Shown: positions 1 to 32,120 of the stretch, in pieces
Numbering within the stretch: position 1 is the stretch's first letter
Layout: every line of letters begins with the position of its first letter
NCBI GenBank assembly: GCA_028066985.1
Contig: JALCBB010000009.1
Location: 1 to 32,120 of the forward strand
DNA from: Alphaproteobacteria bacterium
GTDB taxonomy: Bacteria > Pseudomonadota > Alphaproteobacteria > JALCBB01
DNA length: 32,120 nt
Direction of reading: 5' to 3'
Position numbers and translations under genes: made by a program
The notes under the pieces: generated by a model
The model's input: the letters and a program-made list of their open reading frames with translations, nothing else
What the model was told of the DNA's origin: nothing
Databases searched by the model: none

Positions 1-20
1 TTAATTTCTTTTTAATTTAA

Positions 21-110
21 TTTTTTTGCAGGCAGCGCCTGCGGGCATCAGCGGGAGTGTTTCGCTTGAGCGGCTATTGTGAATGTCTTAGTCAAACTCC
101 CACTAATGCC
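21..110 (-). repeat. R1 dispersed repeat, copy a
   Basis: Read on the - strand this copy starts GGCATTAGTGGGAG at 110 and ends in a GC-rich hairpin (GCAGGCGCTGCCTGC) followed by an A-tract near 21. It shares the R1 core found 12 times in this window: an outer inverted repeat GGCATTAGTGGG/CCCRCTGATGCC, an internal GCTCAAGCGAGC-like hairpin, then a second hairpin plus A-tract. Its outer end faces hisF. A partner copy facing it, if any, lies beyond the window edge. Confidence 0.9.
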
Positions 111-132
111 AAACACCGCCCTCCGATGTTTC

Positions 133-165
133 CATTAAAAGTCTGAAATTTTGTCCGCTAATGCC
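133..165 (-). repeat. Partial R1 repeat (outer end only)
   Basis: On the - strand this reads GGCATTAGCGG, then about 22 bases ending in AGACTTTTAA. That matches the outer end of R1 without its hairpins. A similar fragment lies at 9071-9098. It supplies the in-frame ATG at 161, so that ATG is unlikely to be the hisF start. Confidence 0.55.
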
Positions 166-211
166 GAAGATCGCTCTTGCCTCGCCGCCGTTTCGCTGTA
201 AAAATATCGCC

Positions 212-997
212 ATGAAAACCACAACGCCCCGCACCGCCGTCAGAGTCATCCCCTGCCTTGATATTGATGACGGCAGAGTCGTCAAAGGCGTCCGCTTCCA
301 GAACCTCCGCGACTCCGGAGACCCCGCCGAAGTCGCCCGCCTCCACACACAGAACGGCGCCGACGAAATCGCCTTCCTCGACATCACCGCCACACACCAC
401 CGGCGCGACACGCTTATAGACATTCTCCGCCAGGTCGCGGCGCAGTGCTTCGTTCCCCTCACCGCCGGCGGAGGCGTCCGCTCCGCCGAAGACATGCGCA
501 AACTCCTCAACGCCGGCGCCGACAAGGTTTCTGTCAATTCTGCCGCGCTCGCCCGTCCCGAACTCATAGAGGAGTGCGCCCTGCGCTTCGGCGCGCAGTG
601 CGTGGTCGTCGCGATTGACGCGCGCCGCCGCCCCGACGCCCCCGACCAGTGGGACGCCCTCACCCACGGCGGCCGCAGATCCGCCGAGCGCGAAGCCGTC
701 GCCTGGGCGCGTCATGCGGCCGCTCTCGGCGCGGGCGAGATTCTCCTCACCTCCTTCGACCGCGACGGCACCCGCAGCGGCTTTGACATTCCGCTTTTGC
801 GCGCGGTGACCGCCGCGGTTTCGGTGCCTGTCATCGCCTCCGGAGGCGCCGGCGGTCTCGCCGACCTTGTCGCCGCTGTCCGCGACGGCGGAGCCTCCGC
901 CGTCCTTGCCGCCTCTATCTTTCACGACCGCGACACCACGCCCTTGCGGGCGCGCCGCGCGCTGGCGGCGGCCGGACTTCCCGCCCGTCCCGGCTAG
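212..997 (+). CDS. hisF: Imidazole glycerol phosphate synthase, cyclase subunit HisF
   Basis: HisF is the cyclase half of IGP synthase. It joins PRFAR with ammonia delivered by HisH to give imidazole glycerol phosphate and AICAR in histidine synthesis. The 261-residue protein is a full TIM barrel. The first catalytic Asp is in [11 protein letters not shown] near the N-terminus and the second is in VVVAIDARR; the phosphate-binding segments TAGGGVRS and IASGGAGG are present. The frame is open from an ATG at 161, but those extra residues come from a partial R1 repeat and are absent from the family, so the ATG at 212 is preferred. No clear ribosome site precedes either start. It leads a run hisF-hisE-HIT-dapB-comM. 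hisH and hisA are not in the window. Confidence 0.95.
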
Positions 998-1081
998 GCG
1001 ATTTTTTCCCACAAAAATCACGCGGCGGAGGCGCCGGCGGGGTGTAATCTTGTGTTACGAGCCGCTTCTGCCCTGACCGCC

Positions 1082-1642
1082 ATGCCTGCCTCCCCGCCTC
1101 GCTCTCGTCCGCGCATTACTCACGGAGACGCGCGGGTTCTTGACGACCTCGCGGAGATCATCCGCCGCCGCGAGGGCGCGCCGCGCTCGGAGTCCTACAC
1201 CGCCCGCCTTCTCGCCGACGGCGAACCGCGCATTGTCCGCAAACTGCTTGAGGAGGCGAACGAGACCGCGCTCGCGGCGCTGCTTGAGTCGCGCGCGGCG
1301 CTTTGCCGCGAGAGCGCCGACCTTCTCTACAACCTTCTGGTTTTGTGGCATGCGCGCGGCATTTCTCCCGAGGAGGTCTGGAAGACGCTCGCCGACCGCG
1401 ACGCCGCCCACGACACCGCCGCGGTTAAATCTGAGACGACGACAACGGCGCGCGGCAAGGTCAAGGGGAAGACCAGGACGACAACCACGGCGGGCGTCCA
1501 AAAAGTCAAACGCAAGTCCGGGACGACGACAACGACGCGCGGCAGGGTTAAGGTCAAGGGGAAGACCGGGACGACAACGACGGCGCGCGTCCGGAAAGCC
1601 GGCGGCAAAAAAGTCCCGGCGAAACGCAAAGGAAAGGGCTGA
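1082..1642 (+). CDS. hisE: Phosphoribosyl-ATP pyrophosphatase HisE with a long basic tail
   Basis: HisE hydrolyses phosphoribosyl-ATP to phosphoribosyl-AMP, the second step of histidine synthesis. Residues about 14-110 form the normal domain, with ARLLADGEPRIVRKLLEEA and the acidic, helical RESADLLYNLLVLWHARGI segment typical of the all-alpha MazG-like fold. A stand-alone HisE is usually around 90-110 residues, whereas this one has 186. The excess is a C-terminal tail of about 70 residues rich in Thr, Lys, Arg and Gly built from repeated units (see the repeat feature). A GTG at 1052 would add ten residues without family support. The HIT gene starts 3 bases after the stop, so the two are probably co-translated. 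The function call is firm; the role of the tail is unknown. Confidence 0.9.
   Translation: MPASPPRSRPRITHGDARVLDDLAEIIRRREGAPRSESYTARLLADGEPRIVRKLLEEANETALAALLESRAALCRESADLLYNLLVLWHARGISPEEVWKTLADRDAAHDTAAVKSETTTTARGKVKGKTRTTTTAGVQKVKRKSGTTTTTRGRVKVKGKTGTTTTARVRKAGGKKVPAKRKGKG
1432..1620 (+). repeat. In-frame degenerate repeats encoding the HisE tail
   Basis: The segment consists of imperfect units made of GACGACRACAACG-like runs, a GCGCGCGKC stretch and GGTCAAGGGGAAGACC (present twice, near 1459 and 1553). They encode repeated blocks such as KGKT-TTTT-ARV. Units stay in frame through to the hisE stop, which suggests expansion under reading-frame constraint. Confidence 0.75.
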
Positions 1643-1645
1643 CCG

Positions 1646-2008
1646 ATGGCATACGACGACCAGAACATCTTCGCGCAGATCCTCGCCGGCAAGATTCCGT
1701 GCAAGGAGGTCTACAAAGACGAGCATGTCCTCGCCTTTCACGACATTCAGCCGCAGGCGCCTGTGCATGTGCTGTTTCTGCCGCGCGGCGCCTACGAGTC
1801 CTCGCAGGACTTCTACGCCTCCGCTTCGCCCGGGGAGATCACCGCCCTCGCGCGCGCCGTCGCGGCTGTCGCCGAACGGCTCGGCGTTGTGAAGGGCGGC
1901 TATCGTCTGATCTCCAACCACCGTCACTACGCCGGACAGGAGGTGCCGCACTTTCACATTCACCTTCTCGGCGGCGCGCCCCTCGGCCCGATGACGAGCG
2001 GAAAATGA
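1646..2008 (+). CDS. HIT-family purine nucleotide hydrolase (HinT-like)
   Basis: A 120-residue histidine-triad protein. Members of the HinT branch bind purine nucleotides and hydrolyse phosphoramidates such as AMP-lysine. The N-terminal NIFAQILAGKIPCKEVYKDE and the C-terminal triad in PHFHIHLLGG are both classical, and the length matches the family. The start at 1646 follows the hisE stop by 3 bases, with a purine-rich AAAGGAAAGGG stretch just upstream. HIT genes often follow hisE in proteobacteria, so the neighbourhood agrees. The physiological substrate is not evident from sequence. Confidence 0.93.
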   Translation: MAYDDQNIFAQILAGKIPCKEVYKDEHVLAFHDIQPQAPVHVLFLPRGAYESSQDFYASASPGEITALARAVAAVAERLGVVKGGYRLISNHRHYAGQEVPHFHIHLLGGAPLGPMTSGK

Positions 2009-2026
2009 GCGGCGCATGAGCGACAC

Positions 2027-2851
2027 ATGAGCGGACAGATCAAGGTCGCCGTCGCCGGCGCGAACGGACGCATGGGATGCCTCCTCGTGCGGCGCGCCCT
2101 CGCCGAGGACGACCTGAACCTTGTCGGCGTCCGCGAGAGCGAGCGCAATCTCGCCGAACTGGAAAAAAATCTTCGCGGACAGACGACCGAACCCGTCGCC
2201 GTCTCCTCCGACCCGCGCGTCGCGTTCGGAGACGCCGAAGTTGTCATTGATTTTTCTATTCCCGCCGCTGTCGCCGACAACATTAATGCCGCCGCCGCTC
2301 TCGGAGCCGCTGTCCTTGTCGGCGTGACCGACATTGACGACGCCGCCCGCGCCGCCTTTCCCGGGATTGCTGAAAAGATTCCGCTTCTTGTCGCGCCGAA
2401 CACGAGTCTGGGAGTCGCGGCTCTCGCGCGTCTTGTCCGCGCCGCCGCCGATCTTTTTGACCACGACTGGGACGCCGAAATTCTGGAAATGCATCACCGC
2501 CGCAAGCGGGACGCTCCGTCCGGCACGGCGATGCTGCTCGCCGCCGCCGCCTCCGCTTCCGACGGACGCCACCCCCGCCGCCTTCAGGCGTCGCCTTCGC
2601 GTGACGGCGAACGCGGCCGCGGCGATATCGGCTTCGCGGTTTTGCGCGGCGGCAGTGTTGCCGGCGAACACGAGGTGATTTTCGCGGGCGCGGGCGAGCG
2701 CGTTTCTCTTTCGCACCGCGCGCAGGACAGGGGACTTTTCGTCAATGGCGCGATTTCCGCCGCGCGCTGGCTTGCGCGGCAGCCGCCCGGCCTTTACAGC
2801 ATTGACGACACCTTTAATGTCGCTTCGGACAGAGAAGGCGGACAGTCATGA
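2027..2851 (+). CDS. dapB: 4-hydroxy-tetrahydrodipicolinate reductase DapB
   Basis: DapB reduces 4-hydroxy-tetrahydrodipicolinate with NAD(P)H in the lysine/diaminopimelate pathway. The 274-residue protein has the Rossmann motif VAVAGANGRMG at the N-terminus, the catalytic HHRRKRDAPSGTA (His156-His157 and Lys160), and the C-terminal RGGSVAGEHEV and LSHRAQDRGLFVNGA segments. The length is normal. Three ATGAGCG triplets stand in a row before it (2005, 2015 and 2027); the last gives the family-length protein. Its 3' end has been copied twice downstream (see the next two entries), and its stop overlaps the first copy by ATGA. Confidence 0.95.
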   Translation: MSGQIKVAVAGANGRMGCLLVRRALAEDDLNLVGVRESERNLAELEKNLRGQTTEPVAVSSDPRVAFGDAEVVIDFSIPAAVADNINAAAALGAAVLVGVTDIDDAARAAFPGIAEKIPLLVAPNTSLGVAALARLVRAAADLFDHDWDAEILEMHHRRKRDAPSGTAMLLAAAASASDGRHPRRLQASPSRDGERGRGDIGFAVLRGGSVAGEHEVIFAGAGERVSLSHRAQDRGLFVNGAISAARWLARQPPGLYSIDDTFNVASDREGGQS

Positions 2852-2943
2852 TTGTCAATTCGCACAGGGCGCGGGACAAGGGACTTTTCACCGTCGCCGT
2901 CGCCCCCGTCCCCGTTGAAGACAGAGGAGGCGGGCAGTCATGA
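2848..2943 (+). pseudogene. First duplicated dapB 3'-end fragment (31-residue ORF)
   Basis: This ORF starts inside the dapB stop (ATGA overlap) and encodes NSHRARDKGLF... ending EDRGGGQS. DapB itself contains SHRAQDRGLF and ends REGGQS. The unit therefore looks like a copy of the dapB tail from which the middle part has been deleted and partly replaced by a Val/Pro-rich stretch. It ends with a purine-rich GAGGAGGCG before the next ATG, so coupled translation is possible. It may be only a linker left by tandem duplication; no function is claimed. Confidence 0.6.
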
Positions 2944-3041
2944 CTTTTAATTCGCGCGGAACGCGGGACAGCGGACCTTTCATCGGCGGCGCCGTTCCCG
3001 TTCCCGTTGAAGACAGAGGAGGCGAAAATCGTGGTCGCTAA
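2940..3041 (+). pseudogene. Second duplicated dapB 3'-end fragment (33-residue ORF)
   Basis: This follows the first copy with another ATGA overlap and again reads NSRGTRDSGPF... then PVPVEDRGGEN. Its 3' part overlaps the start of comM and contains the comM ribosome site GAGGAGG. The two copies are about 92 bp apart, and the PVPVEDRGG block is nearly identical in both. The tandem structure is clear; translation is not proven. Confidence 0.55.
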
Positions 3042-4623
3042 AACCTGGTCGGTCGCGTTCAGCGGCGTGCGCTCGCTGCCGGTGGAGGTTCAGGTTTCGC
3101 TCGCGTCGGGACTGCCGTCGTTCGTCATCGTCGGACTCGGCGACAAGCCCGTCGCCGAAAGCCGCGAGCGCATCCGCGCCGCGCTCGAGGCGAGCGGACT
3201 CAAACTGCCGCCGAAGCGCATCGTGGTCAATCTCGCGCCCGCCGACCTCGTCAAGGAGGGCAGTCATTTTGACCTGCCGATCGCGCTCGCCCTGCTCGCG
3301 TCCATCGGCGTGATTGAGAGCGAGCCGCTCGCCGGAATCCTCGCGCTCGGCGAACTCGGTCTCGACGGACGCATCGCCCCGGTCAGCGGCATTCTTCCCG
3401 CCGCCTTCGCCGCGCAGGAGGCGCGCCGGCGCCTGATCTGTCCGCGTCCGCAGGCGCACGAGGCGTCGCTGGTTGAGGGACTTGAATACTGCGCCGCCGA
3501 GTCTCTCGCCGAGATAGTTTCGCATTTCGCGCCGGGGGTTGAGTCGGTGTCGCCGTTTGTGCGGAGCGGCGGGGCCGAGTGGCCTCCGAGGTCTGACGGC
3601 GCGCATTCGGGCGGCGAGCCGGCCGTCGCGGCGCCGCGCGACCTCGCCGAGGTCAAGGGACAGGAAATGGCGCGCCGCGCGCTTGAGGTCGCGGCGGCGG
3701 GCGGACACAACATGCTTTTGATCGGCCCGCCCGGCGCGGGCAAGTCTTTGCTGGCGCATGCCTTGCCGGGGATTTTGCCGCCGCTTGTGGTGTCGGAGGC
3801 GCTGGAGATTTCCAAGATTCACTCGCTGGCGGGCACTCTTTTAAACGGCGGACTGATTTCGTCGCGTCCGTTTCGCGATCCGCATCACTCGGCTTCGCTG
3901 GCGGCGCTGGCGGGCGGAGGGGCGCGGGCGCGTCCTGGCGAGGTTTCGCTGGCGCATCGCGGCGTTCTTTTTCTGGACGAACTGCCGGAGTTTTCGCGTT
4001 CCACGCTTGAGGCTTTGCGCCAGCCGATGGAGGTCGGCGAGGTCACGGTGTCGCGGGCGTCGGCGCATGAGACGTATCCGGCGCGATTTCAGCTGGTGGC
4101 GGCGATGAATCCGTGTCGCTGCGGGGAGTTCGGCATTGTGTCGCGGCACTGCGGACGTGCTCCGCGCTGCGCGCGCGAGTATCAGGCGCGTGTTTCGGGT
4201 CCGTTGCTGGACAGGATAGACATTCATGTTGAGGTTGCGGCGGTTCCGCCTGTTGAGCTGGCGGCGCGGCGCGGCGGCGAGTCGTCGGCGGTGGTGGCGG
4301 AGCGTGTGCTGGGCGCGCGCGCGGTGCAGACTGAGCGCGCGCGGCGTGTCGGCGGCGGCGACGGCGCGGCGCCGCATTGCAATGCCGAGTTGGAGGGCGA
4401 GGCGCTTGAGGTTTTCTGCGCTTTGGACAAGAAGGCGCATAGTGTTCTGGCGCGTGCGGCGGAGCGCTATCGTTTATCGGCGCGCGGCTGGAATCGGATT
4501 TTGCGTGTTGCGCGGACGATTGCTGATCTGGAGGGCGAGGAGCGGATCACGGCGGTGGGTGTGGCGGAGGCGCTGGAGTGGCGCCGCAAGGAGTGGGGCG
4601 ACTCTGCGGCCGCGCCCCCTTAG
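3031..4623 (+). CDS. comM: ComM/YifB-family Mg-chelatase-like AAA+ ATPase
   Basis: ComM is a hexameric helicase that promotes branch migration during integration of transformed DNA. The protein has 530 residues. It has the N-terminal Lon-like domain (PVAESRERIRAAL, NLAPADLVKEGSHFDLPIAL), Walker A GPPGAGKSLLA, Walker B GVLFLDELPEF, and the C-terminal Mg-chelatase part with a CRCGEFG cysteine cluster. The frame is open from a TTG at 3007, but the GTG at 3031 has an AGGAGG about 9 bases upstream and matches the family N-terminus. It is the last gene of the hisF run. Coding-strand composition turns strongly G-rich toward the 3' end. About 90 bp of unassigned sequence separate the stop from R1 copy b. 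Confidence 0.93.
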   Translation: MVAKTWSVAFSGVRSLPVEVQVSLASGLPSFVIVGLGDKPVAESRERIRAALEASGLKLPPKRIVVNLAPADLVKEGSHFDLPIALALLASIGVIESEPLAGILALGELGLDGRIAPVSGILPAAFAAQEARRRLICPRPQAHEASLVEGLEYCAAESLAEIVSHFAPGVESVSPFVRSGGAEWPPRSDGAHSGGEPAVAAPRDLAEVKGQEMARRALEVAAAGGHNMLLIGPPGAGKSLLAHALPGILPPLVVSEALEISKIHSLAGTLLNGGLISSRPFRDPHHSASLAALAGGGARARPGEVSLAHRGVLFLDELPEFSRSTLEALRQPMEVGEVTVSRASAHETYPARFQLVAAMNPCRCGEFGIVSRHCGRAPRCAREYQARVSGPLLDRIDIHVEVAAVPPVELAARRGGESSAVVAERVLGARAVQTERARRVGGGDGAAPHCNAELEGEALEVFCALDKKAHSVLARAAERYRLSARGWNRILRVARTIADLEGEERITAVGVAEALEWRRKEWGDSAAAPP

Positions 4624-4718
4624 TTTCTGGCGCGGGTGACGCGGCGCGCTTTGTTCCACGGGATGCATTGACCCTGCCGCCTTTCTGCCCTTTAGGAGAC
4701 AGACGAAGCACGGTCTCC

Positions 4719-4810
4719 GGCATTAGTGGGCGTTAAAATTCAGACTAGCCACGACAGCGGCTCAAGCGAGCGATGCCGGCAGATGGGTGCGGGCTAGCCC
4801 GCAAAAAATT
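4719..4810 (+). repeat. R1 dispersed repeat, copy b
   Basis: GGCATTAGTGGGCG opens the copy at 4719 and GCGGGCTAGCCCGC plus an A-tract closes it. Immediately upstream (4693-4718) is the conserved R1 flank TTTAGGAGACAGACGAAGCA. No facing partner is visible downstream. It lies between comM and the first accessory stretch. Confidence 0.9.
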
Positions 4811-4910
4811 AAAATTTGTTTCAAAGATTTCGTTGACGCCGCCGTGATTTTGTCTGATTTCCGCGCAATTTTTGGGTTTGCGGGAACAAATTTAATCCAC
4901 AATCAAGGTG

Positions 4911-4938
4911 TTGCGTTTGTCTGTTTTTGTGGTAGATT
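4911..4938 (+). promoter_or_regulatory. Possible sigma70 promoter before the SIR2 remnant/TPR gene
   Basis: TTGCGT, 16 bases, TAGATT. The ATG at 4946 would lie almost at the transcription start, so the transcript would be nearly leaderless unless another promoter is used. The sequence 4811-4910 is AT-rich and I see no gene in it. Confidence 0.35.
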
Positions 4939-4945
4939 CGGAGTT

Positions 4946-5089
4946 ATGCAGGTTATCTCAGGTGCCCCCAATGTTCCTGACCGCTTATTACACGCACACG
5001 AAGAGGGGCAGGCGGTCTTTTTCTGCGGCGCGGATGTATCCGTTCCCGCGGGCCTCCCTCCTGTTCGCCCGATAAGGACACCCCGCTAA
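4946..5089 (+). pseudogene. SIR2-like domain N-terminal remnant
   Basis: A 47-residue ORF carries ISGAPNVPDRLLHAHEEG and then VVFF-type FFCGADVSVPAGLP. This closely resembles the start of SIR2-like NAD-binding domains, where FFCGAGVS-PAGLP forms the nucleotide loop. Here the invariant Gly of GAG is Asp, and the frame ends soon after in an unrelated RPIRTPR tail. The rest of the domain is missing. The stop TAA overlaps the ATG of the downstream TPR gene (TAATG), so a SIR2-TPR protein or operon may have lost its enzymatic part by deletion. SIR2-like domains coupled to other modules are known anti-phage NADases. This copy cannot be active. Confidence 0.6.
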
Positions 5090-6432
5090 TGCCAGAAAAC
5101 AACGACAACGGCGACAAAAAATCCCGATCGAATAATCTGGTAGACTTGGCTCAAGGGGCAGTTGAGCGGGGCAATTTTGATGACGCGATAGGAGTTTGCA
5201 GCGATGCAATTAAGATGGATCCTGAAAATGCCGATGCATTCCGCACTCGTGGACTGGCATACGAAAGGAAGGGCGAGTATGACCGTGCCATTGAAGACCT
5301 CAATAAGGCGATTGAATTAAACCCTGACCACGCCAGGGCGTACAAAAATCGCGGGAATACCTACTCTGACAAGGGGGAGTATGATCTCGCCATCGCGGAT
5401 TTCAACAAGGCCATTGAGCTGAATCCTGACTATGCGAAGGCATACAACAATCGTGGGAATGCCTATCATGGCAAGAAGGAATATGATCGCACCATCGCAG
5501 ACTACAGCAAGGCGATCGAACTGGATCCTGGCTTCGCCAGAGCGTACTATAATCGCGGAAATACCTACGATAAGAAGGGAGAGTATGATCTCGCCATCGC
5601 AGACTTCAGCAAAGCGATCGAACTGAAGCATGACTACGCCAACGCGTACAATAATCGTGGAAATATCTACGGGAAGAAGGGTGAACATGACCTCGCTATC
5701 CAGGATTATGACGAGGCAATTGATCTGAATCCCGGCCACACAGCCGCTCACCACAATCGCGCATTGTCGATAGAACAGAAAAGTGCTCAGAGAATCGCCG
5801 AGGAGTATAAAAGACGGTCTGACGAGCAGTTAAAAGAGGCTCTCGACAAGCGTGAACAGGATCTCAGGGAACTGCTTTCCCGCTACGAGGCTCCTGAAAA
5901 AGTCGTGAAGCGCTTTCTTGACAGGGAAGAAAAGTACACTTCCTTGGTTGACGCGCTGGACAAAGAGGTAAAAGAGTTCTCCGCCTCTTTGCCAGTCCGT
6001 CTTTGCAAACAAGCGGGATTCCCTGTTGTGGCGCTCTCTCTTTTGCTCTTGGCACTCTCTTTTGCGCTCCGGGCAGAATCCTCTTATTTATGGATTTTGC
6101 TGCCCCTGTTGCCTCTGACTCTGGCGGTGCTTTCGTATCCGTCCATTAGTCATCTGCGGCATCTGCGAGAAAAGAGAAATCGGCTTGAGGTGTGCCGGGA
6201 GGACTATTTCCGCAAGGGAACCATGGCGGAATACATCATCTTCGCCGGAATCAGCGATGACAGCAAGAAGCACCAGGCAATAGCCGTATTCCTGAGCCAC
6301 CTTGGTGACAGGAGCGCCGCCGAATTCTTGTCTGAGTGGAAAAAACCCGTAAAAGACGATGGCAAGGTTTTGCTGAAAAACATCCTTGAGGCAACTCCTC
6401 TGGAACAGTCCAAAAAAGACGATTCGCCTTAG
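5089..6432 (+). CDS. TPR protein with two C-terminal membrane segments
   Basis: The 447-residue protein opens with six near-consensus 34-residue tetratricopeptide repeats (about residues 16-219, e.g. KGEYDLAIADFNKAIELNPD-YAKAYNNRG). A charged helical stretch (about 220-300) with likely coiled-coil character follows. Two hydrophobic segments come next (about 311-329 and 334-354), then a soluble tail of about 90 residues. TPRs bind partner proteins, so this is probably a membrane-anchored scaffold; no enzymatic motif is visible. The repeats are very similar to one another, pointing to recent internal duplication. It overlaps the SIR2 remnant by one base and is followed by a shorter paralogue. 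Codon use is less GC-biased than in the housekeeping genes, which fits horizontal origin. Function unknown. Confidence 0.85.
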   Translation: MPENNDNGDKKSRSNNLVDLAQGAVERGNFDDAIGVCSDAIKMDPENADAFRTRGLAYERKGEYDRAIEDLNKAIELNPDHARAYKNRGNTYSDKGEYDLAIADFNKAIELNPDYAKAYNNRGNAYHGKKEYDRTIADYSKAIELDPGFARAYYNRGNTYDKKGEYDLAIADFSKAIELKHDYANAYNNRGNIYGKKGEHDLAIQDYDEAIDLNPGHTAAHHNRALSIEQKSAQRIAEEYKRRSDEQLKEALDKREQDLRELLSRYEAPEKVVKRFLDREEKYTSLVDALDKEVKEFSASLPVRLCKQAGFPVVALSLLLLALSFALRAESSYLWILLPLLPLTLAVLSYPSISHLRHLREKRNRLEVCREDYFRKGTMAEYIIFAGISDDSKKHQAIAVFLSHLGDRSAAEFLSEWKKPVKDDGKVLLKNILEATPLEQSKKDDSP

Positions 6433-6443
6433 TCTTCGGAATT

Positions 6444-6453
6444 CTGCTATAGT
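6444..6453 (+). promoter_or_regulatory. Possible extended -10 promoter before the second TPR gene
   Basis: TGCTATAGT gives a TGn extended -10 hexamer about 20 bases before the ATG at 6474. There is no good -35. The leader GGGACACCCGATG resembles that of the upstream TPR gene and of the gene at 12491. Confidence 0.35.
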
Positions 6454-6473
6454 GGCTCAGGAAGGGACACCCG

Positions 6474-7064
6474 ATGCCAGAGAACAACCACAAAGACGAC
6501 CTGCAAGCCCGAGCGCACGAACTGCTGGAGCGGGCCGAAGAGGCGATCGAGCGGAGCGACTTTGACCGCGCGACAGCCCTCTGCACCGAGGCGATCGGGC
6601 TGAACTCCGATAATTACCAGGCGTACCACATGCGCGGAGTGTGTCGCGTGGAGAGGGGCAAGCACGACGCCGGAGTGAATCTCCGCAGCAAGGTGCTGAA
6701 ACTTGATCCGACGATAATGAAGGGCGAGTATGAACTCGCCATCGAGGACTTCAACAAGGCGATTGAGATCGGCCGGTATTATCCCCGGGCGTATCACAGT
6801 CGCGGGCTGGCGTATATGCTGAAGGGCGACTTCAAGCGCGCCATCGCGGACTACGACAGGGTGATTGCTATGAATCCCAGAAATGTGGATGCCTACCGCG
6901 ACCGCGGCCTGGCTTATGTGCTGAAGGGCGACATCCCCCGCGGCATTGAGGACTACAACAAGGCGATGGAGATGACCATCACTCCGAACAAGCCCCGCTT
7001 GAACTCGTGGACACACCACCTGGAGACCGCCGAAGAAGAAGCGGCGGAATTCCAAGGCAAATAA
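6474..7064 (+). CDS. Short TPR protein, paralogue of the preceding gene
   Basis: The first codons (MPENNHKDD) match those of the preceding TPR gene (MPENNDNGD), and the upstream leader is also alike, so the pair arose by duplication. The 196 residues hold about four TPR units (LLERAEEAIERSDFDRA..., KGEYELAIEDFNKAIEI, KGDFKRAIADYDRVIAM, KGDIPRGIEDYNKAMEM). Between units one and two the spacing is irregular (GVNLRSKVLKLDPTIM), which suggests an internal deletion. No membrane segment or catalytic motif is seen. A purine-rich GGAAGGG precedes the ATG at a good distance. The gene ends 16 bp from the 3' end of the convergent methyltransferase gene. Likely a protein-binding adaptor; partner unknown. 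Confidence 0.8.
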   Translation: MPENNHKDDLQARAHELLERAEEAIERSDFDRATALCTEAIGLNSDNYQAYHMRGVCRVERGKHDAGVNLRSKVLKLDPTIMKGEYELAIEDFNKAIEIGRYYPRAYHSRGLAYMLKGDFKRAIADYDRVIAMNPRNVDAYRDRGLAYVLKGDIPRGIEDYNKAMEMTITPNKPRLNSWTHHLETAEEEAAEFQGK

Positions 7065-7080
7065 ATTGCGTTGTATTCGC

Positions 7081-8286
7081 TTACTGCCGCAAACCTTCTC
7101 GCCGGAGCTGAGCCACGAGGTAGGGCATGTCATTGGGGCCCTTCTTGCGGTTGCATGCGCCGCAAAGCAGCTGCTTGTTGCTGTCGTCCTCCGAGCCGCC
7201 TTTTGACGCCGGAATGATGTGATCCACCTCCAGATTGCGGAATTGAAAGTGCATGAGACAGCCGTTGCATTTACCCTCCTGCTGACCGTAGAGGGTGTGC
7301 TTGATATCCCTTGAGCGCTTGACGTTTTTGTCCTTCGGCGGCTTGTCGAGGTGTATCACGGCGTTTGCGAAGAGGGACCCTATCCCCCCCTCTTCGCGCG
7401 GCTTGTGGAGTCTCTCTTTCACGATGTTGAAGGCGAGTTCGGACACATCGATCCCGATCCATTCCCTGCCTTCGTCTTCGGCGGCGACGCAGGCGGTGGC
7501 GCACCCGCAGAACGGGTCGAGCACCATGTCGCCCTCATTGCTGGATGCCCTTACGATGCGGCGCAAAAGTTCCAGGGGTTTTTGCGTCGGGTATCCCGTG
7601 TATTCTTTGGTGCTTCGGGGCGCGATGCGCATCTCCCACCAGGTTTCCGGGACCTTGCCCTTTTTGCCGTACTCTTCGACATCATCTTTGTCCATTCCGT
7701 ACCCGCCGACATGCGGCTTGCCGCCCTTGTACGGGATTCTGACATCATCGGAGTTGAACGCCCACTTCGCGCCCTTGCTGTACCACAGGATGATGTCGTG
7801 CTTGCGGTTGAACTGTCTCATTCCCGGCGAGCCGGGTCCTGTGTAGCACCAGACGATTTCATTCCGGAAGCTGTTTCCGCCGAAGATTGTATCCATCATG
7901 AGTTTGACGGAGTGGCTCATTGTCGGGTCGCAGTGGTAGTAGATGCTTCCCGTATTTTTGAGGATGCGGTGCATTTCGAGCAGTCGGGTCGCCATATAAA
8001 TGGAGTAGGACATATTGCTGCCCCCGCCGGCCGCGCCGATGGCTTCTATCACGGTGTAGAGTTTCGGTTGCACGTCGGCGATTTCGCCCCACCAGGCGAG
8101 GTCGGTGTCGGTGAGGCGCCACACATCTTTGAACGACGCGCCTTCGGCTTTGCTGCCGATGGGGGCTTCGTAGTATTTGTTGGAGTTGAAGGGGGGGTCG
8201 AGGTAGATGAGGTCGACGGTTTCGTCTGCCATTCCCCGCATGATTGGCAGGTTGTCGCCTGTGAAAATTGTGCGATTTTTAACCAC
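7081..8286 (-). CDS. Beta-class DNA methyltransferase fused to an HNH domain
   Basis: The 401-residue protein joins two parts. Residues 1-295 are an amino-methyltransferase of the N6-adenine/N4-cytosine superfamily. Catalytic motif IV (DPPF, residues 30-33) precedes the AdoMet-binding motif I (DPFCGCATA, 257-265), the order of the beta class. Residues about 338-382 are an HNH/zinc module with CNGC, the LEVDHIIPASKGG core, LLCGAC and N379. DPPF favours N6-adenine methylation. The HNH may cut DNA or only bind it, so this could be a one-protein restriction-modification enzyme or a solitary methylase; no separate endonuclease adjoins it. The start is GTG with GAGGAG about 8 bases upstream, preceded by a plausible promoter at 8350-8378. 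Confidence 0.88.
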   Translation of the reverse strand: MVKNRTIFTGDNLPIMRGMADETVDLIYLDPPFNSNKYYEAPIGSKAEGASFKDVWRLTDTDLAWWGEIADVQPKLYTVIEAIGAAGGGSNMSYSIYMATRLLEMHRILKNTGSIYYHCDPTMSHSVKLMMDTIFGGNSFRNEIVWCYTGPGSPGMRQFNRKHDIILWYSKGAKWAFNSDDVRIPYKGGKPHVGGYGMDKDDVEEYGKKGKVPETWWEMRIAPRSTKEYTGYPTQKPLELLRRIVRASSNEGDMVLDPFCGCATACVAAEDEGREWIGIDVSELAFNIVKERLHKPREEGGIGSLFANAVIHLDKPPKDKNVKRSRDIKHTLYGQQEGKCNGCLMHFQFRNLEVDHIIPASKGGSEDDSNKQLLCGACNRKKGPNDMPYLVAQLRREGLRQ

Positions 8287-8349
8287 CGGGTTGGCTCCTC
8301 AATTCGTGACGAATCAGACTCGGCGGGGGGCGAGTCATCTCCCGGGATC

Positions 8350-8378
8350 ACCATAGACTTAAGACTGATTCGGGGCAA
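8350..8378 (-). promoter_or_regulatory. Likely promoter of the methyltransferase-HNH gene
   Basis: On the - strand TTGCCC (8373-8378), 17 bases, TATGGT (8350-8355). The transcribed leader of about 60 nt contains a GACTCG...CGAGTC inverted repeat (about 8308-8329) just before the ribosome site. Confidence 0.5.
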
Positions 8379-8390
8379 GTCGCCCCCCAC

Positions 8391-8470
8391 TTGAAAACTT
8401 GGACGCCCGTCCCTACTTAACTTTTGAAAAAAGCGGAGTCGGAGGCGCCCCCTTTCTGCGTCTTTCGCTT
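8391..8470 (+). repeat. P2 repeat module, copy 1
   Basis: The module runs TTGAAAAC, then GGACGCCCGTCC (a small hairpin), CTACTTAACTTTTG, AAAAAAGCGGAGTCGGAG and GCGCCCCC. Near-identical copies are at 9118-9180 (same strand) and 12325-12408 (opposite strand). Confidence 0.85.
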
Positions 8471-8493
8471 CTTAATTTAGAATGATTCTCAAA

Positions 8494-8820
8494 ATGTTTC
8501 GCGCGAAACATTAAAATTTGCCGGAGAGTGATCTTGGGCATTAGTGGGCGTTTGACTAAGACATTCACGGTGTCGGCTCAAGCGAGCGGCACCCACTGAT
8601 GCCTGTCGGCGCTGCCGACAAAAAAAATAAAAAATGTGAATTTTTAATGTTTCGCGCGAAACAATTGGCGGCGGGGTTAATGTTTCACGCGAACCGCAGG
8701 TCGCCAAACATTAGACGGGCAGCCGCGCCACCCTCCCAATTGTTTCGCGTGAAACATCGAGGACGGAGACGACGAGTGGCGGGGGGCGGCAGGGCGTCGG
8801 TGATGTTTCGCGCCAAACAT
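8494..8820. repeat. Palindrome cluster A (parS-like 16-mers)
   Basis: Sites of the form TGTTTCNCGNGAAACA occur at 8495-8510 and 8648-8663 (core CGCGCG) and at 8741-8756 (CGCGTG). A one-arm mismatch copy (GCCAAACA) is at 8804-8819. A longer interrupted variant at 8681-8712 reads TGTTTCACGCGAACCGCAGG and then TCGCCAAACA. The established bacterial parS consensus is TGTTTCACGTGAAACA; the best sites here differ from it by one base. The last four sites lie between facing R1 copies c and d. Confidence 0.85.
8537..8628 (+). repeat. R1 dispersed repeat, copy c
   Basis: GGCATTAGTGGGCG opens at 8537. The inner inverted arm CCCACTGATGCC is intact, and the terminal hairpin is TGTCGGCGCTGCCGACA with an A-tract. 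It faces copy d, about 190 bp away, giving a 374-bp composite with R1 as terminal inverted repeats. Confidence 0.9.
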
Positions 8821-8821
8821 T

Positions 8822-8910
8822 AATTTTTTTGCGGGCGGCGCCCGCAGGCATCAGTGGGGATCGCTCGCTTGAGCCGACATCGTGGCTAGTCCAGAATTCA
8901 CGCCTGCTGA
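8822..8910 (-). repeat. R1 dispersed repeat, copy d
   Basis: The T-tract and GCGGGCGGCGCCCGC hairpin lie at the left end and match the inner end of R1. The outer end has diverged (GGCATTAG replaced by a CAGCAGGCG-like sequence). It pairs face to face with copy c. Confidence 0.85.
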
Positions 8911-9070
8911 AATTTGAATTAATATTTAAATATTATGAATTTATTCGCAGCCCTGATACTGGCTCCGCGCCACAGGAGCGATTTTACTAACAGGTTTTCA
9001 ACAGAATTTTAACAGCCGCTCCGACAGATTTGTTAACAAATTTTCAGCAATTAACGGACAGAATAGTCTT
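8905..9070. other. AT-rich non-coding stretch between repeat clusters
   Basis: An AT-rich run (TTAATATTTAAATATTATG near 8921-8939) is followed by several TTAACA/TTGTTAACAA motifs (8999-9035). One DnaA-box-like nonamer TTTTCAACA (8994-9002) has a mismatch. No open frame is supported. The combination with parS-like sites invites comparison with a replication or partition locus, but no clear DnaA-box array is present. Confidence 0.4.
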
Positions 9071-9098
9071 CGGCATCAGCGGACGCAGACTTTTAACC
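9071..9098 (+). repeat. Partial R1 outer end
   Basis: GGCATCAGCGGACGCAGAC then TTTTAA resembles the fragment at 133-165 and the first third of R1. The hairpins are missing. Confidence 0.45.
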
Positions 9099-9117
9099 CT
9101 CAAAACAGCGCCCCGGC

Positions 9118-9180
9118 TTGAAAACGCCGACACCCGTCCCCATATAACTTCTGAAAAAAGCGGAGTCGGAGCCCCCCCTC
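9118..9180 (+). repeat. P2 repeat module, copy 2
   Basis: TTGAAAACGCCGACACCCGT then a degenerate CATATAACTTCTG and the conserved AAAAAAGCGGAGTCGGAG. It is the outer edge of the left arm of the inverted repeat around ubiA-gshA. Confidence 0.8.
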
Positions 9181-9214
9181 CCCCCATCTCCCGCTACTGG
9201 CCTCCCCTGTCGCG

Positions 9215-9416
9215 ATGTTTCGCGCGAAACATCCGGCACTCCCGCCAGACCAAAAAAACACACTTTTTTAATGTTTCGCGTGAAACATTAACCCCGCCCC
9301 CAATTGTTTCGCGCGAAACATTGGACGGACAGCCGCGCCGCCCCCTCCCCAGTCGCCCCGCAGATCAAAAAACGCGTCTTTTTAATGTTTCGCGCGAACC
9401 GCAGGTCGCCAAACAT
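9215..9416. repeat. Palindrome cluster B (parS-like 16-mers)
   Basis: Perfect sites are at 9216-9231 and 9305-9320 (core CGCGCG) and at 9272-9287 (CGCGTG). An interrupted variant is at 9386-9416. From 9300 to 9420 the sequence is close to the reverse complement of 12020-12135, including the spacer with GATCTGCGGGG and the A-tract/T-tract around ACGCGT. The cluster ends about 60 bp beyond the 3' end of ubiA. Confidence 0.88.
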
Positions 9417-9478
9417 TAAGGCGGAGCCTTCGCTAAATGCCGTCCTTCGCCGTCTCCATCGCCGGAGATCGCGCCGAT

Positions 9479-10402
9479 TTAACTCCCGAAAAGCAGAAAT
9501 ACCCAGAAAACCAGAGCGGCGCGCGGCTGCCTCCGAAAATCCGCCAGCGCCGCCGCCGGCTCCGGCGCACCCCCGGCCGGCAGACGACCCGCGCACCGCA
9601 ACAAAGCAAACACCATCCAACCCCACCCCAGCCACACAAACCACACCACTCCCGAAAAAACAAGCGCGCAAGCCCACAACACCGCCGCCAGAATAAAACA
9701 TCCCGCCACAAAATAACGAATCCGCCCCCCGAACAACCGCGCCAGCGAGCGCACTCCGACCCGCTCGTCGTCCTCGAGGTCGGCGGAGGCGTACAGGGTG
9801 TCGTATCCCAGGGTCCAGAAGAAGGCGCCGCCGTAGAGAAACCACACCGCCGCCGAAACCAGACTCTCGCCCGCCGCGACCCATCCGAGAAGCGCGCCCC
9901 AGTTGAAAACAAACGCCAGGAACGCCTGCGGCCACCAGACAATCCGCTTCATCCGCGGATACGCGAAGATCAGCGGCAGCGCCGCGCATCCGAGGAGGAT
10001 CGCGTCCGCCGGCAGCGCGAGCAGCACCTCGGCGCCGATCACGAGCAGCAGCAGCAGAAAGATCACCGCCCCGCGCGCGCCGACATGTCCCGCCGCCAGC
10101 GGACGCTCCGCCGTGCGCGCGATCTGCCGGTCGAGGTCGCGGTCGGCGAGGTCGTTGACGACGCATCCCGCCGCGCGCATCACGACGGCGCCGAACAGAA
10201 AAAGCAGATACAGCCCGACATCGGCGCTGCCGGCGAGGGCGAGCGCCCACCATCCCGGCAGCAGCAGCAGCAGCCAGCCGACCGGACGGTCAAGCCGCGC
10301 CAGACTGATCCACGGACGCAGCGCCGCCGGCGCGTGCGCGAGCAGGAGGCCCTCAAAGCGGATGTCGCTCGCGTCAGGTTTTTTGTCTTCGGGAGTTCCC
10401 AT
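9479..10402 (-). CDS. ubiA: 4-hydroxybenzoate polyprenyltransferase UbiA
   Basis: UbiA attaches the polyprenyl tail to 4-hydroxybenzoate in ubiquinone synthesis, in the inner membrane. The 307-residue protein has the two Asp-rich substrate/Mg sites: NDLADRDLD (residues 83-91) with RPLAAG just after, and YASADLEDDERVGVRS in the second half. Hydrophobic segments are spread along its length, as expected for the 8-9-helix fold. A TTG at 10411 would add three residues; the ATG at 10402 is preferred. Near its 3' end the coding strand becomes extremely G/T-rich (9600-9700). It is divergent from gshA and followed by repeat cluster B. Confidence 0.92.
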   Translation of the reverse strand: MGTPEDKKPDASDIRFEGLLLAHAPAALRPWISLARLDRPVGWLLLLLPGWWALALAGSADVGLYLLFLFGAVVMRAAGCVVNDLADRDLDRQIARTAERPLAAGHVGARGAVIFLLLLLVIGAEVLLALPADAILLGCAALPLIFAYPRMKRIVWWPQAFLAFVFNWGALLGWVAAGESLVSAAVWFLYGGAFFWTLGYDTLYASADLEDDERVGVRSLARLFGGRIRYFVAGCFILAAVLWACALVFSGVVWFVWLGWGWMVFALLRCAGRLPAGGAPEPAAALADFRRQPRAALVFWVFLLFGS

Positions 10403-10479
10403 TGTCTGCAAGTGGTGCTATTGAATGAGTGAGCCGTTGTTGTCGCTGTCCTTTAACCAGCCTTCCCGCCGCGAAGAGT

Positions 10480-11910
10480 ATGCCATTCCCGACGCCAGAA
10501 GACGAGATCACCCGCGCCGAACAGCTCGTGGAATGGATCGCGAGCGGCGCGAAGCCGTCTGCGCGGCGGCGGATCGGCAGCGAGCATGAGAAGTTTCCCT
10601 ACTGGCGCGCGACTCGCGAGCCGCTCGGATGGCGCGAGGCTGACGGCGCCGGCCTCGCGGATTTCCTGGCGCGTCTCGCGTCCGCCGGCGGCTGGGAGGC
10701 GCGCTGCGAAGACCATGACGGCGAGCGTGTGCCGGTGGCGCTGCTGCGCGGCGGCGCGTCGGTGACGCTGGAGCCGGGCGGACAGGTCGAGTTGTCGGGC
10801 GCCCCGCGCGCCGACCTCAACGCGGTCGCGCGCGAGATTGATGATTTTCTGGCGGAGTCCGGAGGGCTGGCGTCCGAGTCGGGCGCGGCGTTTCTGGGGA
10901 TGGGCGCGCCGCCCGAGTGGTCGTTGTCGCGGATGCCGCGCATTCCGAAGGGGCGTTATTCCACGATTCGTCCTTACATGCGTCTTCAGGGACGCAGCGG
11001 TTATGACATGATGCATCGCTCCTGCACGGTGCAGGTGAATCTGGATTTCACGGACGAGGCGGATTTTGTCGTGATGTTCCGGGTCATTCTGGGTTTGCAG
11101 CCTGTGGCGACGGCGTTGTTCGCGAACTCGCCGTTTCTGGACGGCGACGAGAGCGGTTTCGCGTCGCGGCGCATGGATTTCTGGCGCGAGACGGACGCGG
11201 CGCGCTGTCTCCCGCCGGACTTCATGTTTGAGGACGGCGCCGGTTATGAGCGCTGGACGCGTTATGCTTTGGGGGTGCCGATGTATTTTGTGCGTCGCGG
11301 CGGTTCGCATGTTGATGTGACGGGGGCGTCGTTCGGCGACTTCATGGCCGGACGGGAGGAGCGTTTGTCGGGAGTGCGTCCGTGTCTTGGCGACTGGGAT
11401 GATCATCTGACGACGATTTTCACGCCTGTGCGGGCGAAGCGCTGGCTGGAGATTCGCGATGCTGACGGCGCGTGTTCGGGGATGCTGGCGGCGCAGGCGG
11501 CGTTCTGGGTCGGACTTTTGTATGACGCGGAGGCGAAGGCGCGTTGTCTTGAGGCGGCGACGGCGGCGACTTCGGCGGAGCGTGACGCGATGCGTTATGC
11601 GGCGTTGCGTTACGGGATGGCTGGGGGCGTGCCTGAGTCTCTGGCGCGGGCGCTGGACGCGGGACGCGGCGCGGGCGAGTCCGGGGTTTCGGGGAGTGGT
11701 GACGGCGCGCGGTTTCGGGATGTGGTGCCGGTGCTGCTGGAGATTTCGCGCGGCGGCTTGGAGCGCCGTGGTTTAGGGGAGGAGAGGTTTTTGGATCCGC
11801 TGTGGCGTCTGGCGGATATGGGGTTATCGCAGGCGGAGCGGCGTCTGGGCTTGTGGCGTGGTGAATGGCGCCGTGATTTCGCCCCTCTTTACGAAGACGC
11901 TTCTTGTTAG
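10480..11910 (+). CDS. gshA: Glutamate-cysteine ligase, plant/alphaproteobacterial class
   Basis: GshA joins glutamate and cysteine with ATP in the first step of glutathione synthesis. The 476-residue protein carries IGSEHEKFPYW near the N-terminus. It also has the highly conserved block GRYSTIRPYM, MMHRSCTVQVNLDFTDEADF and ATALFANSPFLDG, then VPMYFVRRGG and the HVDVTGASFGDF segment. This is the class found in plants and alphaproteobacteria rather than the E. coli class. The frame extends upstream to a GTG at 10429, but the ATG at 10480 agrees with the family start. It is divergent from ubiA with about 75 bp between the starts. The stop codon is followed at once by the flank of R1 copy e. Confidence 0.93.
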   Translation: MPFPTPEDEITRAEQLVEWIASGAKPSARRRIGSEHEKFPYWRATREPLGWREADGAGLADFLARLASAGGWEARCEDHDGERVPVALLRGGASVTLEPGGQVELSGAPRADLNAVAREIDDFLAESGGLASESGAAFLGMGAPPEWSLSRMPRIPKGRYSTIRPYMRLQGRSGYDMMHRSCTVQVNLDFTDEADFVVMFRVILGLQPVATALFANSPFLDGDESGFASRRMDFWRETDAARCLPPDFMFEDGAGYERWTRYALGVPMYFVRRGGSHVDVTGASFGDFMAGREERLSGVRPCLGDWDDHLTTIFTPVRAKRWLEIRDADGACSGMLAAQAAFWVGLLYDAEAKARCLEAATAATSAERDAMRYAALRYGMAGGVPESLARALDAGRGAGESGVSGSGDGARFRDVVPVLLEISRGGLERRGLGEERFLDPLWRLADMGLSQAERRLGLWRGEWRRDFAPLYEDASC

Positions 11911-11929
11911 GGGACGAAGTGCTGTCTGT

Positions 11930-12022
11930 GGCATTAGTGAGAGTTTGACTAAGACATTCACGGTACCGGCTCAAGCGAGCGATCCCCACTGATGCCTGCG
12001 GGCGCCGCCCGCAAAAAAATTA
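11930..12022 (+). repeat. R1 dispersed repeat, copy e
   Basis: GGCATTAGTGAGAG opens at 11930, preceded from the gshA stop onward by the flank TTAGGGGACGAAGTGC. The copy ends with the GCGGGCGCCGCCCGC hairpin, an A-tract and TTAA, and runs directly into palindrome cluster C. No facing partner is present. Confidence 0.9.
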
Positions 12023-12308
12023 ATGTTTGGCGACCTGCGGTTCGCGTGAAACATTAAAAAAGCGCGTTTTTTTGATCTGCGGGGTGACAGGAGAGGGGGC
12101 GGCTGTCCGTCCAATGTTTCACGCGAAACAATTGGCGATGCCCCCTCATTTGTCCAATGTTTGGCGACCTTCGGTTCACGAGAAACATATCCCCCCTGCC
12201 CCCCATTCGTCGTCTGTCCAATGTTTCACGAGAAACATCCCTTAATGTTTCGCGCGAAACATTAAAAAATTCAATGTTTTCAGTCTTTCGATGTTTCGCG
12301 CGAAACAA
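12023..12308. repeat. Palindrome cluster C (parS-like 16-mers)
   Basis: Interrupted variants are at 12023-12054 and 12157-12188. Full 16-mers are at 12115-12130 (core CACGCG), 12222-12237 (CACGAG), 12246-12261 and 12292-12307 (CGCGCG). The site at 12246 extends to a perfect 24-bp palindrome bounded by TTAA on both sides (12242-12265). The order interrupted site, palindromes, P2 is the mirror image of 9118-9416. Confidence 0.88.
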
Positions 12309-12324
12309 TTGGCAGCAGGGGGCG

Positions 12325-12408
12325 GATAGCGAAAGATACAGGAAGGGTGCGCCTCCGACCCCGCTTTTTTCAAAAGTTAAGTAGGGACGGGCGTCCGCGT
12401 TTTCAAGT
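12325..12408 (-). repeat. P2 repeat module, copy 3
   Basis: Reverse-strand copy of P2 with GGACGCCCGTCC and CTACTTAACTTTTG almost identical to copy 1 at 8391-8470. It closes the right arm of the inverted repeat around ubiA-gshA. Confidence 0.85.
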
Positions 12409-12429
12409 CGGGGGCGCGTAAAAATCTTG

Positions 12430-12458
12430 TTGCGCCCGATGCTCCTATCTCGTATAAT
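12430..12458 (+). promoter_or_regulatory. Promoter of the excisionase-like gene
   Basis: TTGCGC, 17 bases, TATAAT. The hexamer at -10 is perfect. The ATG at 12491 follows a GAGAGGA ribosome site. Confidence 0.65.
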
Positions 12459-12490
12459 GCTCCCGCAACCCAGCCAGAGAGGACACCGCT

Positions 12491-12727
12491 ATGCTCTCAC
12501 CTGCTCCAAAAGACACTGGATTTTCAACCGTCCAGGCCGCCGACATTCTCGGCGTCTCGCACCCCTTTCTCCTCAAGATCCTGGATAACGAGGCTCTCCC
12601 GTCCTACGAGGCGGGCGGCGAGCGCCGCATCCGCACCGAGGACATCATGGACTTCAAAGAGCGGCTGAAAAACCTGGAAGAACTCACCCGCCTGTCAGAG
12701 GAACTGGGGCTGTATTCCAGGAAATGA
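12491..12727 (+). CDS. Excisionase-family DNA-binding protein, probable antitoxin
   Basis: A 78-residue protein with a MerR/excisionase-type winged helix: FSTVQAADILGVSHPFLLKIL, then a wing-like EAGGERRIRTEDIMDF and a C-terminal helix. Small proteins of this type are usually antitoxins encoded just before a PIN-domain ribonuclease. Here the expected toxin frame starts in the ATGA overlap at 12724 but is truncated (next entry). It has a good promoter and ribosome site of its own. Its leader GAGGACACCGCTATG resembles those of the two TPR genes. It may now be an orphan antitoxin or autoregulator; binding partners and targets cannot be read from sequence. Confidence 0.8.
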   Translation: MLSPAPKDTGFSTVQAADILGVSHPFLLKILDNEALPSYEAGGERRIRTEDIMDFKERLKNLEELTRLSEELGLYSRK

Positions 12728-12903
12728 CCGGATGCGCCGCCCTGTTTGACGCGAATGACATAAGTCGCTCGTGGCGAGCGCGGGGGTTGACAGCCATACT
12801 GAATAAAGGTAGAGTGGCACTGGTTGTTCACCCCGAACGCGTGAATCCAAGCAAGGAACGGAGAATTCTACGATGGACAAGAAAGCGGTGCTCGATGAGA
12901 TAA
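12724..12903 (+). pseudogene. Truncated PIN-domain toxin remnant
   Basis: The ORF overlaps the antitoxin stop by ATGA and begins MTGCAALFDAND. The LFDAN block matches the first strand and first metal-binding Asp of PIN toxins (typically A-LDANVLYPAP). After it the frame continues into unrelated sequence and ends after 59 codons. The remaining acidic residues of the PIN active site are missing, so no nuclease can be made. The breakpoint lies near 12758, just before the promoter of the next gene, which suggests that insertion of the downstream block removed the toxin. Confidence 0.55.
12787..12815 (+). promoter_or_regulatory. Promoter of the HEPN-motif gene
   Basis: A perfect TTGACA, 17 bases, TAGAGT. 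The ATG at 12873 has CGGAGA about 10 bases upstream. Confidence 0.6.
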
Positions 12904-14156
12904 CTCATCACTACCTGCGCTCCCGGCAGTTCAATGGGGTGCTTTTAACCAACCTGGGGGAGAATTACGAAGAGTTGAAGGAAACTCTGAAACAGCTGTT
13001 GAGCGAGGGGAAAATCGTTCTGGTCTTTGGAGACAGACACCCGAATCCTCACATACTGGCTGGAGAGCCAGAGCCGAAGGATGTGCAGATGTCGAAGCTG
13101 GCGGCATTGAAGTTTGAAAAACCCGTCTACGAGGGGGATGGCCCGATCGTGTTCCAGACAAATTCCATCAATTGCTGCGCGTATCCGTCCAGGGAGCACT
13201 TGAAAGCCGTGGTTGGCAATGAAGAATACGGGGACGAGCCGTTTGTAAAGCGTCTCGCCCTTGGCGAGTCTCAGCTTTCACACAAGGTGTTTAATCTGGG
13301 GGTCCTGGAGTATTACAGGAATGATCCCAGATACCGCTATGTGGCGGATGATGTCCAGGGGCACATCACGGCGACGTCAGAGGAGCAATTGGCGGAAGAG
13401 GATGAGATCTTCATTCAGTTCGGGTTTACCCGCGACGATGATGGACGCCATGTCACGGCGCTTCTGTGGGATTTGTCTCTGCTGTCCCCTAAGCATCAGC
13501 AAAAATGGAATTTGGAAATCCATGCCGATGAAGCACCCTTGCACCCTGACCATGCGAGAACGATCGCGGGTTATTGGCGGGAGGGGGAGTCGGTTTTTGT
13601 CGCCTTCTGCAAGGAGCTGGAAATTATCAACAGGATGACAGAGAGGGTTTGGGGCAAGCCTCTGTTCATGAGAACTTTCGACGGGGAGGACAGGCCAAGA
13701 AAGTTTTCTCTCATCGTAAGAACGACGGGAGAAGAGTACGGGCACTTTGTCCAGCTTCTGGACAAAATGATCTGGGACAACCTGAACAGAAAGTTTTTCA
13801 AAGGTCAGATGGATCTGACCGAACAGGTGGAGCAAGATGGCAAAACCATCGAGCGAAACAAGAGCCCGGTTCGGCTGCTCGAAGAGTGGCTGTACAGCAA
13901 CGTGAGGTTTCAGGACACGGAGCCCGTGGATGAGATGATTGCCGCGTTCAACAAAGTCAGAAAACAGCGAAACAAGTTTTCGCATCGCATCAGCGATAAC
14001 GACTTTGACAGCGAGTACCACAACATCCAGCGGAGCCTGATGAGAGAGGCGTACAGCGGTGTCAGGCTGTTGCGGCTGATTTTTTCCAATCATCCTCTGG
14101 CAAAGGATATCGAGGTGCCTGACTGGCTGTACGAGGGTAAGATCTGGGATTCCTGA
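12873..14156 (+). CDS. Unknown protein with winged-helix-like start and HEPN-type C-terminus
   Basis: I do not recognise this 427-residue protein as a named family. The first 45 residues (DEITHHYLRSRQFNGVLL...LSEGKIVLVF) look like a small helix-turn-helix domain. The middle has no familiar motif. The C-terminus carries RNKFSH at 366-371 inside a helical region (VDEMIAAFNKVRKQRNKFSH, then a second long helix). R-x4-H is the catalytic motif of HEPN ribonucleases, which are common effectors in toxin-antitoxin and anti-phage systems. GC content is lower than in neighbouring housekeeping genes. It has its own promoter and lies directly before a methylase and a probable endonuclease, so a defence role is likely but inferred. 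Some HEPN-like folds are inactive. Confidence 0.75.
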   Translation: MDKKAVLDEITHHYLRSRQFNGVLLTNLGENYEELKETLKQLLSEGKIVLVFGDRHPNPHILAGEPEPKDVQMSKLAALKFEKPVYEGDGPIVFQTNSINCCAYPSREHLKAVVGNEEYGDEPFVKRLALGESQLSHKVFNLGVLEYYRNDPRYRYVADDVQGHITATSEEQLAEEDEIFIQFGFTRDDDGRHVTALLWDLSLLSPKHQQKWNLEIHADEAPLHPDHARTIAGYWREGESVFVAFCKELEIINRMTERVWGKPLFMRTFDGEDRPRKFSLIVRTTGEEYGHFVQLLDKMIWDNLNRKFFKGQMDLTEQVEQDGKTIERNKSPVRLLEEWLYSNVRFQDTEPVDEMIAAFNKVRKQRNKFSHRISDNDFDSEYHNIQRSLMREAYSGVRLLRLIFSNHPLAKDIEVPDWLYEGKIWDS

Positions 14157-14313
14157 TCTTATGCCTCTCGGCGGGCGGGGATGCGGTTTTTGTTCGGTTT
14201 TCCACCGTTTATTGATTCCCCGCCTGCCTGGAATCAAAATTTCCCCTGGATTGTCCGGGCCTGTCGTGCTATCCTCGGCGAATCGCAACGAGGAGAAAAC
14301 CACCGGCACCAAA

Positions 14314-15303
14314 ATGGCGATCGCAGGCGAGCAGCACACTTTGGACATCCCGAGTCCGCCAAGGCGCAAGAGCGCGAGATCCGAGCAGGTCTACCGAAAG
14401 GAGATGTTCCTGAGCCGGCAGCGCTCGCCCGCCGGACGCATCCCCTACAAAAGATACCTCGGCGCGCCCATTCGCTACGCGGGAGGAAAAAGCCTGGCGA
14501 CCGGAATCATCATCGAGCAGATTCCGGGCGACATACGGCGCCTCGTGTCGCCGTTCATCGGCGGCGGATCAATTGAGGTCGCCTGCGCCGTTGAAATCGG
14601 AATCCCCACCGTCGGATATGATGTGTTCGATGTCCTGACGACCTACTGGAAGGCGCAATTGCGGCATCCCGCCGCGCTTTACGAAAGGCTCTCCAGGTTC
14701 GAGGCGACTCCGGAAGAATTCCGCAGAGCCAAGGAGACCCTGCGCCAGCACTGGAAGAAGGAGAGGCGCGACCTGCACTGGCTGGATGTCGCCGCGCTTT
14801 ACTACTTCACGCACAACACCTCGTACGGCCCCGGCTTTCTCAGCTGGCCCTCCTACATCTACATGAACCAGGATCGCTACGAGAAGATGATCAAGAAGGT
14901 CGCGCAATTCGCCGCGCCGAATCTGACCGTGGAACAGGCGTCTTTCGAGACGGTGTTGCCGAAGCACCGAAACGACTTCCTGTACTGCGATCCTCCGTAC
15001 TATCTGGGGAGAGACACCAAAATGTTCCGCGGCATTTATCCGCAGCGGAATTTCCCCATCCATCACAACGGCTTCGACCACGCTCTTCTCAAGGACCTGC
15101 TCAACAGGCACAAAGGAGGCTTCCTGCTCTCGTATAACGACTGCCCGCAGATTCGGGAGTGGTATGCGGACTATGAGATTTCAACTCCGTCCTGGCAGTA
15201 TACGCTTGGTCAGGGAGAGACGCGCATCGGCAAGTATCGCCCGGACGGAAACCATGTGAAACAGTCGCACGAACTGCTTATCTATGCCCCGCCCGCAGCG
15301 TAA
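14314..15303 (+). CDS. D12-class (Dam-like) N6-adenine DNA methyltransferase
   Basis: The 329-residue protein has the alpha-class layout of Dam/DpnM enzymes: APIRYAGGKS (54-60) and PFIGGGSIEVA (80-90) form the AdoMet site near the N-terminus, and DPPY (226-229, in DFLYCDPPYYLG) is the catalytic motif later in the chain. It therefore methylates adenine N6 at a sequence I cannot predict. The frame is open from 14161, but the first 51 codons look like non-coding sequence; the ATG at 14314 is the first reasonable start, though the only GAGGAG is rather far upstream (near 14290). The next gene begins within or just after its stop and encodes a probable endonuclease, giving a type II restriction-modification pair. 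Confidence 0.88.
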   Translation: MAIAGEQHTLDIPSPPRRKSARSEQVYRKEMFLSRQRSPAGRIPYKRYLGAPIRYAGGKSLATGIIIEQIPGDIRRLVSPFIGGGSIEVACAVEIGIPTVGYDVFDVLTTYWKAQLRHPAALYERLSRFEATPEEFRRAKETLRQHWKKERRDLHWLDVAALYYFTHNTSYGPGFLSWPSYIYMNQDRYEKMIKKVAQFAAPNLTVEQASFETVLPKHRNDFLYCDPPYYLGRDTKMFRGIYPQRNFPIHHNGFDHALLKDLLNRHKGGFLLSYNDCPQIREWYADYEISTPSWQYTLGQGETRIGKYRPDGNHVKQSHELLIYAPPAA

Positions 15304-15310
15304 AAGAGCG

Positions 15311-16060
15311 ATGACTTCCAAGGCCGCTTCTGAAAAGAAGAGAGGCGGGCACAGGAAGGAGGACGAGTACGCCAGCCTCATCGGCGGAGAGGTTGAGACG
15401 GGCACCGAGAAGAAGGATGTCACAGATGCTCACGGCAGAGGGCACTCTGTGAAAGGGGGGAAGTATTCTCAGGTGTTTTTGTATTCCCGTGAACGCTTCG
15501 TGACAAACACGACATTCTGGGACATGGGATTGTCGCAGATTTTCATTGACTGCCTGGATGCGTTCCCGGATGGCTTCGATGTCTACAAAGCGGACAAATT
15601 TCGCTACAAAGAGCGGCTCAGGAAGCCGATGCGCGCGCTCGCCGACCGTCTGAACGAAGAGGGGATGCTGGAAAAATTCCTGAACAAGTCTTTTCTGGAG
15701 GCTGGCAGAGAAGATGACGGCAGGAGAGTGGATTTTCTCGCCATTAAGCGGGGAAGGATTTTCCATGTCTTCAAGGGACTTGAAGTCGGAAAAATTCTTG
15801 CGGATACCCTGCAGGTGAGAAATTCCGTGGGAAGGGGAAGCGGGCAAGTCTCGGATCAGAAGGTGCTGGTATGGCACGAGCGAAATGTGGGGGAAGTCGA
15901 GCTGCGGAACGACTCCTCCAGACATTATCGCCAGATGAAATTCCGCATGAATTTGCATCTGACAGCGGACCTCCTGATGGAGGGGCTGGGAGAGGGACAG
16001 GTCGTCAAGAATCGGGTGAGGGCGTATGGAGAGGCGACAAAAATTCCTTTTGTGCGCTGA
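15311..16060 (+). CDS. Probable type II restriction endonuclease
   Basis: A 249-residue protein encoded 7 bp after the methylase (an ATG at 15284, overlapping the methylase by 20 bp, is the alternative start). Near the N-terminus it has EVETGTEKKDVTDAHGRGHS followed by VKGGK, which fits a PD-(D/E)xK-type active site: Asp36/Asp39, then Ser46-Val-Lys48 in the place of (D/E)xK. QVFLYSRERF follows. The rest is a mixed alpha/beta protein without a named domain that I can recognise. The assignment rests on this motif and on the methylase partner. Recognition site unknown. If the (D/E) position is truly Ser, activity would need a variant metal site. Confidence 0.65.
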   Translation: MTSKAASEKKRGGHRKEDEYASLIGGEVETGTEKKDVTDAHGRGHSVKGGKYSQVFLYSRERFVTNTTFWDMGLSQIFIDCLDAFPDGFDVYKADKFRYKERLRKPMRALADRLNEEGMLEKFLNKSFLEAGREDDGRRVDFLAIKRGRIFHVFKGLEVGKILADTLQVRNSVGRGSGQVSDQKVLVWHERNVGEVELRNDSSRHYRQMKFRMNLHLTADLLMEGLGEGQVVKNRVRAYGEATKIPFVR

Positions 16061-16128
16061 ACGAGTCCTTTTTTGTATACAACTTTAAGTAGAATCACGA
16101 GTGGATGGCGGAGTTCTTGTTGTGAAAG

Positions 16129-16185
16129 CGCCGCATTGCGCTCGGCAAAGTGGGCTTCGCCCAATCTGCCTCGCGCAATGCGGCG
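16129..16185. repeat. Long perfect-ended hairpin
   Basis: CGCCGCATTGCGC and its exact complement GCGCAATGCGGCG enclose an inner stem TGGGC-TTCG-CCCA. A T-tract lies upstream on the - strand rather than downstream, so it is not a standard terminator for the zinc-ribbon gene. It resembles a REP-like element. Confidence 0.6.
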
Positions 16186-16243
16186 GAAAAAGAACACATG
16201 CCAGATGTCGGCAGATGCAATCGCCACTCCACGCCCAGTAAAT

Positions 16244-16408
16244 TCAGGCGCTTCGACAATCCTTGTTCTTTGTCTTGCCCTTACACTCGTTGCAAAGATC
16301 GGACCCGGGATGGGAATTTCTTTCGGTGTAGCCTCGTGTCGGCCAATTAGAGCAGTTTCGGCACCAGTGCCAGACATTGCTCCCACTTCTACTGCGGTAC
16401 TTCGCCAT
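16244..16408 (-). CDS. Small zinc-ribbon-like protein
   Basis: A 54-residue basic protein with two cysteine pairs: WHWCRNCSNWPT and DLCNECKGKTKNKDC. The CxxC...CxxC pattern indicates a single zinc ribbon. I know similar short proteins with a WHFC-NCSNWP core from proteobacteria, without assigned function. The start has a GGAGG seven bases upstream on the - strand. An imperfect inverted repeat, TTGATTGTCA/TCATTATCAA (16422-16441), lies just upstream and might be an operator. Easily missed because a longer antisense frame overlaps it. Confidence 0.75.
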   Translation of the reverse strand: MAKYRSRSGSNVWHWCRNCSNWPTRGYTERNSHPGSDLCNECKGKTKNKDCRSA

Positions 16409-16578
16409 AGCAGCCTCCAAGGTTGATTGTCATCATTATCAATATTCTACCACACAACAGATGATTCCGCAGCCCCTTGAAAGACAGAGAAGACACATCC
16501 CCTCTCGCGGCGTGTCATTTTCTCCGGTAGCGCGACCCCTCTAAACACCTCTCAATATGCCGGACTCTTAACATAGTG

Positions 16579-16620
16579 CAAAAATGGCGGGGGTGGCGGC
16601 TAACGCCACCACCCCCGCCC
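16579..16620 (-). terminator. Strong intrinsic terminator of the 39-residue peptide unit
   Basis: On the - strand GGCGGGGGTGG pairs with CCACCCCCGCC (16586-16619). Inner pairs around a GTTA loop give a stem of about 15 bp, followed by ATTTTTG. Confidence 0.85.
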
Positions 16621-16659
16621 GGCTCTTCGTTCCGGAGAGAACCACCCCCCTAGGGAGGG

Positions 16660-16779
16660 CTAGCTCTCTTTCTCGACAATCTTCCTCGCAGGGAGGAATA
16701 TGAGCCAAGAAAAATCACCACTTGCAACCAAAGTCACAAGCAGGATAGCCAAAACGAAGGACCTAATTTCAAAGGCCAT
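16660..16779 (-). CDS. 39-residue hydrophobic peptide, type I toxin-like
   Basis: The ORF starts MAFEIRSF and continues with a single hydrophobic segment (VLAILLVTLVASGDFSWLIF, residues 9-28), then a basic/charged tail LPARKIVEKES. It has a strong GGAGG four bases before the ATG. The ATG lies in the loop of a small hairpin (AGGCC-TTAT-GGCCT), which would hinder initiation. A consensus sigma70 promoter, a leader of about 105 nt with two hairpins, and a strong terminator make it a self-contained unit between the defence island and the aldehyde dehydrogenase operon. Size, single membrane span and translational occlusion fit a type I toxin or a small regulatory membrane peptide. I do not recognise the family. 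A + strand ORF over the same bases (16700) has a ribosome-like site but no promoter. Confidence 0.65.
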   Translation of the reverse strand: MAFEIRSFVLAILLVTLVASGDFSWLIFLPARKIVEKES

Positions 16780-16885
16780 AAGGCCTCCTTTAAATAAAAA
16801 TGAAGCCGCTCGCGACGCAAGCGGACTTCATGAACGCCCTCGGCCAGCTCCAGCACCTTGCTGGAACAGCCAAAGGCTTATTATT
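16780..16885 (-). ncRNA. Structured leader of the small-peptide transcript
   Basis: From the expected start near 16885 the leader holds one hairpin at 16842-16871 (core CCAGC/GCTGG) and a second at 16801-16830 (TGAAG...CTTCA with CCGCT/AGCGG inside), then an AU-rich stretch and the GGAGG. A possible 13-codon leader ORF (MKSACVASGFIFI) starts in the second hairpin, and its TAA stop lies next to the ribosome site of the main peptide, so translation may be coupled. Regulation is inferred from structure only. Confidence 0.5.
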
Positions 16886-16890
16886 TTTGT

Positions 16891-16919
16891 ATGATAACAC
16901 ACCTTATTCTAAATGTCAA
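16891..16919 (-). promoter_or_regulatory. Consensus sigma70 promoter of the small-peptide unit
   Basis: On the - strand a perfect TTGACA (16914-16919), 17 bases, TATCAT (16891-16896). It is among the best promoter matches in the window. Confidence 0.8.
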
Positions 16920-16952
16920 CAGCTGAATTGCAATTACCCATCAAAATTGTAA

Positions 16953-17039
16953 TTTTTGCGGGCTAGCCCGCACCCGTCTGCTGGCATCGCTCGCTTGAGC
17001 CGACGCCATGAGTGTCTCAGTCAATCTCCCACTAATGCC
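16953..17039 (-). repeat. R1 dispersed repeat, copy f
   Basis: The copy runs on the - strand from GGCATTAGTGGGAG to GCGGGCTAGCCCGC and an A-tract. The conserved outer flank is very clear here (17040-17067), reading TTAAGGAGATAGCGAAGCGC on the - strand. It ends about 20 bp before the aldehyde dehydrogenase start. Confidence 0.9.
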
Positions 17040-17088
17040 ATAAATCGCGCTTCGCTATCTCCTTAATTTTTTATGCTAAAATGGCGCC

Positions 17089-18531
17089 ATGGCAAACTCC
17101 TTCGACAACTTCATCGCGGGCGAGTGGATCAACGGCGAGTCATACCTCGAAAACCGCAGCCCCTCCGACACCTCGGACCTCATCGGCCTCTACGCCCAGG
17201 CCTCCAGAAAACACCTGGAAACCGCCCTCCAGGCCGCCCGCGAAGCCGCGAAACTCACCCGCGACATCCCCCTCGAAACCAGACAAAACGCCCTCGCACA
17301 GATCGGACGCGAACTCGTCAGCCGCGCCGGCGAACTCGGCACGCTCCTCAGCCGCGAAGAAGGCAAACCCCTCGCCGAAGGACAGGCCGAAGTCAAACGC
17401 GCCGGCCAGTTCTTCGACTACTACGCCGCCGAAGTCCTGCGCCAGGAAGGCATCGCCATCGACTCCGTGCGCCCCGGCGTTGAAATAGAGGCGCGCCACG
17501 AGCCGATGGGCGTGGTCGCCGTCATCTCGCCGTGGAACTTTCCCGCCGCCACCGCCTCCTGGAAAATCGCCCCCGCCCTCGCCTTCGGAAACGCCGTCAT
17601 CTGGAAACCCGCCAGCCAGACTCCCGCCACCGCGCACGCCCTCGCCGAAATCATCTCGCGCGCCGGCCTCCCCGCCGGCGCCTTCCAATTGCTCATGGGA
17701 AGCGGCGGCGAAATCGGCGACGCCCTCGCCTCGCACGCCGGCGTCAACGCGATCTCCTTCACCGGCTCCGTCGCCACAGGACGCCGCATCGCCGCCGCCG
17801 CCGCGCAAAACCTCACCCGAATACAACTGGAACTCGGCTCCAAGAACGCCGTCCTCGTCGCCGACGACGCCGACCTCAGCCTCGCCCTGGAAGCATGCCT
17901 CGCCGGCGCATACTCCGGCAGCGGACAAAAATGCACGGCGTCCTCGCGCATTCTCGTCGACCGCGCCGTCCACGACGAGTTTGTCGCCCGCCTCGCCGAG
18001 CGCGTCGCCGCGCTCAGAGTCGGACACGCCCTGGATAAAGAAACGCAGGTCGGTCCGGTCGTCAGCGCCGGGCAACTCGCCGCCAACCTCGCCTGGATGG
18101 AAAAAATCCGCGCCTCCGACGCGAAAGTCCTCTGCGGCGGCGACGCCCTCAAACTCAAACACGACGGACACTACATGTCGCCCGCCCTCGTCGCCGAAAG
18201 CCGCAACGACATGGACTTCAACCGCGAAGAACTCTTCGCGCCGATCGCCGCCGTCCAGAAGACGGACAGTTACGAAGAGGGCATCGCCGTCGTCAACGAC
18301 ACCGACACCGGGCTTGTCGCGGCGATTTTCACGGCGTCGCTCGCTCGCGCGCGGCATTTTCAGAGACACGCCGAGACCGGCTGTGTTTCGGTCAATCTGC
18401 CGACGGCGGGCACCGACTACCATGTCCCGTTCGGCGGACGCAAGAACTCGTCCCTCGGCGCGCGCGAGCAGGGACGCGCCGCCGTCCAGTTCTACACCCA
18501 GACCAAGACCACCTACTCGCGCGCGGGCTGA
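17089..18531 (+). CDS. NAD(P)-dependent aldehyde dehydrogenase, ketoglutarate semialdehyde type
   Basis: A complete 480-residue ALDH-superfamily enzyme that oxidises an aldehyde to an acid. The cofactor and catalytic motifs are all present: SPWNFPAA, FTGSVATGR, LELGSKN with Glu248, and GSGQKCTASS with the nucleophile Cys282, plus the C-terminal FGGRKNSSLGAREQG. The QKCTASSR context is typical of 2,5-dioxovalerate (alpha-ketoglutarate semialdehyde) dehydrogenases, which feed sugar-acid or hydroxyproline breakdown into 2-oxoglutarate; this substrate is an inference. Codons are strongly C-ending at the start and less so later. It heads a run with an M19 dipeptidase and two unknown proteins, which suggests amino-acid or peptide catabolism. 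Confidence 0.88.
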   Translation: MANSFDNFIAGEWINGESYLENRSPSDTSDLIGLYAQASRKHLETALQAAREAAKLTRDIPLETRQNALAQIGRELVSRAGELGTLLSREEGKPLAEGQAEVKRAGQFFDYYAAEVLRQEGIAIDSVRPGVEIEARHEPMGVVAVISPWNFPAATASWKIAPALAFGNAVIWKPASQTPATAHALAEIISRAGLPAGAFQLLMGSGGEIGDALASHAGVNAISFTGSVATGRRIAAAAAQNLTRIQLELGSKNAVLVADDADLSLALEACLAGAYSGSGQKCTASSRILVDRAVHDEFVARLAERVAALRVGHALDKETQVGPVVSAGQLAANLAWMEKIRASDAKVLCGGDALKLKHDGHYMSPALVAESRNDMDFNREELFAPIAAVQKTDSYEEGIAVVNDTDTGLVAAIFTASLARARHFQRHAETGCVSVNLPTAGTDYHVPFGGRKNSSLGAREQGRAAVQFYTQTKTTYSRAG

Positions 18532-18543
18532 AACGAAACGAAG

Positions 18544-19521
18544 ATGGCGCCGGCGCATCGCATTGACTGTCTCCAGTACGCCGCCTGGTCGCCGCGCATT
18601 TTTGAAGAGATGGCCGCGGGCGGACTCCACGCGGTGCATGCGACCGTCGCCTATCACGAGAATTTCCGCGAGACCGTCGCGCGTCTTGAGGAGTGGAATC
18701 GCTTCTTCGCGCGCAACCCCGAACGAATTCTGCGCGGACGCGACGCCGCCGATGTCCGCCGCGCGCGCGAGACCGGACGCACCGCGATCTTCTTCGGCGC
18801 CCAGAACTGCTCCCCGATAGAAGACGACCTCGGACTCGTTGAGGTCTGCCGCGATCTCGGTCTTCGCTTCATGCAATTGACCTACAACAACCAGTCGCCC
18901 CTCGCCGCCGGATACCTTGAGGAGCGCGACTGCGGCGTCACCCGTTTCGGACGCGAAGTCATCGCCGAGATGAATCGCGTCGGTCTGGTCGTGGATATGA
19001 GTCATTCGGGCGAGCGTTCCACGCTTGAGGCGATTGAGATTTCGGAGCGTCCGGTGGCGATCACGCATGCGAATCCGGCGCGCTGGCGCGAGACGCCGCG
19101 CAACAAGTCCGAGGAGGTCATCGCGGCGCTGGCGGCGGGCGGCGGCGTGATGGGTTTTTCGCTGTATCCGCATCATATGAAGGACGGCGGCGCGTGCCGG
19201 CTGGACGACTTCTGCCGAATGGTCGCCGAGACTGTGGAACGGCACGGCGCGGAGAGTTTCGGCATCGGCTCCGATCTTTGTCAGGGACACGGCGGCGATG
19301 TTCTCGCCTGGATGCGCGACGGACGCTGGCGCTTCGGCAAGGATGACAGCGACAGCGCGGAATTTCCGCCGCAGCCGGAGTGGTTTCGCACGAACGCCGA
19401 CTTCCCCAATCTCGCCGAGGGACTTCGCAAGGTCGGGTTTAATGAAAGCGAGACGGACGCGCTCCTCGGCGAAAACTGGCTGCGATTTTTTGAGTCGTCC
19501 TTCACGCCGCGAGACGAATGA
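18544..19521 (+). CDS. Membrane dipeptidase (M19) family protein
   Basis: A 325-residue TIM-barrel hydrolase of the M19 renal dipeptidase family. Visible motifs are GAQNCSPIEDDLGLV, QLTYNNQSPLAAG, FGREVIAEMNRVGLVVDMSHSG, the second-metal histidine ITHANPARW, RNKSEEVIAAL and GIGSDLCQGHGGD. The canonical N-terminal metal pair HxD is not seen: the corresponding place reads RIDCLQY, as in a subfamily that has D-LQY here. Substrate preference may therefore differ from true dipeptidases. It starts 12 bp after the aldehyde dehydrogenase stop, and its stop overlaps the next gene by ATGA, so the genes are co-transcribed and probably co-translated. No signal peptide is visible, so the protein is likely cytosolic. 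Confidence 0.85.
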   Translation: MAPAHRIDCLQYAAWSPRIFEEMAAGGLHAVHATVAYHENFRETVARLEEWNRFFARNPERILRGRDAADVRRARETGRTAIFFGAQNCSPIEDDLGLVEVCRDLGLRFMQLTYNNQSPLAAGYLEERDCGVTRFGREVIAEMNRVGLVVDMSHSGERSTLEAIEISERPVAITHANPARWRETPRNKSEEVIAALAAGGGVMGFSLYPHHMKDGGACRLDDFCRMVAETVERHGAESFGIGSDLCQGHGGDVLAWMRDGRWRFGKDDSDSAEFPPQPEWFRTNADFPNLAEGLRKVGFNESETDALLGENWLRFFESSFTPRDE

Positions 19522-21629
19522 CGGCAGACCCGGCGACAGGCTTGACGGCGGAGCATCGCGCGCCCGGCGAGGTGATGCGTCTGGCGCGGATGGGGTCGGC
19601 GTTTCCGACGCGCATCAGTTTCATGCGGAGTCTGGTGCGGCGGCTGGCGTCCGGCGGCGGCGCGGTGCGTCGCGTCCTCTGGGAGATGGACGACAACGGC
19701 TACGGCCGCGCCGTCTATTCGCTCAGCATTGACGGACGCGACTACAGTCTTGTCGCTTTTTCCGGCGCGCTGGATTCCGAGCAGCGCACCGACCGCGTGA
19801 TCGCCGAGGCGTGGGACGCGAGTTTCGTTCTGTTTGACGGTGTTCCCGGCGCGGATGATATCGCGCGTCTTGAGGCGCGCGCGCCGAAGCAGGAGGCGGC
19901 GCTGTTTTCGGAGCGCGAACTTGTGCTGAGCCGCGCGAACAAGTCGGTGCGCGCGTTTGAGCATACGGTCGCGTGTCTCGCGGAGGGCAGACAGCCCGAC
20001 GCCGCGCTTGTCAACGACACGGGGTATCTGATGCGGACGACCGCGGTGTACGGCAACGGCAAGTTCGGCGTGCGCGACCGTTCGCGTGACGCGGCGCCTC
20101 TGCTGACGGCGCCGTTTCGCGCGGAGTTGCTGGCGGTGTGGCTGATTCGCGGTTTTTCGCATGACCTTGTTGAGCATGTGGCGGCGCGGCGGAATCCGGG
20201 TCGTGCTGTTAAATTGTCGCCGGAGTTGCGGCGGCATCTCGGCATCGGCAATTCCACGGGTTTGGGGATGGCGCCGTTTCTGGTGTCGCATCCGACGCTT
20301 CTGCATCGCTGGATTCGCGCGCGCGAGGAGGCTTTATTGCGCGCGCGACGGCTTGAGACGCTTTCGGCGGCGCACATCGCGCTGTTGCGGCGGCTGATTG
20401 TTCGGGCGCGGAGTCATCTGGGGCAGTGGAATGTCCGTGACGAGAGACAAATGGCGCGGATTTTTGTTCTGCGCCGCGAGTGGGACGAACTTGCCGTCCT
20501 CGCGACGGACGAATTTTTAGCGCTGCCGCGCGCCAACGAGAGACTTTTCGCTTTCGCGCGCGCGCGTTCGCCGGAATTTCAGGAACTTGTGGTTTCGCTG
20601 ATACTTGAGCCGTGCGGAGAGATCATTGACGACCTTGCCGACGAGATGGGTTCGGCGGGCGAGTCTGCGCTGGCGCCGGCGATGACGCTTGGCGAACTTC
20701 GTTCGCGTCTGCGGCGCGACTACGGGTGGGCGCTGGAGGCGGATCTTGCCCTGCCGCGCGCGCGTCATCAGTTCTGGTATGTGTCGCAGGAGAAACTTGA
20801 GCCGCGGATCGGCGAGCGAGCGAGCGAGGCGGGCGCGGAGAAGGAACTGCCGCTGGACATTGTGGCGCGTATTCAGTCTCTGGCGCGCGACCTTGAGAAT
20901 GATCTTGACGGGGACGACAACGACGGCGCCGTTAATGTCGACAGCAAGGACAACAACGGCGGCGCCGTTAATGTGTCTGTTAATATGGACGATAACGGGG
21001 GCGGTTATATGTCCAAAGATATGGACAATGACGGCGCCGTTAATGTGTCCAAGAATATGGACGACGACAGGGACAATAACGCGGGCGGTTATATGTCCAA
21101 AAACAACGCGTCCAAAAAGGTCGGCGGCGGCGCGGATGACATTGACGACAAAAACGGCGCCGTCAATGTGTCTGTTAATATGGACGACAACGGCGGCGCC
21201 GTTAATGTGTCCGACAATATGGACAATAACGGGGGCGGTTATATGTCCAAAAGCATTGACAACGACGGCGCCGTTAATGTCGATGACAATGTGGACGGCG
21301 GCAGTCGTCCATTAAAAAGTCAAAGCGTCGCGGAATTCCTCATCCGCCGCCCGCAGCACCGCTACGCCGTCCGCCGCGTCCAGAACACCCTCGCCTACAG
21401 CGAAATCCGCGACAACCTCACCGACCGGCACAGCCTCGCCATTGACATGCTCCGCCTCAAACTCGCCTTCTTCGGCGCCACCAAGTTTGACCCCAAGTCC
21501 GACCGCTGGACACGCATCACCCTCTTCCAGGGCGCGCCATGCGCCGCCGACATCGCCGAAAAAAACGCCGACGACTGGTGGATGCCCGTCCTCAATAACG
21601 GCGGCAGCGGCGACAACGCCGGCGAATGA
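19518..21629 (+). CDS. Large conserved-looking protein of unknown function with a repeat insert
   Basis: A 703-residue protein that I do not recognise as a named enzyme. The N-terminal part (residues 1-455) is an ordinary mixed fold with segments such as PTRISFMRSLVRRL, RAVYSLSIDGRDYSLVAFS and GKFGVRDR. Residues about 461-596 are a low-complexity Asp/Asn/Gly insert of repeated blocks (GAVNVS, NMDDNGG, GYMSK). The last 105 residues (SVAEFLIRRPQHRYAVRRVQNT...) return to normal sequence and probably belong to the same domain set. It overlaps both neighbours by ATGA, so it belongs to the aldehyde dehydrogenase-dipeptidase operon and probably serves the same catabolic pathway. Composition switches from G/T-rich before the insert to C-rich after it. 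Confidence 0.75.
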   Translation: MTADPATGLTAEHRAPGEVMRLARMGSAFPTRISFMRSLVRRLASGGGAVRRVLWEMDDNGYGRAVYSLSIDGRDYSLVAFSGALDSEQRTDRVIAEAWDASFVLFDGVPGADDIARLEARAPKQEAALFSERELVLSRANKSVRAFEHTVACLAEGRQPDAALVNDTGYLMRTTAVYGNGKFGVRDRSRDAAPLLTAPFRAELLAVWLIRGFSHDLVEHVAARRNPGRAVKLSPELRRHLGIGNSTGLGMAPFLVSHPTLLHRWIRAREEALLRARRLETLSAAHIALLRRLIVRARSHLGQWNVRDERQMARIFVLRREWDELAVLATDEFLALPRANERLFAFARARSPEFQELVVSLILEPCGEIIDDLADEMGSAGESALAPAMTLGELRSRLRRDYGWALEADLALPRARHQFWYVSQEKLEPRIGERASEAGAEKELPLDIVARIQSLARDLENDLDGDDNDGAVNVDSKDNNGGAVNVSVNMDDNGGGYMSKDMDNDGAVNVSKNMDDDRDNNAGGYMSKNNASKKVGGGADDIDDKNGAVNVSVNMDDNGGAVNVSDNMDNNGGGYMSKSIDNDGAVNVDDNVDGGSRPLKSQSVAEFLIRRPQHRYAVRRVQNTLAYSEIRDNLTDRHSLAIDMLRLKLAFFGATKFDPKSDRWTRITLFQGAPCAADIAEKNADDWWMPVLNNGGSGDNAGE
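20898..21305 (+). repeat. In-frame palindromic repeat array inside the unknown gene
   Basis: About 400 bp are built from alternating modules: GGCGCCGTTAATGTGTC..., and a hairpin-forming ATGGACRATAACGGGGGCGG followed by TTATATGTCCAAA. The second module is an inverted repeat (TGGAC...GTCCA). It resembles the hairpin in the spacer between R1 copies j and k (TGGACGGACAACGGGCGGCT then GGTTCGTCCA). All modules keep the reading frame. Confidence 0.8.
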
Positions 21630-22333
21630 CCCGCTCGCGCAGCCAGACCACGCAACTGCTCAGGCACGCCGCCCTCGGACGCGCGCTCCCCCACGGACTC
21701 GCCGACGACCTCGCCGAAGCCGCCGTCACCCTCCTCGCCGCCGGCGAAAACGGCGCCGCCGCCCTGCTCGCCGCGCTCCTCGCCGATGTCGCCGAACCGC
21801 CGCCGCCGCGCCTCCGCTTTGAAGAACGGCGCATCATCGCGGACGGCGCCTCAACCCTCTGGCACGGACTCGCCGCCTGCGAACTCGCCCTCGCCGAAAA
21901 AAAAGACATTCACATCCGCCGTCCCGACCAGCCGATGCTCCTGCTCGCCGTCGCGCTCCTCGCCGCCGCGCGATACGACACGCGAATTCTGCTCTCCTTT
22001 AATAATGACGGCGACGGCGGGGACAATGACAAGGACAATGACGGCGACAACGACGGGACGACAATGCGGCTCTCCCTGCCGCCGCCCGAAGGACAACTGC
22101 GGCTTCCGCGCGCCGTCCCCGAACAGCCCGCCGTCGCCGTCCTCCAGGTCGCGTCCGAACCCGCGGCAGGGGAGACAAAAAAGGCGGCGGAAACTTTGAC
22201 CGCGCCGCGCCGCTTCTCCCTCGCGCCCGACCTGCAAAGCCGCCTGGAAACGCTCGCGCAAAACGCCTTCGTGCCGCCGAGCGGAACCTCGCGCGCGACC
22301 GGCGCCGGCGCCGGACAGATAGACAACGACTGA
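21626..22333 (+). CDS. Unknown protein, last gene of the catabolic run
   Basis: A 235-residue protein starting in an ATGA overlap with the 703-residue gene. It is Ala/Leu-rich and largely helical at the N-terminus (LLRHAALGRALPHGLADDLAEAAVTLLAAGENGAAALLAALL). The middle contains an Asp/Asn run (NNDGDGGDNDKDNDGDND), again a low-complexity expansion. The C-terminus (PRRFSLAPDLQSRLETLAQNAFVPPSGTSRATGAGAGQIDND) is conserved-looking. No membrane segment or catalytic motif can be named. It may be one of the uncharacterised small proteins that accompany M19-type dipeptidase genes, but I cannot confirm this. Tight overlap suggests it acts together with the 703-residue protein. Confidence 0.7.
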   Translation: MTRSRSQTTQLLRHAALGRALPHGLADDLAEAAVTLLAAGENGAAALLAALLADVAEPPPPRLRFEERRIIADGASTLWHGLAACELALAEKKDIHIRRPDQPMLLLAVALLAAARYDTRILLSFNNDGDGGDNDKDNDGDNDGTTMRLSLPPPEGQLRLPRAVPEQPAVAVLQVASEPAAGETKKAAETLTAPRRFSLAPDLQSRLETLAQNAFVPPSGTSRATGAGAGQIDND

Positions 22334-22340
22334 GCCGCCG

Positions 22341-24437
22341 ATGTTCTCCTGCCCGATGCATCCCGAAGTGAAACAGGACAAGCCCGGCGGCTGCCCGTCC
22401 TGCGGAATGACGCTCGTCTCGCGCGACCCCGCCGCCGCGCCCGATCACGCCATGCGAAACCATCTCGCGGTCGCCGCGGTTTTCGCCGCGCCTGTGGTTG
22501 TCCTGGCGATGACCGGCGCGTTTGACGACACCCTCGCGCCGCGGACTTCGGGCATGATTCAACTTGTCTGCGCGGCGCTGACGCTTTTTCTCGGCGGCGC
22601 GCCCCTTTTCGCGCGCGCCTTCGCCGGACTTCGCCGACGCTCTCTTAATATGTTCACGCTGATTGCTCTCGGGACTTCGCTCGCGTGGTTTTACAGCGCG
22701 GCGGCGCTTTTCTTTCCGGAGAGTTTTCCCGCCGGGTTTCGCGGCGATGACGGAACGCTGCCGCTTTATTTTGAGTCGGCGGCGCTGATAGCGGTTTTCG
22801 TCCTTCTCGGACAGACTCTGGAGGAGCGCGCGCAGAAAAAGACTTCGCGCGCGCTCCGCGACCTGCTCGCGCTCGCGCCGACGAAGGCGTTCCGCGTCCG
22901 CGACGGCGGCGGCGACGAGGAGATTCCTGTTTCGGAGGTTCGCGCGGGCGATGTTCTCCGCGTCCGCCCCGGCGGACAGATTCCCGTTGACGGCGTTGTT
23001 TCCGCCGGCGCCTCGCATGTCAGCGAGGCCGGACTGACGGGCGAGCCGCTGCCGCGCGCGGTCGCGTCCGGCGACACCGTGTTCGCCGCGACTCTCAACC
23101 TTGAGGGCGCTCTGCTTGTGCTTGCCGCTTCCGACGCCGGCAATTCGCGCATTGAGCAGATTGCGCGTCTTGTCGCCGAGGCGCGCTCTTCAACGGCGCC
23201 GGCGCAGCGTCTCGCGGACCGGGTGTCGGCGTTTTTCATTCCGGCGATTCTGGCGGCGGCGCTTCTGACATTTCTGGCGTGGATATTTTTCGGCGGCGAG
23301 AGCGGCGCCTTGTTCGGACTTGTGGCGGCGGTGAATGTTCTGATCATCGCGTGTCCGTGCGCGCTCGGACTCGCGACGCCGGTTTCGGTCGCGGTCGCGG
23401 TCGGACGCGGCGCGCGTCTCGGCATTCTCGTGCGCGACGCGGCGGCGCTGGAGACGCTCGCGGCGGCGGACTGCGTTTTTCTTGACAAGACCGGCACTTT
23501 GACGGCGGGCGCGCCGGTGTTGTCGCATATTCATCCGGCGGGAGATTTCACGGAGGCGGCTGTGCTTGAGCGGGCGCGCGCGGTTGAGGAGAACAGCGAG
23601 CATCCGATGGCGCGGGCGGTGATGGCGACGGCGAACGAGCGACTGAGTTCGGCGACGGAGACAGGGGAGGTTTATTCGGCGGAGAACTTTCGTTCGGTGC
23701 CTGGGATGGGAGTGATTTGTGATTATGGCGGCGAGTCACTGGCGTTCGGCAACGAGCGACTTATGACGGAGACGGGTGTGGATGTCGGCGCGGTCGCGGA
23801 TGTTGTTGAGGCGCGCCGGGCGTCGGGCGAGGAGGTGGTTTTTCTAAGTTGCGACGGAGTGTTGGCGGCGTTGTTTTGTTTCGCGGACGAGTTGCGCGAG
23901 GGCGCTGCCGCCGCTGTGGACGAGATGCGTGGTTCAGGTTTGCGTCTCGGAATTTTGACGGGCGGCGGACGCGAGGCTGCTGTGGCGGCGGGGGAGATGC
24001 TTGGGATTGACGAGGTATATTCGGGTTTGTTGCCTGAGGAGAAGGCGCGGGTGGTGCGGGAGCGGATGTCCGAGGGTTTGCGAGTTGTGATGGCTGGTGA
24101 CGGAGTTAATGACGCGGCGGCGCTGGCGGTTGCGGATGCTGGAGTGGCGGTGTTGGGTGCGAGTGATCTGGCGCGGGAGAGTTCGGATGTGGTGTTGCTG
24201 CGTTCCGGGCTGGGTGTGGTGGTGGAGTTGTTTGATCTTTCGCGGGCGGTGGCGAGGAATGTGCGTCAGAATCTGTGTTTTGCGTTCGCGTATAATTTAT
24301 GCGCGGTACCTGTGGCGGCGGGTGTTTTTTATTTTGTGTGGGGGTGGTTGTTGTCGCCGATGGTGGCGGCGGTGGCGATGTCTTTGAGTTCTTTGAGTGT
24401 CATTCTTAACGCGCTCCGCCTCTCCCGCAAAAATTAA
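22341..24437 (+). CDS. copA: Copper-type P1B ATPase with N-terminal CPMHPEV metal module
   Basis: A 698-residue heavy-metal-exporting ATPase. The N-terminus is not a classical HMA domain but the short metal-binding module FSCPMHPEVKQDKPGGCPSCGM. Then come membrane helices, the actuator TGEPLPRA, the transmembrane CPC (residues 338-340, in CPCALGLATP), the phosphorylated Asp382 in DKTGTLT, the HP motif (421-422) and the hinge GDGVNDAAAL (Asp587). The CPC plus this N-terminal module indicates Cu+ (possibly Ag+) export. It lies 7 bp after the preceding stop, but metal export is unrelated to the upstream catabolism. The coding strand shifts from C-rich to strongly G/T-rich along the gene, and its stop codon is part of the R1 flank TTAAAGAGAC. 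Confidence 0.92.
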   Translation: MFSCPMHPEVKQDKPGGCPSCGMTLVSRDPAAAPDHAMRNHLAVAAVFAAPVVVLAMTGAFDDTLAPRTSGMIQLVCAALTLFLGGAPLFARAFAGLRRRSLNMFTLIALGTSLAWFYSAAALFFPESFPAGFRGDDGTLPLYFESAALIAVFVLLGQTLEERAQKKTSRALRDLLALAPTKAFRVRDGGGDEEIPVSEVRAGDVLRVRPGGQIPVDGVVSAGASHVSEAGLTGEPLPRAVASGDTVFAATLNLEGALLVLAASDAGNSRIEQIARLVAEARSSTAPAQRLADRVSAFFIPAILAAALLTFLAWIFFGGESGALFGLVAAVNVLIIACPCALGLATPVSVAVAVGRGARLGILVRDAAALETLAAADCVFLDKTGTLTAGAPVLSHIHPAGDFTEAAVLERARAVEENSEHPMARAVMATANERLSSATETGEVYSAENFRSVPGMGVICDYGGESLAFGNERLMTETGVDVGAVADVVEARRASGEEVVFLSCDGVLAALFCFADELREGAAAAVDEMRGSGLRLGILTGGGREAAVAAGEMLGIDEVYSGLLPEEKARVVRERMSEGLRVVMAGDGVNDAAALAVADAGVAVLGASDLARESSDVVLLRSGLGVVVELFDLSRAVARNVRQNLCFAFAYNLCAVPVAAGVFYFVWGWLLSPMVAAVAMSLSSLSVILNALRLSRKN

Positions 24438-24460
24438 AGAGACAACGAAGCGCGATATTT

Positions 24461-24550
24461 GGCATTAGTGGGAGTTAAATTCAGACATTCACGATAGCCG
24501 CTCAAGCGAACCGCACCCGCTGATGGCTGGCGGCACTGCCGCCAAAAAAA
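24461..24550 (+). repeat. R1 dispersed repeat, copy g
   Basis: Preceded by the full flank TTAAAGAGACAACGAAGCGC from 24434, which contains the copA stop. GGCATTAGTGGGAG opens the core, and GGCGGCACTGCCGCC plus A-tract closes it. It faces copy h. Confidence 0.9.
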
Positions 24551-24659
24551 TTAAAAAATAATAAGAAAACAATTTATTTAATGACCCCATTAATTGTCCA
24601 TGTTAACAAGAGAAGAGTTTATTTAATTTGACCCCTTAAATAGTCCAATTATTTTTTAA
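24551..24659. repeat. Spacer of R1 pair g-h with two direct repeats
   Basis: An AT-rich spacer holds two imperfect copies of TTTATTTAAT(TT)GACCCC, then TTAA and GTCCA (about 24573-24602 and 24617-24651). No ORF is supported. Confidence 0.6.
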
Positions 24660-24749
24660 TTTTTTTTGCGGGCTAGCCCGCACCCATCTGCCGGCATCGC
24701 TCGCTTGAGCCAGCATCGTGAATGTCTTAGTCAAACTCCCACTAATGCC
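24660..24749 (-). repeat. R1 dispersed repeat, copy h
   Basis: A complete - strand copy with hairpin GCGGGCTAGCCCGC. With copy g it makes a 289-bp composite whose ends are R1 inverted repeats. Confidence 0.9.
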
Positions 24750-24780
24750 AGCGGCGAGCCGTCGCAGGCTTAAGTTGGCG

Positions 24781-24833
24781 CGGTTCGCTTGAGCCAGCAT
24801 CGTGAATGTCTTAGTCAAACGCCCACTAATGCC
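24781..24833 (-). repeat. R1 dispersed repeat, copy i (5' half only)
   Basis: Only the outer half of R1 is present, reading on the - strand from GGCATTAGTGGGCG to about TCAAGCGAACC; the inner hairpin is missing. Its outer flank (GTGAGACTTTCCGGAGAACG on the - strand) begins exactly at the rimM stop codon. Confidence 0.8.
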
Positions 24834-24855
24834 AAATATCGTTCTCCGGAAAGTC

Positions 24856-25401
24856 TCACTGTGACCAGGGCAAGGGGCGCATGACGATTTCACCGCGCCC
24901 CAGATCCACCCGTACAAGTTCGGGAGCGCCATAACGTAAATAAAAACTCCGCTTTCTGTCATATCCGTCACCAGACGGCGGCGCAATCTCAAGCAGCGGG
25001 CCGGCGCCGAAATCCTGAACCGCCGCCACAGAACCAAGAACCTCGCCCGATTCCGTCCGCACAACAAGATCAGCCAGATCCGCCCAGTACACTCCGCCGT
25101 CAGGCGGCGGCATCTCGTCACGCCAGATAAAAAATTCGCTGCCCGCCAGCGCTTCGGCGGCGTCGCGGTCGTTCACGCCGGGCAGACGCGCCGGAAAATT
25201 CGCCGCGCCGCGCACCGCTCCGCTTCCGCGATCCAGCAGCGCCGGAACATCATGTCCGTCGGCGTCGGCGAAACGCAAAAGTCCGCCGTATCCGAACAGC
25301 GCCTCGGGCGGCTCCGTGTAAGACTCGACCACCAGTCCGCCCCGCACGCCATGCGCGCGCACGCAGCGACCCAAAACCATCCTGCGCCGCCCGGAACTCA
25401 T
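24856..25401 (-). CDS. rimM: Ribosome maturation factor RimM
   Basis: RimM binds S19 and helps assemble the head of the 30S subunit. The 181-residue protein has the N-terminal barrel with LGRCVRAHGVRGGLVVESYTE and the PRC-like second half with YWADLADLVVRTESGEVLG and GPLLEI. Length is normal. It starts 8 bp after the rpsP stop. In most proteobacteria trmD and rplS follow; here the gene is followed directly by R1 copies i and h, so the operon is cut short. The stop codon is shared with the start of the R1 flank. Confidence 0.9.
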   Translation of the reverse strand: MSSGRRRMVLGRCVRAHGVRGGLVVESYTEPPEALFGYGGLLRFADADGHDVPALLDRGSGAVRGAANFPARLPGVNDRDAAEALAGSEFFIWRDEMPPPDGGVYWADLADLVVRTESGEVLGSVAAVQDFGAGPLLEIAPPSGDGYDRKRSFYLRYGAPELVRVDLGRGEIVMRPLPWSQ

Positions 25402-25409
25402 CCGCTCCG

Positions 25410-26030
25410 TCAGGACGCCTCGCCGCTCTTCGTCTCGTCGTCCGCCGCCGCCGTCTCGGTCGTCTCCGCCGCATCTTCCGTTGACTCCGCCGCCGCCGTT
25501 TCAGTCGTCGTTTCGGTCGTCTCCGGTGACTCCGGCGGCGCCGTCTCTGTCTCCGTTGACTCTGACGACTCCGTTGACTCCGGCGCTTCGGGCGTCTCAG
25601 TCGGCGCCGTTTCAGCCGCCGTCTCGGTCGCCTCGGTTGTCTCCGCTGACTCTGCCGGCGGCGTTTCCGTCGCCGCCGCCTCCGCCGCGGCCGCCGCCTT
25701 CGCCTCCGCCGCCGCCCGCCGCTCAAGCGCCTTCGCCTTCGGCAGATGCTTCTTCGTGCGCGCGTAACTCGGCGGCGGATCACCCAGTCCGCTCTCATGC
25801 AGCAGTCGCGCCACGCGCTCGCTCGGCAAAGCCCCCGCGCCGAGCCAGTGCCGCACCCGCTCCTCGTCAAGGCGCACCCGCTCCTCCGCCTCGCTCGCCA
25901 GAAGCGGATTGTATGTGCCGAGTTTCTCTATGAAACGCCCGTCGCGCGGCGCGCGCGCGTCCGCCGCCACAATCCAGTAAAACGGACGCTTCTTCGCGCC
26001 CCGCCGCGCCAGCCGTATCCTCACCGACAT
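25410..26030 (-). CDS. rpsP: 30S ribosomal protein bS16 with a long acidic tail
   Basis: The first 85 residues are a normal S16 ([41 protein letters not shown], then the helix [21 protein letters not shown]). S16 is usually 75-100 residues, but this protein has 206. After a [21 protein letters not shown] helix the tail is about 100 residues of Thr/Glu/Ser/Pro ([19 protein letters not shown] and similar), encoded by degenerate GAGTC/GAGAC/ACGGAG repeats. Alanine-rich S16 extensions occur in alphaproteobacteria, but such a long acidic one is unusual and would project from the ribosome. Lies between ffh and rimM, as is common. Confidence 0.93.
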
Positions 26031-26142
26031 CTCGTTCTCCTTTTCGTTTCCGTGTTCGTGTTCGTGTCCGCGAAACGCGCGGCGGACTAACGCCCGCGCC
26101 CGCGACTGTGACCGTGACCCTGACCCTGACCCTGACCAAGCA
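26031..26142. repeat. Short hexamer repeats between rpsP and ffh and in the ffh end
   Basis: GTTCGT/TTCGTG-type hexamers (about 26043-26072) precede rpsP, and TGACCC hexamers (about 26110-26138) form the last codons of ffh (Gly-Gln repeats). Both are small tandem arrays of the low-complexity kind seen elsewhere in the window. Confidence 0.6.
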
Positions 26143-27526
26143 GCGCCCGCAGACCGGAAGCATCGCCTCCGCCCGCCGCCGCGAACATCTCGCGCAGTCC
26201 CGCGTCGCCCGATCTGGAAAGACGACGCACCAGAGTACGCGTCGTCTGATACTGCTTTAACAGACGATTGACATCCGCCACCGTCACTCCCGCCCCGTTC
26301 GCGATGCGCCGCCGCCGCGACGCCTGCAAAATTTCCGGACGCCGCCGCTCCGCCCGCGTCATTGACGACAAAATCGCCATCTGACGCTTCAAGGTCTTCT
26401 CGTCCGGCGCCGTCATCGCCGACTTCTTTCGCAGTCCGATCGGCAGCGACTCCATCATCGTCTCCATGAAGCCGCCGCCCGACATGCGGCTCAACTGCTC
26501 GGCCATGTCGTCCAGGTCAAATTTGCCCTTTCGCATCTTGCGCGCGGTCGCGTCCGCCCCGGCGGCGGAGGCCCCGGCGTCGGCTTTGTCCTGCGCGGCG
26601 CGGACAAGCGCGAGAAGGTCGCCCATCCCCAGAATCGTCCGCGCCAGCGACTCCGCGTCAAACGGCTGCAGGTCGCCGAGACGCTCGCCCGTCCCAAGAA
26701 AGCGAATCGGACAGCCCGTCACATGCCGCATGGACAGCGCCGCCCCGCCGCGCGCGTCGCCGTCGGCGCGCGTGAGGACAATGCCGCTCGGCGAGAGCGC
26801 CGCCTGAAATCCCGCCGCGAGTTTCACGGCGTCCTGTCCCGTCATCGCGTCGGCGACCAGGAGAATCTCGCCGGGGTTCGCCGCCTTCGCGATGTCGCGC
26901 GCCTCGTCCATCATTTCGGAATCCAGAGTCGTGCGGCCGGCGGCGTCCAGGATGATCGTGTCGGCGCCGCGTTTTTCGGCGGCGGCGAGGGCGCGGGTCG
27001 CGAGTTTCGGCGGCGCGAGTCCTTCGTCCTGCGGAAGATATGAAAGCCGGCTGTCGCCGCTTCCCTCCGCGAGAAGCCGCAACTGCTCCGCCGCCGCCGG
27101 ACGATAGATGTCCAGCGAGGTCAGCGCGACGCGGCGTTTTTCCGCGCGCGCGAGATGCGACGCGATCTTCGCGGCGGTCGTGGTCTTGCCCGACCCCTGA
27201 AGTCCGACCAGAAGAATCACGCGCGGCGGCGGCCCGATCGCGAACGGCGGCGGCGCCTCGTCTCCCTGAAGGAGTTCGGTCAGCGTTTCAAAAACAATCT
27301 GCACGACCTGCTGCGCCGGCGTGATGGATTCCAGGACTTCGCGTCCGAGGGCGCGCTCGCGCACGGTGTCGCAGAGCAGACGCGCGGCGGCGAGAGAGAC
27401 ATCGGCTTCCAGGAGGGCGGTGCGGATTTCGGCGAGGGTCTCTTCCAGCGCCGCCTCGCGGACGACTCCCGCGGCGCCGAGACGGCGCAGGCTGGAGTGC
27501 AGTCGTTCCTGAAGGTGTTCAAACAT
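26087..27526 (-). CDS. ffh: Signal recognition particle GTPase Ffh
   Basis: Ffh with 4.5S RNA delivers nascent membrane proteins to FtsY. The 479-residue protein has the N domain ([16 protein letters not shown]), the G domain with [18 protein letters not shown] (usually DTAGR), [15 protein letters not shown] and GTGERLGDL, and the methionine-rich M domain ([22 protein letters not shown]). The DAAGR variant in the G3 motif is unusual and worth verifying. The tail is a low-complexity [16 protein letters not shown]. An upstream start at 27568 would add 14 unsupported residues. First gene of ffh-rpsP-rimM. Confidence 0.93.
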
Positions 27527-27681
27527 CGGGCGTGTGTCGTTCGCTTGCGCGCGGACGCATGCCGACACCCCGCCCGTGCGCGTTCTCGCGGACGGACCCG
27601 GGCACCGGCGGCACCTTTGCGGATATTCGTATGTTATAGTTTCGCGGACGCCGCGTCAACCGGTAAATTTGGACGAACCCC

Positions 27682-28230
27682 GTGCAGCCGCTTTCGCTTT
27701 CATATCCGCCGAGCGCGGTGATCGCCGACCTGGCGCGCGCGGTGCCTGGGGCGGGGCTGTGTTTTCTGATAGCCTGGGCGGCGTTCGCGCAGGGTCTCGG
27801 CTGGGTGGGGCTGGGATTTCTGGCGGTCGCGGCGCTTTTTGTCTGGCTGGCGGCGGTGGCGCTGCTGCGGTCGCGCGGCGAGCGGCGGCTGGAAGAAGAC
27901 GGACTGAGACTCTCGCCGGACGACCTCTGTCGCTGGTCGGAGATTGAGGAGGTGCATCTGCGCTACTGGGCGGGCTGGCGTCAGCGCGGACGCGACGAGT
28001 CGGGGCGGCTGCGCGGAATGCTCGTCCTGCGTCTCACCTTCAGCGCGGACAACGGCGGACAGAAACGGCGGCGGCGGTTTCGTTTTGAGTCGTCGTGTCT
28101 GCATTTCGCGGCGTTGTCGCGGGCGGCGGCGGCGGCGGCGAAGCACAAGGGACTGCGGATGGACGAGCCGACCATGCACAATCTCCACGCGCTGGCGGCG
28201 GATTCATCCGCGGGGCGGGAGACGGACTAG
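27682..28230 (+). CDS. Small membrane protein with a PH-like soluble domain
   Basis: The 182-residue protein starts with GTG. Two adjacent hydrophobic segments (about residues 22-42 and 43-63: GAGLCFLIAWAAFAQGLGWV and GFLAVAALFVWLAAVALL) are followed by a soluble domain with RLEEDGLRLSPDDLCRWSEIEEVHLRYW. That layout, two helices then a strand-rich DGL-...-WSEI segment, resembles bacterial PH-like domains of membrane proteins. Function is not known. It is divergent from ffh, and its stop overlaps the stop of znuA on the other strand (CTAG), so nothing separates the two convergent genes. Confidence 0.75.
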   Translation: MQPLSLSYPPSAVIADLARAVPGAGLCFLIAWAAFAQGLGWVGLGFLAVAALFVWLAAVALLRSRGERRLEEDGLRLSPDDLCRWSEIEEVHLRYWAGWRQRGRDESGRLRGMLVLRLTFSADNGGQKRRRRFRFESSCLHFAALSRAAAAAAKHKGLRMDEPTMHNLHALAADSSAGRETD

Positions 28231-29417
28231 CGCGCCGCGAGGGAGACAAAGCAGTCGTTCATTGAGCGGGCGAGCGAGTCGTAGAGGGCGAACCATGCGT
28301 CGGGGCCGAGAGGGATGCCGGCGCCGAGGGGGTCCGCTTCGGAGAGGCGCACATTCAGGCTTTCGGCGACTCCTGTACGCAGGAGCAGTTGCGGCTCGGC
28401 GAAAAAGCATACGGGCGCGAAGTCTGTCGCCGCTGTCTCCGTGTGTTCGTGGTCGTCCGCTTCCGCGTGTGTTTCTTCGTGACCGTGGTCGTCCCCGTCA
28501 CTCTCCGCGTGATCTTCTTCGCGGGCATGACCGTGGTCGTCTCCGTCCTCGTTCCCGTCCCCGCGCACTTCTTCGTGACCGTGACCGTGGTCGTCCCCGC
28601 CGTCCTCCGCGTGTGTTTCTTCGCGGGCATGACCGTGGTCGTCCCCGTCCTCGTCCCCGTGACCGTCTCCGTCCCCGCGCGCTTCTTCGTGACCGTGATC
28701 GTGATCGTCGCGTATATACTCGGCGATGGCGGCGCGGATTTCGCGGGCGTGGCGCGCGCCCGCGGGAACCTCGGGATTCTCGGTCAGGGCGCCGAGGGGA
28801 GCGATCCCCATCGCGTCGGTGAAGTAGCCGAGAGCGTCGTGGTGCGTGATGAAGGCGACGTCTTGATGCGTACGCATGCGTACGCGCCACTCGTCTTCAA
28901 GGGCGGCGGCGCGTACGGCGAAGGCGCGCGCGTTGCGGCTGTAGTCGTCAGCGTAGGACGGGTCAAGGCGGGCGAGGGTTTCGGCGATGCGGGTCGCCAT
29001 GACTCCGGCGTTTTCGGCCGAGAGCCAGATGTGCGGGTCGGCGCCGCCGCCGGAATACTCGCGGAAACGCATACGCGGATCCGTCAGAAGCGTCTCAACG
29101 CGTACACCCTCGGCGGCGCCTCTCAGGTTTTCCAGAGACGAGATGAGGCGTCCTTCAAGGGCGGGGCCGACGGCGAAGACCGCGTCGGCGTCCGCGACCG
29201 TCTGCGCGCGCGAGGGCTTCAACTGCGCGCCGTGCGGGGAGACTCCGGCGTCCAGCACGGTTTCGGGGGCGCCGCGGCCCTCCATGACGGCGGCGGCGAT
29301 GGCGGCGAGCGGGAAGATTGTCGCGGTCACTTGAGGGGGCGCGTCCTGGGCGGCGGCGGTGGTGGTGCCGAGGGCGAGGACGGCGAACAGTCCGATTAAA
29401 CGGCTGAATTTCAACAT
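28227..29417 (-). CDS. znuA: Periplasmic zinc-binding protein ZnuA with displaced His-rich insert
   Basis: ZnuA captures zinc in the periplasm for ZnuBC. The 396-residue precursor has a signal peptide (LIGLFAVLALGTTTAAAQDA). The expected zinc ligands are His62 (SPHG), His129 (DPHIWLS) and His193 (THHDALGYF). Residues 239-325 are a His/Asp/Glu-rich insert of repeated DGDDHGHAREE-like blocks with about 24 histidines. In ZnuA homologues the flexible His-loop normally lies between the first two ligands; here it sits after the third ligand in the C-terminal lobe. The start at 29417 has AAGGAG eight bases upstream; an extension to 29453 is unlikely. Transcribed from a promoter that contains a perfect 15-bp palindrome. 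Confidence 0.93.
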   Translation of the reverse strand: MLKFSRLIGLFAVLALGTTTAAAQDAPPQVTATIFPLAAIAAAVMEGRGAPETVLDAGVSPHGAQLKPSRAQTVADADAVFAVGPALEGRLISSLENLRGAAEGVRVETLLTDPRMRFREYSGGGADPHIWLSAENAGVMATRIAETLARLDPSYADDYSRNARAFAVRAAALEDEWRVRMRTHQDVAFITHHDALGYFTDAMGIAPLGALTENPEVPAGARHAREIRAAIAEYIRDDHDHGHEEARGDGDGHGDEDGDDHGHAREETHAEDGGDDHGHGHEEVRGDGNEDGDDHGHAREEDHAESDGDDHGHEETHAEADDHEHTETAATDFAPVCFFAEPQLLLRTGVAESLNVRLSEADPLGAGIPLGPDAWFALYDSLARSMNDCFVSLAAR

Positions 29418-29462
29418 CTTTTTTCTCCTTGCGGTGCTTGCCTTGTCCTCCATTTCCTGCTA

Positions 29463-29492
29463 TGATATATTATATCACTGACCGTGTGTCAA
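29463..29492 (-). promoter_or_regulatory. znuA promoter with candidate Zur operator
   Basis: On the - strand TTGACA (29487-29492), 17 bases, TATATC. The -10 region lies in a perfect 7-1-7 palindrome TGATATATTATATCA (29463-29477). AT-rich palindromes with TATA cores at zinc-uptake promoters are typical Zur targets, and zur lies about 500 bp away. Binding is inferred. Confidence 0.65.
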
Positions 29493-29498
29493 CCCCCT

Positions 29499-29610
29499 AA
29501 TTAAAAGGAGTGTCAGCACACCAATTAAAAGGACAACACCCGCAAGAGTCGAAAGCCGCATACCATGACCAGCCACTCCGCCGCCGTTGTCGTCCGTTCC
29601 TTAATTAAGG
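29499..29610. repeat. Short repeats and TTAA palindrome between znuA and R1 copy j
   Basis: AATTAAAAGGA occurs twice (29499-29509 and 29523-29533), and a palindrome CCTTAATTAAGG is at 29599-29610. The latter is the outer border of R1 composite j-k, whose other border is a similar palindrome at 29910-29929. Confidence 0.55.
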
Positions 29611-29656
29611 AGACAGGCGACGGCCGCCGTGCCGGGTCAATCGGCGATAAGCCTTC

Positions 29657-29748
29657 GGCATTAGTGGGAGTTAACTTTAGACTCTTACAGTGGCGGCTCA
29701 AGCGAGCAGCACCCACTGTCGCCTGCGGGCGCCGCCCGCAAAAAATTA
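29657..29748 (+). repeat. R1 dispersed repeat, copy j
   Basis: GGCATTAGTGGGAG opens at 29657; hairpin GCGGGCGCCGCCCGC and A-tract close it. The flank TTAAGGAGACAGGCGACGG begins at 29605, with extra sequence between flank and core. Faces copy k across a spacer with a TGGACGGACAAC...GGTTCGTCCA hairpin. Confidence 0.9.
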
Positions 29749-29801
29749 AATGGACGGACAACGGGCGGCTGGTTCGTCCATTCATTATTTGTCCATTAAA
29801 T

Positions 29802-29891
29802 TTTCTTTGCAGGCAGCGCCTGCGGGCATCAGCGGGTGCGGTTCGCTTGAGCGGCTGTCGTGACTGTCTTAGTCAAACTCCCGCTAATGCC
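29802..29891 (-). repeat. R1 dispersed repeat, copy k
   Basis: A - strand copy with hairpin GCAGGCGCTGCCTGC. Its flank runs to the palindrome at 29910-29929 (GTCTCTTTAATTAAAGAGAC). With copy j it forms a 235-bp composite between znuA and zur. Confidence 0.9.
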
Positions 29892-29953
29892 AAATGCCTG
29901 TCGTCGTCTGTCTCTTTAATTAAAGAGACAGCAACACAAGGAGCCGCAGCCTG

Positions 29954-30475
29954 ATGTCCGAAATCGCCGAAAACTGCTGCCACGCCGGAAGCAACGAAAG
30001 CGTCGCCAGGCTCCTGCAAGCCGCCGAGGTCGCCTGCCTCGCCTCCGGTAAAAAACTCACCCCCCTCCGTAAAAACACCCTCGCCGCCCTCGCCGCCTCG
30101 CGCGCCCCCCTCGGCGCCTACGATCTCCTCCACCGGCTCAACGAAAACACCGCGACACCCCTCGCGCCCGCCGCCGTCTACCGCGCCCTCAACTTCTGGG
30201 AAAAACTCGGATTCGCACACCGCATCGCCTCCGATAAAACCTGGATGGTCTGCACCGGCGAAGCGCACGGCGACAACGGCACCATCAACAGCGAAAGCGG
30301 CGGCGAAACCTCCGAAGGATTCCTCATCTGCCGCGAATGCGGACACGCCCACGAATTCTCCGACATCAGCCTCCAGAACCGCGTCCCCGAAATCGCCGCC
30401 GGACACCGCTTCGCCTTCCTCTCGGCGCGCATCCAGATAGAAGGCCTCTGCCCCTCATGCGCCGCGACAAAATGA
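29954..30475 (+). CDS. zur: Zinc uptake regulator Zur (Fur family)
   Basis: A 173-residue Fur-family repressor. The winged-helix part is LTPLRKNTLAALAASRAPLGAYDLLHRL and APAAVYRALNFWEKLGFAHRI. Structural zinc is held by two CxxC pairs (Cys126/Cys129 in CRECGH and Cys166/Cys169 in CPSC), with HAHEFSD between them. The link to znuC and znuB makes Zur the right branch. With zinc bound it would repress znuA and its own operon. AAGGAG lies about 10 bases before the ATG. The stop overlaps the znuC start (ATGA). Confidence 0.92.
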   Translation: MSEIAENCCHAGSNESVARLLQAAEVACLASGKKLTPLRKNTLAALAASRAPLGAYDLLHRLNENTATPLAPAAVYRALNFWEKLGFAHRIASDKTWMVCTGEAHGDNGTINSESGGETSEGFLICRECGHAHEFSDISLQNRVPEIAAGHRFAFLSARIQIEGLCPSCAATK

Positions 30476-31206
30476 CCGAAACCGCGACAGCCGAAACACC
30501 GCCGGCGATCACGGCGAACGAAGTCTCCCTCCTGCGCGGACAGCGCAAGGTCGTCGACAACATCTCGCTCAAAGTTAAACGCGGCGAAACGCTCGTCCTC
30601 ATCGGGCCCAACGGCGCCGGAAAAACGAGCCTGCTGCGTCTGCTGCTCAAAATAGAGCGTCCCTCGCTCGGCGCCGTCAGACACGCCGAAGGAGTCACCG
30701 TCGGATACATGCCGCAGAACCTGGAGCGTCCGGCGCGGCTGCCGATGACCGCCGAGCGCTTTCTCGCGCTCTACGCGCCGCGCGGCGTGTCGTCCGGCGC
30801 GCGCCGCGAAGAACTGGAACGCGCCGGCGTCCGCGGCGCGACGCAGATCGCCGGACTCTCCGGCGGCGAGTGGCGCAAACTGCTGCTGGCGCGCGCGCTG
30901 TTGCGGCGTCCCGCCGTTCTCGCGCTGGACGAGCCAGACCAGCACCTCGACCTCGCCGGACGCGCCGCCTTCTATCGTCATCTCGACAGCCTCAGGCGCG
31001 AGGGCGGCTACGGGGTTGTTCTTGTTTCACATGCGCTGTCGCTTGTGATGGCGCGCGCCGATCACATTCTCTGTCTCAACGGACATCTCTGCTGTTCGGG
31101 AAGTCCCGCCGAGGTCGCGCGCGACCCCGCCTATCTCGCGCTTTTCGGCGAACATCTGAGCGACGACCTCATGCCCTGGCCGCATCGTCACAACCACGCG
31201 CATTAA
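30472..31206 (+). CDS. znuC: Zinc ABC transporter ATP-binding protein ZnuC
   Basis: The ATPase that powers zinc import through ZnuB. The 244-residue protein has Walker A GPNGAGKTS, the signature LSGGEWRKLLLARALL, Walker B AVLALDEPDQHLD and the switch His in VLVSHALS. The residue after DEP is Asp instead of the common Thr, a minor variant. The start at 30472 overlaps the zur stop; the frame is open upstream but only as a shadow of zur. It is followed by znuB after 13 bp. Confidence 0.93.
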   Translation: MTETATAETPPAITANEVSLLRGQRKVVDNISLKVKRGETLVLIGPNGAGKTSLLRLLLKIERPSLGAVRHAEGVTVGYMPQNLERPARLPMTAERFLALYAPRGVSSGARREELERAGVRGATQIAGLSGGEWRKLLLARALLRRPAVLALDEPDQHLDLAGRAAFYRHLDSLRREGGYGVVLVSHALSLVMARADHILCLNGHLCCSGSPAEVARDPAYLALFGEHLSDDLMPWPHRHNHAH

Positions 31207-31219
31207 TAAGGTGTCGCCG

Positions 31220-32038
31220 ATGTTCGCCGACTTCGCCGCCGTGCTTGGAGAGCCGTTCGTGCGCGACGCGTTCGCGCTTGTTCTGGTGTGCGGACTGCTC
31301 GCGGGCCCGCTCGGCTGTTTCGTCATCTGGCGGCGGATGGCGTATCTCGGCGACGCGCTCGCGCATGTGGCTTTGCTCGGAGTTTCTCTGGGGATAGTGG
31401 CCGGAGTGTCGCCGTTGTTTCCGGCGGTGGCGGTGACATTGGGGGCGAGCGCGCTGATGTCTCCGCTTGAGCGGGCGAGCGGATTGTCGCGCGACGCGGT
31501 GCTTGGAATTTTCGCGCATGGCGCGCTGGCGCTGGCGGTTCTGCTGGTTGTGATTGCCGCGCCTTATGGAGTTGCGGGGTTGCATGGATTTTTCTTCGGC
31601 GATGTGTTTGCGAGTTCGCCGGGGGAGCGGCGGGCGGTTTTTGCGGCGGCGTTCGGGGCGTTGTTGGTGCTGGGGGTGTTGCGGCGTCCGTTGTTGCGGG
31701 TGGTGTTGTCGCGGGACCTGGCGCGCGCGGAGGGTTTGCCGGCGGCGTTATTGGAGGCGGTGCTGGCGGTGGTGATGGCGGTGGCGGTGGTGATGGCGAT
31801 GTGGGTGGTGGGTTTGCTGCTGACGGCGACATTGCTGGTGTTGCCGGCGGCGTCGGCGCGAATGTGGTCGCGTTCGCCGGAGGGGATGGCTTTGCTTGCG
31901 GGTTTGTTTGCGCTGGCGGCGACGGGCGGCGGTTTTTGTTTAGCGCTGTTTTTTGATTTACCTGGCGGCCCGACGATCGCGCTGTTCTCGCTCTGCTTAT
32001 TCATAACAAGCCTCTCGGCGAACCGCTTCTGGCATTAG
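31220..32038 (+). CDS. znuB: Zinc ABC transporter permease ZnuB, with stop codon inside an R1 repeat
   Basis: The 272-residue inner-membrane permease has the typical helices and the loops WRRMAYLGDALAHVALLGV and GFFFGDVFASS, and the C-terminal LLLTATLLVLPAASARM and PGGPTIAL segments. The ATG at 31220 has an AAGG upstream; a GTG at 31211 is the alternative. The final codons Trp-His-stop (TGG CAT TAG) are the first bases of R1 copy l, so insertion of the repeat defined the present end of the protein. The coding strand is strongly G/T-rich in the second half. Confidence 0.92.
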   Translation: MFADFAAVLGEPFVRDAFALVLVCGLLAGPLGCFVIWRRMAYLGDALAHVALLGVSLGIVAGVSPLFPAVAVTLGASALMSPLERASGLSRDAVLGIFAHGALALAVLLVVIAAPYGVAGLHGFFFGDVFASSPGERRAVFAAAFGALLVLGVLRRPLLRVVLSRDLARAEGLPAALLEAVLAVVMAVAVVMAMWVVGLLLTATLLVLPAASARMWSRSPEGMALLAGLFALAATGGGFCLALFFDLPGGPTIALFSLCLFITSLSANRFWH

Positions 32039-32120
32039 TGGGCGTTTGACTAAGACATTCACGATAGCCGCTCAAGCGAGCGATGCCAACTAATGCCCGC
32101 AGGCGCTGCCTGCAAAAAAA
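32031..32120 (+). repeat. R1 dispersed repeat, copy l
   Basis: GGCATTAGTGGGCG opens at 32031 inside the last codons of znuB; the hairpin GCAGGCGCTGCCTGC and A-tract reach the window end. A facing partner, if present, lies beyond the edge. Confidence 0.9.

Follow-up and report, generated by a model that had tools for sequence, protein, structure and literature searches.

Putative diverged parS-like sites in dispersed repeat arrays of an alphaproteobacterial genome

Since two clusters of short palindromes resembling parS, the chromosome-partition site bound by ParB, flank a pair of genes in an alphaproteobacterial contig, we asked whether they represent an unusual partition centre with a diverged ParB specificity or a palindromic repeat that has come to mimic parS. 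These were the two alternatives raised in an earlier note, made from the sequence alone on a stretch of 32,120 nucleotides (assembly GCA_028066985.1, contig JALCBB010000009.1; hereafter the window). The note had described ten perfect-arm 16-mers, one near match and four interrupted variants, none of them with the canonical core. We therefore analyzed the sites in the window, in the 2.01 Mb draft genome and in other genomes, together with the ParB protein of this bacterium.

Sites in the window and across the genome

We first searched the window for the pattern TGTTTCNCGNGAAACA. We observed 10 exact sites, one single-mismatch site and four two-mismatch hits that belong to interrupted 30-mers, and no core was ACGT. 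In total, 17 matches were found at up to 3 mismatches, compared to a mean of 1.49 in 100 dinucleotide shuffles (largest 6). Elsewhere in the window only two 3-mismatch hits occurred (4652 and 12743), which is about the chance number. These results confirm the observation made in the earlier note. The features are as follows, with the strand given where one applies:

8495..8510, exact parS-like site, core GCGC
8536..8626 (+), 91-nt REP-like repeat inside a spacer of the first array
8648..8663, exact parS-like site, core GCGC
8681..8710 (+), interrupted 30-nt element (left part of the site, then an insert ending in AAACA)
8741..8756, exact parS-like site, core GCGT
8804..8819, near match with one arm base changed
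9216..9231, exact parS-like site, core GCGC
9272..9287, exact parS-like site, core GCGT
9305..9320, exact parS-like site, core GCGC
9386..9415 (+), interrupted 30-nt element
9479..10411 (-), UbiA-family prenyltransferase gene (Pfam PF01040) between the two arrays
10480..11910 (+), GCS2-family glutamate-cysteine ligase gene (Pfam PF04107, start codon not settled) between the two arrays
11929..12019 (+), 91-nt REP-like repeat next to the second array
12024..12053 (-), interrupted 30-nt element
12115..12130, exact parS-like site, core ACGC
12158..12187 (-), interrupted 30-nt element
12222..12237, exact parS-like site, core ACGA, the only one of its kind among the exact sites of the genome
12246..12261, exact parS-like site, core GCGC
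12292..12307, exact parS-like site, core GCGC

We next extended the search to the whole assembly (199 contigs, 95% complete), where we found 135 exact pairs of the arms TGTTTC and GAAACA, so that the window holds only 10 of 135. Of these sites, 99 have the core GCGC, 35 have ACGC or GCGT, one has ACGA and none has the canonical ACGT. Among 398 genomes drawn from the phylum, only this one has TGTTTCGCGCGAAACA. A scan of genome contigs for paired sites, which may have left out records of the window's own genome, gave at least 119 stretches, and in these we counted 292 ACGT, 6 ACGG, 3 GCGT and 2 CCGT cores but no GCGC. In viral contigs, 10 stretches had one GCGC site each, about chance for such a collection by a rough estimate, and none had a second site or an interrupted form. 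A search of plasmids gave no DNA match to the first array, and no Rfam family reached its threshold in the window.

To determine how the sites are organized, we analyzed 19 contigs, which carry 127 of the 135 exact sites. They contain 170 elements in 39 clusters, 6 of them single elements, and the 118 spacers between elements fall into 49 groups, the largest with 15, 12, 12 and 8 members. The arrays are mosaics in which palindromes alternate with recurring spacer modules. Of 156 elements outside the window, 141 lie outside the roughly predicted ORFs. Thirty interrupted copies share one 12-nt insert or a close variant of it. The arms are almost invariant, with 6 changes in 1752 arm bases over 146 elements, while the neighbouring spacer families are mostly 82-97% identical, and the arms were also intact next to spacers that had been found by spacer homology. 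The arms showed no compensatory changes, which gave no reason to favour a hairpin or RNA reading. By contrast, the hairpins of the REP-like family in the same DNA (83 hits in 193 kb) vary by paired changes.

The earlier note had set an even spread of hundreds of copies, or a canonical parS cluster elsewhere, as outcomes that would count against it. Neither was observed. The 135 copies are clustered, and the canonical cluster is excluded for the assembly. The 39 clusters lie on 19 contigs, fewer than given by a random model with exponentially distributed lengths of contigs (about 33 expected for 39 clusters; for up to 47 clusters, 38 expected, with 27 or fewer in a fraction 5e-5 of runs). However, this model assumes lengths for the contigs that were not seen and treats neighbouring clusters as independent, and the contigs of the draft cannot be placed relative to oriC.

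The ParB protein and the mnmG-rsmG-parA-parB operon

As the genome has no canonical site in its assembly, we examined its ParB. One ParB was found with TIGR00180 and one HTH_ParB protein with PF17762, at E up to 0.001. This 402-residue protein has ParB_N and HTH_ParB domains (PF02195, 2.9e-35; PF17762, 2.5e-28) and is encoded in an mnmG-rsmG-parA-parB operon on another contig than the window. By alignment to the structure 6t1f, its Ala243 is equivalent to Caulobacter G201, whereas the residue equivalent to R173 is kept (R215). Position 201 is Gly in 68 of 69 other ParBs compared, the exception being the one same-family genome available for comparison (G001, a complete genome). According to Jalal 2020, residue 201 lies at base 6 in the ParB-parS structure, R173 and G201 are absolutely conserved in ParB orthologs, and parS-specific selected variants had C, S, T or, most preferred, G at 201, Ala not being named. 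The GERRWHAAG motif of this ParB is also unusual, and PMC8299390 gave nothing on the changed CTP-motif residue.

The parAB contig carries four exact sites, two of them lying 182 and 44 bases before the mnmG GGGHAG motif. This is a usual place for parS, since 8 of 13 relatives with that motif in the stretch examined have canonical or near-canonical parS at -51 to -160. G001 also lacks a recognisable canonical parS, also has Ala201 and has exactly two TGTTTATTGATAAACA copies, both just upstream of mnmG. It lacks the element described here, so that conservation across species cannot be used.

Taken together, these results only partly support the interpretation given in the earlier note. A diverged ParB specificity is supported indirectly, by the absence of canonical sites and by the Ala at the residue lying at the changed base. 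The idea that the window is a special partition centre is not supported, as it has 10 of 135 sites and parAB lies on another contig with its own sites. The alternative of a palindromic repeat is also true, since the sites sit in mosaic repeat arrays, and the two options are not exclusive.

A proposed lineage-specific parS and the rival readings

With moderate confidence, we favour the hypothesis that the palindromes are the lineage's own parS. In this view, the canonical TGTTTCACGTGAAACA changed at base 6 to TGTTTCGCGCGAAACA, and the single ParB found, with Ala in place of the conserved Gly, would nucleate on the new sequence. The copies at the mnmG-rsmG-parA-parB operon would be the direct descendants of the ordinary parS and would serve chromosome partition, and from there the site would have become the delimiter of mosaic, mostly intergenic repeats that spread and reshuffle by recombination between arrays. 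Selection for ParB binding, or against half-broken sites, would keep the arms nearly invariant. The copy number, the lack of canonical parS in the assembly, the residue change, the position at mnmG, the arm invariance and the mosaic structure were established directly by our analysis, whereas ParB binding, the partition function, any function of the remote copies and the mode of spread are inferred. Several points weigh against this view. In the published structure G201 has no side chain and does not read base 6 specifically, so that what Ala does there is a guess. G001 has the same Ala with a different candidate site, so that Ala alone does not specify G at base 6; it may be permissive. Moreover, 35 of 135 sites still have A at base 6 in one half and one (ACGA) has G in neither. 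In Caulobacter, a second parS cluster is best tolerated within about 500 kb of ori and strongly disfavoured in mid-arm (PMC5815017), which makes 135 active sites surprising. Finally, arm invariance could also come from gene conversion or preferential copying of intact palindromes.

A more far-reaching version is possible but less likely, namely that the centromere site has turned into a genome-wide mosaic repeat and that a ParB with a third natural specificity (base 6 = G, residue 201 = Ala) loads at dozens of dispersed arrays, so that partition and SMC loading would be polycentric rather than confined to one origin-proximal cluster.

A first rival reading, which we consider doubtful, is that the palindromes are purely a mosaic repeat like those of Neisseria, their resemblance to parS being convergence or an ancient capture of one parS, with ParB using only the copies beside parAB or none of them. 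The arms would then stay intact because intact palindromes are the substrate for copying or recombination. In agreement with this, palindromes alternate with recurring spacer modules as dRS3 and RS units do in Neisseria (PMC9778887), the interrupted copies look like an element variant rather than a binding site, and the elements spread far beyond the parAB contig. However, this reading leaves unexplained why the assembly has parAB but no canonical parS, why the site sits at the mnmG start and why ParB has changed at the residue lying at the changed base, and no Y1/RAYT transposase was found.

It is less likely still that the sites are targets of another DNA-binding protein, such as a regulator or a Noc-like occlusion factor, with an accidental likeness to parS. 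The mostly intergenic position would fit, and the NBS sites of Noc are also dispersed. However, only one HTH_ParB protein was found, in a search that did not extend to other DNA-binding families, it has Arg, not Gln, at position 173 and Ala, not Arg, at 201, and the arms are parS arms, not NBS arms. An assembly or binning artefact, although the draft is in 199 contigs, is very unlikely given a contamination of 0.08%, sites on the contig with parAB and mnmG and on contigs with what look like core genes (a secY-like operon and ilv/leu-like genes, named from sequence only), and the same REP family in 17 of the 19 contig stretches examined (all but those labelled L220 and L223).

ParB-parS is a very widely conserved protein-DNA pair, with Noc-NBS as the natural departure studied in PMC7383237. 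A lineage in which the site and the residue lying at the changed base have both changed would give a natural test of how ParB specificity evolves, complementary to the laboratory selections of Jalal et al. It also bears on why the number of parS sites varies and what drives their clustering, open questions named in PMC7333895 for which this genome would be an extreme case. Literature searches returned no paper containing TGTTTCGCGCGAAACA and, judged by title and the start of the abstract, none reporting parS in such numbers or a ParB with Ala201, only PMC7383237, PMC7333895, PMC7022226, PMC5815017, PMC9778887 and PMC8299390 having been consulted further.

Comparison with known systems

Compared to canonical chromosomal parS (TGTTTCACGTGAAACA), the sites are 16-bp palindromes with identical arms, they are present at mnmG-rsmG-parA-parB, and a chromosomal ParB and ParA are encoded in the genome. 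They differ in the core, since base 6 is G in at least one half of 134 of 135 sites, and in number, with 135 copies on at least 19 contigs against up to 20-23 near the origin in the species cited in PMC7333895. The ParB itself has the expected domains and operon but does not keep both R173 and G201.

The Noc-binding site NBS (TATTTCCCGGGAAATA) is likewise a ParB-family site that differs from parS at base 6, the base at residue 201, and occurs in many copies over the chromosome. In contrast, base 1 is unchanged here (G), base 6 is G and not C, and the protein has R173 and A201 instead of Q173 and R201, is the only ParB-type protein found and lies next to parA.

The array architecture resembles the neisserial intergenic mosaic elements (NIME), in which RS units are delimited by dRS3, as short palindromes alternate with recurrent spacer units, mostly between genes and in high copy. 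However, dRS3 is ATTCCC-N8-GGGAAT (PMC9778887), whereas the delimiter here is a parS variant (TGTTTCNCGNGAAACA), the spacers are other families and the copy at the partition operon looks like true parS.

Finally, REP/RAYT repeats are also intergenic palindromes in high copy. A profile search with PF01797 gave no Y1 transposase match in this genome, while 5 of 14 control genomes gave matches, and the conservation of the parS-like sites is of sequence and not of hairpin pairing, a separate REP-like family being present in the same genome.

Palindromes in the window and across the genome

The earlier note had described about 15 parS-like palindromes in two clusters flanking ubiA-gshA, and all points of this observation hold. 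We found ten exact TGTTTCNCGNGAAACA palindromes, one near match and four interrupted 30-nt forms, in two groups at 8495-9415 and 12024-12307. At up to 3 mismatches, 17 matches were detected, in comparison with a mean of 1.49 in shuffled sequences. The genes between the two groups are a UbiA-family gene and a GCS2-type glutamate-cysteine ligase gene.

We then analyzed the whole draft genome (2.01 Mb in 199 contigs, 95% complete, 0.08% contamination), which contains 135 exact sites: 99 TGTTTCGCGCGAAACA and 36 others (35 ACGC/GCGT and one ACGA). None has the canonical core ACGT. In a search of relatives covering 96 genomes, this one included, the other 95 have 0-9 sites, and the part of these sites that was located is canonical except in one genome. 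Among 398 genomes drawn from the phylum, TGTTTCGCGCGAAACA occurs only in this genome. Stretches of 19 contigs (193 kb with the window), holding 127 of the 135 sites, were examined further. Including core variants and interrupted forms, they hold 170 elements in 39 clusters, 6 of which are single elements. Of the 156 elements outside the window, 141 lie outside the ORFs of a rough prediction. In a scan of genome contigs for paired sites that returned at least 119 stretches, only one of the 119 stretches read has G at base 6: a Parcubacteria group contig (locus L164, 4525-4862) with six parS-type sites, three with core GCGT and three canonical.

Partition operon and the ParB residue at the changed base

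A TIGR00180 search of the genome identified one ParB, which is also the only protein found with an HTH_ParB domain. It lies in an mnmG-rsmG-parA-parB operon, on a contig that carries the following palindromes:
5300, exact palindrome
8076, exact palindrome
8259, core variant
8530, exact palindrome
8668, exact palindrome overlapping the predicted start codon of mnmG, 44 bases before its GGGHAG motif

Another of these exact palindromes lies at -182 from this motif. Of 13 relatives whose examined stretch included the motif, 8 have canonical or near-canonical parS at -51 to -160. The other 5 are G001, the only other genome of the same family in the comparison (none), one with the motif at the edge of the stretch, one with parS at -1666, one with none in the stretch, and one with parS only downstream. 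The site here therefore sits where parS often sits.

To compare the ParB proteins, we aligned the sequence to the Caulobacter ParB-parS structure 6t1f. Ala243 was paired with the Gly of AGHAR and Arg215 with the Arg of SRSH, that is, G201 and R173 in the numbering of Jalal et al. (2020; PMC7383237). Among 69 other ParBs (from 69 of the 89 other genomes with a match in the search), 68 have Gly and one, that of G001, has Ala. Residue 201 lies at base 6 of parS, which is exactly the base changed here. This points to co-evolution but does not show that Ala reads G, since in the structure G201 itself makes no specific contact to the base, and G001 carries Ala with a different candidate site. A second contact residue, G170, is also Ala here (A212), as in 2 of the 69 others. 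In addition, the GERRxR motif, the CTP-binding motif, reads GERRWHAAG in this ParB (locus L017, 12193-13401), and its His148 and Gly151 occur in 0 of the 69 others.

G001 has no site matching the pattern, and its only hits to canonical parS have 3 mismatches and are fewer than those of the reversed control (5 against 9). It has exactly two copies of TGTTTATTGATAAACA, searched with up to one mismatch, both just upstream of mnmG (locus L059, 14293 and 14409), and its ParB has Leu where Caulobacter has R204, a parS-contacting residue. The G001 site is only a candidate parS, but the family seems to be one in which parS is changing.

Sequence constraint and organization of the arrays

Over 146 simple elements with at most one arm change (and at most two changes in all, core CG included), 6 of 1752 arm bases differ. 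Bases 2-5 and 12-15 of the 16-mer never vary, while base 7 (base 6 in parS numbering) is G in 115, A in 27 and T in 4. This selection rule caps the arm changes per element. However, the distribution of mismatches shows two peaks: 127 exact, 18 one-off (13 in the core CG and 5 in the arms), 33 two-off of which 32 are interrupted forms, 16 three-off and 61 four-off, the last being about the chance number by our estimate. In the 11 spacer families of three or more members, median pairwise identity is 82-97% in ten and 100% in one, although pairs were kept only if an alignment covered 80%, which favors high values. When copies were instead sought by spacer homology, the neighboring palindromes that could be read in register had perfect arms or were interrupted forms, two of the latter being divergent (beside positions 16602 of L018 and 2052 of L221, two of the examined contig stretches). 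Other rows scored 5 or more were register shifts or array ends and were not counted.

In the same DNA, we observed a 91-nt REP-like repeat ending in a hairpin and A-tract, with 83 hits in 193 kb and no Rfam match in the window. Its copies in the window include:
8536-8626
11929-12019
24460-24550
29656-29746
32030-32120

This family keeps its hairpins through paired changes (GCGGGC/GCCCGC, GCAGGC/GCCTGC, GTCGGC/GCCGAC). The parS-like arms show no such paired changes, so their constraint looks like one on sequence, as for a protein-binding site. In-frame tandem repeats were also detected inside ORFs of the window (20912-21304 and 28443-28713), coding for Asp/Asn-rich and His/Asp/Glu-rich stretches.

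The 118 spacers of 12-250 nt fall into 49 groups, the largest of 15, 12, 12 and 8 members, reused in different orders and orientations. Thirty elements are of the interrupted kind, with the same 12-nt insert or a close variant. This is what neisserial intergenic mosaic elements (NIME) look like, where RS units are delimited by dRS3 palindromes (PMC9778887). No Y1 transposase was found in the genome, so spread by RAYT is unlikely, and we infer recombination between arrays. The clusters fall on fewer contigs than a random model with assumed lengths for the contigs gives.

DNA methyltransferases and restriction enzymes (N6/N4 and D12 methylases, a C-5 methylase with a HindVP-type enzyme) lie beside or near several arrays, at 7081-8286 and 14161-16060 of the window and in three of the contig stretches (L018, 7017-10895; L221, 2234-3757; L226, 3224-5000). 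A Fic protein (stretch L219) and a PIN protein (stretch L222) were also found. On another contig (C165, locus L223, 491-8169), an island of small genes carries one to three palindromes in each of the gaps from 1345 to 8275. It encodes two UzuA-like proteins (E 9.8e-33 and 1.5e-33) and several proteins without a family match, and looks like a cassette array of defence genes.

Proposed mode of action and relation to known systems

Most likely, ParB nucleates on the altered palindrome. In this view, the copies at the partition operon would do the ordinary job, and the remote arrays would be either extra loading sites or tolerated passengers, kept intact because defective copies are harmful or are corrected. 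The numbers of sites, their sequences and the ParB residues come from the analysis, whereas binding by ParB and the role of the copies are inferred from sequence alone. In Caulobacter, a second parS cluster is best tolerated within about 500 kb of ori and strongly disfavored in mid-arm (PMC5815017), and a review cites 20-23 sites near the origin as the high end (PMC7333895), so full activity of 135 sites would be surprising. The altered CTP-binding motif might weaken spreading, but this is speculation. Overall, we hold the ParB-parS reading with moderate confidence, and consider its polycentric form possible but less likely.

The site may well work like parS, but it is not canonical parS, since neither its core nor its copy number is that of canonical parS. 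It is best called a diverged parS carried in NIME-like arrays.

Follow-up and report, generated by a model that had tools for sequence, protein, structure and literature searches.

The 32,120-nt stretch of DNA analysed here (the window) is contig 118 of a draft genome that comprises 199 contigs and 2.0 Mb. Between 12.0 and 17.0 kb its GC content is 0.51-0.59, compared with 0.61-0.69 in both flanks, which fits an acquired island, and oppositely oriented copies of a dispersed repeat (11914-12023 and 16953-17068) flank this stretch. Positions 12873-16060 of the island hold a 427-aa ORF, a gene for a D12 adenine methyltransferase (PADLOC type II methyltransferase, E 1e-107) and a 258-aa ORF. Neither ORF belongs to a known family, and no relative was found for the former in 181 genomes or for the latter in 399; the order of the three genes could be that of a restriction-modification or defence locus, its partners unrecognised. 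Beside the methyltransferase gene, between the gene for a cysteine-rich protein (16247-16408, minus strand) and an aldehyde dehydrogenase gene (17089-18531, plus strand), the island also contains a single minus-strand transcription unit of ~310 bases with its own start and stop signals (Table 1). We considered whether this unit is part of the dispersed repeat and rejected it, as the repeat ends at ~16953, upstream of the promoter.

Table 1 Features of the transcription unit at 16581-16919
Feature	Position	Strand	Details and basis
Sigma-70-type promoter, extended -10	16891..16919	-	TTGACA (begins 16919), 17-nt spacer, TATCAT (ends 16891), TG before the -10; consensus scan, 11/12
Leader hairpin H1	16836..16877	-	19 bp, -31.1 kcal/mol, mean pair probabilities 0.96-0.99 (fold)
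Leader hairpin H2	16800..16831	-	14 bp, -19.6 kcal/mol, followed by a U-run, terminator-like (fold, terminator scan)
Possible 13-codon leader ORF MKSACVASGFIFI	16790..16831	-	Sequence and fold
Ribosome site AAAGGAGG	16784..16791	-	4 nt upstream of ATG
Hairpin H3	16771..16788	-	-10.4 kcal/mol; pairs GGAGG of AAAGGAGG (fold)
ORF for MAFEIRSFVLAILLVTLVASGDFSWLIFLPARKIVEKES, 39 aa	16660..16779	-	Hydrophobicity, shuffles, structure model
Four-way junction RNA domain	16621..16763	-	Closed by 3+11 bp, helix 16763-16749 / 16635-16621 (fold)
Intrinsic terminator	16581..16619	-	15-bp stem 16619-16586, 4-nt loop, then ATTTTT

The promoter, called near-perfect in the preliminary description of this locus, has an extended -10 element and is the sole site scoring at least 11/12 on either strand of the window. 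Transcription is expected to start at ~16884, giving a leader of ~105 nt, and only the 39-codon ORF is bracketed by this promoter and the terminator. The 15-bp terminator is present on the minus strand as described, and an independent terminator scan, which found 6 sites against 1.3 expected in shuffles, picks up both it and the terminator-like H2. The existence of the unit is confirmed, with all of the elements described for it in place, and it is better supported than the preliminary description could know.

Both leader hairpins noted earlier are strong in the predicted fold, and the possible 13-codon leader ORF does exist. The GAGGG ribosome site of this ORF is hidden within H1, its start is located in H2, which the ORF overlaps, and it ends with a stop codon that shares bases with the main ribosome site. 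A U/A-rich single-stranded stretch separates H2 from H3, and in folds of the growing chain no alternative antiterminator fold of the leader appeared. The strong ribosome site of the 39-codon ORF had been described as having its ATG in a hairpin loop; this holds for the first two bases of the codon, A and U, which lie in the 4-nt loop of H3, but the G is paired.

The 39-residue peptide had been read as a one-span hydrophobic peptide, and this agrees with a 19-residue Kyte-Doolittle mean that peaks at 2.12 and with a helix predicted at residues 2-20 (mean pLDDT 81, single-sequence model). At the C-terminus, R32, K33 and K37 are mixed with E36 and E38. Dinucleotide shuffling of the transcript, run 20,000 times, placed an AGGAGG 3-9 nt before an ATG with at least 30 open codons in 39 cases (0.2%), and did so with a segment about as hydrophobic in 1 (~0.005%). 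These figures, like those for the fold given below, are not fully a priori, because the site was chosen by visual inspection of 32 kb of sequence. When base pairs were permuted without altering the RNA structure or the start, an open 39-codon frame appeared in 21-25% of cases, but an open and equally hydrophobic one in only 0.4-0.6%. A chance origin of the ORF is unlikely. Its codon score is -0.215 versus a mean of 0.243 for the genes of the window, below the 1% level of 39-codon stretches, and its codon choice is poor even on the usage of the island genes (-0.087). Weighing these observations, we lean towards a coding ORF, although no relative of the peptide that could reveal coding selection turned up in any collection searched.

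The 310-nt transcript folds to -174 to -175 kcal/mol, with a z-score of -13.0 and none of 100 shuffles as good; repeat tests gave -15.2 and -11.8. The fold comprises 117 base pairs and covers 75% of the bases, and mean pair probabilities are 0.9 to 1.0 for most helices. Structure had been understated in the preliminary description, since pairing continues past the leader through the ORF and the 3' UTR; all parts contribute (dinucleotide z -7.4 for the leader, -3.0 for the ORF and -5.8 for the 3' UTR). The 3' half of the RNA forms the four-way junction, which extends over most of the ORF into the 3' UTR and consists of three hairpins with almost no unpaired bases between them and pair probabilities near 1. 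Permuting synonymous codons within the ORF cost the whole fold 20 kcal/mol on average (z -4.4). As a yardstick we used E. coli mRNAs trimmed to 310 nt, with the start positioned as in the unit. The z-scores were about -6.3 for ldrA, ldrB and ldrC, -4.6 for tisB and -4.1 for hokB, while 21 ordinary genes, taken from both E. coli and the window, ranged from +1.5 to -2.8 and the methyltransferase gene of the window reached -4.1. The unit is more structured than the type I mRNAs tested (ldr, tisB, hokB).

With G-U pairs forbidden, the transcribed strand and its complement fold alike (about -116 kcal/mol); with G-U pairs allowed, the gain is 58 kcal/mol on the transcribed strand versus 3 on the complement, and the z-scores are -11.8 versus -5.7. 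The G-U gain suggests selection on the RNA, although the two strands differ in raw folding energy by only 1.9 SD of the window's values (SD 30), a size of difference that is not rare there. DNA-level palindromes are a less likely source of the fold, much of the pairing requiring G-U on the transcribed strand (with the same reservation of 1.9 SD for the raw difference). No relatives were found through which covariation could bear on the fold.

This lack of relatives extended over all searches, in sampled collections that included one genome of the same family, so that the result applies to close reach and not to anywhere. At the DNA level the unit has no relative beyond chance in 190 genomes of the class, nor in plasmids or phages. 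Matches in the same-family genome were short GC-rich pieces only, and the two places that we read held no similar unit; likewise, of the degenerate DNA patterns run against viral contigs, one matched twice, both times outside any similar peptide or unit. Covariance models of two RNA domains recovered only the unit itself from 142 genomes of the class, including one of the same family, and loci around relatives of the neighbouring genes held no copy. Translated searches with the peptide found no relative in 59 related genomes, 299 genomes of the phylum, plasmids or phages, and conserved copies of the peptide behind the same leader, proposed as a check in the preliminary description, were accordingly absent from the genomes, plasmids and phages searched, none of which retains any portion of the unit. 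Weak recurrent matches (E 0.02-0.1, 40-57% over ~33 aa) fell mostly in frames of ~355-420 codons, to a membrane segment of what we take to be a YejB-like ABC permease, and were rejected as hydrophobic look-alikes. The peptide matches no model of Pfam, NCBIfam, PADLOC or PHROGs, and a Foldseek search with its predicted model gave no match. In Rfam 15 nothing in the unit reached a curated gathering score, riboswitch and leader families included; the best weak matches, BjrC80 (29 bits versus 80) and Scr6106 (33.7 versus 52.5), lay largely in the GC-rich terminator.

An antisense RNA over the leader had likewise been proposed as something to look for. The consensus scan, outside which other promoter types fall, showed no plus-strand promoter of at least 9/12 over the unit; a lone weaker site (8/12 at 16867) is directed away from it. 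Within the neighbourhood, the scope of this comparison as opposed to distant trans-acting sRNAs, no stretch has more than 9 exact nt complementary to the unit RNA. The plus-strand ORF at 16700-16894 was rejected as a gene on its non-coding codon choice (-0.485 per codon), and the objection that it might be the conserved coding sequence here does not apply because that codon choice is clearly non-coding.

The layout had been likened to type I toxin loci or small stress-regulated membrane peptides. Type I toxins are hydrophobic and helical, have fewer than 60 aa and usually carry cationic C-terminal residues (PMC8309996, review), and their mRNAs often have sequestered ribosome sites (PMC4147584, review). 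The likeness stands for the peptide, which is shorter than 60 aa and hydrophobic with one predicted helical membrane span, and for the sequestered ribosome site, the structured leader and the overlapping leader ORF; translation is predicted to be limited by mRNA structure, as GGAGG and the start of the leader ORF are paired. The likeness is partial, as no antisense RNA was recognised and the consensus scan gave no plus-strand promoter of at least 9/12, and filing the unit as a member of a type I toxin-antitoxin system is not justified.

Individual systems resemble the unit in different respects. Expression of hok depends on 3' processing and mok translation, that of tisB on 5' processing and a standby site (PMC4147584). 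With hok/mok/sok the unit shares a short membrane peptide, a structured mRNA and a locked ribosome site, and its upstream ORF, which overlaps the initiation region of the peptide, could couple translation; however, no Sok-like antisense promoter was found, there is no sequence relation to Hok, and over the same length the unit is far more structured than hokB (z about -15 versus -4.1). With tisB/istR-1 it has in common a ribosome site in a hairpin, an upstream single-stranded possible standby site and a one-span peptide, but we saw no divergent complementary sRNA and no sequence similarity. The ldr/rdl loci also combine a membrane peptide of the 35-residue class with a structured mRNA (ldr z about -6.3), whereas the unit is single copy, forms no tandem array, has no recognised antisense RNA gene and shows no similarity to them. 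In leader-peptide attenuators of the erm/cat type, a hairpin placed after the leader ORF conceals the next ribosome site. The unit has the same order of elements, but its downstream ORF encodes a 39-aa hydrophobic peptide and not an enzyme, and the ribosome site of its leader ORF is hidden too.

The reading that we favour is a self-inhibiting mRNA that encodes a small membrane peptide, possibly working like a type I toxin mRNA, to which we assign a probability of roughly 45%; the function proposed is one that we infer from a single sequence. In its favour are the promoter and terminator around this one ORF, the strong fold, the sequestered ribosome site and start, the rarity of such an ORF in the randomisations and the predicted helix; against it count the missing relatives, the atypical codon choice, the unrecognised antisense partner, a fold far stronger than in known type I mRNAs and the mixed charges at the C-terminus. 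A monocistronic mRNA of ~300 nt would encode the one-span 39-residue membrane peptide, with its structure holding translation off, and the full-length RNA would probably be nearly inert. Ribosomes might enter through a tisB-like standby site in the U/A-rich single strand between H2 and H3 or, in the manner of mok and hok, through coupled translation of the 13-codon leader ORF that stops on the ribosome site. Both routes would need unlocking, for instance by RNase cleavage or by refolding of H1 and H2, and H2 with its U-run may also cause many transcripts to terminate within the leader. Insertion of the peptide would be into the inner membrane, which an excess of it could depolarise. If the peptide is made, this would be a type-I-like unit whose control seemingly lies wholly within its own mRNA, with a fold exceeding those of hok, tisB and ldr, and it would test the need for an antisense partner.

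The main rival, which the preliminary description had not raised, is a structured non-coding RNA of ~300 nt, made up of H1, H2, H3, the four-way junction and the terminator, in which the 39-codon ORF is incidental. We consider it the less probable of the two, yet much of the fold speaks for it: z-scores of -12 to -15 are far past those of known type I mRNAs, the junction is compact with pair probabilities near 1, and G-U pairs add 58 kcal/mol on the transcribed strand versus 3 on the complement. The poor codon choice of the ORF and the frequency of open 39-codon frames in structure-preserving randomisations (21-25%) point the same way. These points are set against a properly spaced AAAGGAGG-ATG with a hydrophobic ORF, which is unlikely by chance, against the raw strand energy difference of only 1.9 SD of the window's, and against the absence of an Rfam family and of relatives whose covariation could prove the fold. 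If the ORF is incidental, the unit would be a hitherto undescribed RNA, ~300 nt long and structured, that contains a compact four-way junction; on either reading it is an orphan missed by current family libraries.

We give less weight to two further readings, a leader attenuator and a decayed remnant. Under the former, which we regard as improbable, a membrane peptide gene would be under leader control, with H2 as a conditional terminator that yields either a ~95-nt leader RNA or the full mRNA, and with leader ORF translation, or ligand or RNA binding to H1, as the switch. Such a device would agree with the score of H2 in the terminator scan and with the position of the leader ORF, inside H2 and ending at the main ribosome site, but the growing-chain folds gave no antiterminator, the ribosome site of the leader ORF is itself locked in H1, and no riboswitch or leader family of Rfam matched. 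The latter, very improbable in our view, would make the unit a remnant or a chance set of palindromes without present function in an acquired, repeat-bracketed island. The low-GC setting between dispersed repeats, the missing relatives, the atypical codons and the fact that other strongly folding stretches of the window are inverted repeats are in keeping with it; yet the promoter, the ribosome site, the ORF and both terminators are undamaged and correctly arranged, and the unit, in contrast to the inverted repeats of the window, occurs only once and has a transcribed strand that folds far better than its complement (z -11.8 versus -5.7). Quite improbable too is a new bifunctional RNA family of this lineage, in which a four-way-junction RNA would both carry and silence a membrane-active peptide without antisense RNA, release it only by cleavage or refolding and act as a guard beside the DNA methyltransferase island.

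Several other elements of the window were recorded. The dispersed repeat is ~110 nt long, with a core TGGCATTAGTGGGAGTTTGACTAAGACATTCAC followed by GGCTCAAGCGAGCGATGCCAGCAGATGGGTGCGGGCTAGCCCGC; the copy at 16953-17068 is on the minus strand, and besides the two copies flanking the island (one of them at 11914-12023) further ones lie at 15-132, 4696-4814, 8522-8635, 24437-24562, 24648-24848, 29642-29745, 29803-29906 and 32030-32120. Some copies are found at contig ends, in direct arrays or in inverted pairs. Across the 2-Mb genome 62 matches were scored (>600 first-look candidates), and none of 25 relatives, one of them from the same family, carries the repeat, which also had no Rfam match. A palindrome, TGTTTCGCGCGAAACA, recurs intergenically inside longer repeated segments (8492-8884, 9275-9322 and 12021-12307), and imperfect 36-39-nt direct repeats with GGCGCC occupy 20913-21304, within a 703-aa ORF that has no Pfam match.

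Among the neighbouring genes, the glutamate-cysteine ligase gene at 10429-11910 matches the plant-type model, a type common to alphaproteobacteria. The aldehyde dehydrogenase gene is followed by one for a membrane dipeptidase (M19), the pair spanning 17089-19521; the nearest models of the dehydrogenase are ketoglutaric-semialdehyde and dioxovalerate dehydrogenase, and its best relatives are alphaproteobacterial, with up to 68% identity. On the evidence of the ligase and the aldehyde dehydrogenase, the genome is probably alphaproteobacterial. The cysteine-rich protein encoded at 16247-16408 (minus strand) has 54 aa and a zinc-ribbon-like CRNC...CNEC arrangement; it belongs to no Pfam or NCBIfam family, but two distant genomes encode relatives of it (E 3e-16 and 4e-11).
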